The notes beneath the pieces are model-generated. The model made no database searches. It was not told where the DNA came from and was given only the letters and a program-made list of their open reading frames with translations. Position numbers and translations under genes: made by a program. A stretch of DNA of 64,000 bases from Enchytraeus crypticus (taxonomy: Eukaryota; Annelida; Clitellata; Enchytraeida; Enchytraeidae): the NCBI GenBank assembly GCA_905160935.1, contig CAJHZI010000431.1:37501-101500 (forward strand), read 5' to 3'. Positions within the stretch are counted from its first letter, which is position 1. Each line of letters starts with the position of its first letter. Shown piece by piece: positions 1-64,000 of the stretch.

Positions 1-2160
1 AATAAAGACGGTATTTTAAAAATATTTTTCACTAAATAATTTAAAGAGACAATATTGGGCAACCAATATCAGTACCGAAACGACTGACTAAATAAGAGTT
101 TCGTTTACCTATTATCGCATTTGATATACTTTTTTTATTGCTATTTTCAAGGTTCTTTACGATACATGCCGCTCTAAATTCAAAAAATTATTGCAACTTC
201 AATGTCTGTACTATCTCATTCTTGCGCAGGTGTTCTGAGGTTTTACCCTGCAAGATACGTTGCACAATTCTATTCCATAGTTGGGCCATTTTCTTCATAG
301 AGCTCGATGTTGTCATGGCTGTTAAACTCTAATAATCGAATTCGTTAAATTAATCAACCAATAATCAATCAATTAATTATTCATTAATTAATTATTAGTA
401 TTAATTAATATTATTTAATTATTGGAATTAATATTAAATAATTAATATTAGTTATTAAAATATTAATTATTTAATGCTATTATTAATTATGATGAATTAA
501 TTAACCAATTATATAATCTTCGGTTATCGTCAATTTTTAATAAATCTCAAGAATTTTATAAGCCAGTAGTTGGACAGTAACAAGATGCACTTCATTTATC
601 TTGTTTGCATAATATGGTCTAGAATAACATCAAATTGCTGCTGCCTCATTTTTTGTTAAAATTATTAATTCCTTGATAATAAATTCTAAAACTTGCTGTC
701 CACAATTCACTAGCTTTTTATCTTGTGCACAGTTTAGTGTATACTCTCCAATTTAAATCAGTCTATTCTTAGATGACTCGAACGAAACAAGAAGCTTAGC
801 ATATATTTGCGATAAATCTCAACATTTTCTCAAACTTTCATGACGCTAAGTTTCCAGTAGAACGGTTTAGAGCGTGGAATGATTGACTGACGGAGTGAAG
901 ACGAAGTCAGAGGTGTCATAATAAATCTCATCCACTTATAAACTCCGCAATGAGTCGCGGGTCAATCCATCTGCAAATTGGTTGCACCGTCGCAATAATT
1001 TTTCCGAACATCATTCCAGGTCTCTAGCAGAAAGTTGAAGCTATAATTCAGTCCTTCCCTCTTCCGCCGGATTTGAGGAGGCCGTTTCTATTTTTCTCAA
1101 AGATATTTCTTTTTCTCTCTCACACTATTTCTCTATTTCTCTCGCGATGATGCTCTAGCAGATGCGAGATCCATAGATCTTATCTCATTGTTAACAGCTA
1201 CGCTATGTAAAAAGAACACCATCGATCGGAAAGGTAGCAACGTCACTTGAGTTTTTGTCCTATAATCTTAGTTTTTGAAGTAGTTTATTGTTGCTTTCAT
1301 CATCGCCCTCTATAGCACTGTTATTTGTGTTATATAAGGCATTTGTCTCAGTGAGCTGACGAAATTAGTCTTCTCAGCAGCTAAAATAAAAGGAAATGAT
1401 AGGAATGGCTACACTTTCAGATTAGAAGTAATTTCACTGGATGATTGAGTTGTCTTAAAGAACTTCAAAATTGTAAATTGTAAGTTCTTGTTGTTATAGA
1501 ACCATATCTCTATTAATTTCACTAATTTTCTTTTATTGATATTATTACAATTGCTAGTCTAGCTGCAGCTGCTTTCACCTATTGTAACTCCAGCTAGCTC
1601 AGCTGCTGCTTTCACCTATTGTAACTTCAGCTGACTCAGCTACTGCTGCTGCATTATATGATGGAGAAGATAAGAAATAAACCGGACTTCTATGGACGAC
1701 GCCCTTTGATCGATGCCATTATTTCCACTTCTACCATTTTCTTTCTCTCGGCCAATAAAACTCTCTTACTTGAAGCTTACGTAATGATCGCTTTATTACG
1801 GTGAAGGTAATAAGCTTAATTATCTCTGTACATCTTCACCGTGCGCAGATGTCGCTGAACATTCGTGTCGACAAATCGTAATTTGTGATTTTCGGCGAGT
1901 TTATTGCTAAGCATGCACTTGCGGGAAGACGTTAGCTAGAATTACGTAAGGAAGAAGCTAAAACATTTACAACAACAGCATCAAAAGGTTTAATCATGTC
2001 GTTTTTAAACATGACATGCGACATGAAAATCATAAGCTCAGTGCAAAGGACAAATATGTACTTTCATGAAATTAATACAAATTATATTTGAAATGTACAG
2101 ATATTTTAATGTGGCTAAAGGTTTCTCGTGCAAGTCATCTAGTTAAATATAAACATTCAT
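1..2160. other. AT-rich intergenic DNA, no gene seen
   Basis: No reading frame here resembles a protein I know. There are stretches of ATTAATTA-type sequence at about 340-530 and a pyrimidine-rich patch at 1090-1145. Positions 285-335 (TAGAGCTCGATGTTGTCATGG, then a TAAACTCTAAT end) resemble the 3' tail of the CR1/L2-like LINE at 6.1 kb and may be a worn copy. Confidence 0.6.
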
Positions 2161-2164
2161 GTTA

Positions 2165-2425
2165 ATCTCTCTCTTAGAGCACTGCCTACTGGCAGGTCCA
2201 TGGTATTTAACGCCTCCTCTTCTCTCTGTCTTCCGCTTTGCTCTTCATATCCACTTATGAGTGGATCTTTAGATCATCTAATATTCCTAATCTCGGCCTG
2301 CATCTGTCTCTATTTCATACCATCCATTCTGCCTTCAACAACCTGGTTTAGTAAACTTTCCCCCTAGAATGTGTCCTATCCAGTTATTCTTCCTATTTCC
2401 ATATGCATTTGTCAACTGTCAATCT
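2165..2425 (+). repeat. Dispersed repeat, family D
   Basis: The sequence from GCACTGCCTACTGGCAGGTCC onward recurs at 50155, 51990 and 56390 on this strand and at 57860-58025 on the other. Shared landmarks are the CTGGCAGGTCCATGG start, a CTTCCG..CTCTTCAT middle and a block near TTTAGATCATCT. No protein is encoded. The dispersed, both-strand distribution indicates a mobile repeat of unknown class. Confidence 0.6.
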
Positions 2426-2499
2426 GTACCAATCTTAACCCAATAAATAAATTAATATTAATATAATATAGTAATAAGTAGTACTATAGGCATTTTCCC

Positions 2500-2925
2500 T
2501 ATATAGGCCTATGTAGAGTAGGTCTATTGTGTATAGGCCTATGTAGAGTAGGTCTATTGTGTATAGGCCTATGTAGAGTAGGTCTATTGTGTATAGGCCT
2601 ATGTAGAGTAGGGCTATTGTGTATAGGCCTATGTAGAGTAGGTCTATTGTGTATAGGCCTATGTAGAGTATTGCATATAGGCCTATGTAGAGAACTGCAT
2701 ATAGGCCTATGTAGAGTACTGTGCATAGGCCTATGTAGAGTACTGTGTATAGGCCTATGTAGAGTATTTGCATATAGGTCTATGTAGAGTACTGTATATA
2801 GGCCTATGTAGAGTATTGCATATAGGCCTATGTAGAGTATTGCATATAGGCCTATGTAGAGTATTGCATATAGGCCAATGTAGAGTACTGTGTATAGGCC
2901 TATGTAGAGTACTGTGTCGCTATGA
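2500..2925 (+). repeat. Minisatellite built on TATAGGCCTATG, two periods
   Basis: The core ATAGGCCTATGTAGAGTA recurs about 17 times. The first six cores are spaced exactly 30 bp apart (AGGCCT at 2505, 2535, 2565, 2595, 2625, 2655). From there to 2896 the spacing is 24 bp, with one 25-bp step. The core is a palindrome, so both strands give long open frames, but these are low-complexity translations of the array and not genes. Confidence 0.95.
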
Positions 2926-3507
2926 AGTACTTTCAGAGTCTTCGTTGAGACTCTCCTCATCCTTATTAAACTTCTTCTTAGTTCTTTTTGAGTAATTTCT
3001 ATTTGCACATTATACAGATCTAAGTAGAAAAATATAGAAGATTCAGATTAAATTCAAAAGATTTCAAGCTGCATGTAAGTCAAGTCAGATATTAGGATCC
3101 GGTGCTAGTCCTAGAGGATCGATCCTTTTGCTAAGTTAGCATCTGGTCATGTGAGTCCCCGAAGTGCACTGAAAGTTCTAACCGAGTTCATCCATGATAA
3201 TATCGCACCTTACTAAATCCCAAGTTTCTCTTGCATCGCTTCTTTCTATCCATCTGCCTACATTGCACCACCGTTTCTCTACACATATCTTGAATTCATC
3301 TGTGGTGCTGTATTTCGAAATAAAAGGCGATGTCGAATTTTCTTTGCATAAAAGTAGTAAGAGACAGAATAGGAAATATTGCTTTCTTCTGTTTTACTTT
3401 TAATTTAAAACATATATTTATCGCTTTTATGATCTTTAAAGAGAGTACAAGCAAACTTCAGGCGACGTTTTCCTTCTTTCTGCTATTTTATTCTAGTTTA
3501 TGCATCT

Positions 3508-3542
<35 letters not shown>

Positions 3543-3649
3543 TATATACTGTAGCCCTTTGTATCCTTATATATATATATATATATATAGATATATATAT
3601 CTATATATATATATATATATATAGTGCACTGAAGTATATAATTCTATAG

Positions 3650-3695
<46 letters not shown>

Positions 3696-3804
3696 CATAA
3701 TAATACATTAAATAGTATAGTAATTATAAATTAATATATATTAAATATTATTTATAATTATTAATAATAAAATACATTATAAATTAATATAGCCTAATAT
3801 ATTA

Positions 3805-3865
<61 letters not shown>

Positions 3866-3942
3866 TCTTATATATATATGTATATATATGTATGTATATG
3901 TATATCTTATATATATATATATGTATATATATGTATGTATAT

Positions 3943-4018
<76 letters not shown>
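3508..4018. repeat. (CT)n followed by long (TA)n tracts
   Basis: A (TC)n run at about 3509-3540 is followed by several (TA)n tracts at about 3570-3690 and 3808-4018, broken by short TGTATG variants and an AT-rich bridge at 3690-3800. Frames across it read only Ile-Tyr repeats. Confidence 0.95.
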
Positions 4019-4019
<1 letters not shown>

Positions 4020-4020
4020 C

Positions 4021-5123
4021 TTCTCATTTTCCCCCTTCATTTCGATACCAGCAATTAATTTAATTTTAAGACAGCATGACTCTTTCTATTTGTGAAACTC
4101 TCGTAAAACTCGATGCCACATGTGAGCTGTTGTTGCTCTTGAGATAGTATCGAATTTTTGAATTACATGTATAATAAATGCTGTGCACAGAAATAAACAA
4201 TATGGTACCAATTTCTAGCAGCTGACAAGAAGTAAAGAAAGCATGGATACGCTCAAAACTCTATTGTAAAATTCATACATTCCGGGATTTCTTCCATTTC
4301 TCTACAGGCTTTCTCGAAAAGCTGTTTCTTGATAATTTAAAGCTAAAAAAGCAACATATTGATTAGCAGTAAACTTAATTTACTAACGATAGCTTAGCGA
4401 GTATAGCACATAAATGGCGCTTATGGAATCACATTTTAGGATCGTTATGAGCTATTAGACTTTTTTTGCTCTTTTAATGTACCGGGCAGTATGATTTTTA
4501 ACAATAAAGCAATGGCGCCATATGCTCCATCAGACCGCTTTCATCCGGGTATTAGTTACAATGGTCATTCAAGCACTGGACGAAGGGGTTTGCTCAATGG
4601 TCCTTCCCCTAAATTTTTAGCTGCACCCTTGTTCAACTACGAAGATGGAATATCACACTATAATGCAATAATCATCTCAGATAATATCAATAAATTTAAT
4701 GCATATTAAACCATATTAAACAAGCATATTAAATATTAAACAAGAAATTAAATTATTAAATTATTAAATTATTAAATTATTAAATTAAATTATTAAATAT
4801 TAAACAAGCATATTAAACCGTTGGGAAGTTTTAAATTCTTCATTAATTTACCGGTTACATGAATGGGCCAGATTGTGACCTCTGACAAGGTCGACTTGGA
4901 ATCAAACTTAAAAGAATTCATTTCACCTAAAGATCGTTCAAATTACATTTGTAATACTGTCAGAAGCACTAGAGGATATCATTTATTCTAATGGCTAATC
5001 ATATCAGTTTGCATACTGAAATAGTTATTGCCATTAAAAATGATAGACTCTATCGGTTAACATTATGTAACATGAACAGCAAAGAATACAGCCTCAAATT
5101 TAATAAATAAGACTAAGTAATTT

Positions 5124-5125
<2 letters not shown>
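4021..5125. other. Unassigned intergenic DNA
   Basis: I see no recognisable gene. A small ATTAAATT-type tandem stretch lies at 4735-4815. The 72-codon frame at 4491-4709 has no features of a known family and no supporting splice sites. Confidence 0.5.
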
Positions 5126-5127
<2 letters not shown>

Positions 5128-5190
<63 letters not shown>

Positions 5191-5195
5191 CACAG
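5128..5195. repeat. (CT)n microsatellite
   Basis: About 30 CT dinucleotides in a row, ending in a TTTCTCTCTCC variant. The following stretch to 6115 holds no gene I can support. Confidence 0.9.
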
Positions 5196-6117
5196 ATTTA
5201 ATTTCAGCCGGAATCGTTTTTGTGGTCCATATGAAGATAGTCATGACTTAAATCAAAGCTAGCCTCCCTATGGAAATTTCTGCAACAGAATTGATTTCAA
5301 TCTCCACTAACTTCGGACACCAACAGTTTGACTGAATGGCTATTGTATTCTGTAAAAGCCTTCATGATTGGATGTCAATGACGTAGCCTGCTGTATTATG
5401 ATGTAATTGCCGATGCATGGCGTAATTAAATCAGCGGACCAATGGGAGCGATTATTACTGGATTACACTCGACTTTAATCAGAAATCCTGACCGTGGGCG
5501 AAAATGAAAATTTTGAAAATAACGGGCCCGATGCTGAATTGGAAACTAAATTTGTAATCGCATTATATGAAAAATGTTACTTTATATTTATACATAATAT
5601 TTTTAAAGTCTTACTTATTGCAACGGTACTCAAAAGTCAAGAATTTTCACAGTGCTAGAAGCGAGACGGGGTATATAATAAGGAAGGCAACGAGAATCTC
5701 TACTTCGGTCGCTTCATACAGAAGCCTGCTGATTAGAATACACTAAAGTTAAACGACGTAGTCTTAGCTCATTAAAATGTTTTAATTTATATCGTATTTT
5801 ATTTGTTTAGTTATTTTTGTTTTATACACAGGATTTTTTCCTTATATTAGGCCTACAGATATCAGATATTTTATTCATGGTGAAATACATATACGATTTC
5901 AAAATGTAATTTAGCAGCTTATATTAATCGACTGTTACCTTAATTTAGCGATCGATTCTTTGGTTAATTAATTTATTTGAGTTCTAGGTGGCGTAAATAT
6001 TATCTGTCCAATTAAGTAGTTTTTATTTAAGTAGAAGTTTTAGTGAAAATAGGAAGCGGGTGTATTAATATGATGGATATAATTAAATAATATGCATGGA
6101 CCTATAATATAACATAT

Positions 6118-8610
6118 AACAACAATTAGAGTGCTACAGTCATCAATGACAACATCGAGCACTATTGATACAAAATCAAGCCGGCGAGCAAAGAAAGAAG
6201 GTCCAAAAACGGTGCAAATTCCAAATTCCAGAAATTCAGTCCAAAGTACAGGGAATTAAAGAAAAAGAGGTTTAGGCGCAGGTCGCTGCTCATGGACACT
6301 GGATGGAAAAGAGAGATGGAAAAGATAGGTCTTCAACTGCCTATGTGCTTCAAATGAAGATTTCCGAAGATTAGATGGAAGAGAATTCCAGATCTGAGGT
6401 GCAGCATGCTGGAAAGAACGATTAGATAGCTTAGAACGCGAAGGTAAGCTAGGTCTCACAAGAGTAATTAATTTAGAAGACCGAGTAACAGCAGGCTGCA
6501 TCACTTTAATCAAGTGAGACATAGAAGTTTGTCCAGGGATGGTGATGGACTTACAGGTTAACGAAGCTGTTTTGTAAATGATACGCTCTTTAATCTTTAG
6601 CCAGTGCAAATACTTCAAAATAGGCGTAACATGTGAGTACTTGGAACTACAAAAAATTGCTCGCGCAAGAGAATTCTGAACAAACTGCAACCGATCTATC
6701 TCACAGTCAGGGAGATTTAAAAACAGGGAATTGCAGTAGTCCAACTTCGATTGCACAAGAGCAGCACCAATTGTAGCAGCTGTTTCACGTGAAAAATATG
6801 GACGTATTCGACGAAGATCACGGATATGGAAGAAACATGCTTGTGAAGTTTTAGTTATGTGTTCGTGGAAGGTTAGGTGTTTATCAAGGACAACCCCGAG
6901 ATTTCTCACAGAAGAAACAGGTGATATTTTAATACCCGAAGATAACGAAAGAGTTTTCCATTCAGCTTCAGAAGCTGTTGAGGTGTCCCGACCAACAAGA
7001 ATTCAGTCTTAGATGGATTAAGTGCCAAGAAATTAGCAGACATCCAAGAGGATATAGACTGAAAACTTTGTTGCAGGAGGGTTTCAGCATTAGAATAGGA
7101 GTTAGGGGTGAAACAAGTGTACATTTGAGTGTCATCAGCATATAGTTCATGATCAAGAGAATGAGAAGAGATTAGAGTGCTTAGGGGTGTTGTATAGAGG
7201 TTAAAGAAGATAGGATCAAGAGCGGAGCCTTGAGGCACACCATACTTTAAGTGAGAAGGCGAAGAGATGTACTCCATCACTTTCATCACTAAAAGAACGA
7301 TCCGTCAGATAGGAGGAAAACTAATCAAGAACAATTCCACGAACACCAAACCAGGAAGAAAGACGTTCTAGAAGAATATTGTGATCAATGGTATCGAAAG
7401 CGGCCGAAAGATCAAGCATACATAATCCAGTTAAGCGTTGTGTGCACATAGCATTAACAATAGAATTGCACACAGATAGAAGCACCGTTTCAGTTGAACG
7501 ATGCTTAGTATAAGCAGCTTGATGCTTATTAAATAAATCGTTGTAAGAGAGATGAGTAGAAAGCCTCTGAAGAACTATTCTTTCAGCGAGCTTAGATATG
7601 CATGACAGATTAGATATAGGCCTGTAATTCGACAATAATTCCTTATCCAGTGTGGGCTTTTTAAGCAATGGAGTAATAACTGCACGCTTAAAAGCGCGAG
7701 GAAATTTGCCAGTGGAGAGAGAGAGAGGTAAACAATCAAAGTTAATACTGGAGCAAGTATATGAATATACTTCTTTAAAAGAGAGGTTGGGATAGGATCC
7801 AAGTCACAATGTTTAGCTGGAGAGTCTAAAACTAATTTAGTAATCTCATCAATTGTAACTGGAGTGAAATTAGAAAGCTCATCTTTGGAATGATTCTCTA
7901 CTGGAGTATGAGGAGTAGAGTTAGGAGCTGGAGTGATAGATTCTCTAAGATTGCTTATCTTATCTGTAAAGTATTTGAAAATTGTTCAGGCAGTGACTCC
8001 ACAGGAGTAGAAGGAAGAGAAGGAGAAATAGATCTATGTAAAAGATCATTAACGGTTTTCCATAAACTTTTGACATTCACAGCCTTACTGACCAAAAAGG
8101 AGTAGTACTCTTTCTTAGCATTAGCAATAGCAGTACGATAAATCTTGTGATGCATACTAGAAACAGTTTTCCAAAAATCTGAATGGGTATGACGCCACTT
8201 TCTTTCAGCTCTACAGCATGCAGCCTTAGCTTTCTCAGACCAGAAGTATACCAAGGGTTAGATTTCTTAAGCTTCTTGGTAGTTAGAGGTGCATGCTTAT
8301 CAAGTAGAGATGAAAGAGTAGTGTTATACTGTTTTACTAATTCATCAAGATCATTAGCAGGAGAGTTGATCAAAGTCGAATTTTCAAGATCAGAACAAAA
8401 GAGATCAAGATCAACGTTATTTACACACCTAAATGAAACAGTAGGTGAATTTTTAATAGTATCTGGCTTAACATGATTATAAGTGAATACAACAGGAAAA
8501 TGGTCTGACGGCGAGTGAGATAAAATAGTAACACTTAAAGGATCAATAGCAGAGAGACTTGGTGTAATAACAACATCAAGTGTATGATTGTCAATTGACA
8601 ATGATCTGAG
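6118..8610 (-). mobile_element. CR1/L2-like LINE, 5'-truncated and broken
   Basis: A non-LTR retrotransposon read on the minus strand. From 5' to 3' it has the end of an AP endonuclease (LDVVIT..SDHFPVVF at about 8575-8480), a linker, and a reverse transcriptase with [19 protein letters not shown] and [19 protein letters not shown] at about 7630-7350. A GVPQGSALDPIFFNLY block and the YADD catalytic box (HELYADDTQMY) follow at about 7240-7130. A C-terminal region (LDYCNSLFLNLP, HAAPQIWNSLP) runs to 6256. The frame is interrupted at least four times and the 5' half of the endonuclease is missing, so this copy is inactive. Its roughly 130-bp 3' tail, ending GTAGCACTCTAATTG, recurs across the window. 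CR1/L2 is inferred from RT motif style; a phylogeny was not run. Confidence 0.9.
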
Positions 8611-8639
8611 AGTATGTAATTAACTAAGAGAAGATAGAA

Positions 8640-8937
8640 TGGTTTAAAGGATATAGTGATATAATGGATAAAGGATATACAGATATAATGATATAATATA
8701 GTGACAAAATTTATATAATGTTATAATGATATACATGTAATGATACAATGATATCTTGATATAATGGCATTTATTTGTAGTGACATGTGATGGGAGACGT
8801 CCCTGACATCATTCTTGTATGAGGAAAAAAACGGACGTTAACCCTTTATTATTACTATTATTTTTATTTTTATCTTTTTTATATTTTTTGCCCTGGGCTG
8901 TAAAGGGCCAAGGGCTAAAAAATAAGATAAAAGAGAC

Positions 8938-8984
<47 letters not shown>

Positions 8985-9050
8985 CCCCCAATGGATATAA
9001 TGATTCAGTTGTGATTATGTCAACTTATTGGGAGCAATGGTGTAATTAAC
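8640..9050. repeat. ATATAATG repeats, tail fragment and (TTA)n
   Basis: Degenerate GATATAATG repeats lie at 8640-8770. A GACGTCCCTGACATCATTCT block at 8797 ends GGACGTTAACCCTTTATTAT; this family E tail also occurs at 29800, 41540 (reverse) and 55420. A perfect (TTA)n run of about 15 units fills 8938-8982. Confidence 0.8.
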
Positions 9051-9990
9051 GCCAACAGATGGACTAAGCTTTAGTTCCATCAGAACGGTCTTGGGTCTGA
9101 GTAGTTAACACGCTTTCCCGTTAAACAAAAAGTCAATTCAAGTCATGTGTTCGAAACCAGTCTTACCATTTTTGATAATACTTCCGTATCAGCTGGGATG
9201 AAAAATAATGAAGTGATGGTCAATTAATATTCATGAGTTTATTTATTAAACAGATTCTAGTTAAAATTGTGAAAAGCTACCTTCCAGCAAACGTCATTTG
9301 TGTAGCCTACCCTTTTAGAAAAACTCATTTTTTAAAACATTTTGAGAGCGTAATAATTGCATCCGACCTAGCCCATCGTATTTCTGTCAGTTTAGGTAAA
9401 TAAAATAGGAACCTAGGAAGTTATAATAGCCGTAATATAATTTTTAGTTACTGCAATAGTTGTTAAAAAGACGATAGCAAAAAGGTGCGAGTCTGACCTA
9501 GTTTCCGCGGAATGTGGGCACTACTGGAAAAATGGAGAGGGTGAACCTGACCTGACGCCCGCTCCAAGTGTTCTAATGCCTGGCATTAACTGTCATATAC
9601 ATGTCCCAAGTCTTTGTCGTTATCGGCCATTCCTCCTGATCCGCTTTGATTTAGATATCAAATCATCCTCTTGCAAGTCCATCGCATAAGTTGTCTTTTA
9701 TATTCATTGAGGAATGAGGATCGTCGAATGCAATAAAAATCAATGAAAGCCAAAAATATATCGTTCATCATCTATTCAAACAATAATCTCCAATATAAAT
9801 TGAATTTTTTCCCATCATTTTTGAAAACGACGGTTGGTCAGGAACTTTTATCTGTAGTTTTTTTTCCAATGAAATCGTCCTCATTCAATCGTCTGCATCC
9901 AGTTGAAATTTAATATTCAATATTTTGTTAAAATGAGCCATGCATCAAAGTTTTGGTCAAAGAAAAATTACTGTCACTTCTCTCTCTGAA
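9051..9990. other. Unassigned intergenic DNA
   Basis: No gene, RNA gene or clear repeat was recognised. Confidence 0.5.
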
Positions 9991-10004
9991 TCTCTCTCCC
10001 CCTC

Positions 10005-10047
10005 TTTCACCCCCCTCTCTGTCTCTGTGTCTGTGTCTGTGTCTGTG

Positions 10048-10112
<65 letters not shown>

Positions 10113-10135
10113 ATGTATCTCTATCTCTCTCGCGC
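10005..10135. repeat. (TCTG)n/(CT)n microsatellite
   Basis: A TCTGTG-rich stretch grades into about 25 CT dinucleotides. The 81-residue frames over it are Ser/Leu low complexity and are not genes. Confidence 0.9.
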
Positions 10136-11360
10136 GCGATTTCTTTCACTGTCTCGTTTTCTCTCGTCTTCTGCTCTCACACTAAGCAACCGAATTGAAC
10201 GGGTTTTAGCGTCACTGTCATACTCAGCTCATATTTAGTTTTACTTCATTAATTCCTTCCCTTAAAAGAAATAACTTATAGTAACAAATACGATTTCGAG
10301 AGTTTGCTTAGAAGTGCTACTTAATGTCAATGTAGGAAGCCTTAGAGGCTTCTCTTCAGCCTTAACTCATTTGAACAATTCTATCAAAACGCATTAACCA
10401 ACCAGTGAATTACATTTACCATTACATTCTACAATTAATTATTCAGTGCATCACAATGTGGAAGAGTGCCCTATGCCATAGCTCGATGGTGGTTTGGCTC
10501 ATAGAATAAAGAATTATATAGAAGCGGCATGTCCTATCTCGGCCATTGTAAGGAATGGCAGCATAAAATGCTAGTGTTACCAGAAACTAATTTTGTTTTA
10601 TAATTCTATATCTTTGGTTTGGCTCGTCAAAACAATTTAGATGAGATTGCTAAACGATGGCTAAACTAGTGCGATATTAAGATAATAAGTCAGTGAAAAC
10701 CTTTTGGTGGTCACTTATTGCCCTTTTTGTCAAAGTAATTTATAAGGAAATTATTGTACCGATTGGATGGCCGATTTGGTTTCCGCTTGCTTGCCAACTA
10801 GGAGCCTATTGATTTGAATTCTAGGCGGAATGCAACTAAAACTATCCACTGTGGCACGGAAATGTTCAATAAATTTATTTTGCCTGACACCAATTCTGCT
10901 ACCATCTGGCGAATAGAGTTCAACTATAGAGTAAATATATTATGGGACTCAGGTTAATAATTACGCTAGTTTCTGGATGGCGCCGGACTAACTGTACATC
11001 TGCATGATAACTTTCCAAGGGTGTCAAGAGTTTTAATTTAACGTCCGCTTTGACTTAATTGTACAACACAGAAGTTCATGCATATCAATCTCCACCCGTA
11101 ACGAAAGCAGCTTACAAATCAGCCTTAATGGCCTTTTTAAATCATGACAGGGTTCTTAGAATAGAGCATAATGAAATGTCTAGAAGAGCAAAGTTCGTTA
11201 TTTATATTTGTTCATTTGTCATGTTGCATTATGGTCATCGTTTTCTGCAGTTTTAGTAATATTTTCTGTATTACAATAATTGTGTCAAAGTATAAATAAT
11301 TTTAGTCTCAAGGAATTCTGTAGTGTGAATGAAAACAGCCCTGTTAGAAACTGTATTACC

Positions 11361-11526
11361 AGTGGTTAAGAGGGGGAACGCAGGGGAATATCCCTAGCTA
11401 ACATTTTTCTGAGATGTGTTCCCCTACTTGGGGCCCATATTAGAAACTAGGAGACCCGTAAATACATTGCAGGGGCCCGAAAAATTCTCACAGTTCCCCT
11501 AACTCTAAATTTCCACTTTAACCACT
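11361..11526 (+). mobile_element. MITE-like repeat, 166 bp
   Basis: It starts AGTGGTTAAGAGGGGGAACG and ends CCACTTTAACCACT, so the outer 9 bp (AGTGGTTAA/TTAACCACT) are inverted repeats. A diverged copy lies on the other strand at about 40141-40310, sharing ACTAGGAGA, TAAATACATT and the CACTTTAAC end. No coding capacity. A non-autonomous DNA transposon is the best reading; no target-site duplication is clear. Confidence 0.55.
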
Positions 11527-12161
11527 ATTATCTTTTATCAAGTTAAATTTAATAAAATGTTTCTTAATTAGAAAGTAGGACTAAAAGATACCTTATGCAA
11601 AATTGAAACTCTCATTTCGTTACTTTAATTTCTAGAGTACTTAGAGGTTAGCTCTTTCTCGTTTTGTCTTTTCCTTTTTACTATCTGAACTTCTTGATTG
11701 CATTTGTGTGTGTATATGTGTACGTATGTGAGTGAGGGTGAGTGTGTCTGTGTGTGACAGTATTTTTTATATTAAATTAATGCATTACAAAAGTGATGAG
11801 CTCTCGAAAAGTAAATAAACAGAAGCCAAGTTCGGGAAATGCTCAACTGTTAATCTTTACAATCAACTGGTAAATGTGTTAACAAATGTGTAATATAAAT
11901 GCGTTTTACAGGTTTTACATATAAATGAGTTTTTACAATTATTGCGCATTTACTTAATTTTACAAATGATTTGTGTATTTCGATATACTTAATCATCCTA
12001 TTAAAAGTTACTACACGCTGAATAGACCGTTTATTGCACGAGAGCTGTAGGGTCATACAGTTGGTTGTCTTTTACACTCAGAGGTCAGTTTATTCTTAAA
12101 TAAATAGTGCCAGAGGACTTTAGAAATTATCTAATATTCCAATATTAAACTTCACGAAACA

Positions 12162-12410
12162 GCAAAATACGCCAGAGAACAACATAGCACATTAGAAAAC
12201 AACACAATACTTCAGAAAACGGCACAATACATCAGAAAGCAACGCAATACATTAGAAAACAGCGCAATACATGTCAGACAACAGCGCAATATATCAGATA
12301 ACAACACAATGTATTAGAAAACAACGCAATGCGTTAGAAAACAGCACAATACATCAGAAAAGTCTACACAATACATTAGAATACAGTACAATGCATCAGT
12401 AATACTGAAT
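12162..12410 (+). repeat. Minisatellite, about 20-bp unit, 12 copies
   Basis: Units follow AAAACAACACAATACATCAG with point changes and a few small insertions. They run without a break and have no coding meaning. No gene was recognised between 11530 and 12160 or between 12410 and 12840. Confidence 0.9.
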
Positions 12411-12833
12411 ACTGACTATTATTATTACTAAACCAAATAGAATCGCATAGAGTCTACTCCTTCTAAACCTTTAGTTGAAGTATGAGTTTATCAAGTTAAG
12501 ATAGTTAAGATGAGTAGTTATCATTGATAGCTGAATGTTATTTTTAGAAATTTGTGCCCTGAGGCTGTTTTTATGAGACAGAAAGACAACACTTAACTTA
12601 AAGACAACCTAAAGATTCTAGTAATAACGGAATTATATATCCTTTGTTACTTAAGCTGACGTGTACAACTCAAAGATGAACAGAGCATTCAAATGATTTC
12701 AGAATCCCTACGGCTTGTCGGACACTGGATTCATTTCCTTCTTATCTGTTCACCGGAAGTGTCACGTGTCTCCATTGAGAACCCATTTACTGGAAATATG
12801 TCCTATTATTCTGGAAATCTATTATAATACAGA

Positions 12834-12841
<8 letters not shown>

Positions 12842-12900
<59 letters not shown>
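12842..12900. repeat. (TA)n microsatellite, left flank of fold-back cluster
   Basis: About 27 TA units ending in TACATGTATATAT. A similar tract with TACATGTATATACG lies at 13620, so the cluster between them has the same kind of border on both sides. Confidence 0.9.
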
Positions 12901-12904
<4 letters not shown>

Positions 12905-13615
12905 ATATCTCCTCTAAAAGATCTCCTCTAAATTTTCGGAGCTTCTAGGGGAGGAAATTCTACGTATAACCTGCATATTTGGTGAAAATATTTCAGTAGT
13001 TACGCAATTACAACATTTCTACGAGAAAATTACAAAAATCAATTTCAACAAGGCTTTTCGAAATGTCAATCACTCCTTTTAAAGAAAATAACGGCACTGA
13101 AAAGGGCCGTTTACTTAAGTGGTGGAGTATAAGCCTACACTACCTTGATAGCTGCTCCAACAAAATATGCTTAAAAGTCGTTCTTCTGTTAAAATTACTC
13201 CTAAATTTGGAAGGAAATTAGCGTTCATTTTGTTTAAATAAGCCTTGTTAAAATTGAATTTACACTTTTTCCGGAGAACACTGTATTTTTGTTACTTCTG
13301 CATATATTTTCACCAAATTTGCAACATACATGCAGAACTGCCTTCTTTAGAAGCTCCGAAAATTTTGTAAAATTATTTTAAGCTTTGTTGAAGTTATTAG
13401 GACTTTTGATAAAATAAGCCTGGTTAAAATTGATTTTGCACTTTTTTCGTAGAAACGCTGCAATTTTGCTATTGCTAAAAATATTTTCACCAAATTTGCA
13501 GGTTAAATGCTGAAATTCCTCCTCTAGAAGCTTCAAAAATTTTGTAAAAATATTTTTGAGTTTTGTTGAAGTTATTGAAATTTCGTAGGGGATTATTTCT
13601 TTTTACCCCAGTCTG
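12905..13615. repeat. Inverted plus tandem repeat cluster
   Basis: One unit of roughly 170 bp occurs three times. One copy is in reverse orientation at about 12915-13080 (CGGAGCTTCTAGGGGAGGAA, then CATATTTGGTGAAAATATTT). Two are in direct tandem at about 13215-13390 and 13400-13575 (ATTTTCACCAAATTTGCA, then TAGAAGCTCCGAAAATTTTG and variants). Single-stranded, the outer copies could fold on each other. No coding capacity. Confidence 0.75.
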
Positions 13616-13619
13616 TATA

Positions 13620-13632
13620 TACATGTATATAC

Positions 13633-13687
<55 letters not shown>
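13620..13687. repeat. (TA)n microsatellite, right flank of fold-back cluster
   Basis: About 30 TA units preceded by TATATACATGTATATACG. Confidence 0.9.
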
Positions 13688-13688
<1 letters not shown>

Positions 13689-13699
13689 CCATAAAAAAA

Positions 13700-13978
13700 C
13701 CTATTTGTCCGGGACGCTCAAAAATAGATCAACCGTAAATGCACGTGTCGTGAGCGGAGACTAAGCGAGAGCTGAGGAAGAAAGGGAAGCCACCTCAGAA
13801 GCAATATTATTCTCAAGATATAGCCTACATTAAGGTATGGATATGACATAGCCTTTTGCGAAGAGATTTACTCGTTGATCGATGGTTTGCTCTTTAGCTT
13901 AAGCAGAGTGAAAAGCGGTATATGAGTAAGAATATCTACCTTGGACCCTTGGATCACCACTTGGCACACGATTAGACC

Positions 13979-13980
<2 letters not shown>
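13700..13980 (-). repeat. Dispersed repeats, families F and C
   Basis: Positions 13725-13770 (ATAGATCAACCGTAAATGCA, CGTGTCGTGAGCG) match the family F block at 28088 and 58265. The following GAGGAAGAAAGGGAAGCCAC to CACTTGGCAC stretch matches family C at 59225-59440 and, reversed, at 40318-40545. No protein is encoded. Confidence 0.6.
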
Positions 13981-14029
<49 letters not shown>

Positions 14030-14160
14030 GTATATATATATATATATATAGGGCCTATATACTCATTATGAAACATGAAAGCAGATTCTGAGTACGGATA
14101 TGCACCTTAGATCTGCCACATCATATATAACACATGTATAATTTGGATATATGCATATAT

Positions 14161-14251
<91 letters not shown>

Positions 14252-14275
14252 GCCATGCATGTATTTATATATGTA
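13981..14275. repeat. Three (TA)n tracts
   Basis: (TA)n runs at 13983-14050, 14155-14212 and 14218-14250, separated by short unique DNA. The Tyr-Ile frames across them are not genes. From 14290 to 15340 I see no gene, only a duplicated 65-bp stretch at about 14755-14870 (CTACCACTAGTG twice). Confidence 0.85.
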
Positions 14276-15344
14276 CATGTAGGCCTATATTTTATTCTTT
14301 GTGTTTGGTATTCTAATTACAATCAATCCTTATAATATACATAATTACTTCCTGACTTTGTACAGTTACCTTCTTATATTGAGTCCAGTTTACAAAATTT
14401 AAATATTTTCTATCTAATTTCAACGACTCAGTTTGATCTAATTTAAATATTATTTAAAATAACATTAATTTAACTCTAACAATGTCGACGATGCCGCTAT
14501 AGGTCTTTCTTTGTCATCGAGGATGGATGTAGGCGGAACAATGGAAAGAGAAGAGGAAGGAAGAGCGGAGGTGTACTTCCTGAAACTTTCCTCCGTACTC
14601 TAATTGGGAATCCAGACACCTGATGACGTGTTATTCCGTGAATGGATAGGCGGCTTTCAGCAGATTCCATATAAGCCTGCACGCCAGAGTATTTAATCTC
14701 ATTGTTTCAGGATTACAACGTCTTTGTGAGGGAAGTAGAGATCTTGCTATGGTAAGGTAGTCCAGTATTCTGGGCGTACATACTTCTTACTACCACTAGT
14801 GCATTAAGTTGTGAAGTACCCTGGGCTTACATACTTCATACTACCACTAGTGTATTAAATATCAGAAACAATAACCTGATAAGTAGGCTTATTTAACAAT
14901 TAGAGTATTAAAATAATGAAGCTAAAGCAATAATACGTTCACTTATACATAATAATACGTATGCTTGTTCAAGTATGAAAATGTAACGAAGTTAGCCGGC
15001 TATTCGTTATAGCTCTGTTAGTAATAGCATATAATAATTTCTCTCTCTCGCTCGTGCTAGTGTTTTACAAAGTGATAGGTTCTTAGGATATATTCCTACT
15101 CACTCTGCTTTCACCCTTAGAGAACTATTATCAATCGGCCTATTTACAATTCGATCCCAAAGGCTAAGCCTTTGCCAAACTTTAACGTTGTCTTTAACTT
15201 GTAAATATTTGTATTCTAAGATGGTTTTATCTTATATGGCTTCCAACTTATCTTCCTCATTCCTGCTTAGCCCTCTCTCGACACATGAAATTTACAGTTA
15301 GCATAGTATATTTATTGTTATTATTCTATTATTTTTATTTAGAA

Positions 15345-15600
15345 TGTCTCACTAGCGCATTGGTTAGAGGCGTCAGGTAACGTCATGAAGTTTTAAATGA
15401 CAGATCTTGAGGTAATTGAACTCTTGTGGGTTCGATTCCCGGCCGAGCTGATCTGAGAGTAAAATTTCGGACATTCGTAGGACTGGTTATACTGAAAATA
15501 GCATACAACTCCTAATGGTTTTAAGGTGTGGTTTTAAAAGTGATAGATATTAACATGGTTGATCATTTCATTATAATGCATGCTATTATTTAGCCTACTT
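15345..15600 (+). mobile_element. tRNA-derived SINE, family B
   Basis: The left end looks like a tRNA gene. CACTAGCGCATTGGTTAGAG resembles box A, and TGTGGGTTCGATTCCCGGCC contains the box B/T-arm GGTTCGATTCC. A non-tRNA body follows (CTGATCTGAGAGTAAAATT, AAAAGTGATAGATATTAACA). Copies lie at 16840 on this strand and at 30185, 38030 and 56690 on the other. A 20-bp unit (CTCTAATAATGTTGACTGTT) is repeated three times just downstream at 15738-15800. Confidence 0.85.
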
Positions 15601-16839
15601 GTCTGCAGTAACCCACACCTAACACGTGTACACGGATTAATATTATCCAATATAAGTTTGAAATACATTTAACAGTTAACAATAGAACTAAGCTATTGTA
15701 GAGCATAAATATATTATTAACTTATTACCGATCTTTACTCTAATAATGTTGACTGTTACTCTAATAATGTTGACTGTTACTCTAATAATGTTGACTGTTA
15801 CAACTGTTGATGGTTGTAAGTTATGTTTATATCGGCCTCATGGGAGGTCAAAATATGGGTTAAACTCTCAGTGTAATAGCAGGATACGATGCTATATAAT
15901 TCATACAATTACCAGTTTTGTCAAAACCAAGACAGATTTTGCGGAATTCGTTACAACCCAAACACTCTAAAGTCAACTACCTTGTTATTAGATCACAACA
16001 ATCAGTGTTAGTTTTAGTTCTGACTTACATTGTAACTATAGAATTTTAAGTTTTTCTGTATACATTTTCTAGTAAGCTCAAAATAATAATTATTTTATAA
16101 AAGATTCTCTCATTCTCTCATTTGACGCTGATGATGTGATGCTTATTCAAATACCGGCGCAATATGGCTTTACATTTATGATGTCCAATGTTGTGCAAAT
16201 TATACGCACGTGCCCTTATTTCTGAGAAACTTTAATTCATTGGAAACATCATCATAAGCTGGTGGTTAAAATGCGATTCCGCATATCGATTTATTGCATT
16301 AAATTAATCATAGCTTAAATGATTGATTGACAGAGTGATTACTCGACTTCATTTTTTAATTAACGTTATCATGAGGGTGCTAATTTTATAGTAATTTTTT
16401 CGTCATTTTAAAAATGATTTTCATTAAGATTAGCGAGATATTCTAATTTTAATTATTTCTATAGCGGTGAGAGAGGAGAAAGGAAAATATGTCAATATCT
16501 GATGTTTTTATTAGTTTAGAATAATTGGGGTTTTTAACATATCAACTCATTCTCTTTTATGTATAAGTTCTACGAACAATTGTTCAGTATCTAGCATTTA
16601 AATTAATTGCAATCAATGTTATCATTGAGTTTAATTAATCAATTATCAATAATTAAATAATTTAAGACTATTTATTTAAGACAATTTTAATTTTCTTCCA
16701 ATTGGCCCATTATTTCCATATTTCTATGTCGAAGGTCCTATCTGCGACCCAGGAACGAGATTGGGAGGGTTTGGGATGGCTTTGGCCCCTCCCACCCCAA
16801 CTTCGGTCGGTGCTCCGTCTTCTAACTGTTCTAACTCTC

Positions 16840-17095
16840 TCATTAGCTTGAATGTCTCAATAGCGTAGGAGTAACGTCTTGAAGTTTTAAATGACAGATC
16901 CTGAGGTGAATTCGATGAGGTAAATTGATCGCGGGTTCGAATCCCAGCCGCGCTGATCTGAGAGTAAAAATCTTGAACATTCATTGGAATGGCTATACGG
17001 AAAATGGACTAATTGCTTAACGGTTTAAATATGTGGTATTAAAAGTGATAGATATCGATATAGTTGAAAATTTCATTGTAATAAATATTTACTTT
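16840..17095 (+). mobile_element. tRNA-derived SINE, family B
   Basis: Same body as the copy at 15345: GCGGGTTCGAATCCCAGCCG carries an intact box B, followed by GCGCTGATCTGAGAGTAAAA and AAAAGTGATAGATATCGATA. The box A half is shortened. It ends about 300 bp before GGCX exon 2. A family E tail (CTCTGACATCACCTGAAGG) lies at 17258-17300. Confidence 0.8.
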
Positions 17096-17393
17096 TTTGT
17101 CAACGCAATGCCCATATAAGCTATAAATGGGCTAGAATGACCCCTCCCCCATATAGCACGCCCCCATTTCATGACCCTGTAGTCTCACCCCTGCTTCGAT
17201 CTTTCCATTTTGCAGATGGCATATAGCTGCTTGAAATTGGATATTCAATTTGAGACATCTCTGACATCACCTGAAGGTGAAGCCCCGGACGTTAAACACT
17301 TCAATACCTGCAATGTATTGTGTTGTAATTGATTAGTTTTGAAATATTTAAATTTATACGTCGTATTAATTGGTTTTTTAATTGATTTCGCAG

Positions 17394-20300
17394 AATCAAC
17401 TCTTCATTAGTTTAAAAACTCCTCACAAAAATATTTCATCAGATCCTAGGGCCTATAGCACTCTGAATAGGGAATATCTTGCTGAAAAATTTTCCAGAAT
17501 GCCAGGAATGTACGACTCCTTTGGATTCTGCATGAAGGACTTCAAGAGTTGGAGCTCTTTTGTAAGCCTCCTCAACAATCGCAAATGTGGGACATCACTG
17601 GCTGCCATTAGGATTCTGTTCGGTGTGTTTCACTGTTACTATACGAACTAACTCTACTGATAAAATATCGTCGTTATTTAATGTTAACGATACTGATAAT
17701 GCGGTTGATAAGTATATTACTTCATCATCTCAATACTACTGATTCTTCTTTATTGTGTAATAGTACTTGGTTCATTCAAAATAATCTATTTTTATTCCAC
17801 TCTACATAACTTTCTTATAAATGGTTAAAACTTTATTTGATTTCTATTAAAAATCTAACCTAGAATGTTTTCAAGAAACTCTATAAGTGACTCATTTCAA
17901 GCAGCTTCTTGATTTCTGAATTTCTTCAGCTGATTAGAATTACTTTTCTTTCCTTTATAACTGTCAGAAATCTAATATCTATCACACTAGGTAGAAACTC
18001 TCACTAAGCTCATTTATACTCATTTAGCTGACGCTGATATCAACCGTCAATATGTGATTTTGACATATTGGTCGCTATAAGTTAGCATATACTAAAACGC
18101 ACGGTAAATATTTACTATACAGTAGATTAGCTGGAAAACTATAACAATACGGTAATTTACTGGTTAAGATAACAGTATTGTGTTGTTGCTTTATATATTG
18201 TTTGGCTATTATATTGATCATCTATTTTAATGTAACTGATTTATTATGTGATAGTTTGATTGATTGATTGTGTGATGATTAACTGATTGCCTGTTTGAAA
18301 GGATGCCTGATGAAAGTGATTAATTGTTTAACTGACTAACTCTTTGAATAATTGATTGTCTTATTGATTGTTTATTTAATTGATTGGTTGACTTATTGAT
18401 TGATTGGCTGACTGATTGATTCAGTTACTGCCTATTTTAAGAATGCCTGATGAAAGTGATTAGTGGTTTAACTGATTAATTGTTTGATTGATTGATTGAT
18501 AGACTTATTGATTGGCTTATTGATTGATTGGTTGACTAATTGATTGCTTCATTGATTGGTTGTTTGAAAGGATGCCTGATGATAGTGGACACTGTTGAAG
18601 AGAGGGGTATGGCCATGGTTGAACTGAGGTGGGGTAGCTCTGCAGAGTGCAGGTTTCCATTGTTTCCATTCCTCCAGCCTCTTCCTCTGCACTGGATGTA
18701 CGCCGTGTACCTTGCAATGATCATAGGTTTGAATAAATAAATATAAATAAAGAATAAATAAATAATAATAAAGAATAAATAACATAGAAGCAAATATAAA
18801 AAAATAAAAATAAAAAATAACATTGAAGCAAATATAAAGAAATAAAGGACCAGTTTAGCGGTAGCAATGTAATTGATTGATTAATTGTAATAAAATTGTA
18901 ATTGCCATTCATTTCATTATTGTAAATAATCAATAATAAATATAACTATTCGTTATTTGAAAAATGTATTGTTTGATAATGCAGTTAAAATATTGATGAT
19001 TATTATTTGAGATTGAAATATTTCCTTAAATCCGCCATTTGTAATCCGCCATTTGTAATCCGCCATTTGTAATCCGCCATTAGTAATCATATAGCTATCG
19101 AAATAATTACGATAATCAAAGAAGTGGTCATTATCTAATCATTATCTGATCTTATCAATATCTGATGTAATTAATGAAATATTAGAAATTGAGAGAATTT
19201 ATGTTATAATATTCATATTTAATTGTTTAAGTTAGATCTTTTATAAATATGAAATTTGCATAAAGAGTCGGTTGCAGGAAACTGTCAGAAGCATTATGAG
19301 ATGTTTTTTTATATTTCATAAATGTGTAGGCCTCGTTCTGTTTTATTTTGAAGTGATATGCTTATGTTAAAATTAATTGGCAGATGATGTTATGGTGATA
19401 AATCATTTCAATTCACTTGTGTTATTTAAGTCTTTTGTGGTTTGTAACAAACAATTGTGCTTCATGGCCCAGTATTTTTTGTTATCGCACGAATTAAATA
19501 GTTTTTAAAGTAATTTTTTACTTGTAGGCGCTGTTGGAATCGCGCTAGGTTTATTCTATCGCTTCAGCTGTTTGGTATACGCACTGAACTTCTGGTACAT
19601 AGTTCTGCTGGACAAAACCTCGTGGAACAATCATTCCTATCTGTTTGGTCTATCGAGCCTTCTACTACTCGTCTCTGATGCCAATCAATGCTGGTCTGTC
19701 ACTGAATATTGTGTGCGTTGTTGTCGTAGACAACGGTAGTGCTCTCACAACAGTAGCACTCTTACAACAGTAGCACTCTTACAGCAGTAGCACTCTTACA
19801 ACAGTAGCACTCTTACAACAGTAGCACTCCTACAACAGTAGCACTCTTACAATAGTAGCCCTCTTACAACAGTAGCATTCTTACAATAGTAGCACTCTTA
19901 CAACAGTAGCACTCTGATTACACTTGTGGTCGTTAAAATAACTCTCTTCTCCCGTTGTTAATTCTGAGATATTAGAGAATTGCTCGGTCGAAAGCTTTAT
20001 GTGTATACTAAAATATGATTAATTTAAATACTAAAAAGGCAAACAGTCTGAGAGCCATTTATTTAAATTTGCAAGCTGAAAACGGTGTGATAAAGCCATA
20101 ACTTTCACGACAAAACCAAATTGATGCTCTTCACAACGTTCACTAATGGGTACTGTAGGGAGCATCAAATAATACGCTAACTTTAAAAGGTGCATGAAAA
20201 GAAAAACTGAAGATGGAGAAAAATGTTAGAAGCTTGATGCCCGCTACAATACAGTTCAATAGAGTAGTAATGTAGTTTAGCCATTCTTTATTTTATTTTA

Positions 20301-23300
20301 TTTTCTTTCAATTTTTCGTTTTCGATTCCTCTTTTGTTGCTGATGTCATTATAGATCTGCATAAGTCTTTATTTCTAATCGCGACGCTTTGGCTTCATAG
20401 TGTTCAATGTTGTCATGGGCGATAGTAGCACTCTAATCATGTTGGTGTTGTTATTGTTTTCTGATCGAAGGTCCCTGGATAGATGGAGAGGTGTGACAGA
20501 TTCACCTGGAAATTGCATTCCTCTCTGGAATTATGCTATATTCAGAGCTCAGGTAAATGTAAATTGTTTCAAGTTATTCAAAACTTTAGCTAAGCTGTTG
20601 TCTAATTTTAAGTCTATTTCCGTATTACAAGTAGACATGTTTTGAGGAGTACCTGGGTTGACAATTGCAACCCCAAAAAGATAGTATATCGTTACACGAC
20701 TACTCAGAAACCTTGATTTTGGGTTTTGATCGTTGGTATTTAAATATACTTTAAAACCAATATCTCTCCCTAAGTCTGTTCTAGCGAAACACATGCAGAA
20801 TTCGGTTGGTCTATTAGCATGCTTCTTCGTACCCTTAGAACTTATAAGGATAATTTGCTATCAACATTTAAAATTAGTATCAAAATAATAAAAAATATAA
20901 TATACAGTAGTTAAATACAATAGTACAAGAGCGATTATTAGTATCCATCATCATATTCATCCCTAGAATCCCAGTTTAACCAGGGTCGGGATACAAATAG
21001 ACATTTTCCAATCCTCTCTGTCCCACACCAATCACAATATGCCCATACCATTCGTTCGTTTACGTTTTTGTAGCAATTTCTGGAGCCTAGGCGCTCACCA
21101 ACCGAATGCCCTTACTGACGCTGACTTGGATCTTATTTTTATGTCGCCTTTTGCGACACGTACAGTATACGTTTGGTCTACTCTTCAAGCAAACAGGACA
21201 CACGACGGGGAAAATATTAATAATAACTATACATAATTATAATTTAATAATTTCGCGTAAATTTTTCAATAATTCCTTTCAACCTTCTCTTATTAATTTA
21301 CCTAGTTTTTAATTTTTCTTATTTGTTTCAGCTTTTCATAGTATTTTTCATCGCTGGACTCAAGAAGCTGAATCCTGATTGGTTATTTGGGTACTCAATG
21401 CATATGCTGGCAGCGCATTGGATATTTGACCCCTTCAAGTACGTTAAACTACTTCTATCTTTATTTTTCTTCATGACATTCGCACATATTTTGTGCATAA
21501 ATCTAATGCGTTTTGTTACAGATATCAGTTGCTCTAAAAATAACGAACTTGCTGCATATGACATATTAGAAGAGAGCACTTATGACCTTCCAGATAAAAG
21601 GGCTCTTAAGTAGTGAAATATTTGCAATTACAAAGTTTGTTTTTCAAAAATATATTTGATTTATTACTCTGATATTGTTTCATTATTTATTGATTTTAAA
21701 CAAAGCGCATACAAATTTTCTTAAACGTATAGGACTAAACTATGAAACAAATATGTTTAAACTAAATATGAACTACAATATGATTAAAATAAGTTCATAC
21801 CTATAAGGAGAAAAACTAACTTATTGATTGGATGTAGACTCTTGCTCACCGATGATCAGATCGATCTCTTCATTGTACACCTGGGAGGTTTTCTAATCGA
21901 TATCTCGATGGGATTCCTCCTGTTCTTCGACTCCACCCGACTGATCGGCCTAACCATTGGAACGATGTTCCACGGCATGAACTCTATGATGTTTCACATA
22001 GGTATAGTTAAAGGTAAAAGCTAAGGTTAACGTCAGTTTCCTCACTCGAAAGCGATGTCAGTGACAGGCGCGCCCATGATTTGAACCCCGTACATACTGA
22101 TCCGCGGTCGAGTATCTTACCGACATCGCCACTGGTTCCAGTCAGACTCGAGAGATTGCTCAATATGAGGTCTAGATTTCCTGTAAAACTGCTGAATGTT
22201 AAAACTGTACATAATACAAAATATTAATCGATTACAGGATCTCTATTCTTTTTTGGAATATCTCAGTGGGCTTAATTACTAATGCATTATTCATTTATTT
22301 ACTTACTCTAGATTTTGAAATAATATCTAAGTCTTAACTTTCTAAGATATGTGGATAACAAAATGTTAAGCAATATATGAAACCCAAACAAATTCAAATA
22401 GGTCGATTTCTACTTATTAAAGAGTTTAAACTGGAAGTGAATACAGCATCATCTTACATCATCATCGGACCCTTACAGAATCATCCATCATGTTATGCAA
22501 TATTGCAAAAGCTTTATAGTTCTCTTAAGGCATTTTCATTTGTTGCAATATTACCGTATCTTTATGTTTCACTTGAGGCGAACCTCTCGTCTATTTTAAG
22601 AGACAAAACAAACGTTAAATCATTATTGATTGACTACTGAACAAATTTCTTCATTTTTTAATATACAACATCTAAAATATAATTTTAATTTAAGGCTATT
22701 ATTGTGCCTTCGTTTAGATTCTACTTTTTTGTTATTTTTCCATCATGGCCTTTTATTACTCGTAGGTATGTTCCCGTACGCCATGATTGTGTTTTCATTG
22801 ATATTCTGCGACTTTAACTGGCCGACGAACTGCATCGATGCGTTCACTAAACTTCGGTTGAGTCTTTTCAAGAAAGCTTCGGTCGTCACTCTGATCTCCA
22901 GCGGTGCACAGATAGACTCAGCGATACACGAGGACACACAAACACACTTCTCAGACACACACAGAGAAGTTACTTCAGCTAAGCTAGAAGGAGAGAATAA
23001 AAGCAAAGTCGTGCAGAACTTTGAAACCGAAATGGCAATTAGCGATGAAAGCTATCGGAGTAAAGTACAGAAAAGAGAAGAACAAGTCAGAGAGGTTGCT
23101 TGGCAGGAGCAGACATCAAAGAAGAAGAAACAAGAAGAAGCAGATGAAGTTTCAAAAGGTGTTGGAGTTGAACAGCCGGAAGGAATTGAGGCAGGTAGAA
23201 AGATTGAAGGTCTTAAAAGAAGATTTCCGTCGAAGTCTAAATCCCATGCGAGCGGGAGTAAAGCAAAGATGGAGGATCAGAAAAAATATGGACCCGAAAG

Positions 23301-26300
23301 TAGAAACGAATCCTCAGTAGAAACAAAATCAGTGAGAAAATCAGCAGAAACAGAGGAAACGGTTTCAGAATTAAAGCAGACAATAAATGACCAGTTAAGA
23401 AAGGATCTTCCAAAAGTAGCAGGAAATTTAAAACAGGAGTTGGAACAAGGTGACATAAAGTCTGGAAAATCGCTAATCTGTGAAACGAAAGAAAGTAGTC
23501 AACAGCAGGTTATTCAAAAACAATATGAAAACCAAATCACTCCAGCTGTAGCTAAACTGGAAATGGAACATATAAATTATTTCAGTTTGAAGGAACATGT
23601 TGCAGCCCTTGGTTTTGTCTTCTATGTTCTACTTCAACTTTTCTTGCCCTACTCTCAGTTCTTAACTCCAGGATTCAGCGGGTGGAACTCAGGACTTTAC
23701 GGATATTCGTGGGACATGATGGTCAACAGCTGGAATCTGCAGCATATCCGAATCCAATTCAATGATCCGGAAACAGGAAGCAATGGATTTATTAATCCTG
23801 ACGTAAGTGGAGGAGAAAATATAAGTAATTGTATTGAATAATTAAATTATATGAATGCAGATAAATATTTTAATGTTCTTATTATTTAAAACAATGATAA
23901 ACAAGTGTATGTTTTAATTTAAGATCATTAAGGTTTGCATTAAATATGCTCTGTGAAATTTTCAAATTAATTAAATATTCATGACTGACTGACTGACTGA
24001 CTGGCTGGCTGGCTGACTGGCTGACTGACTGACTGACTGGCTGACTGACTGGCTGACTGACTGAATAACTAACTGAATCACGGACTGATTGACTGACTGG
24101 CTGACAAACTGACTTGCTGACTGACTAATTGACTGACTGGCTGACTAATTGACTTGCTGACTAATTGACTGACAGACTAACTAACTGAGTCACGGACTGA
24201 CTGACGGACTGATAGTTAGGCTGACTAACTGACTGACTGATTGATTGACAGGTCTGGGGTTCAAATAAGCGCCGATGGAGTAGCGAGGCGAGTATGATCA
24301 AGCAGTACGCTGTGTGTATCAGAGATCGGCTGATAGCTGAGTACAACACGTCTCTATCTACAGAAATTTATCTCGATATTTGGATGTCCCTTAATGATCG
24401 CTTCCATCAGAGGTCAGCTGACTTAGATAACAATTATAACAACAATTAGAGTGCTACAGTCATCAATGACAACATCGAGCATTATTGAGACAAAACCAAG
24501 CCGGCGAGCAAAAAGAAGGTCCAAAAACGGTGCAAATTTCAAAATCCAGAAATCAGTCCAAAGTAATTAATAGATCTGTTAATCTAGAGCAAAACTAGTA
24601 ATCGACTGTCCATCCCGTGAATTATAATTTACTTTTAGCTCCATAAGTGAATTATTGGCATATTTTATAGTTCTGTGGTAAGGCCAGTAATGATGTTTGG
24701 TTCGGAATGTTGGGCACTAAAAAGGGAACAGTTACAGAGTTTACATGTGGCAGAAATGAGATTGTTACGTCTAATGTGTGGAAAAACTAGAAAGGACAGA
24801 ATAGAAAATGAATATGTGAGGATGACTTTGAATGTTGAGCGGATCGGGGATAGGTTGATTCGGTCGAGACTCGAGATTGAGATGGTATGGACATATTGTG
24901 AGAAAGGCAGGTGAGGATGTAGTAAAGAGAGTTTTGATGGAAGAGCTGGATGCTAAACTAGAGAGAGGAAGACCACAACTGACGTGGGATGCGGTAATTA
25001 AGAAAGACATGAAAAATAGGGGATTGACTGATGATATGGTGTGGGACAGAGAGGACTAGAGAAAGTCTATTCGCATCCCGACCCTGGCTAAACCGGGATT
25101 TAAAGGAAGCTCATGATGATTAGTTGCATGAGTGATTCATTTTAATTCTCTTCAGGCTATGGATTAATATGCTCAGTGAAAGCGACGATTAAAGGAGATT
25201 AATGTTTCAAAACTAGAGCTCATTAGCTAAGACAAAGGAGCTTTTAAATTATGTTTTTCTTTCAATTCAAATTTAAATTTAATGAGGGTATTTAGCAATT
25301 ACCTACTTAATATAGTTTTTTCAAACTAATATTAGAATTCTTTCATTATACTTTGTTAATTCCATTAAAGACAGTTTCACTTTTAAATTATGCTTAATGC
25401 TCAATTTTAATATAAAATTGATGAGGTAATTAAATTCACCTTCTTGATTAGGTATTTTATTCAACTAATATAACCATCTTTTCATTATATTCGATATCTT
25501 CACACAGAGTAGTTCGTCCTAACGTTGATATAGCTGGAGCTGATTGGAGTCCGTTTCGTCACCCCACATGGCACCTACCACTCCTCACAGAACTCTCGGA
25601 CTGGCGGACTCGTCTCAGTGAGCTGGAGACACAGCTGGAGTCCGAAACCTGGAATAAACGCCAGCATAGTGGCGTCACGGATAAAAGTAAAAGTCATCCA
25701 GGTGGTGGTAAGGCTGGAACGAAGATGGAAGCCGGCTACAGTAGTTCCACTGATCTTGATTTGAGGAATGCTGGAGAGAAGAGTGGTGACATGAAGGTTG
25801 GTAAAGATGACGAGAGCAACTCCGAAGTCGAAAGAGTTATTGGGAGAGAAGATGGTGACAGGAGGATTGGAAGCAGTGGAGCTGAAAAAAGCAGCAACCA
25901 CAGCAACTACAGCGCTGTCTTCATGGCAGACTATCCAGGTCTGTTGAACTGGAGTGATGAGAGTGTTTGTGATAGGAATAAAACTAAATATAGGATTTAA
26001 TTAAAAAATAAAACCGAAATTATTTTGCTAGTAGCGCTTTAACTGCATTAATATAAAATAAAGACTACTTATTAGAAATCTGTCATCGTTTTTTGTCGTT
26101 TTACCGGAATTTTTAAAATTATAGCTTGAAAACTTCAATCAATCAGTTCTAAAGACATATTTTCATTGCAGAAGATTATTTACTTCGTGGTTTATCGTTT
26201 CAGGGATGACCATAGAGAACTTCATCCAGGCAGACCTGGATGACGTATGGATGGAAGTACTGGAGGGCTCAGCCGTTGTGGAAATTTCAGAGTCCGAAAT

Positions 26301-27060
26301 CCAGTCTGTGCCAGCTAATCGAACAATAGATAGCGGAGATAGAATTCAGGTATTATACATATTCATCTCTCTCTCTCTTTGTATCTCCCTTTCTGTCTCC
26401 TTTTCACTCTCTATCTCTCTCTCTCTCTCTCTCTCACTCTCTAAAGTGGCAGGACCACGGTATATATTCCTACTCCCATTCTGCTTTCATGCACCACAAA
26501 GCGAATTATCAAATTAAAAAATTATTAAATCAAAAGGTCAAATTATTTAGCTATGGCCAATAATTGTAAGTATTGATTTATCACCCTTTTCATGATTTGT
26601 TTATCTTGAATCTATCTGTTTATTTATTTATTTATTTATTTATTGCTTTATATAAGGCATAATAATCCATACATGAATCTTTCACATACAACAATGCAAC
26701 AAGAACCAGAAAAGCAAATAGGCTGTGAAAATTTCTCCTTCTGATATGTAATTTAAATACATTTTTCGTTATGGCTCTATTACTTCTGGTATAGTTACCT
26801 AAGGAAGTTCTGCACATGATCCACACAATATCTGACAAGCCGTCCTGCTTCATGATAACGTTCAAGAACACGACACAAGAGCTGCTCGAGTCAGAGAACA
26901 GTCTCTATGAAGAACTGAGGACTCTTGTTAACCTGCATGGAAATCTATCAGTGGCTGCTTCCATAGCGGGTAAATTTTTTCCATCGTACTCTAACTCTAC
27001 AAGTCCGTTTCGTATCTGTCCTTATGTGTTTGTCCGTCACTCTGTCTGGCTCTTTCTCTC

Positions 27061-27132
<72 letters not shown>

Positions 27133-28507
27133 TTATATATATATTTTATATATTATATATATATATTGTATATATATTATATATATATATTGTATAGATA
27201 TATATATATATATATATATATATACGATGTATATATATATATATATAAGGCCTATGTATAATTGGTAAGAAAAAAGCAAATAACTTTTGAAACACAGATG
27301 CGTGTAATTCTGAAACATCTGGAAGTGGAGTCTACGAGACATACGATGTATTTATTGATAAATGTAGTGTAAATTGTCGTTTTCGATTGCAACCATTTAT
27401 TCTAGTGAAATAATCTATTAATTTAAGACCTGATATATGATTGAATGACTGCAGTTATTTGTTTTCCATAGGAATTGGCGACGACGTGGAAATAGAGAGA
27501 ATATGGCAGGAGGGTGAAACCAGACGATTACGTCAGGAGGCTGAAGGAATGACGTCATCGATGAGTCACATAATTACTGAGCGATATCTCATGTATAAAA
27601 TAACGTGAGTAACTTTTATTTAATAATTCACGGTACAGCCTTTGAAGAGGAACCTTCAAATCTAAAAATCTTGGCTGATTAATTGAATAGTTAAATTAAA
27701 TAGATATTAAAATCTAAAAATCCTTCAAATCTAAGAGTCTTTGCTGATTAATTGAATAGTTACTATAGTTAAATCTTCGCTGATTGATTGATTGCATAAA
27801 TTTTCATAATGGCACATCACATACCGCCACAATTCTTCTGTTCCACTAGATCAATTGTCACAATAGCATCTTCTGTAGTGGATCTTAGAATGCGTGCAAC
27901 TGACTGTATAATCAACTATAGACAAATCTTTGAGATGGTAGCTTAAATTTGTCGAGTTCTCTTGAGGAGAGACCGTGTGCTTACTAACGTTAACGTTATA
28001 TAAATTTAAACATGACTGTCACAACGAAAAATAAATTATAAATTATCGTTGGTTAAAGTTAATTAATTAACTGCGTGGTGTCCGAGTTGTTAAAGAATAG
28101 ATCAACCGGCGAATGCACGTGTCATAAAGGGCGACAAAGCACTCAGATTCAAACCAACGTCATAAAGGGCATTCGGTTGGTGAGCGCCTCGGCTCCAGAA
28201 ATTGCTACACATTTTCCAATTCGGACCCTAGTTAAACTGGGATTCAATGGAAGATAATAATGATGATGAGATGATTAAAAATAACTATCTGTAGATGATT
28301 GTTTTAATCATGATCAATGGTTAATAAAACTAATATTCGATTGAAATATAGAATGTAATGCAAACCCAACGTAAAATCATGTACATATATGTATCAACGA
28401 GATTGATTGATTTGAAATTTTCTAAATCATTTTTTCTGCTTTGCAGACTATCTAAGACCATCAGGGCAATGAAAAGTCTGCTCAAGGAGTTGTTGCTGCG
28501 CCTGTAG
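17394..28507 (+). CDS. GGCX: Vitamin K-dependent gamma-glutamyl carboxylase, spliced
   Basis: GGCX carboxylates glutamate residues of vitamin K-dependent proteins in the ER membrane using reduced vitamin K, CO2 and O2. Thirteen exons are seen: 17394-17622, 18571-18726, 19528-19693, 20471-20552, 21332-21438, 21838-22001, 22766-23802, 24252-24412, 25508-25938, 26204-26349, 26795-26969, 27472-27604 and 28447-28507. All junctions are GT/AG and phases match; the sum is 1015 codons plus stop. Human landmarks retained include [12 protein letters not shown] (His160), [10 protein letters not shown] (catalytic Lys218), the Cys99 and Cys450 equivalents (AECRFP, YAVCIRD) and [10 protein letters not shown] in the glutamate-binding region. 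Others are [11 protein letters not shown] and ADYPGMTIENF. Human DANHYW reads DANQCW. The protein is longer than human (758 residues) owing to insertions in exons 8 and 10 (numbering starts with the 17394 exon as exon 2). Exon 2 opens in phase 0 without an obvious start, so a first exon probably lies upstream. Confidence 0.96.
18235..18600 (+). repeat. ATTG-rich array with three copies of GGCX exon 3 start
   Basis: A degenerate GATTGATTGATT array fills the end of GGCX intron 2. The exon 3 edge GGATGCCTGATG appears at 18301, as GAATGCCTGATG at 18441, and at the true junction (18570). Copy 1 also keeps the acceptor context TGTTTGAAAG. Spacing is 140 and 129 bp. Copies 1 and 2 continue as GAAAGTGATTA and run into stops, so only the third gives GGCX protein. 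Confidence 0.85.
19030..19090 (+). repeat. Short tandem repeat, 14-bp unit, 4 copies
   Basis: CCGCCATTTGTAAT repeated four times, the last with CATTAG. It lies in GGCX intron 3. Confidence 0.9.
19735..19918 (+). repeat. 17-bp minisatellite after GGCX exon 4
   Basis: About 11 copies of AGTAGCACTCTTACAAC begin some 45 bp downstream of the exon 4 donor. The core GTAGCACTCT equals the end of the CR1/L2-like LINE tail, which suggests the array grew from such a tail. Confidence 0.9.
20295..20447 (+). mobile_element. LINE 3' tail, CR1/L2-like, upstream of GGCX exon 5
   Basis: It ends GTGTTCAATGTTGTCATGGG then CGATAGTAGCACTCTAAT, matching the plus-sense 3' end of the 6.1-kb LINE. Only about 25 bp separate it from the exon 5 acceptor at 20470. 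Confidence 0.7.
20940..21200 (-). repeat. RTE-like LINE tail and family F fragment
   Basis: 20945-21025 (ATCATCATATTCATCC, then AATCCCAGTTTAACCAGGGT) is the reverse complement of the LINE end seen at 25060 and 43340. 21060-21190 (GCAATTTCTGGAGCCTAGGC, GCGACACGTACAG) is the reverse of the family F block at 28085-28200. Both lie in GGCX intron 5. Confidence 0.7.
22013..22145 (-). mobile_element. tRNA-derived SINE, family A
   Basis: Read on the minus strand it has CCAGTGGCGATGTCGGTAAG (box A-like) and a TTCAAATC box B (ATGATTTGAACCCCG on the plus strand), then the tail GAGTGAGGAAACTGACGTTA. Copies are at 34467, 45130, 49686 and 53877 (minus), and at 54510 and 60145 (plus). It lies in GGCX intron 7. 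Confidence 0.85.
23970..24250 (+). repeat. (GACT)n-type array up to the GGCX exon 9 acceptor
   Basis: Degenerate CTGACTGACTGG units fill the last 280 bp of the intron and run into the acceptor itself (GATTGATTGACAG/GTCTGG at 24252). There is no conventional polypyrimidine tract in the final 40 bp, which read mostly CTGACTGACTGATTGATTG. Confidence 0.9.
24429..24575 (-). mobile_element. CR1/L2-like LINE 3' tail
   Basis: AACAACAATTAGAGTGCTAC, then CATCGAGCATTATTGAGAC and AAGCCGGCGAGCAAAAAGAA, match the 3' end of the 6.1-kb LINE in the same orientation. It begins shortly after GGCX exon 9. Confidence 0.85.
24665..25115 (+). mobile_element. RTE-like LINE, 3' end
   Basis: The C-terminal part of a non-LTR reverse transcriptase: [39 protein letters not shown], then after a frame change [19 protein letters not shown] and [15 protein letters not shown]. 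The 3' end AAACCGGGATTTAAAGGAAG is followed by a TGATGAT tail. Tails of the same family occur at 28195, 43180, 44850, 45325 and 50375 (plus) and at 20945, 28655, 38875, 43815 and 44341 (minus). A short 3' UTR plus trinucleotide tail fits RTE-type LINEs; the clade is inferred. Confidence 0.8.
26365..26515. repeat. (CT)n tract and family C fragment in GGCX intron 11
   Basis: A CT-rich run at 26365-26443 is followed by AAAGTGGCAGGACCACGG and ACTCCCATTCTGCTTTCATG, matching the family C block at 40335-40400. The remaining intron has a short (TTTA)n at 26612-26642. Confidence 0.65.
27045..27250. repeat. (CT)n then interrupted (TA)n in GGCX intron 12
   Basis: A (CT)n run at about 27055-27098 passes straight into (TA)n with TATTATA and TGTATA variants to 27247. 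Reading frames across it are Tyr/Ile repeats. Confidence 0.9.
28075..28275 (+). repeat. Family F block and RTE-like tail
   Basis: GAATAGATCAACCGGCGAAT through GCGCCTCGGCTCCAGAAATT is family F, also seen reversed at 21060-21190 and 35700-35850. The end GTTAAACTGGGATTCAATGG with ATAATGATGATGAG is an RTE-like LINE tail. It lies in the last GGCX intron. Confidence 0.65.
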
Positions 28508-28654
28508 ATCTCAGACTTTATTGACAATCATTGACTTGTATTTTTTGTATTTTTTTCCTTTTGCAACAAAATCTAGATATGTAGTTATATTGTTGTATAT
28601 ATGTATGCCAACATCCAGCTCCTGAAAATCAGTTGGAAAATCAGTTACAATTGC

Positions 28655-28765
28655 GCAATCATCATCATCATCATAATCTTCCCCTGAATCCCAGTTAACT
28701 AGGGTTGGGATACGAATAGACTGTCTCAAATCCTCTCTGTCCTACGTCATATCATTAGTCAATCT
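28655..28765 (-). mobile_element. RTE-like LINE tail
   Basis: CATCATCATCATAATC, AATCCCAGTTAACTAGGGTT and GAATAGACTGTCTCAAATCC are the reverse complement of the 43320-43395 LINE end. Just downstream of GGCX, at 28980-29035, lies a small array of GATACCACAT units, and at 29258-29318 three copies of GATGCATAGCTACCGTA. Confidence 0.75.
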
Positions 28766-29799
28766 CATATTTGAGTTACAATTGCGCAAGAATTGAGATT
28801 TTTCAGCGAATTCTAAAATCATCACGTCTGATTTTTTTAAGTTTGATTTTAGGAATCATCACGTCTATGTTTGGACTGTTTAAATTGAGAACTTTTTCGC
28901 ATTGGAAATTTATTTTTGGCATTATCCGGTACGAGATGTAACGAAATAGATTGCCTTGATTGGCTACATCTGGATATCACATGCTACCACATGATACCGC
29001 TTGATACCATATGATACCACACGATACCACATGAATGCCTATTGGCAGATCCTAAATGAAATTCTGTTAGTTAAAATGCACATCGCAAATCTTAGACACT
29101 AGCGTTTTGGACGTGTAGAACCGGTAAATGGATAACTGACTAGGATGCCAGAATAAGTTGTATCAGTAATTGTACAACATAACACTACGGATTTTTATTA
29201 CATTAAAATTTATCGGCTAAGCAAACCAAGTCTCAAGAAATAGCCGACATAAATGCATAACTGATGCATAGCTACCGTATAATGATGCATAGCTACCGTA
29301 TAATGATGCATAGCTACCGTAGCTTTACCAGCTTTAACTGTACGTGTACCCTCAACTTTATGCTTATCAGACCAATAATGATTGTGCTGGGGGGAATTTT
29401 CCCGTATGGCTTCTTGGGGCACTTTCTCCTATTGTTTACTGCAGCATGAGTATTTTGTATTAAATTTCAGATACATTAAAATAAAGTAGGCCTAATAGTT
29501 ATGTTTTATACCGCTGTCTGTTAAGGCGAATACAGGACATTTTCTAAAACATATTCAAAGGACATTTTGTTCAAGAATAAGACACAACTTAGTTTTGCAG
29601 AACAATTATAACAAGCAGCAAGTAATGAAACGATTTAGCATTTAAACGATTTTTATATTTTAATTATTTAGTTCTGCTGACAACGTGATATAGGAAATAT
29701 TTGTCATATATCGCTCTGAAAGAAACTGATGCTAAGGTAAAGATTTTAGTTACGAGTAAACGCACTGAATTAGCAACATCAATCACAACCCTGATAATC

Positions 29800-29868
29800 A
29801 TAATCGACGTCCCTGACATCATCCTTGTATGAGGAAACGGACGTTAAACCTCTATTTATTTATTCTAA
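29800..29868 (+). repeat. Family E tail
   Basis: GACGTCCCTGACATCATCCT, TGTATGAGGAAACGGACGTT, then AAACCTCTATTTATTTATT. The same block is at 8797 and 55420 and, reversed, at 41540. Confidence 0.75.
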
Positions 29869-30184
29869 CTCTGATATACCCTCAGAAGAGATTTTCTATC
29901 TTTACAATGAAATGATTTCACATGCAGTTTCTTATTCACAATATCCTACTTCAGTTAGCACAATTTAGGACATCTAGTAGGTATATATGAAATATTATAA
30001 ATATTTTGGAATATTTAATGCTAAATTCTAGTTTTGGCTTTATTTAATCCTCCAATTATATTGATCGATTTTGTCATGGATGACAATGACCCTCTAATAA
30101 TTATGCAATTTTTGCTATTGGTATTGCGCCATACATGTGACTAAACTCAGTTTCAGTACATAGACAAAGTAAACACGCATTATA

Positions 30185-30410
30185 GTAAAATTATCAACTA
30201 TGTTGATTTCTATCACTTTTAATACCACATGTTTAAACTGTTGGGCAATTTAGACCATTTTCCGTGTAACCATTCTAGTGAATGTCCGGGATTTAACTCT
30301 CTCTCAGATCAGCGCGGCTGGGATTCGAACCCACGAGGGTTCAATTCACCTCAGGATCTGTCATTCAAAACTTCATGACGTTACCCCTACGCTTTTAGGA
30401 CATTCAAAGA
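30185..30410 (-). mobile_element. tRNA-derived SINE, family B
   Basis: Minus-strand copy. Its plus-strand text TCAGATCAGCGCGGCTGGGA and TTCGAACCCACGAGGGTTCA is the reverse of the box B region at 16920-16960. It lies in the space between the GGCX and GPCR 3' ends. Confidence 0.8.
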
Positions 30411-30723
30411 TACTGTTTCAATACAATATAATATCGATTAGTTCTGTTTGGCACAATTAGAGCCAGTAGGCCTAATTGAATTACAGGATGCGTTGAAAAA
30501 CTTCTCCTTTCTCTAGGAATGCCTCACCCGTTGTCCCATAATAGAAAACCCGGCTACATTACTACATTCTAAAGACTCCTTTAACAGAAGCCTCTAAAAG
30601 TAAAAGCTGTCTTCTTTTACTGAAGCCTCATGCAGAAGTTGCAGAAGTTTATATGCGGTCATTCATAGAAAACATTGTGATAGAATAATTATTTGATGTG
30701 TATCTCTCATCAGGCGATAAGTT

Positions 30724-33700
30724 TTAAACAGTTTCCAAGTCCACAATAAGATCGTCTCTGTCAGCCGTTGTGGTCTTTGATTCTGACGGACGTGCTCCTC
30801 TGTCGAATAGCGTTGGTCTTTTGAAGCAGCGCCTCAGCGTCTCGAATGCGTCCACAACTTCGCCCCACATGACTCTGATCTCTCGAAGAACAACGGCTCG
30901 GTGGAAGAAGAACAGAAGGATTGGCGGTACTATGATGAATTGAATAAAGGTTAGCTTGGCGATGACGCTGAACAAGGCAAATGGAACATTCCATTCGCCT
31001 ATGATATAGAAAACATTATGCGCTACAACGTTTGGTAATTCGAAGATCAAAAATACTACTGCTATGAAGTGAAGAGATTTGGTAAGTGAATCCTGCTTTA
31101 CTTCATCCATTAGGTCAGGAATTTCAAAACTGATGCACACATTTCTACCGGAACCTTCCACACCGGATTTACTTTGGGTATTTAATCCTGGTTCGGTTGA
31201 AATTTCAACCGTTTGTCTTTCTGCACTCCACGTTGCCCTCAGTTCCGGGGCATCCGTGTTCGGTCTGGGCTCACCAAGCCTATCCCAAGATATCCAGTGA
31301 CCGTTTCCATCAGTGGTGGCATCCATAGAACTTCTTGACGTCAGTTCATCATTTTCAACTAATCTACTTCTGGAGAATTCTGTATCATAGTTTCCTTGAA
31401 CTCTGGCATTAAAATCCGCTGCAACATTACTCTGGGCAGAGCCTCCGCTAACAGACTGAATTTCCTCTGCTTTAGGCTCTTCTGATTCCTTTGACTTTAG
31501 TTGTTCTTTGGCCCATTTGCGCCTCTTCACTCTATAGTAGATAAGAATAATATTGCAAACCACAATAAACAGCAATGGTATGAACCAAAGCAACAGCCTA
31601 AAAGAGAACTGCCAAACTGATCTTAGCAAGGTAGAAGAGCAGAACATACTTCCGTCTGGAGAAATATAAGCCCACCACACCCAGAGATTGTTCAAACATA
31701 TTCCCACGAAGATCAGTACTGTAATTACCGTTGATGCATACTGATTGCAGAAGCGGAGCGCATGAGCGCTCAACCAATCAGAGCGCATCTCACGTCTGGC
31801 TGCTTGCCTGCTATTGGCTGGTTTGCTACCAAGTATCTCGCGATTGGCTAGCGCTATGACGATGCATCTTTCAAATGCTAGGACTCCTAAAATGAAACTG
31901 TAAGACTGGAGGATGGAATGCTGAATGAAATTCAAGAACTTACACAGAAAAGTTGAAAGTACCCAGCCTAAATGGACAGTTGAAAAGATATAGATAGATG
32001 TAATGAAAGTCAAGAAAATTAGGTTTACTGTAGCCAAAGCCTTGTAATACGTGAAAGTGTAGTGATAACTTTTGATTCTTCGTCTGCAGGTCATCTGAAA
32101 AAGCCATAAAATAATACAATTTCAAAACAGTACTGTTTACTAATATTAAAATTTAATTAACTAGTACTAACATTAAAAAGTTTAAAAACAGGCTTACCTA
32201 CGAATGAAATTCAGTGAACCATGTTTTTTTCGAATTTTTTGTAAGCATTTATTTGCTTAGGCCCCTATGTTTTAAAAAATTAAGTAGGCCTAATATTCAA
32301 TCAGTGTTGAAACAGCATAAGATCATTAGGGCCTAATGATGAAGTAGACTAATAGTAAGGGGGAAAGCTTCAATTGTAAGTCAATGTTATAATTTAAGCT
32401 TACATTTTCAAAATGCAAAATCGTAAAATCATTTAAATGTTCTGAAAGTCGTTTCTGTTATAAAGGGATAACCATAGCCTGATGGGTTATACATTTAAAG
32501 ATAGGATCAGAAGTTCACATCTGAAAGTATTTCAAAAGTTATAATTTGTTATCTGAGGACCACTTCTAGTAGATTAGACAAGAAACAGGATTGTTATCAA
32601 ATAAATTTGAATATGTGCCACTTCGACCAATAATGACTTGTGCGATTCGTCATTTATCAGTGAAACATGGCAGACCGCTATGTTGTAGCGAAGGTGAGAC
32701 ATGAGTAGGCCTAGGCATGTGCCCCAAGATGTTGTGCAAAATATTGACTGCATAAAATGTATGCCCCTCACAAAGTGCCATACCAAGATTGAATGTCTCC
32801 CCAAGAAAAGCAAAGCGGCGAAAAGGGTGGGGTGCGGGGAAGTGGAGTACTCTACCCCCTCTCTGAAGGAAAATTTTGTTAAATTACTGAAAAAAACCGG
32901 TTGATTTTCGGAGCATCTCATACTGACTATTTTGCTTTTTAAATTTTTCGTTAATAATAATAAAACTTTCAAGTTTTAACATTAATTTTAAATCAGACCA
33001 GTAAGTATAAAATAGTCATGATCATAATCGTAATTCATAACTCGTCAGACTGAACACAGAAAAATCAACAGTTCTCAACAATAAAAAATACAGCAACTCA
33101 AAGGCTTGAATGAGAGAGAACTGTGTTTATTTTCAGAAAACACTCAAATACGCATTAACACACAATAGGACGTCAAATAGGATATAAAAACCTATCTAGT
33201 TGACCACCTATCATGCATACCAAAAATACAAAGTAAAAATGCAATCCTACATCCAACAAGTATTCTCTATAATGCCTATAATATAATTTAGAAATTCGTA
33301 AAACTAACCAACCATTTGGAGTTGTCTAAAGTCATGGCAAACAAAAAATAACAGAAGAGCACGATCCTCAAGAGAAATAGAATTAAATGGAGAAGATTTG
33401 GGACAGGTCACATAGCAGCAGACTAGGCAACAGTAATAATAATAAAAACAATTAGAGTGCTACAGTCATCAATGACAACATCGAGCACTATTGAGACAAA
33501 ATCAAGCCGGCGAGCAAAAAAAGAAAGTCCAAAAACGGTGCAAATTCCAAAAATCCAGAAATTCAGTCCAAAGTAGACTATAGGCTACCTGACGGTCAGA
33601 CAAGGTTAATATCCCGTAGGACCTCTAGGCTCTATTTGTGATATCTTAAATTGAAATTTCTTGTTTGTGATGAAAAATCTTTCGCTTTCCCTTTGACCAT

Positions 33701-34289
33701 TTCAGGAGTCAGGTTCAATGGAAAATACTGCCCTTTCAAAACACATTGTTGACCGCAGACAGATTTTGAACCGAAATAGTTGGAAAAAGTGAACACGGTA
33801 AATTCCTTGCCAGTGACCATTTCCTCGGAAATGGTCACTGGCAAGGAAGTCAAAATTTGTAGAAACATATTTACACTGGAATAGTGATATGGACAATGGG
33901 GCAATGCCAATGTCAATGTCAACAAAGTGGGGGAGGGGCATTCCATTTTGTATCCTCCACCCCAAAACTTTTGGGGGCATGTCCCTGCACTCGGCCCCTT
34001 ATTGATTATTATTATTATTATTAATTGCGCCCCTGGCTATGCCACTAGTTGAGAGAGCGTCAGAGAGTTCATAAAATAGACTTACCGTCAGAAAAGATAT
34101 ACTGACTAAATATCCGATGAAAATCAGTTCCGGGAGAATGTAGGTGGTAAGTATTAAATCAAATTCAAAAATCAACGAAGTGCTGTCCCCGAATCTATGT
34201 GGCCTATTTTCCAGCTCGAAGTCGTCCCAAAAGTCATTGTTAGGCTGATGTGAAATGTTCAGCCTAGAGCTGTTGTCACATTCTATCAT
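30724..34289 (-). CDS. Rhodopsin-like orphan GPCR, two exons
   Basis: Exon 1 is 34289-34086 (68 codons) and exon 2 is 32094-30724 (456 codons plus stop). They join in phase 0 through a GTAAGT donor and a TTTTTCAG acceptor, giving 524 residues. The N-terminus is hydrophilic with Asn-X-Ser glycosylation sites (DNSS, LNIS). TM1 spans the junction (YILPELIFIGYLVSISFLT). TM3 has the usual Cys (FLCKF) and ends FERC in place of DRY. TM4 is TVITVLIFVGICLNNLWVWW, the ECL2 Cys is MFCSS, and TM5 is FRLLLWFIPLLFIVVCNIIL. The third cytosolic loop, about 130 residues, is long and charged. TM6 is FIAVVFLIFELPNVVAHNVF. TM7 carries VPPILLFF where NPxxY is usual. The ligand is unknown; a peptide-type receptor is only a guess. 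A TTCTTACAG acceptor-like site at 34320 with open frame downstream means the protein could start further upstream. Confidence 0.85.
32574..33440. other. GPCR intron, unassigned part
   Basis: This part of the GPCR intron contains open frames of 132 codons (minus, 32972-32574) and 67 codons (plus, 32701-32904) on overlapping DNA. Neither resembles a known protein, and I treat both as chance. Confidence 0.5.
33447..33576 (-). mobile_element. CR1/L2-like LINE 3' tail
   Basis: AACAATTAGAGTGCTACAGT, CATCGAGCACTATTGAGAC and AAGCCGGCGAGCAAAAAAAG closely match the 6.1-kb LINE end. It is preceded by an AATAATAATAA tract and lies in the GPCR intron. Confidence 0.85.
33803..33848. repeat. Perfect 22-bp inverted repeat, 2-nt spacer
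   Basis: The arm 33803-33824 (TTCCTTGCCAGTGACCATTT plus CC) and the arm 33827-33848 are exact reverse complements, separated only by TC. It lies in the GPCR intron, about 240 bp from exon 1. Confidence 0.95.
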
Positions 34290-34466
34290 TTCGACTTTTA
34301 AATGCTCTTCTGCAGGCCTGTAAGAAGAGGTTTACAAGAATCTTATTCTTTCTGAAATATTAAAGAAATCAATTGAATTTGGCTAAGAGCGAAATAAACA
34401 TGTAGACCTAAAAATAAATCTATCGACTATATTTTATTTTATTATTTATCAAACAGCTTACAAAAT

Positions 34467-34580
34467 TTTTGATCCTCACTCGATAGCGAGGTCAGTCACG
34501 CGCGACCCCACTATTTGAACCCCGCACATACTGATCTGCAGTCTAATATCTTACCGAAATCGACACTGACTCCAGGTCGA
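34467..34580 (-). mobile_element. tRNA-derived SINE, family A
   Basis: CCTCACTCGATAGCGAGGTC, TATTTGAACCCCGCACATAC and TGATCTGCAGTCTAATATC match family A. It lies about 180 bp upstream of the GPCR start codon. Confidence 0.75.
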
Positions 34581-34897
34581 ATACTTTCCTTTGCTAATGA
34601 AAATCATTCAAACAAAGAATGGCTCCTGCATGTGAGCAACAGGCAAAGTCTAGGAAAATGACATCTCCAACTACGTATATGTTTATTCATCTGAACATAA
34701 TTATGATGAACAGTAGGCTTAATAAAGTTTAACTAATACTGAAGATAACTACAAATTGGATACTGTTAACTACAAATTGGATACTGTTAAACAAAAAATC
34801 TTCGATCATAGAAATTAAGTTGGCCTAATTAAGTCTTTATAAATAATTTCCTTTATTTCTTTATAAATAATTTTCTTTATTTCCTAATTTATATCTT

Positions 34898-35218
34898 ATA
34901 AAGACCACGTTAAAAATGAAGATGTTCTACAAAGAATGTCAACTTGTCGTGACCTTTAGAACCGAATACGACGACAACAGATGAAATTTTTCGGACACAT
35001 TATGCGGAACAAAATAGTTGCAAATACCGCAGTGACAGGAATAATAGAAGGAAAAAGATGCAAGGGTCGGCAACGAATGACGTTTATTAAGAGTCTTAGC
35101 AAATGGATGCAGTTAACTGAAACAGAGATGATCAGAGCAACAATGAACAGAGACATATGGAAGAATATGACCATGACCGCCCAGGCTTGGAACAGGCGCG
35201 ACACTTAAAGAAGAAGAA
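34898..35218 (+). mobile_element. 3' fragment of the 47-kb LINE
   Basis: Positions 34898-35212 match 48923-49240 with only a few differences. They encode MKFFGHIMRNKIVANTAVTG, IIEGKRCKGRQRMTFIKSL and AQAWNR, and end in a GAAGAAGAAGAA tail. The near-identity suggests recent copying. It is a 5'-truncated copy. Confidence 0.9.
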
Positions 35219-35639
35219 GAATTAAGTCTTAGCATAAATATGATTTTTAATATTATTAAATTAAAATGCATGTTAATTATACAAATTTCACATTTGTAAT
35301 ACATAGTGAATAAACAGAATGCACTACATGTAGGCCTATATATCATATTATAAATATTGCCTAGCATAGATGAAAATAGTTCCTTAAGAGGGCCCTATCA
35401 GCATTTGCCATATCATCACTATAATGTAGCCTATAGCTTTAGAAAAACGTGATTTCTGAAGTGATTTCCATTAGTCCCCTATATCAGATCATTCCTAGTA
35501 GACTCTTACGCCACGTTCAGTTTACGGTTAGTCTATTACTCGTGACGCAATTACACCGCAATTACATGAGGATAATTTCACTAGTATACCAATCCGAAAA
35601 TAATTTACTACTTCATATACTATATAGGCCTACATGTTA

Positions 35640-35855
35640 CCCGTATTAAGTCCTTGTTGCTGAAGAATAGACCAATCGTGCATCATCATCATCTTCCTTT
35701 TATTTCTATAGTTAAATACGGTCGGGATTAGAAAATTTTCTAGCAATTTCTGGAGCCTAGGTGCTCACCAATCGAATGTCCATACTGACGTTGGTTTTGA
35801 TCCTAGTGCTTATAGTAGCCTTTTACGATACGTGCAGTCCTGATGATGATGATGA
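35640..35855 (-). repeat. Family F and RTE-like tail fragments
   Basis: CATCATCATCTTCC with ATACGGTCGGGATTAG is a worn RTE-like tail. GCAATTTCTGGAGCCTAGGT and CCTTTTACGATACGTGCAG are family F in reverse. It is followed by (GAC/GAT)n at 35845-35895. I see no gene from 35900 to 37370. Confidence 0.6.
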
Positions 35856-37375
35856 CGACGACGACGATGACGACTATGAGTATGACGATGATATACTATA
35901 TTCGTGTGAGTATGTCTAGCAGCTGTCGTGTTTTAGTTCTAACATATTGGTTTAGCTGCAGTCATTTGCTGCGTGTAGAGTCTGTAGACTGTGTCAAGTC
36001 AAAATTGTCAGTTTAAATTGGCTGCTCCAGGCCTGTATATAGAATCAAGAGTAAAGTTTAGACATTTTACACAGCGGACTTCCTTCAACATCAGTTGTAC
36101 AGACTGCGACGCCAAAAATTACATTTTGTCTACAAATTTAATTTCATCTCTTTCTGCCTGCGCTCGAAAAAAGAAGGACTGCTTCTTTCTGTTTTGCTAT
36201 TTACATTGATCTTGTTCATTGTAAAAATTAGTTGAAAATTACATTAGTAAACAAACTGCAGGCGAAAATTAACATGGTGACATGTCATTAATGAATAAAC
36301 CAACCATGTCTGTGGCTCGTATCTCGTAAAAGAACCCTGAGAATAAAAATTAAAGTATGATATTAAATAGAAGAAATTCCTTTTAAAAACTACTATATTT
36401 TGATGCGATGATATCATTATCACTGATTTATTTGATATTAAATACTATTGTTCATAAGAATGATCTTGGGATACCACTGTATTCAAGACGTGCAGTAAGT
36501 ATCCTATAGGCTACATCTACTTTTAACAACAAGGATCAAAATCCTCAATTTATTATCAAATACGTTTTCAGTTATCAAAACACATTGACCGAATGTATTT
36601 AAATATCAAAGTTTTAATAATATGTTCTCTCACACCATTTTAATTTACGCAACTTAACTGAATTATTTTATTTTAACTGCCGTAGTAAAGCAAGCCAATA
36701 AGCACAAGAGGAGCCCCCAATGGAGATATACAAACATTTAGAGGCCCACAAAAACAATGCACCACTCCTTAACGGAGTCAAAGTACACAGTTAATGTACA
36801 CAGTTAATGGCAAAAGCCGTTTTGCGTCAAGTCGAAAGGTCTGATAGCCTTACGATAGTGCAACGGTTAATCCAGCTACATAGGCTCAGGGATGTAGACT
36901 TATAGGGCTTAATAATAGCTACTGTCCATCTTTTTGTATACTAAAATTTGTCTATTTACCGTAGCACGTGTATACACCATGTGATTATTTATGTTCTTAA
37001 TCTTTCAAACGAAATCTACGTGACTCAACAGGGTTCTAGTAAAATCACAGCAATTTAAAACTGCTCCACAATATTTAAAACATTCGCATAAATTCATTAC
37101 AAATCGTTTTGCGTTTTTAAATTGAATTCCACGCATATGTTTTACTAGTAAAACCTATTAGTACAGCGCTCAAGAAGTATTCTAATGGCAATGCTATATA
37201 TAAGCGAGTAGTCTTACTCAAGTATTTTTAATGAATATTATATATAGGTCTATTCTTTAGATAATGCTTACAATTGATATCAGTCCCGTGATGTGTCCGA
37301 TCGATTCACTGAAGCATTGACCAACCATAAGCTGCATAAGAGAAGAATGAGCAAGAAATGAAGAAAACAAATGGA

Positions 37376-37435
37376 GATCACTTCAGAAACCACATTCCTC
37401 CAAGATATTGGAGGAATATGGTTTCTTAAGTGATT
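37376..37435. repeat. Hairpin with 26-bp imperfect arms
   Basis: The left arm 37378-37403 (TCACTTCAGAAACCACATTC, then CTCCAA) pairs with 37408-37433 with two mismatches around the loop GATA. It is immediately followed by (GTAG)n and (GA)n at 37441-37530. It could be a small MITE, a microRNA-like foldback or a chance palindrome. Confidence 0.85.
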
Positions 37436-37440
37436 TAGAA

Positions 37441-37464
37441 ACGTAGGTAGGTAGGTAGGTAGGT

Positions 37465-37497
<33 letters not shown>

Positions 37498-37532
37498 AAG
37501 AGAGGGAGAGAGAGAGAGAAAGAGAAGAGAGT
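37441..37532. repeat. (GTAG)n/(GA)n microsatellite
   Basis: About six GTAG units, then a GA-rich tract. The minus-strand frame across it is Ser/Leu low complexity. No gene was recognised at 37540-38025. Confidence 0.9.
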
Positions 37533-38024
37533 TTTGGGCGGTTGTACAGAATTTAAAAGTGCCAATGAAACGTACGGCTGCTTGAATAATAATGAACAAC
37601 TAATATCATCAGTATTCACGAATATCTCACGACGAGTATCTTACGGGTTCATTCAACAAAAGCCGTTACACAATTAAATCAGAGTTCATCGGTATATAGC
37701 AAAAATAAAAATCATAAAAACAATGACAAAAATGACATTAATAGTAATATTATTTTCATTAATATTACTAGTAGTAATAGTACTGCTTTAATTATTAGAC
37801 AAATAACAATAATACAGCCACAGCACAGCAATTAATCGCATCTAAAATGCTACAGTTAAGCTTTTCATCTCGTTATCGATATTGTCAAAGTTAATCCATG
37901 ATATCGTCATAATAAAAGTTTACTAATAGTTTAAACTCAGTAATCTAAATCAACCCCACAAACGATTAAAACTGTTAGGAATGGCAAACAAATGACATTC
38001 AATGATTTTCAGTTTCATGCTAAG

Positions 38025-38275
38025 TATAAAAAGTAAACACGCATTACAGTGAAATGATCGACTATGTTGATATCTATCACTTTTTAATACCACATGTTTA
38101 AACCGTTAGGAAATTTATTCCAGTTTTCGTGTAACCAATCCAGCGAATGTCTGAGATTTTACTCTCAGATCAGCGCGGCTGGCATTCGAACCCACGAGGG
38201 TTCAATTCACCTCAGGATCTGTCATTTAACACTTCATGACGTTACCCCTACGCTATTAAGACATTCTACACATTA
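38025..38275 (-). mobile_element. tRNA-derived SINE, family B
   Basis: AAACACGCATTACAGTGAAA, TCAGATCAGCGCGGCTGGCA and TTCGAACCCACGAGGGTTCA match the 30185 copy closely. The whole body, including the distal ATCACTTTTTAATACCACATG part, is present. Confidence 0.85.
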
Positions 38276-38874
38276 ACCGAGCTAAGCTTCTTCAGTATTG
38301 CCAGGACCCCAGGGTTACCGAGCTAGCAACACACTGACATAACATGAACAACGATGGGTGGGGCGGGGTTTATATACACCAGCCGGTTCAACTCTCTGTA
38401 CGTAAGCGTGTACTGTAGACACAGAACAGACGTTATATACACCTTTCAGGGGATTTTTCTAGTCGATATGGACTGGTAATAGTTTACGTAAAATATTCTA
38501 TAAATATATAATCAAAAAATAAGAAAAGTTTACTCAAAACACAGAGAAAAAATAAAGTTAAAGCACATGAATGCCATGATGAGATAGAACAGTTTCACTA
38601 AGTACATCGCAACAAAGTACTTGTACGGAATTCTCCCCTATGGCATTCGTAACAGACGTTAAAATAATCCACATATCAATTCGCCAAACATTAAACCCTA
38701 CCAAAGGCCCCCGAAAATAGTGGCTCCAAAACTATACTTATTGAAAATTAAATATGAAATTGCTAGATGTTTTATTCATCACCCGATCATTCTTACGTCT
38801 ATCGAACATCAAACCGTACACAAATAATAGTGAACAACATATATTCAAATTACAATGCGTTTAATTTAGCATCG

Positions 38875-39330
38875 TCATCATCTTCCCTTAAATCCCAGTT
38901 TAACCAGGATCGGGATACGAATAGACTTTCTACAGTCCTCTTTGTAACACACCATATCATCAGTCAATCCCGTATTTTTTATGCCCTTCTTAATTACCAC
39001 ATCCCACGTCAATTGTGGTCTACCTCTCTCTCTAGCTTAACATCCAGCTCTTCCCTCCAAACTCTCTTTACAACGTCATCATCTGCCTTTCTCACAATAT
39101 GCCCATTCCATCTCAGTCTCGACTAAGCCAACCTATCCCCGATCCCCTCAACATTCAAATTCATCCTCACATAATTATTTTCTATTCCGTCCTTCCTAAT
39201 TTTTCCACACATTAGACGTAACATTCTCATTTCTGCCACATGAAAACTCTGTAAATGTTCCCTTTTAGTGCCCAACATTACGAACCATACATCACTACTG
39301 GCCTTACCACAGAAAGTTTAATACAATTAG
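38875..39330 (-). mobile_element. RTE-like LINE, 3' end
   Basis: The reverse complement of the 24665-25115 element: CATCATCTTCCCTTAAATCC, CACACCATATCATCAGTCAA, TCTCACAATATGCCCATTCC and TGTTCCCTTTTAGTGCCCAA. It has the same coding segment on the minus strand with several interruptions. No gene was recognised at 38280-38870. Confidence 0.8.
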
Positions 39331-39721
39331 CACAACGAACTTAATTTAACAATAAGTATAAATTTAAAACAAAATAAAATAAACTTAATACAATTGAAAT
39401 ATCATCCAATGGCTTTACTAAGCCGAAGTAAATTTCTCTGAGACATAGACATTATCAAAATACATGCCTTAATCAGTGGCTTTCAGCAATCTACAAATAT
39501 AAAGAGTTAAACCCCGATCAACCTTATAAATATCAAAATGTAATTATTCCATACATACTACTCCGCTGTGAGGCCTTTACTCCCTCTACTGTCTAATTAA
39601 CTCTTCCACTAAAACACCTTATTTTAGTCTATTATTTGTTTATAATTATATTCTATAATCTTTTACTCTAACTACAGCAGTTTTCCCACCACTCTATACC
39701 ATACAATCAAAAGGAAATAAA

Positions 39722-39855
39722 AACAACATTAATTATAGAATCACTGTCGTCAATAGCAACAACGAGCATATTGAGCAAATACAAGCCGTTGAGCAACAAA
39801 TAGAGTCGAAAAACGGTGCAAATTACCAAATCCAGAAAATAAATCTAAAGAATTA
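39722..39855 (-). mobile_element. CR1/L2-like LINE 3' tail, diverged
   Basis: AACATTAATTATAGAATCAC, CAACAACGAGCATATTGAGC and AAGCCGTTGAGCAACAAATA align with the 6.1-kb LINE end but with clearly more changes than other copies. Confidence 0.7.
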
Positions 39856-40140
39856 TTAATAATTTTAGTTCACGTTATAGTTCAAAACATCATCTGATAT
39901 CTGGAGGTTCACGAGATTTGTGCCAGTATGACATTATTACTGATGACTCTTGCATTGAGCCGGAAGCAGGAATCCATATAAGGATACACGTGTCCTTGAT
40001 GATAACGCTGCCTTAACGTTAAACTCGTGCGTTCATCGTTTAACATTGGGCCAATCTCCGTATCTCTTGTAGTTACGATAATTAAGCCACAGAGTCGACA
40101 GCATTAGGTTTATATGTCAGCAATATCTTATTCACAGTCG

Positions 40141-40310
40141 TTAAAGTGGGAATTCAGAGCTAGGGAAACAGTCAAATTTTTCAGGTACCCCTCTAATGTA
40201 TTTACAAATCTCCTAGTAACTAATGCATGGCCCCTAACACGGGAACGCACCTCAGGAAAAAAAGATAACTAGAAATGATAGCTAGGGGAATTGAGTTCCC
40301 CTTCGTCCCA
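40141..40310 (-). mobile_element. MITE-like repeat, second copy
   Basis: A reverse-orientation relative of 11361-11526: TTAAAGTGGGAATTCAGAGC, AATGTATTTACAAATCTCCT and AGCTAGGGGAATTGAGTTCC. The outer ends are less well kept than in the first copy. Confidence 0.55.
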
Positions 40311-40317
40311 CCAAAGT

Positions 40318-40550
40318 TTCTTCTTCTTCCTCAGTGCACTGCCAAGTGGCAGGTTCAAGATACATATTCATACTCCCAGTCTGTTTTCTCGCTCCATAAG
40401 AGCACTCCATAGATCAACAAGTAAATCCCTTCACAAAGTCTATGCCTTATCCATACCTTATGTAGCCTATAGCTTGGGAACAGTATGGCTTCTGAGATGG
40501 TTTCCCGTTGCCTTCCTCAGTTAGGTGGATTAATTAACCCAAACTTTAAC
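40318..40550 (+). repeat. Family C repeat downstream of GK5
   Basis: CAGTGCACTGCCAAGTGGCA, GCTCCATAAGAGCACTCCAT and AGATGGTTTCCCGTTGCCTT are the reverse complement of 59225-59440. It lies about 180 bp beyond the GK5 stop codon, so it may be part of the 3' UTR. Confidence 0.75.
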
Positions 40551-40730
40551 TACTGCTCATTCATGATAGGTAGGTAGGTTGTAGTGTGTTTAACGTCAAG
40601 GTTCAGAAGCACAAGGCTTACCTTCAAGACGACTCGACACACTCGAGCTACCGTCACAATGAGAAATGTAACAGTAAGTTATTGCTATTCAATGACCATG
40701 AAACTAGATTCATGATAGAACCTATCAGGG

Positions 40731-43700
40731 TTACAGCTTCGTATTGCAGTACCAGTCTCTCGCCCTACCGACAGCTCGCATCCACTCGTTATAACTCTTT
40801 CTCGCTTCAGTCGTTCTCTCAGCTCCATCCGGCTTAAACTTCCGTTCCGTTGTTCGAATTTTCTTCAGTTCCATCTTATCTTTCCAGATACCTACAGCAA
40901 ACGAGCATATTGAAAAGATACGACTAATCCTGATACATAGATAATAATCATAATAACATAATAACAATAACAATAAACCGCTCAGATGGGAAACGATCGG
41001 ACGGTGTATCTCAAATTCCTTGGGCAGAAGGCAAGTGCATCAGCTGGGATGTCACTGTGACGGACACATTCTCAGCAAGCAATCTCAGCCTTTCATGCGC
41101 TGCTGCTGGCTCAGCTGCTGAAGCCGCTGCCAATAGGAAGACACTTAAATATGCCGAAGTCTCTAGCAGCTACATCTTCCGGCCCATTGCTTTTGAAACA
41201 TTGGGTCCCATCAACTCTGCCGCGTCTGACTTCATAAACGAATTAGGCAGGAGAACCAGTGCTATCACGGGCGACCAACGCGAAAAGGCCATTCTATGGC
41301 AGCGCCTATCTATCGCACTCCAGCGTTGTAATGCTGTCTGCATTCGTGGCACATTGGCGGTTGCGGCCTCCCAGAGCGTAGAGAAACTATTCTAAATATT
41401 TTTTCATCTTTTTTTTAATTAAATAGAGTCTTTCTTTTATCATATATTTTAGTCCAGGGCCTTATACAGCCCAGGGCAATATTTAAAAAAATAATAATAA
41501 GAAAATAAAAAACATAACAATAATAATAATAATAATAATAATAAAGGTTTAAAGTCCGTTTCCTCATACAAGGATGATGTCAGGGACAACATCAACTATT
41601 AATCAAACCAACTATCTTTTACTAGAAATCAACTATCTCTTACTATAAAAGGTATCTCCTAAATCAACGGTTAAAAACAAGACCGTGAGATTAGAAAATT
41701 TGACAAATCGAATACCTATTCTCAGAACAAAACGTAAAGTTTCAACGAGAAACTGCGCCGTGATCTGCATTAATTTACCACTAAGTGGTTATTTACTAAA
41801 GGTCTTCATAGAAACAATTACGATTTATAACTATCATAAGCTGCTATGCTCCGCCTTTTGTACGTAAGTGTTTCTAGTACGTAAGTATTTATGTATGTAT
41901 GTTTGTATTTATTTATTTTTTGTATGTATGTAGTTCGTCCAGTACAAAAAACCGTAAACACGAATCAACAGTTGACACAAGTAAAATAAACTCAAACAAC
42001 AGTAAAAACGAATCAACAGTTGACACAGATTAAATAAACCCAAACAACAGTAAACACGAATCAACAGTTTTTTATCGTTTAGTATCGTTTATTTGTTCAT
42101 CACAGCACAGATTGTACAAACAATAAGAACGTGCATGTAGTTAGATAAACAAACAACAACTCAAAAGAGGCGACCATAAAAATGCCTCTGCTCGGTAATA
42201 CCATAACTAGTAGCTATAGCAGAGTCTACTTGAGTCTGAAATGCAAAAATTTCTATTACATTACCAATTACAGTAAAACCGTTGGTAGTAATACAATTGA
42301 ATATTTTCAAATTAGGAAATGGGCAGACACTGGCAAGTGAAAACTCGAAATATACAGTAAACACGAATCAACAGTTGACACAGATTAACTATACGTACCA
42401 ACGGCTAGACCAGCAAGGAAGGCTGCGCCCAAGCTCGTCATGTCCATGTGTGTGGGCCTGTCTATAGACCTATCAGTCAGATCTGCTATCAACTGAACCA
42501 GAAAACTGTTGTTACATACACCCCCATCACATCTGTTGTGTAAATTCAACCAATCAATGTACATATCATTCAATCGATCGATCGTACGATTGAATTAGTT
42601 GAATGAACGAATTTCTTAAACGAATCAATGATCTAGTTTAAAAGATATTAATATACAACGTAAATAGGTCAGGTTTACCAGAGTTCAGATCTAGTTTCAA
42701 AGATAATCAAATTCAACGATAAAAAGATCTAGTTTACCAGAGTTTAGATCTAGCAAATAAAAGACAGCCTTAGACAACGTATATGATAGTTATTTGATAT
42801 TGTAGTGATTTTTACCGTGTGCATTTTATTGTAGGCCTATATAGCTTGTTTTACCGCAAATGTTGTAATGTATAGAGATGCCTTAGCATGATATACTCTA
42901 GTAAACATTAAACGGTAAATAGAATTGTATTGCCTAATGGTTTTTGACAGGGGGGTCTTGGTCTCGTCCAGGACTGTCTCGTAGAGCAGAGAGAACCGGT
43001 AGGCGAGGGACTCGAGTATCGCTCTCACAATGTGAGCACGTGAAGTTTCGAGTGTCGCACCAATCAGCAGACTCGTGGCTTTGTCGTCGTTCAGCGGCAT
43101 CTGCGGAAACAAGGCTTCTATTTATTTTTTATTTTAGTGAAAAGTATACCTGATATATTTCAATATTTTAACGCCTTAAATGTACGAGGATATAGTAAAG
43201 AGAGTTTGGAGGGAGGAGCTGGATGCTAAGCTAGAGAGAGGTAGACCACAACTGACGTGGGATGAGGTAATTAAGAAGGACATGAAAAATAGGGGACTGA
43301 CTGATGATATGGTGTGGGACAGAGAGGACTGGAGAAAGCCTATTCGTATCCCGGCCCTGGTTAAACTGGGATTTAAGGGACGATGATGATGATGATGATG
43401 ACGATGATGATGACGATGATGAACGCCTTAAAAGTAGGCCTAGCTATATAAGCCGGAATCGTTACGACAATTCAATTCAATTTCAATTTATTAAGAGCAC
43501 AAAAATGGTCATTCAACCCTGTAGAGTTCACATACACAACAAACAAACAAGCAAATGCAACACGATAAAACACAAAACTAAATGAGAACTATTGTGAACT
43601 TAAAATATAAGTTATATCAGTCATGAGATCTAGTATTTTATATCTACTCTACTAAAATAGCTATGCAATAAACTCATGCATGTTTTATACCTAAATCTTA

Positions 43701-46700
43701 CCATTATTGTTCCATTCCAATCAATTGCCTTCATTAGTTTCTGCTTGGTCGCCTAGAACGGAACTTGCATTCTGAAGTGCTCCAGACACAACAAGAATAT
43801 ACATGTATTATCGTCATCTTGATTGAATCCCAGTTTAACTACGGTCGGTATACGAATAGATCTTCTTTTCCATTCGTTTTATAAAAATGTTTAGCAATTT
43901 CTGGATCCTAAGCGAACAAAACGAATAGTCATTAATATGGATCCCACAAAAAATTTCTAAAAAAATGGAAAAAGATATAAATTTAAAAGATATATTTGGA
44001 CTTGCACTCTTTTGGATCAGCAATTAATACAGTACTTCCGGCAGAGTTTTGGGAAGACTGGCTCTTGTAACCAATGCCGTCATAGACATCCATCTTCAGA
44101 AAACGATTAGGACGTTAACATCGCCATGACCGTTGTCACGTTCAAAATTTAAACTTCCAATTGCAAACAATTTCAATTACTATCATAAATGATTAACTGC
44201 ATATGTACAGCAGAATTACCTGAAGTCCACTAAAAGCAGGCACAAAATAGGCTCCACTACTGCTCTCCACTGATCCAGCGAGAGCTTCCAACTCGTCAAC
44301 GTGCGTAAACAGACCTGCTCATAGGAGAATATACATCATGCAATGCAATATCATCATCATCGTCATCGTCATCATCATCATCATCATTATCATCATCATC
44401 TTCCCTTAAATCCCAGTTTAACCATGGTCGGGATACGAATAGACTTTCTCCAGTCATCCCTGTCCCACACCATATCTTCAGTCAATCCCATCAGCCAATC
44501 AGTCACATCATATCATCAGTCAATAATCCTATAATGCAATATGATACCTTAAAATACAACAGAAATGATGCAACATAATGCAATGAAGGATAGAAGAATA
44601 AAAGAATAATAGGCTAATTTATTCAGCAATTGACAAACAAATCGCAAAGAAAGCGATATAAGACATATGCCCAGTAATATTGTGTAATAAAATACAAACA
44701 ATACAAAACAACACACTGTACAACACAACACACTGTACAACACAACACACTATTGTGTTACTATTGCAATTGATCACGAACAACCCAACAGACTGAAAAT
44801 ATAAACATGAAATGTACTCTGTTTAGTACAATAAAGAATGGAAAAGTCTCAAATAGGGGATTGACTGATGATATGACGTAGAACAGAGAGGATTTGAGAC
44901 AGTCTATTCGTATCCCGACCCTAGTTAAACTGGGATTCAAGGGAAGATGATGATGATGATGATACTCTGTTTAGTAGAATAATGAACGCTCACTAGATGT
45001 TCTCGTTCATTAGCTTGGTCAATAGGAAATTAGTTAAGAAGGATTCGGTATCCAGTCAGGTCCGTCACAGATATAATAACTGCATGAGAAAACAAACAAT
45101 AAATTCTTACCACGTGGATATAATCAGTGAAAGCTGGTAAAGCTAAGGTTAACGTCAGTTTCCTCACTCGAAAGCGATGTAAGTGACGGGCGAGCCCAGG
45201 ATTTGAACCCCGCACCTACTGATCCGCGGTCGAATATCTTACCGACTTTGCCACTGGCTCCAGCCAGTACTTACATTTATTTAAATATTCTAAATTTAAT
45301 CAATTGAACTGGTTAATCTTTATAATAGGGGATTAACTGATGATATGGTATGGGACAGGGAGGACTGGAGAAAGTCTATTCGAATCCCGACCCTGTTTAA
45401 ACTGGGATTTAAGGGAAGATGATGATGATTATAATGATGATGAACTGACTAATCTTACCAATATTCTTAGACCACTCTAAACAAGTTCCTGTGTCAGAGG
45501 CGAATCCTTCTGCAACATACACACATTCCTCGCCTATCTTCCACCCAATCAGGGGATAGAGGCCTAAATCAATCAATTAATCACTAATCAGTTGAAAAAT
45601 TAATCAAAACAAAATCAATCAGTAAGTCAACTGCGCAGTCACTGGATCAAGAGCAAAAGTATACAAATCAATCACAGTCAACCCCCTCGACCGGTCACAC
45701 CACCACCACAACAATATAACAACAATACGATTAGAGTGCTACTGTTGTCCATGACAACATCGAACACTGTGGGACCAAATTACAACCGATGAGCAGAGTG
45801 AGGGGTCCAAAACGGTGCAAGCCAAAATCTGGGTGGTCAGTCCAAGGAAGGGTACTAGCGGAGGAAGGGTACTAGCGGATGGATACACACAATGGCACCC
45901 GTACTCTACCTACACTAACTTAAGAATAGCTGGTAACTTCAAAAAGAAATACCTCTTTTAACTAATACTGTTGTAACAGTTCCATTATAGCATATAGCCG
46001 AGAGCAGCAACTTATAATATTTAATAAAGTTACATAATTATATCAAATATCGAAATAAACAAATAAAGCTATATAGCATCAGGAAAGCATGACACCAACT
46101 CAATTATTTTTAAATGATAAGTATGCGTACGTCAGGATAGCCGAATGGACAGCACGCTTGCCTGAGAAGCAGAAGGCCATCGTTTCAAATTCCAACCGGA
46201 CAGTCTCTGATCCCTCGTGATCCAGAAACAAACGTTAAACTTAGCTTTACTGACGGATTGATTCATGATTGATTACCTGCTATGGATGCATGAGGCTTAC
46301 TGCCTGTATTACAGTCAATGAACGTCCCTGTGCCCATAGTACACTTCACGTCCCCAACATCAAAGCAACACTGACCAAACATGGCGCCCTGTTGATCAGC
46401 CACCTAACAACAACAACAAACATGGCACCCTGTTGATCAGCCACCTAACAACAACAACAAACATGGCACCCTGTTGATCAGCCACCTAACAACAACAACA
46501 AACATGGCACCCTGTTGATCAGCCACCTAACAACAACAACAAACATGGCGCCCTCTTGATCAGCCCCCTAACAACAAAACAAACATGGCACCCTGTTGAT
46601 CAGCCACCTAACAACAACAACCAACATGGCGCCCTGTTGATCAACTACCTAACAACAACAACAAATATGGCACCCTGTTGATCAGCCACCTAACAACAAC

Positions 46701-49700
46701 AACAAACATGGCGCCTTGTTAATCAGCCACCTAACAACAACAACAAACATGGTGCCCTGTTGATCAACCACATAACAACAACAACAAACATGGTGCCCTG
46801 TTGATCAACCACATAACAACAACAACAAATATAGCACCCTGTTGATCAGCCACCTAACAACAACAACAAACATGGCGCCTTGTTAATCAGCCACCTAACA
46901 ACAACAACAAATATGGCACCCTGTTGATCAGCCACCTAACAACAACAACAAACATGGCGCCTTGTTAATTAGCCACCTAACAACAACAACAAACATGGTG
47001 CCCTGTTGATCAACCACATAACAACAACAACAAACATGGCTATTCGTTGATCAGCTACCTACAAATTTAGAAACTACTGTTTATTTCAATTCGAGAATCT
47101 AATACCCTTTGACGGAATCTTAATTAAGCTGCAACAAATAGCTATATTTAAGTGCTACACACGAATATAGAAGTTTCAGCACAAGAAAAAATTTAAAACA
47201 ACAAAGCTACCAAAATACGCAAAAGTTCTATAATTAAGCTAAAAATTCAAATAGAAAAATTAAGAAAGTAATTACATATTTCTTACAACGGTATTTCGTT
47301 TAGTCGTCGTGCTAAACATATTATAAAATAATATAGCTTTAAATAAATCAGAACATTTAACAGTTAATGAAAGAACGACAAAAGATTAAAGATAGAGAAT
47401 GTAAGGGGTACAGAGTTTCGAACAATGCAATAAAGAAACTTTGCAAACATGAAAAGGAAGAGTGGTTAAACAAACGATGTGATGAGATTGAAAAGACGAA
47501 ATTTACAGACACAAGGAAAATGTACAAAGAGATAAATGAAATAACTAATCGGAAATCTAATTGCTCACATAGTAAATGCATCAAGGCTAACAATGAAGAT
47601 ATTCTCATGACAAAGAAAGATATACTTGATAGATGGTCAGAGTATATCGATGACCTTTTTAAAGATAATCGAATGGAGCTTCCAAAATAACTCAAGAAAT
47701 AGCAGGTCCTAAAAACTTAGAAGACGAAGTTAGATATGCCATTAGGAAATTAAAAAGAAATAAAGCAAGCGGACCAGATTAAATAACAACAGAAATGATA
47801 CAAGCCACGGAAGAATTTAGCATAAAGGAGATCACGTCAATAGCAAACGACATTTATGACATTGGCGAAATTCCTAAAGATCTATTGAGATCGCTATTTA
47901 TTGCATTACCGAAGAAACCTGGTGCGGTAGAATGTGAACTACACAAAACTATAAGTCTAATGAGTGTAGTCATTAAAGTCTACTTAAGAATTCTGCTAAT
48001 GAGAATGAGAAATAAAATTAGACCTGAAATAAATCCTGTGCAATATGGTTTTAAGGATGATTCTGGTACAAGGAATGCTATTTTCATTATAAGAATTCTG
48101 TGTGAAAGAGCCATAGAATTAAATAAGGATCTAAACCTTTGTTTTATTGATTACACCAAAGCTTTTGACAAAGTTAGACACAGCAAATTGATAGATCTTC
48201 TTCATGAATTGGACATAGATGGCAAAGACATTAGAATTGTTAGGAATTTATACTGGAATCAAGAAGCTGCAATGAGATATGAGAACGAGTATAGTAACTT
48301 TTGCAAAATTAAGAGAGGAGTAAGGCAAGGCTGTGTAATTTCACCAGATCTTTTTAACTTATATAGTGAAAATATAATAAGGAATATCAATGAAATAAAG
48401 GGATTAGTAATTGGAGGATACAATCTTAATAATATACGTTATTCTGATGACATAGTTCTTATTGCCGACTCGCGAGACAAACTTCAAGAAATGTTGTAAT
48501 ATATCATAGTGAGGCTAGTGGATTATCTATAAATAAGAAGAAAACAGAATGCATGACATTTAGCCAACTAAAACTAATGCATAACTAAAAATGCCACAGC
48601 CATGCTTAATCAATGTAAGAGGTTAAAATGTCAAACTTGTTTAAGTCGAATCAGTCATATATTTAGGGTCACTTATTCATCAAAATGGGAAATGTGACAA
48701 GGAAATAAACAGAAGAATAGCCATGGCTAAGGAGGCATATAACAGAATGTCAAAGATTTTTAGAAGCCATAAATTATCAATTGATACCAAAAAAAGACTT
48801 CTTCAATGCTATATTCAACCAATATTGTTATATGGAAGTGAAGTTTGGACAATCTCTTCTGTAATGGAATCGAAACTTGAGGCAACAGAGATGTGGTTCT
48901 ATAGAAGAATGCTACGTATATCTTATAAAGACCACGTTAAAAATGAAGATGTTCTACAAAGAATGTCAACTTGTCGTGACCTTTTGAACCGAATACGACG
49001 ACAACAGATGAAATTTTTCGGACACATTATGCGGAACAAAATAGTTGAAAATACCGTAGTGACAGGAATAATAGAAGGAAAAAGATGCAAGGGTCGACAA
49101 CGAATGACGCTTATTAAGAGTCTTAGCAAATGGATGCAGTTAACTGAAACAGAGATTATCAGAGCAACAATGAACAGAGACATATGGAGGAATATGACTA
49201 TGACCGCCCAGGCTTGGAACAGGCACGGCACTTAGAGAAGAATAGCTTTTAGGTTGAGAAAATACAATGCTACTATTTTACTTTAAAAATGTAGCACAAT
49301 TACACAGAGAACTATTAAAGGTCAAACAAAGTTTTGCAGTGCATTTGGCATTAAAAATATTCAAACAGATATTTAAATTACAGTACTCAGTTATGAGATT
49401 TGTGCAAATTACCAGTACAACAGAATATTTCTAAATATAAAACAAAGTATGAAATGAAACCAAGTTTTAAAGCTGAGATCAAGTTTATTAATGTAAACTT
49501 CATTGAGAGAGCATTGAATTTGAACTCTGCACCTATTGATACACAGTCGGACAATTTACCGACATTACTACTCAGCCAAATCAGCCTCACAGAGTGAAGA
49601 GCTCTTACAGAACAGCAAGTCTTCGGTTCCAAGCAATTTATACACAAAATGCTGATTACAGCAATAACACAGCAGCACAGTAAAAAGCTGGTAAATCTAA

Positions 49701-52700
49701 CGTCAGTTTCCTCGATTTAAAGCGATGTCGGTGACGGGCGAGCCCAGGGTTTGAACCCCGCACATACTGATCCGAGGTCGAGTATCTTACCGACTTCGCC
49801 ACTGGCTTCAGCCAGTAACACAGCATAGCTCCATAATATATCGAAATTGAACATATAAAGTAAGAGCGTAAGCGAACGCCATAAGCATAGGTACCAATTC
49901 ATCACCCAGCAAAAATCTAACTCCCCACAAAAAAGCAGAATACGTACAAGAGCCGTTATGGGAATGGCTGCCCCGAACAGTTCAGGACTGCACTCGCCGA
50001 ACCTCCCACTGTAGCAACACAGGTCATCAACACTACTTCGTAAATGAGTCAGACCTGATATCTCTCTCTAATAAATATCTGTCTATAATAACTATCTAAT
50101 ATCTATCTCTATCTCTAATATATCTCTCTCCTATCTTATCTCTCTCTCTCTTTCTTAGTGCATGGCCTACTGGCAGGTCCATGGTATTTAATGCCTCTAC
50201 TCATCTCTATCTTCCGTCTTTCTCTTCATGTCCACATATGAGTGGTTCTTTAAATCATCTATAACATTCCTTTTGATATACCATTATTCTTCTTATTACA
50301 AAAATAGTATAATAATATTATTACATTATAATTAATATAGTAATGTTCTTGATATAATTACACTTATTATTATATTAGTTAAACTGGGATTTAAAGGGGA
50401 AATGATGATGATGAATATTATTGATATTATTATATTAAAATATTATTATAGTAAATATTAATAATGAAAATAGCAGCAATGCCAATGAATATGTAATCGT
50501 TTCTGAGCTATTAAACAATCCTATTAATCAGAATATGCCTCCGGCGCACAGTGATTTTGTTTCGAAATTTAAATAATCACTCAATAAATTCACAATTAAT
50601 TATCAAAAAATAACTCATCCCAAACAATTTAAAAGCTTCTCGAATACCAATATTCAGAACCTAAGTAATTCAGTAATCAGAAGTCTAAGCCTATTATCTC
50701 AAGCAGAAGTCTAAGCCTATTATCTAAAGCAGAAGTCTAAGCCTATTATCTAAAGCAGAAGTCTAAGCCTATTATCTAAAGCAGAAGTCTAAGCCTAGTA
50801 CCTAAAGCAGAAGTCTAAGCCTTTTATCTAAAGCAGAAGTCTAAGCCTAGTTCCTAAAGTAGAAGTCTTAACCTAGTATCTAAAGCAGACGTCTAAGCCT
50901 ATTATCTAAAGCAGAGGTCTAAGCCTACTATCTAAAGCAAAAATCTAAGTCTATTATCTAAAATAGGAGTTTAATTTCATGGCAAACAGACGGCAATGAA
51001 ATATTGTTTAACAATCTGTAATATATAATAAAATCAAAATGCAAAAGCAGTAAGAGTTCCACCTGGTGTCCATGATGGGAGGTAGAATATGTAAGGGTAG
51101 ACCTACAGCCTTAGTTACCACGCTACTCCATTCCATCTGATCAATAAATCAATCAATTAGTTGATTTACTAGTTAATCAATTAAGTCATCCAATATGTCT
51201 TTCAAAGTTTCTTCAATATTTATTAAAATTCAATATATTTTTTCAAATCTTACATTAGATATCATGAAGGCCTATAGAGAAAGATTAATAAATAAAAGAA
51301 AGTAATCCGGCTACATCTTAATAGTAAAATCAGTAATCGTTCATTAGGTATTCAGATATAACATCTCACGGGATTTAAATTCAACTTGATCAACAGTAAC
51401 AGCACAATTGAGGTGTGGAAGCAATGTTAATGAAATGCATGCAGTTCTTGTGTTTATGTGGAAATACCCAGATCAAACAAAAGAAATTTTCTCTAGCCTC
51501 CTTGTATTTGATAGAAAACCAAAATAAAACGAACAGATATTATGCCGAACAAATGTTAAAATAGCTATCTGAAATCCTATAACAAATAGAAAGCTCAATA
51601 GAAGAAATTAACAAAAATAATAGAATTTAAGAGATCTTGACAAAATTTCTAGTCTGTTTATTTTCTTTTCTCATAGATATTTGATTCAGAATACATAACA
51701 TAATTAATTTTCTAGTATCATTTTGGTATATGAAATAACTTTGAAATGTCTTTGGTTGATGAAAACGAAATTTTAAGTAGCATATTAAAGGATTCAGACC
51801 TGAAAGGGATCATACAGTGCGGTAACGCTAGCACAGCTGAAATCAGTCGCATAGACTTTGTGGTTAGTCAACTTCCATAACAACCACGTGTCGATTGTAC
51901 CGAACCTAACTTGTTCCTCGTCGATGCGTCTCCTTAACTTCACATCAATCAATCAACTGATTAATGAATTTATGAATCTCTCTCTCTCTCTTAGTGCACT
52001 AGCTACTAGCAGATCATGGCATATAATGCCTCCGCTCTTCTCTATCTTCCGTTTTCCTCTTCATGTCCACATAAGAGTGGATCTTTAAATCATCTAATAT
52101 TCCTAATCTCGTTCTGCTTCTCTTTCTGTCCATTCTACCTTCTATACTTCCTTTACTAAACTATCTCTCCTTAGAATGCGTCCTGTCCAATTTTTCTTCC
52201 TATTTCTTATAACATTTATAAATTTTCTATCTGTACTAACTCTCTCCAGAACTTCCTCATTTGTAACCTTTTGAGTCCTCAATGCTTCTTCATTTGTAAC
52301 ATCAAGCAATCGTTAAATAGGAAACGAAAGAGCGCTCAAAAATCATAGTTTCACGATCAAAAACAATAAAGGGGTTTTTAAGTTCTGCTTTAAAATTTAA
52401 AACTCTTTCAACATTTCAACAATTGCTTTAAACAATCACAAAATTGGTTAGCTAAACTTAATTAATTAATTCTCTTTTTCATTCCTCTTTTATGATATAT
52501 GCGCTTAGCTTCAGCTCAATTATATGTAATTAAACTGGACTAAATTACAAACTTTACAACGTTCGAAACTTCGATTATTAACAAATATTGTCATACTTTT
52601 ACTATATAATCATAATTTAAAATATTAAATTTTCAATATATAATATTTCATATCTAACCTCTGCGTTGTTATCTATCTGATATTTTAGCCTCATAACAAC

Positions 52701-55700
52701 CTAAGCACATACAAAACTTCATATATATATGCCGATATACAAATACACATGTCCATAATTTTCAAATATACTCGTAAACACATTGCATATGAAAACAGAT
52801 TCACACAAAACTGAAAATAGAACAGAAAACACAGTTCGTCACATGACCATCAGTCTGAATACAACCGACTTTAGATTACATGTAAATCAAGAATTACACA
52901 AATATAGAATAATAATATAATTAATAAATAAATGATAGCAAAATTAATATTTTTGTACATTTAATTGCTTTTAAAGACCAATCACATCTGTTCACAATAC
53001 AGATAAAATGTGATGATTTCATTTGTATCACAGTGATAATTTGTGATGATGAGATGATTTGATATATATCACAAAGATGATATGAGCTGATTTGATGATT
53101 TATGAAGATGTGATTTCATTTCTATCACAATGATGATTTGATGATTTGTGATGATGAGATGATTTCACTTAATCATAGTATATTGTTGTCACACGTATAT
53201 TGTGTTTACCCAAAACACCATGTACTATTGCATAAACTATATATAAGTGTCTGATAGTTTAATTTTAGTCTAAATATATGGGATATTTCTATATATTTTT
53301 TTGTCTAAATATATGGGATATTTAATTATATTTCACTAATTAATTTAAAACATATAGTAAACACACATGAATCAATAAAAACACATAAAATCATGAGAAG
53401 AGATTACTTGTAACCGTCATGCACTTGCAATACTACGGAGATGTTATCATAACAGCCCTAGTGGCTAAAATGTCTAACTAAGACAATAAAAACAGGAACA
53501 AAGTTGAAGCAATTCTAAGAAGAATAGGAGACCTGGGCAGATTTGAACCTGAGGACTGCAGCAGCAAGAAATCGCTTCTTACCAGATATGTAATATAAAA
53601 ATTTGGCAGCATTGTTGAACACCTGCACATAGAAATTTGTTAACGTTTTCATTTCAAAGATCAATTCTACGTAATATTTAGTATGATAGCATAAAATAAT
53701 TTAATCCTTGAACCAGCCCTAGGATGATCACACGACATGACATGCCATTAATTTAATTAAATAAGACTCAAATTTCAACAGAAATATCCTACAAGATATC
53801 TCTATCATTCCTAAACGACTCCTGAACTCAATGAAAAAGATTTAAAATATAAAATAAAATACCCCTCTATTAAAATAAAGCTGGTAAAGCTAATGTTAAC
53901 GTCAGTTTTCTCACTCGAAAGCGATGTCAGTGACGGGTGAGCCCAGAATTTGAACCTCGCACATACTAATCCATGGTTGAATATCTTACCGACATTGCCA
54001 CTGGCTCTAGCCATTAATAAAACTTTGAACGTAAACAGATTAATAAATATGACTGTAGTAATCGAAAAACAAATTATTGAAAGAGAGCTCAAAGTTAGAA
54101 ATTGGAATTAATATTTGCATTAATTAATTAATTAATTACTCTATATAGGCCTATATATTTATAATTACTTAGAGCATTAGAAAGAATCAAACAAGGATTG
54201 AAATAAATTATTGTATTAATTAATAATAAGTTTAACTACCATTAAATTAATTAATTAATGCATACATTACTTAAGACTCACTAAAATGCTTGAAATAAGC
54301 TATGTGCATTGTACAGCTGAAGGCCAACCTTCATTTTATACGAATCGTTCCATCGCTTGACGAGATCTGCACATCTGAGATCTTGCCAGGTGATGAAATG
54401 GTGGAACGGTTTCCCAGTCTCTCTGCAAAATAGTTAATAATCATTAAAAAACAGTATCAAAACAGTATCAAAACACTATCAAAATATTAGTTGCTTAATG
54501 TTTTGCAGACTTCGCTAAAATTCTCGACTGCGGATCAGTACGTGTGGTGTTCAAATCCTGGGCTCACCCATCACTGACATCGCTTTCGAGTGAGGAAACT
54601 GACGTTAACCTTAGCTTTATCAGCTTTAAATTAAGCAATAAATCATAAAACATTCAATCAATGAATTAATAATTTTCTAAGTCAATGAGTTACTAAAACG
54701 ACATATTGTACAGTTTAAATAGAAATAAGAGAACTAAACTACAAATCTTAATGGCTATCAATAAACATGATGATTATGATTATATATCTCATAGTTATTG
54801 ACATGTGCTATTTACATGTAAAAATTTAAATATAGATTAGGGTTTATGTAACTTTAACATCCCTTTTAATTTGATTTCAGTATTTGCTGAATATTTTGTC
54901 TTAACTTTGCATTTTTAAAGTATTTTGTGCCATGTAATGTCTATAGTGATCATCAGAGGGTTGATAAACTCTTTTGGTTTACCTGATAAATAAATTATAA
55001 ATTAAGATGTGAAACAAAATTTTGCATATTAACATACATTTTCTTTAATTCTGCGCAATCTGAAATGGCATTGGTTTAAACCATTTCTTTCTTTTAAATC
55101 ATAGTTTAAACCAAACCTTTATTTACACCATTTCCTAAATCGTCTAAATCTACATTAATCTTTAAAATATTAATTCTAAATTTATTAATACCTTAAATAT
55201 CAATTTCACAATTAGTTTCAAAGATCTCAAAAATATTACTCGTGTAAACAGTAACTCACAACATAGTCAGCAGTCAATTGATGTCTAAGCAAAGGTAAAA
55301 CGAGTGCGACATAGGCATTTTTATCACCAGACTGGCTTTCGTTTAGGACCTTACTTCTTCTCAGAACATTCTTTTGCAGATTGGTCTGGTTGAATTGATC
55401 TGTAGTGATGTGTGCTGTTGGGACGTCCCTGACATTATCCCTGGATGAGGAAACGGACATTAAACCTTTATTATTATATTATTATTAGAAGAAGAAGTAG
55501 AATATCAACTAATTCAACACCTACTTGTCCCATAAAATGAATGTATTTCTCTGAGTAGTAATTCCCATACAGGCAATGTCTGCAGCCCGCAGTCGAGCAG
55601 CTGTAAGCAGACGAGAACAATCTATTTGTACAACTGAGAGAGAACTAAGTACTGTATGTTTATTGGAAGTACACATACAAGTACACATATATTGTCACAT

Positions 55701-58700
55701 ACAAGTACAAATACAAGTACATAGAGTAACATACAAGCCAGTACACATAGTAGCATACACAAGTACATATACAAGTACACATAGTAACATACAAGTACAC
55801 ATATATAGTCACATACAAGTACACATACTAGTACACATAGTAACATACAAGTACACATAAAAGCACAAGGTAATCAACGAGGGTATACATAACGTATCTA
55901 GTTGACAGCCAGCAATCACGCAAGAACAAGCAAACATACAAATGAAAATGAGCGAAATACTACAGAAAAAGCAGTAGTAACAAACCAGCGTGCAAATTGG
56001 AGAAACAATATAAATCAAACTGACAGAATAATAAATGAACGACTCAGACCAATTGAAGGAAAACAAAATTCAGGCAACCAAAGTAGAGACAGTAAAGCAA
56101 GATAATAGTCAACAATATAATATACTAATTATTGCAGTTGTACATGTACATGCATATCCGCAATGATTACTAAACAGTACTTAGCAGAGTAGGTCATGTT
56201 AAAATATGACAATATTATTACTGTTTCTAGAAGTTTCATTTTTAATGACTATATAATTAAATTTCACATCCTACTGGCGTATGAAGTAGCACTCTAGAGA
56301 ATCGGTTACGGATTCTCTCATCGATAATAATACGCATTCAATGAAATGATCAACCAAGTTGATATCTCTCTCTCTCTTTCTCTCTCTCAGTGTACTGCCT
56401 ACTGGCAGGTCCATGGAATAATATTACGCCTCCCCTCTTCTTTGTCTTCCGTTTTAACTTAATGTCAACATTTAAGTGGAACGTCAAATCATCTAGCAAC
56501 ACTCATTCTTGCAATTATATACCATTTTCTTGGGGGATTCTGCTTATGACGAAGTGGACCCCCTATGCCTTCCTCAGCGGCGACTAATATTTACAGGGCT
56601 AGGGCGTCATTCTCTGAGAAAACTATTATGTTTACCAAGATATCTATTTTCGTTAATACCTGCCAGATGTAATATCACTTTTTAAAACTGTAGGGAAATT
56701 TATTCCATTTCACGTGCAACCAGTCGCATGAATGTTCGAGATTTTACTCTCAGATCAGCGCGACCGAGAATCGAACCTACGAGAGTCCCATTCACCTCAG
56801 GCTCGGTCATCTAAAATTTCACGACATTACCTGACCGCTCTGACCACTATGCTATCGAGACATTCTGATGACAAAGACATTTTGATGATAAAAACCAGTA
56901 CAAATCTGCTACGACGTAGAGCGCTGGGTAGCTCATGAGTAATCCATTTTTGTTGTTCCTATTGATACGCACACGAGCACACGACATCCGCAAGTGTTAG
57001 CTACAGAGTTTCCAGTAGTTTCAATTTTATGTCGTTTTCATTAGTTCCTCCTAAATTCTCCTTGGTTTTTAGTAACTGTTACTTTCTTATGGCACATCAA
57101 TATTGTAGCCGGCACGGATTTAAGAATAACCTTCCAACACCCTGGGGATTTTTACATTCTAAATCATTCTAAGCTGTCATCACTGGGTCTTCCAGAGTGC
57201 ATGGTCACCCATCCTAGTATTAACAAGAATAGCTTTGTTAGCTCCAGACATCATGCTGTATCCGACTTAATCACTTACTAACAAACACTTTAAGTTTTAG
57301 ATTTCTCTAGGTATATAGCTGACAACATGAATCAGGGCTACCTAGAAACCACTTAATATTCTACATTAAAATTCGACAATATTTACAAGCCTAAAAACAA
57401 TTTAGCGACTCAGACATTGCCTATTATTATTAGCCTCTACTTATTGTATTCCTTTAATTTCCTCTACTGCTATTCTCTACTAACCACTTTCATATTGTTT
57501 ACATGTTCAATCGCTCACTATGCATATTTTTCCATCATGTATGATGTGCTGATATAAACAAATAAACAGTTTGAATAAATGAACTAAAACATCATATCTA
57601 CAGCAGAAGAAATGAATCAGCAAACCTGAGATGGCATCTTTGATGACATCCTGTGCTTGTTGCCACAGGACTTCTTCATCCATCTCCACCCATCCCTGCT
57701 GCGGGTATAGCATCTGAATCTATCCCGTTAACAACAACACAAATAAATGTGACAATTAACTCATTAATTTTGTCCTAATTACTTTGGGATATGCAAGATT
57801 GCTTTCTCAGGGAATGACACTCCTGCCCAGTAAATGTTAGTCGAAGCTTATGTAGGTATTGGGGGCCCACGTCGTCATAAGCAGAATTCCCCAAGAATAA
57901 TGGTATATCAAAAGGACGTTATAGATCCACTGGTATGTGGACATGAATCTGAGGAAAATGGAAGATAGAAATAAGTGGAGGCGCTATATACCATGGACCT
58001 GCCAGTAGGCAGTGCACTAAGAGATTGAGAAATACTTTGATGCTAAAAATATATTTCCATTGATGGTATAGAAAATCGACTAGAATGATCCATTAGCAGT
58101 TTGTTTCAATTAAATTATGTTCTAATGCAGTTACTACCAGAACAGTAAATGCAGGCAAATATCGGTGTAAAGTAATTGAAATATATATCTGATTATCTCG
58201 AAAATATAGATCTTTTATACTATGATAACACACGATGCCTCTGTTAGACCAACCGCTAACAGTACGTGTCGTAAGAGGTGACTTAGGAGCTTATCTTCAT
58301 TAGGCAGTGGCACTACTGCCACACTAACTCCGCCTACGTTACACGGGTGTTCTTCATCATTAGACAGTAGCTTTGTAAAGAGGTTGATTCACAAGAAGTG
58401 AGCATATGCCAGATTAAGATTAGAGCTACCAAAAATCAAATTTGGCTGTCAATGGTTAAGTGTAGAAAAAAAAAAAAAAATGCAAAACAAAATCAAGCCT
58501 CTTTTGCCTTCTCAAATCACAACACCAAACAAAAACCTAAATAAATAAAAAGTTTAAAAGATTAGAGGGGAAGCACTCACCAGTCTGCTTCCAGAGCCTA
58601 TTATAGTTGTGGCCTGGTCATAGACATGAGCCCTTATAGTGGTAGTGCCAACATCCAGTGCTAGCACATACTGTGAGCTCCTCCCCTCACCACTCCCATC

Positions 58701-58766
58701 ATGATGATCAGACCTGTCAGTCTGTCCATCACTCGATCTGTCCCGCCCCTCTCCTGTATCCGGCAT
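40731..58766 (-). CDS. GK5: GK5-type FGGY carbohydrate kinase, spliced
   Basis: A kinase of the FGGY family, closest to vertebrate GK5 along its length. Exons on the minus strand: 58766-58581, 57713-57626, 55600-55525, 54422-54329, 53622-53533, 51932-51800 (start approximate), 51136-51063, 50008-49948, 46403-46277, 45563-45459, 44314-44220, 43100-42934, 42532-42399 and 40891-40731. Landmarks in order are LALDVGTTTIRAHVYDQ (phosphate-binding start), YPQQGWVEMD, GITTQRNTF, HHFITWQD, FGTIDTWLLWKLT, VADQQGAMFG, TMGTGTF, LYPLIGWKIG, FVPAFSGLQ, MPLNDD, IRCDGGVCNNSF and LGAAFLAGLAVG. Located exons sum to 1591 nt. The mismatch in phase between 53533 and 51932, and the absence of the human LRLVWILQ segment, imply one small exon of about 40 nt between them that I could not find. 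The intron after the 43100-42934 exon uses a GC donor. All other located donors are GT. Confidence 0.95.
40981..41395 (+). mobile_element. Orphan domain of retroelement type, fragment
   Basis: An open frame reads DGVSQIPWAEGKCISWDVTV, TDTFSAS, AAANRKTLKYAEV, FRPIAFETLGPI and AILWQRLSIALQRCNAVCI to a stop at 41395. The WDVT-D, PIAFET-G and QR-SIA-QR-N pattern is one I associate with the downstream part of reverse-transcriptase elements in many invertebrates, but I cannot name the element class. It lies in the last GK5 intron on the opposite strand. It is treated as a fossil fragment; no upstream polymerase is present here. Confidence 0.5.
41455..41595 (-). repeat. (AAT)n and family E tail
   Basis: The plus strand reads (AATAAT)n at 41515-41545, then GTTTAAAGTCCGTTTCCTCA and GGATGATGTCAGGGACAA, the reverse of the 8797 and 29800 blocks. 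Confidence 0.75.
41940..42385 (+). repeat. Dispersed repeats of an ACACGAATCAACAGTTGACA unit
   Basis: The unit AAACACGAATCAACAGTTGACACA occurs, with small changes, at about 41955, 42003, 42053 and 42360, the last just after GK5 exon 42532-42399. The first three are spaced about 48 bp apart. Confidence 0.75.
43180..43425 (+). mobile_element. RTE-like LINE, 3' end with (GAT)n tail
   Basis: Reads [36 protein letters not shown] and [12 protein letters not shown], then AAACTGGGATTTAAGGGACG and a GATGATGATGATGACGATG tail. It lies in the GK5 intron just upstream (minus sense) of exon 43100-42934. Confidence 0.85.
43805..43935 (-). mobile_element. RTE-like tail and family F fragment
   Basis: GAATCCCAGTTTAACTACGG and ATACGAATAGATC are a minus-sense RTE tail, followed by GCAATTTCTGGATCCTAAGC (family F). 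GK5 intron. Confidence 0.65.
44341..44525 (-). mobile_element. RTE-like LINE tail with (ATC)n
   Basis: (ATC)n at 44350-44400, then TTCCCTTAAATCCCAGTTTA, ATACGAATAGACTTTCTCCA and CACACCATATCTTCAGTCAA. It starts about 25 bp from GK5 exon 44314-44220. Confidence 0.85.
44850..44965 (+). mobile_element. RTE-like LINE tail
   Basis: AATAGGGGATTGACTGATGA, CTATTCGTATCCCGACCCTA, AAACTGGGATTCAAGGGAAG and (ATG)n. About 115 bp, 5'-truncated. Confidence 0.85.
45125..45270 (-). mobile_element. tRNA-derived SINE, family A
   Basis: The plus strand reads AGCTGGTAAAGCTAAGGTTA, CGAAAGCGATGTAAGTGACG, AGGATTTGAACCCCGCACCT and TCTTACCGACTTTGCCACTG. The minus strand gives the tRNA-like order box A, then box B (GGTTCAAATCC). 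Confidence 0.9.
45325..45445 (+). mobile_element. RTE-like LINE tail
   Basis: ATAGGGGATTAACTGATGAT, GGAGGACTGGAGAAAGTCTA, AAACTGGGATTTAAGGGAAG and (ATGATG)n. It ends about 15 bp from the donor side of GK5 exon 45563-45459. Confidence 0.85.
45717..45870 (-). mobile_element. CR1/L2-like LINE 3' tail
   Basis: ACAATACGATTAGAGTGCTA, CATGACAACATCGAACACTG and GATGAGCAGAGTGAGGGGTC align with the 6.1-kb LINE end, with changes that suggest a separate subfamily. A GGAAGGGTACTAGCGGA duplication follows at 45855-45885. Confidence 0.75.
46128..46255 (+). mobile_element. tRNA-Ser/Leu-like SINE, family C
   Basis: GTCAGGATAGCCGAATGGAC with AGCACGCTTGCCTGAGAAGC resembles the front of a Ser/Leu-type tRNA, and ATCGTTTCAAATTCCAACCG resembles its T-arm. 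The tail CAAACGTTAAACTTAGCTTT resembles the tails of families A and E. It lies about 20 bp from GK5 exon 46403-46277. Confidence 0.7.
46381..47060 (-). repeat. 41-bp minisatellite made of a GK5 splice acceptor
   Basis: ATGG (or its variants) recurs at 46381, 46422, 46463, 46504, 46545, 46585, 46626, 46667, 46708, 46749, 46790, 46831, 46872, 46913, 46954, 46995 and 47036: 17 copies, period 41 with one step of 40. In minus sense each unit is a TTGTTGTTGTTAG acceptor followed by GTGGCTGATCAACAGGG and CGCCATGTTT, the first codons (VADQQGAMF) of GK5 exon 46403-46277. Only the copy at 46381-46408 leads into the true exon. Others carry changes such as CAGCC to CAACC, CACCT to CACAT (which removes the AG) and GCGCC to GTGCC. 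Confidence 0.97.
47341..49245 (+). mobile_element. Non-LTR retrotransposon (LINE), broken
   Basis: It lies in a GK5 intron, opposite to the gene. Frames at 47367-47690, 47795-48499 and 48723-49235 give a pre-RT region, then reverse transcriptase. RT blocks are CFIDYTKAFDKVRHSKLIDL (motif A), KRGVRQGCVISPDLFNLYSE (motif B) and IRYSDDIVLIAD (catalytic YSDD). The C-terminal part has PILLYGSEVWTISS, MKFFGHIMRN and EGKRCKGRQRM. The endonuclease is missing from the 5' side and at least two breaks separate the frames, so the copy is inactive. It differs from both the 6.1-kb and the RTE-like families; I do not assign a clade. A near-identical 3' fragment is at 34898-35218. Confidence 0.92.
49684..49825 (-). 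mobile_element. tRNA-derived SINE, family A
   Basis: AGCTGGTAAATCTAACGTCA, AGCGATGTCGGTGACGGGCG, AGGGTTTGAACCCCGCACAT and CTTACCGACTTCGCCACTGG. It lies about 125 bp from GK5 exon 50008-49948. Confidence 0.9.
50070..50300 (+). repeat. CT-rich tract and family D repeat
   Basis: TCTCTAATAAATATCTGTC-type pyrimidine-rich sequence precedes TAGTGCATGGCCTACTGGCA, GTCCATGGTATTTAATGCCT and TCTTTAAATCATCTATAACA. An RTE-like tail remnant (GTTAAACTGGGATTTAAAGG) follows at 50378. Confidence 0.7.
50685..50965 (+). repeat. 26-bp minisatellite in GK5 intron, about 10 copies
   Basis: The unit AAGCAGAAGTCTAAGCCTAT followed by TATCTA repeats about ten times with point changes, fading out near 50965. It does not copy a GK5 exon that I can recognise. 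Confidence 0.9.
51975..52290 (+). repeat. Family D repeat, long copy
   Basis: TTAGTGCACTAGCTACTAGC, CATGGCATATAATGCCTCCG, GTCCACATAAGAGTGGATCT and ACTCTCTCCAGAACTTCCTC. It extends further at the right than the 50155 copy and matches 2165-2425 over its left two thirds. It ends about 45 bp before GK5 exon 51932-51800. 52300-53530 shows no gene or recognisable exon. Confidence 0.65.
53877..54022 (-). mobile_element. tRNA-derived SINE, family A
   Basis: AGCTGGTAAAGCTAATGTTA, CGAAAGCGATGTCAGTGACG, AGAATTTGAACCTCGCACAT and CTTACCGACATTGCCACTGG. GK5 intron. Confidence 0.9.
54505..54640 (+). mobile_element. tRNA-derived SINE, family A
   Basis: Plus-sense copy: CTTCGCTAAAATTCTCGACT, GTGTGGTGTTCAAATCCTGG (box B), TCACTGACATCGCTTTCGAG and GACGTTAACCTTAGCTTTAT. 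GK5 intron. Confidence 0.9.
55418..55495 (+). repeat. Family E tail with (TTA)n
   Basis: GGGACGTCCCTGACATTATC, GAGGAAACGGACATTAAACC and a TTATTATATTATTATTAG tail. It lies about 30 bp from GK5 exon 55600-55525. Confidence 0.75.
55660..55865 (+). repeat. ACATACAAGTACACATAGTA minisatellite
   Basis: Degenerate copies of CATACAAGTACACATA with spacing of roughly 20-30 bp, starting about 60 bp beyond GK5 exon 55600-55525 (on its 5' side). The Val/Tyr-rich frames on both strands are array translations. Confidence 0.85.
56370..56592 (+). repeat. CT tract and family D repeat
   Basis: CTCAGTGTACTGCCTACTGG, TTATGACGAAGTGGACCCCC and a short CT tract in front. Matches the 2165 copy at its left end and the reversed 57860-58025 copy at its right end. 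Confidence 0.7.
56690..56870 (-). mobile_element. tRNA-derived SINE, family B
   Basis: AGATTTTACTCTCAGATCAG, CGACCGAGAATCGAACCTAC and CCGCTCTGACCACTATGCTA. The last block is the reverse of a box A-like TAGCATAGTGGTCAGAGCGG, better kept than in other copies. Confidence 0.85.
57860..58025 (-). repeat. Family D repeat, reversed
   Basis: GGGGGCCCACGTCGTCATAA, TATACCATGGACCTGCCAGT and AGGCAGTGCACTAAGAG. GK5 first intron region. A family F block (CTAACAGTACGTGTCGTAAG) follows at 58258. Confidence 0.7.
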
Positions 58767-59090
58767 TCTGATTGGCTATATGGAGAATACTATTTCACTG
58801 CCTCTTATAGACAAAATTAAATTGTTTTTTCCCAATGCTACTTTTAAGAGCCGAAGACCCGACTGCCAAATTAACTCAATGTTTGTCTGAGAAAAATTAT
58901 CGTCTTCTAGGATCTGTTGCTAAAGGAAGCAGTCTTTTGTCAAAGCTCTATAAGTAATTTTCTACCTAGGAATGAATTGAATTTATGAATGAATCTTCAC
59001 GATTAGTCTATCAAGATATCCAGACAGATTGATGCTGTGAATCAATGTCGTAAAATATTTATAAATCATATATTCCCCGTGTTGTGCTCG
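58767..59090. other. GK5 upstream region
   Basis: It directly precedes the GK5 start codon on the minus strand. I see no TATA box or other promoter element that I can defend. Confidence 0.4.
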
Positions 59091-59445
59091 GGTGTGGTTG
59101 GACCACTGCAGAATAGGGCAACCGCAAACAATTTGCCGAGTGTACATAACAGGCGACTAAAGGCAGGAGCTGAGGACGGCAAGAGGGGACCCACCTCACC
59201 ATGAAATATTTTCTCCCAGGATTAAATGGAAATTAATCCACCTAACTGAGGAAGGCAATGGGAAACCACCTCAGAAGCCATATTCTTCCCAGGCTATACG
59301 CTACATAAGACATGGATAAGGCATAGAATTTGTGAAGGGATTAGCTTGTTGATCTAAGGAGTGCTCTTATGGAGCGAGAAGACAGACTTTGAGTATGAAT
59401 ATGTACCTTGAACCTGCCATTTGGCAGTGCACTGAAGAGAAGCGA
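59090..59445 (+). repeat. Family C repeat, longest copy
   Basis: TGCTCGGGTGTGGTTGGACC, GCCGAGTGTACATAACAGGC, CAATGGGAAACCACCTCAGA, TTATGGAGCGAGAAGACAGA and CCTGCCATTTGGCAGTGCAC. At about 355 bp it is the fullest copy in the window; others are at 13770, 26440 and 40318. No protein. Its class is unknown; the AGGCAATGGGAAACCACC motif is common in arthropod and mollusc repeats. Confidence 0.7.
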
Positions 59446-60144
59446 GAGATATTTGCACAAATTCAATATATATTTGATACTGTTCCTTCGATGGAGAAAA
59501 CTAAAAAATTGCAATGACAAGTTCAGCAGTCAGGTACAATCAGGACTAGCTTTCTCCTGTTTAAATAGTCGTTAAACCTAAATTCAACTATTTTCCCCAC
59601 AATATATAAGCCAAGACACTGACTAATACATACAAATTGTCCAACAAATACTGTCAGACATATGTATTACAAGTAAATTCAATAATCAAATTACTTACAT
59701 ATATAATATTCAAATTCACTAAGAAGTGTGCCAAATTTAAATTGTTGAATTCTCCTTATACTCTATGAACCTGGCACTTACGGCAAGGTAAGATATTTAT
59801 CTGAAGCAACTACTTCTAGTACATACTACTACTAGGATTACTTTAATAAAAATTAAAAAATGCAGCCAATATGTAGCACACATGTAGCATGAGTAATGAG
59901 AACAAATCCATTGATATACATTAGGCCTATGTAGGCCTATGCGTGCACTTAAACACTGATAAACTCAGTACACCATCGGGCCACCACTTGATACTGACGT
60001 AAAGGTTTAAGGTTATGAGTCAACTGATAACAAGAAGTTACCTATATCAGATCATATCTTTAACCAGCCAATAGAAAGTACACTGATCCATACATACATT
60101 GTGTTCATACATGATTAGTTGTACAAATTAAGTGCAAATCACTA

Positions 60145-60290
60145 AAAGTTGGACTGAGCTGGCAGCATGCCTTCAAGGTATTTGATAGAGGATCAGTAAG
60201 TGCAGGGTTCAAATCCACTGCTTACCCCTTTGCTGTCATGCTATCGAGCATGACAAAGACGTTAAATTTGACTTCATTACTTTTTCTCTA
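60145..60290 (+). mobile_element. tRNA-derived SINE, family A, diverged
   Basis: GCTGGCAGCATGCCTTCAAG, GCAGGGTTCAAATCCACTGC (box B) and AAAGACGTTAAATTTGACTT. The tRNA part is readable, the tail changed. Confidence 0.7.
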
Positions 60291-60319
60291 TCTCTTGCTA
60301 AACTTTCTAACCATGCCCT

Positions 60320-60328
60320 CTCTTCCTC

Positions 60329-60363
<35 letters not shown>

Positions 60364-60442
60364 AAGTTTCTGTCTCTACTTTAATTATCGAGCTCCACCC
60401 TATATCTCTCTTTTTCTCTTGCTCTCTCTCTCTCTCTTGCTT

Positions 60443-60473
<31 letters not shown>

Positions 60474-60565
60474 AAGTATTTGTCTCTACTTTAATTATCT
60501 AGTTCCACCCTATCTCATTATTTTTCTCTTCCTCTCTCTTTCTCTCTTCCTCTCTCTTCCTCTCT
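60320..60565. repeat. Duplicated (CT)n block
   Basis: Two CT-rich tracts, each followed by a unique segment (TCTCTACTTTAATTATC, TCCACCCTATCTC), so the whole roughly 110-bp block was duplicated. 59450-60140 holds nothing I recognise. Confidence 0.85.
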
Positions 60566-61048
60566 AATTTAATATTACTTGTTAGTTTATGTTTATAATA
60601 GCTTATAAAAACATCTTATTGCCAATGAATCACTAATCACTCTTGTCAAGTAGAAGAGCAACAATCATAAAATGTCGTAACCTTCATAATGTAGCCTCAA
60701 ACTAATTTAATTTAAATGACCAAGAATGAAAACCACTTTAACTATAGTGGTTACAGAAAACTACATTCATAAACCTGCTGATGAGAATAAAATGTTTTTA
60801 AATGCTATTTTTATTTTAAAAATAGAAAATACTATTTCATTTTCTGAAAGAAAATGGTAATAAATGCAATTTAACTTTGTTATTTTCACAATACATTTTA
60901 AAAGTGTGGGACAATGCAGACTGTTCACTCAATTATCACCATATCTTTATTTTAAACCAAGTCACTTCAACTCAGGGAGTATTAAAAATGAGTTTCATGT
61001 TTTTCATCTTACAGCTTTAAATTTAGCATCCGCATTGTGCTGCTTTAT

Positions 61049-61051
<3 letters not shown>

Positions 61052-61083
<32 letters not shown>

Positions 61084-61105
61084 GTAATAATAATAACAAT
61101 AATAA
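61052..61105. repeat. (AAT)n microsatellite
   Basis: About 16 AAT units with a few substitutions. The neighbouring 89-codon frame is mostly Asn from this tract and is not supported as a gene. Confidence 0.95.
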
Positions 61106-61589
61106 TATGTACATTTATATACGCGCTGCTTAAGCAACATGTCATTGTAGCGCTACAAGCAATTGTATGCTCGATCGAATAGAACAGTTTTGAGTTTCTT
61201 CTTTTATTGTTATCTATTAGTTTAGTTAATAATTTAATGTATATTTGATTTAGTTAAGTCTCTCCCTCCTTTGATACACTCAATCGGTAGCTCAGCCATC
61301 AACAGTTACCCAGCTTGTAAGGTGAAATGGATTAAAAGCAAGTGTATGACTAAGAATTACTTTTCCTTAACATACTATACATTTCTAAACGACAGAGGAT
61401 GACAGAAACTAAAACAATACCACAAAGAAATAATTACTATTAAGATTTTGGATTTCTTTAAATATATTGTAATTGACACAGGCTAACTAAAGAGAGTATC
61501 ATTTGCGAGAAGACTTTGTTAACTGGCCAATAAATTCGTCATCAGGATAAAATAGTATATCTCACTTAAAATTAAAGTGGTGCTGATTT

Positions 61590-61650
61590 ACTGAAATCAC
61601 TTCGGAGTGTGGAAACTGATGTTAACATTAGCTTTACCAGATTTTTTACC
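61590..61650 (+). mobile_element. SINE family A tail fragment
   Basis: CACTTCGGAGTGTGGAAACT and GATGTTAACATTAGCTTTAC resemble only the last part of family A. Confidence 0.5.
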
Positions 61651-61859
61651 ATGTGGTACCGAGTTATAACTAGGTCTTCAAAATTACTTAACTTCTGAGA
61701 CCTAGCTCACTTTCACGTTGTAAGCAGTTTAATCATTTCCAATACGTAGCTCTCAAAGCCTTGAAGAGGTCTCTTTGAGGTCTTCTTTTGAATCACATTG
61801 GTCTTTACTTTCATCATCACTAGCATGCGATCGAGCAGGAAAACGGTGTTAATCGTGGC

Positions 61860-62078
61860 TTTGGTCTATGAAAAGTTTCATAGGCAGTTAAAGACCTACC
61901 TTTTCGATGTCTAATTTCCATTCAGTGTCCACGAGTTGCGACCTCCTTTTCTTTAATTTCTTATCTTCGGACTGAATTTTCGGGATTTTGAATTTTTCAC
62001 CATTTTTACTCATCGTCTTGGATTAGGCTCAATAGTGCTGATGGCGTCATTGATGATAGTAGCACTCTAATTTATGCA
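61860..62078 (+). mobile_element. CR1/L2-like LINE, 3' end with last codons
   Basis: AGGCAGTTAAAGACCTACCT keeps the QLKTYLF end of the LINE protein, followed by CTTCGGACTGAATTTTCGGG, CGATGTCTAATTT-type text and the terminal GATAGTAGCACTCTAATTTA. It shows that the short tails elsewhere are truncated copies of the same LINE. 62080-63715 holds no gene I recognise. Confidence 0.85.
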
Positions 62079-63724
62079 AATGAATATATTACCAAAAGTT
62101 GAAGATTACAATAGCAAGTAAGATTAATGTTTATTCTTTCAATAATTGCATTGAACTATATAGGCCTATTAAAATCTCCTGACCCTAGCTAAACTCAGGG
62201 GTGAAAAATGTAGTTTTTAAAATAGTTTTTGAAGTCAATTTTAAAAACTTAAAAATCCTATAGCCCAAGAAGTTGGTTTATTAAAAAGCCTAAAATTTGA
62301 CGTTTTGAAAATTTGACAAAGTTAAATCTAACAATTTGACATTAACATTTAAATGCTACAAATTAATAGTTAAGGTACTAGTTAAGTCATAGTCAAGCCA
62401 ACAGGGCAACACTACATTTCTCATTTCAGGTTATGATTTCAGAGTTTTTCCAATATCTACGTTTTAAAAAAACGCTTTAAAACGCCGATATAATTTTAAA
62501 AATCTAGTTACTCATGGTTCCATGGTGCTGATGATCACAACCAGTTAATCAACCTATAGTAATATTAAACATTTTATATTTCTAGATAATACAGTATTTT
62601 CATCACATAATGGTATGAAATGGTATTTACTATTTACATTCCGTCTCGTTAAACTTTGACCTGTCAACCTGGACGACCACGCCTAAACTTTTAAGTAGTC
62701 AAAGCAGCAGCAACAACAGCAACTTTCTTTGGTCTCAACATTTAGCATAAAAGGAACAAGTCAAACGAACAGTAACACCAATAATAACTGCAACAGCAGC
62801 AACAACAACTACTTGGTGCTCCAACCAAAGAAAAGACGAAATTCGAAAATTGTCAGTCATGCAAAGGATATAATTATAACATCAAGATAGATCGAGTGTG
62901 CAGTTGTTTGAGCTAGCCAAAGCACATTTAAATTTGTTAGAGCTTGATCAATTGAGCAATGTTTTATACAAATTTAGTATAGTTTAACTTAGGAAAGAAT
63001 TTCAGGCTATAAATTATCTATATTATTAGCTAAATGCTATTGAAATCTTGGTGAAAACAAAACATATTATTTAATTTAATTTCATTAACGGGAGCCTCCA
63101 GTCAATGTTTACAACTTTGCAGGTGCCAAGTTCAAGGCTACCCGGTGAACAGCTGATAGTTAAAACATGTAGCCTAATATTAAATATCTTAATTTAGCTT
63201 AATTATACTGGTTCAGGAGTCGTGTGACTTGTAACACCAATCTAGTCGTATGACCATACCTGGTCATACTAAAATTGTAAACTAACCTAAGATTAAATTA
63301 ATCTAATGAACGTATGCATGGCGAATGAATGATGGATTAACGAATTAGCTCATTTTATGACAATAGTTTAGGAAAAATTTAATATATTCTAGTAAACAGA
63401 AAGTTATAATGAATTAAACCGAACTTGTGACGGACTGAATTAACCGGATACCTTTATAATATGTAATAACATAGATTAGTTATTTCTTCAATTTGCCTAT
63501 CTAATTTTAAAGATTTTGTAATTGAAGAATCTTTTTTTAAAACCTCAGATATTGGCTGCCTTTTTAACTCTTGAATTTTTAATATTGTATACATTTGTAG
63601 ACCTAAAATAGAAATTAATACATACTTTTTTATTCTGAAAATTTGAGGCCCATTGCGAAATATAATCTCTACCCTGCAATTGGACGTGCATAGTGTTCCG
63701 ATTATGTGCTTAAGTTTCAACTTG

Positions 63725-63808
63725 TGAATTTGTACTGTACTGTCTGTACAATCAGTACAATCAGTTCTGTCAGTACAAAAATTTGTACTGTCAGTTTTTG
63801 TGACAGCA
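63725..63808. promoter_or_regulatory. GTAC-palindrome cluster upstream of acetyltransferase exon
   Basis: Seven GTAC/TGTAC occurrences lie in about 65 bp: TGTACTGTACTGTCTGTACA, ATCAGTACAATCAG and the near-palindrome CAGTACAAAAATTTGTACTG (63771-63790; arms of 9 bp, 2-nt centre). It ends about 70 bp before the ATG at 63876. A regulatory role is inferred only from position and symmetry. Confidence 0.45.
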
Positions 63809-63875
63809 CAAGATCTAGGTTGATCTAGGTTGATTGTTTCTAATTAATTATATTGTTAGGTTGTCCGTACCAGCC

Positions 63876-63959
63876 ATGGGTACGGAAGATAATAGTAAAT
63901 CATTTGAAATTAGAGAATGGAAGGAAGAGGACTGTGAAGAAATTATGAGTATGATTAAG
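63876..63959 (+). CDS. SAT1: Spermidine/spermine N1-acetyltransferase-like, first exon
   Basis: The ATG at 63876 has a good context (CAGCCATGG). Twenty-eight codons run to a GTAAGC donor at 63960. The end FEIREWKEEDCEEIMSMIK matches the start of SAT1/SAT2-type GNAT enzymes (human SAT1 FVIRPATAADCSDILRLIK, SAT2 RIREAKEGDCGDILRLI). The break falls just after this Ile-Lys, before the ELA segment, in phase 0, as I recall for human SAT1. These enzymes acetylate polyamines or related amines in the cytosol. The rest lies beyond the window, so SAT1 versus SAT2 versus a related GNAT cannot be decided. The first nine residues (MGTEDNSKS) are an extension not in the human proteins. Confidence 0.7.
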
Positions 63960-64000
63960 GTAAGCAATAAAAAATTCTGATGCTTTTTCACTGAGACTAG

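Follow-up and report, generated by a model that had tools for sequence, protein, structure and literature searches.

The acceptor of intron 8 in a glycerol-kinase-like gene of Enchytraeus crypticus (contig CAJHZI010000431.1; positions are those of the window, the whole stretch of 64,000 nucleotides analysed) is repeated, together with the start of exon 9, in the units of a 41-bp minisatellite, and only the last copy can give a working message. This anatomy, the premature stops that follow from every alternative acceptor and the neutral-looking variation among the copies are shown below. We think it probable that a duplication across the intron-exon border has grown here into a series of decoy acceptors, the last being productive while the others lead to decay or delay splicing, and that the series is tolerated rather than an evolved switch.

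Host gene and anatomy of the array

The gene, putatively a GK5, lies on the minus strand, where 14 exons were located. Thirteen of them give a model of 487 amino acids that is intact in its located parts; exon 14, seen separately, lies outside this model, and a short exon that should separate E5 from E6 was not located. Both FGGY domains are present (FGGY_N, PF00370, E=5.9e-43; FGGY_C, PF02782, E=7.6e-28), glycerol kinase 2dpn is matched with E=1.9e-90, and the conserved D-Q-Q within the repeated VADQQGAMF is in register, by alignment, with two solved glycerol kinases, 2dpn and 3g25. The domains and the motif place the protein in the glycerol kinase group of the FGGY carbohydrate kinases. The repeated acceptor belongs to a catalytic-domain exon, in support of the original prediction of a kinase active-site exon. 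The 49948/46403 junction proposed there is likewise sound: exon 8 ends in phase 0, giving a proper ITAL|VADQQ junction, and a donor, GTAATC, stands directly after 46277 at the far end of exon 9.

Features of the glycerol-kinase-like gene and of the repeated acceptor (positions in the window)
Feature	Positions	Strand	Basis
Exon 8, donor CTT|GTACGT facing the array across intron 8	49948..50035	-	exon-junction and phase reconstruction
Exon 9, 127 nt, starts in phase 0 and ends in phase 1, VADQQGAMFGQCCFDVGDVKCTMGTGTFIDCNTGSKPHASIA(G); first 27 nt = copy k=0	46277..46403	-	register cutting, alignment to two glycerol kinases
Exon 10 (GLYPLIGWKIG...), next after exon 9, phase compatible	45459..45563	-	exon-junction reconstruction
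Reverse-transcriptase-bearing element in intron 8, outside the array	47361..49232	+	RVT_1 E=1.4e-26 at 47783-48496
41-bp minisatellite, 16.8 copies; each with the intron end and first nine codons of exon 9	46376..47061	-	TRF, unit alignment
Copies k=1-3, mutually identical over 41 nt, 1 change vs the real copy	46418..46540	-	unit alignment
Copies k=9 and k=10, AT in place of AG	46745..46826	-	register cutting, unit alignment
Copy k=15, third AT copy, 41/41 nt the same as k=9 and k=10	46991..47031	-	unit alignment
Outermost copy k=16, TTTCTAAATTTGTAG|GTAGCTGATCAACGAATAGCCATG	47032..47073	-	register cutting, unit alignment

TRF reports one array here, with a period of 41, 90% matches and a score of 1099, which fits the usual description of a minisatellite (many units of some 10-100 bp arranged head to tail). 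Split at every acceptor, the minus strand falls into 17 registers, from k=0, the real acceptor with its first exon base at 46403, to k=16 at 47058, all 41 nt apart except that k=5 follows k=4 after 40 nt. The consensus unit, GTTGTTGTTGTTAG|GTGGCTGATCAACAGGGCGCCATGTTT, holds 14 nt of intron end, about a third of its length, and 27 nt of exon start, the nine codons VADQQGAMF. A splice acceptor has indeed been amplified into a tandem repeat, as first proposed, each unit joins the acceptor to the nine codons that open the ADQQ exon, and k=0 alone continues into the real exon (FGQCCFDVGDVKCTMGTGTF...). The proposal of up to 17 competing 3' splice sites holds for the registers but not for the AG itself, which is kept in 13 of the 16 upstream copies, giving 14 AG acceptors with the real one. 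Copies lacking the AG do occur, as had been noted, though there are just three (k=9, 10 and 15; first exon-like bases 46771, 46812 and 47017), all of one variant, with AT instead.

A branch-point-like YTNAY lies 32-33 nt ahead of the next register in all 16 steps, within the copied Ala-Asp codons. Each 41-nt copy has what makes up a 3' splice site: the branch-point-like motif, a U/G tract, mostly an AG, and 27 nt of exon. The most confusable acceptors, judged by their letters, appear to be those of k=1, 2 and 3 (first exon-like bases 46444, 46485 and 46526), which match the real acceptor over 105, 64 and 23 nt upstream, respectively, and over 17 nt downstream. At the other extreme, k=16 has 14-17 differences in 41 positions from each of the others, shows an intron end of its own, and is likely a relic of the original acceptor at the outer edge of the array. 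Several sets of copies are identical (k=7/13, 8/12 and 9/10/15). These sets, with the 40-nt step, make up a mosaic of variant types beyond what simple misassembly would produce, and the idea that a single-copy or far shorter locus was inflated by the assembly seems to us hardly credible.

The U/G tract deserves separate mention. CELF proteins prefer UGU-rich RNA, and GTTGTTGTTGTTA is intact in 15 of the 17 copies, all except k=4 and k=16, so that the repeated UGUUGUUGUUGUU tracts might be viewed as a platform of putative CELF/Bruno-like regulator sites controlling exon 9; a slipped U/G-rich intron end explains the tract equally well, however, and we give such a platform very little credence.

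Intron 8 is also made longer by the opposite-strand element that bears the reverse transcriptase, whose RVT_1 frame is flanked by frames (47361-47687 and 48645-49232) with no Pfam match. ARAGORN predicts no tRNA anywhere in the window, positions 42000-59000 had no Rfam match at gathering score, and GTTGTTAGGTGGCTGATCAAC gave 0 matches in viral contigs, a scan that is silent on animals.

Use of the upstream acceptors

When exon 8 is joined in silico to each upstream acceptor, a premature stop follows in 16 of 16 cases, 9-96 nt past the junction and always inside the extended exon 9, while splicing to k=0 meets no stop through exon 13, where the joined model ends. The five choices that are in frame by length (k=3, 5, 8, 11 and 14) are no exception. 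A shift of three units had been expected to add 123 nt in frame; its stop at nt 87 rules out a longer protein from this source, and protein isoforms from tandem acceptors, which would need an open frame, fail at all 16 upstream choices.

An acceptor position matrix was made from 11 sites of the gene, a weak matrix with left-out scores of -6.0 to 6.4. The array acceptors score -4.1 to -0.6 and the real one -0.84, inside the spread of the gene's 11 other acceptors, so that the choice among copies is not set by local strength. Several copies are locally equivalent to the real acceptor, in line with the original proposal of competing sites. By the same matrix, which can neither rank copies nor predict usage, 26 of the 149 AGs in intron 8 outscore every array acceptor, some of them within the exon-derived stretch of the units. 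Predicted RNA folding of 46350-47075 on the minus strand (-225.5 kcal/mol, z -3.82, 0 of 20 shuffles as low) is uninformative, because shuffling breaks the repeat, whose pieces can pair with one another.

We suggest that a short tandem duplication spanning the intron 8/exon 9 border founded the array, and that slippage or unequal exchange then expanded it to 17 copies. The spliceosome would, we think, settle mostly on the last copy, because only there do the full exon and a nearby donor follow. Use of an upstream AG would yield a transcript with an early stop, expected to be removed by nonsense-mediated decay, and the array would amount to a set of mildly costly decoys arising from ordinary minisatellite turnover.

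The same equivalence of acceptors, and the fact that all upstream choices are non-productive, would also suit a modulator dependent on copy number, in which more copies bind more U2AF/U2 and make more dead-end or decay-prone transcripts, allele length thereby setting the amount of kinase and being used by selection now or earlier. According to PMC5389562, a pre-mRNA with two 3' sites can have both occupied at the same time, which inhibits its splicing, and the mutual identity of k=1-3 suggests recent change at the exon end of the array. Against this, the AG loss and the substitutions look neutral, and we regard such a modulator as unlikely.

A further possibility arises from the AG|GT found in the real copy and in 12 of the 16 upstream copies (k=4 has AG|GG; k=9, 10 and 15 have AT|GT). 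From the GT of one such copy to a later AG runs a GT-AG interval, and in a transcript first spliced to an upstream copy a nested or recursive second step could remove the surplus and restore the exact normal message. Duplication of AGGT is a classic intron-gain model, and introns lie across several 24-bp duplicates in two fission yeast genes (PMC4974935, in excerpt). What that model needs is a usable donor as well as an acceptor in the duplicate, and by a matrix from 11 donors the donor-like TAG|GTGGCT scores 4.67 in the pre-mRNA, within the 4.39-8.65 of the gene's left-out donors, as does the CTT|GTAGTT left after splicing to k=6 (4.93). The donor regenerated by the common copy, CTT|GTGGCT, scores only 3.04, however, below that range and equalled or exceeded by 17.6% of the GTs on the strand, and that for k=16 only 3.6; moreover, 41 nt is short for an animal intron. 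Self-correction of this kind we consider very unlikely. Somewhat less so, yet still improbable in our view, is the bolder proposal that the array meters gene output by copy number, with 14 AG sites of which only the last is productive and with AG|GT copies that may allow re-splicing to the exact normal message; if true, array length would set the kinase level and mis-splicing would be largely self-correcting.

Variation among the copies and origin of the array

Variation among the copies looks neutral. Copies k=0-15 show 13 distinct changes, nine of them C>T or G>A; the exon part has 4 silent and 8 non-silent changes against 16:65 under random change (Fisher P = 0.28). TAA occurs in upstream copies k=8, 12 and 14, the last of which also has Asp>Asn, and the CpG of GGCGCC is missing in 11 of the 17 copies. 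Loss of the AG had been read as possible selection against misuse. Since k=9, 10 and 15 are identical over 41 nt, the loss is one mutation copied by turnover, and with 13 distinct changes the chance that at least one falls in the two AG positions is P = 0.48; it gives no sign of selection against the upstream AGs, and we reject that reading. A selected, copy-number-dependent role of the array is possible but unsupported. Any selected role could be traceless in one genome.

As to how such an array could begin, the window contains 37 minisatellite loci with a period of 10 or more, and if these were placed at random, one or more founding units would span any of the gene's 26 junctions with a probability of 0.42, a figure that leaves out selection, which should remove such arrays. 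With so many loci in 64 kb, a junction-spanning event here is not very improbable, but since most of them have few copies, 0.42 overstates how far a survivor with 17 copies is to be expected.

Known systems and significance

Among the matches listed from open-licence PMC papers, none dealt with a minisatellite of splice acceptors. A near relative is the minisatellite of IFI6 (6-16), which offers several splice donor sites (Turri, Cuin and Porter 1995; cited in excerpts of PMC4526556 and PMC2915984), where two downstream repeat units act as donors to give three mRNA species (PMC4526556, in excerpt). Both there and here the minisatellite units are splice sites of the host transcript, and in the present array an acceptor register and exon start lie inside 17 of 17 copies; the IFI6 repeats are donors, as far as the excerpts go, whereas ours repeat an acceptor and their extended products all have stops. 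A potato RdRp gene gained an intron when a segment astride an intron-exon boundary was duplicated in tandem, the duplicate again consisting of the 3' part of the intron (putative branch site, pyrimidine tract and AG) and of the beginning of the exon that follows (PMC4974935). That was one duplication, in which a cryptic GTAAG donor produced a new intron seen in 106 RNA-seq reads (PMC4974935), while the present array has 17 copies without a strong donor. ATP2A1 and the fission yeast genes SPOG_01682 and SOCG_00815 also repeat an AGGT-containing segment, the latter in multiple 24-bp copies, but in the excerpts of PMC4974935 these are exonic segments whose blocks are removed as introns, whereas our array would be absent from the mature message provided that splicing takes the last copy.

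Human segmental-duplication genes contain internal tandem repeats, on average of 30-bp units in 4 repeats, and these minisatellites change gene structure, sometimes at an exon-intron boundary; no acceptor array appears in the excerpted text, nor does the word 'acceptor' (PMC2812944). PMC7536079 is not a precedent, since the repeats described there belong to exon 2, its alternative acceptor being that of exon 5. Also comparable are the engineered duplicated beta-globin 3' splice sites of PMC5389562 (in excerpt; substrates credited there to Reed and Maniatis 1986), in which an upstream 3' site with 14, 55 or 205 nt of exon (27 nt in the array) competes with a full downstream site, although with two copies in vitro, against the 14 with AG that a natural gene carries here.

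Competition between 3' splice sites has been studied with engineered two-site duplications such as those of PMC5389562. The array is a natural series of 14 AG acceptors whose chief difference is how far each stands from the full exon and donor; with it, the effect of local strength could be told apart from those of position and exon length, and the decoy load that a gene can bear would be shown. A minisatellite can evidently grow over a splice junction with the gene unbroken, presumably because gain or loss of copies in register always leaves an intact acceptor beside the exon. Damaged copies, with the AT acceptor, the TAA or the Asp>Asn change, would meanwhile be kept one gene conversion away from the real copy.

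The glycerol-kinase-like gene and its exon 9 array

For the minus-strand glycerol-kinase-like gene, presumably of the GK5 subfamily, exons were assigned by eye, with open frames, GT-AG signals and phase as guides. E1-E5 are open when joined, as are E6-E13 (E14 left out). This placement did not locate a short exon that should lie between E5 and E6: E6 needs one to be in frame, and a joined translation loses frame at that point. For this reason the end of E5 is less certain than the rest. Both FGGY_N and FGGY_C are matched by the 487-aa model, and among solved glycerol kinases it is closest to 2dpn (E=1.9e-90), with D-Q-Q in register. The Asp of this motif presumably corresponds to Asp245 of E. 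coli GlpK, the catalytic base. The originally given junction 49948/46403 is sound: E8 closes in phase 0 with ITAL, and E9 begins VADQQ. The donor of E12 at 42934 (-) is apparently GC (TAG/GCAATA); the acceptor it pairs with, at 42532, is a normal AG, and phase and protein fit. By eye, TTGATTGATT-type repeats stand just 5' of the acceptor at three intron ends (51136, 45563 and 51932, minus strand).

Exons of the glycerol-kinase-like gene
Exon	Position	Strand	Basis
E1	58766-58581	-	open frame, GT-AG signals, phase
E2	57719-57626	-	open frame, GT-AG signals, phase
E3	55600-55525	-	open frame, GT-AG signals, phase
E4	54422-54329	-	open frame, GT-AG signals, phase
E5	53622-53533	-	open frame, GT-AG signals, phase; end less certain
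E6	51932-51800	-	open frame, GT-AG signals, phase
E7	51136-51063	-	open frame, GT-AG signals, phase
E8	50035-49948	-	open frame, GT-AG signals, phase
E9	46403-46277	-	open frame, GT-AG signals, phase
E10	45563-45459	-	open frame, GT-AG signals, phase
E11	44314-44220	-	open frame, GT-AG signals, phase
E12	43100-42934	-	open frame, phase; apparent GC donor
E13	42532-42399	-	open frame, GT-AG signals, phase
E14	from 40891, reading frame to 40734	-	outside joined model

The array itself, which straddles the intron 8/exon 9 border, is borne out by TRF at 46376-47061 (period 41, 16.8 copies, 90% matches, score 1099). Its minus-strand registers run from k=0, the real acceptor (first exon base 46403), to the outermost, k=16 (47058), spaced 41 nt throughout except for a single 40-nt step, k=4/k=5. 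The unit consensus consists of GTTGTTGTTGTTAG, the last 14 nt of the intron, followed by GTGGCTGATCAACAGGGCGCCATGTTT, nine codons reading VADQQGAMF; only k=0 continues into FGQCCFDVGDVKCTMGTGTF..., its exon ending at a GTAATC donor. The intron end of k=16, TTTCTAAATTTGTAG, is unlike the others, and this copy differs from every other at 14-17 of 41 positions.

Splice signals and the outcome of upstream choices

Each of the 16 steps has a YTNAY motif 32-33 nt ahead of the next register, followed by a U/G tract and then AG, the AG being intact in the real copy and in 13 of the 16 upstream copies. Because of this spacing, the branch-point-like A for every copy, the real one included, sits in the exon-derived piece of the preceding copy, and this A may be the branch point itself. 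Identity to the real site extends 105, 64 and 23 nt upstream in k=1, 2 and 3, respectively, and 17 nt downstream; local sequence can hardly distinguish these copies from the real site; the features that can are distance, the remainder of the exon and its donor.

When E6-E8 are joined to exon 9 begun at each register in turn, a stop follows 9-96 nt past the junction for every one of the 16 upstream choices, so the array does not provide for longer protein isoforms. The original prediction had a shift of three units adding 123 nt; the extension is divisible by three at k=3, 5, 8, 11 and 14 (123, 204, 327, 450 and 573 nt), and these choices likewise stop, after 87, 45, 9, 87 and 9 nt. Under the 50-nt rule for nonsense-mediated decay, transcripts from all upstream choices should be decay targets, because even for k=1, with the shortest extension, the stop lies 72 nt ahead of the exon 9 end.

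According to PMC5389562, which deals with engineered duplicated beta-globin 3' splice sites, concurrent occupancy of competing sites inhibits splicing; the paper also notes earlier reports in which exon length past the proximal site influences site choice. By analogy, the last copy would probably be the productive acceptor, with the remaining copies slowing splicing or leaking into decay. Nested re-splicing of array copies seems very unlikely. In its favour, AG/GT is present in 12/16 upstream copies, and the array donor in the pre-mRNA scores 4.67, inside the gene's range of 4.39-8.65 (11 donors, those of E5 and E12 left out). After splicing to a common copy the donor score drops to 3.04, below that range, though k=6 would give 4.93.

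Searches of open-licence PMC papers showed, among the matches listed, no precedent for an acceptor-array minisatellite. The nearest known case, the IFI6 minisatellite, is cited as having multiple donor sites, and so differs in repeating donors rather than acceptors; nearest in anatomy is potato RdRp, with a duplicated intron end and exon start (PMC4974935) but no acceptor array.

Variation among copies and origin of the array

Several copies had been said to have lost the AG, a loss that could reflect selection against misuse. Three of the 16 upstream copies (k=9, 10 and 15) do read AT, but they are identical at all 41 positions, and therefore represent one AG>AT mutation that turnover has copied. 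Copies k=0-15 hold 13 distinct changes (not counting the indel-bearing intron part of k=4 or the divergent edge copy k=16). One of these lies within the two AG positions, where the probability of one or more is 0.48, and distinct exon-part changes are 4 silent and 8 non-silent against a random expectation of 16:65 (Fisher P = 0.28), both tests having few events and little power. The AG loss shows no sign of selection. Upstream copies also carry TAA (k=8, 12 and 14), Ala>Val (k=6, 9, 10 and 15) and Asp>Asn (k=14), and the GGCGCC CpG is lost in 11/17 copies. The variation is neutral-looking decay, and a copy number selected as a modulator of splicing is rather improbable.

In the simplest history, the founding event would be a duplication that crossed the intron/exon border where a short TTTG is shared (AAATTTGTAG... 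and ...CATGTTTGGTC), after which the TTG tract would have slipped and the array grown. Identical sets of copies (k=9/10/15, 8/12, 7/13 and 1/2/3/5) show block-wise turnover, and the identity of k=1-3 suggests recent change near the exon. Tandem repeats are common in the window, which holds 37 such loci of period at least 10 (4832 bp, some low-complexity); with one unit per locus placed at random, the chance that at least one founding unit spans one of the 26 gene junctions is P = 0.42, an upper guide that ignores selection and counts two-copy loci alongside large arrays. Other large arrays found by TRF lie at 2502-2917 (24-30 bp units), 19730-19915 (17 bp) and 50678-50962 (26 bp), the last within intron 7 of the glycerol-kinase-like gene.

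Other features of the window

The gene content, with an intron-rich glycerol-kinase-like gene and pieces resembling a 7TM receptor and a vitamin K carboxylase, suggests an animal source. Intron 8 contains a reverse-transcriptase element (RVT_1) in several open pieces at 47361-49232 (+), and a piece closely similar to its C-terminal part (NRIRRQQMKFFGHIMRNKIV...) lies at 34960-35205 (+). By eye, 46138-46200 (+) resembles a tRNA-derived SINE head, with no call by ARAGORN or Rfam. Close to its end, past a long charged stretch, an open frame at 22630-23838 (+) matches the lumenal domain of vitamin K-dependent gamma-carboxylase (E=3.6e-16), and a 465-aa frame at 30727-32121 (-) matches rhodopsin-type 7TM receptors (E=6.3e-10).
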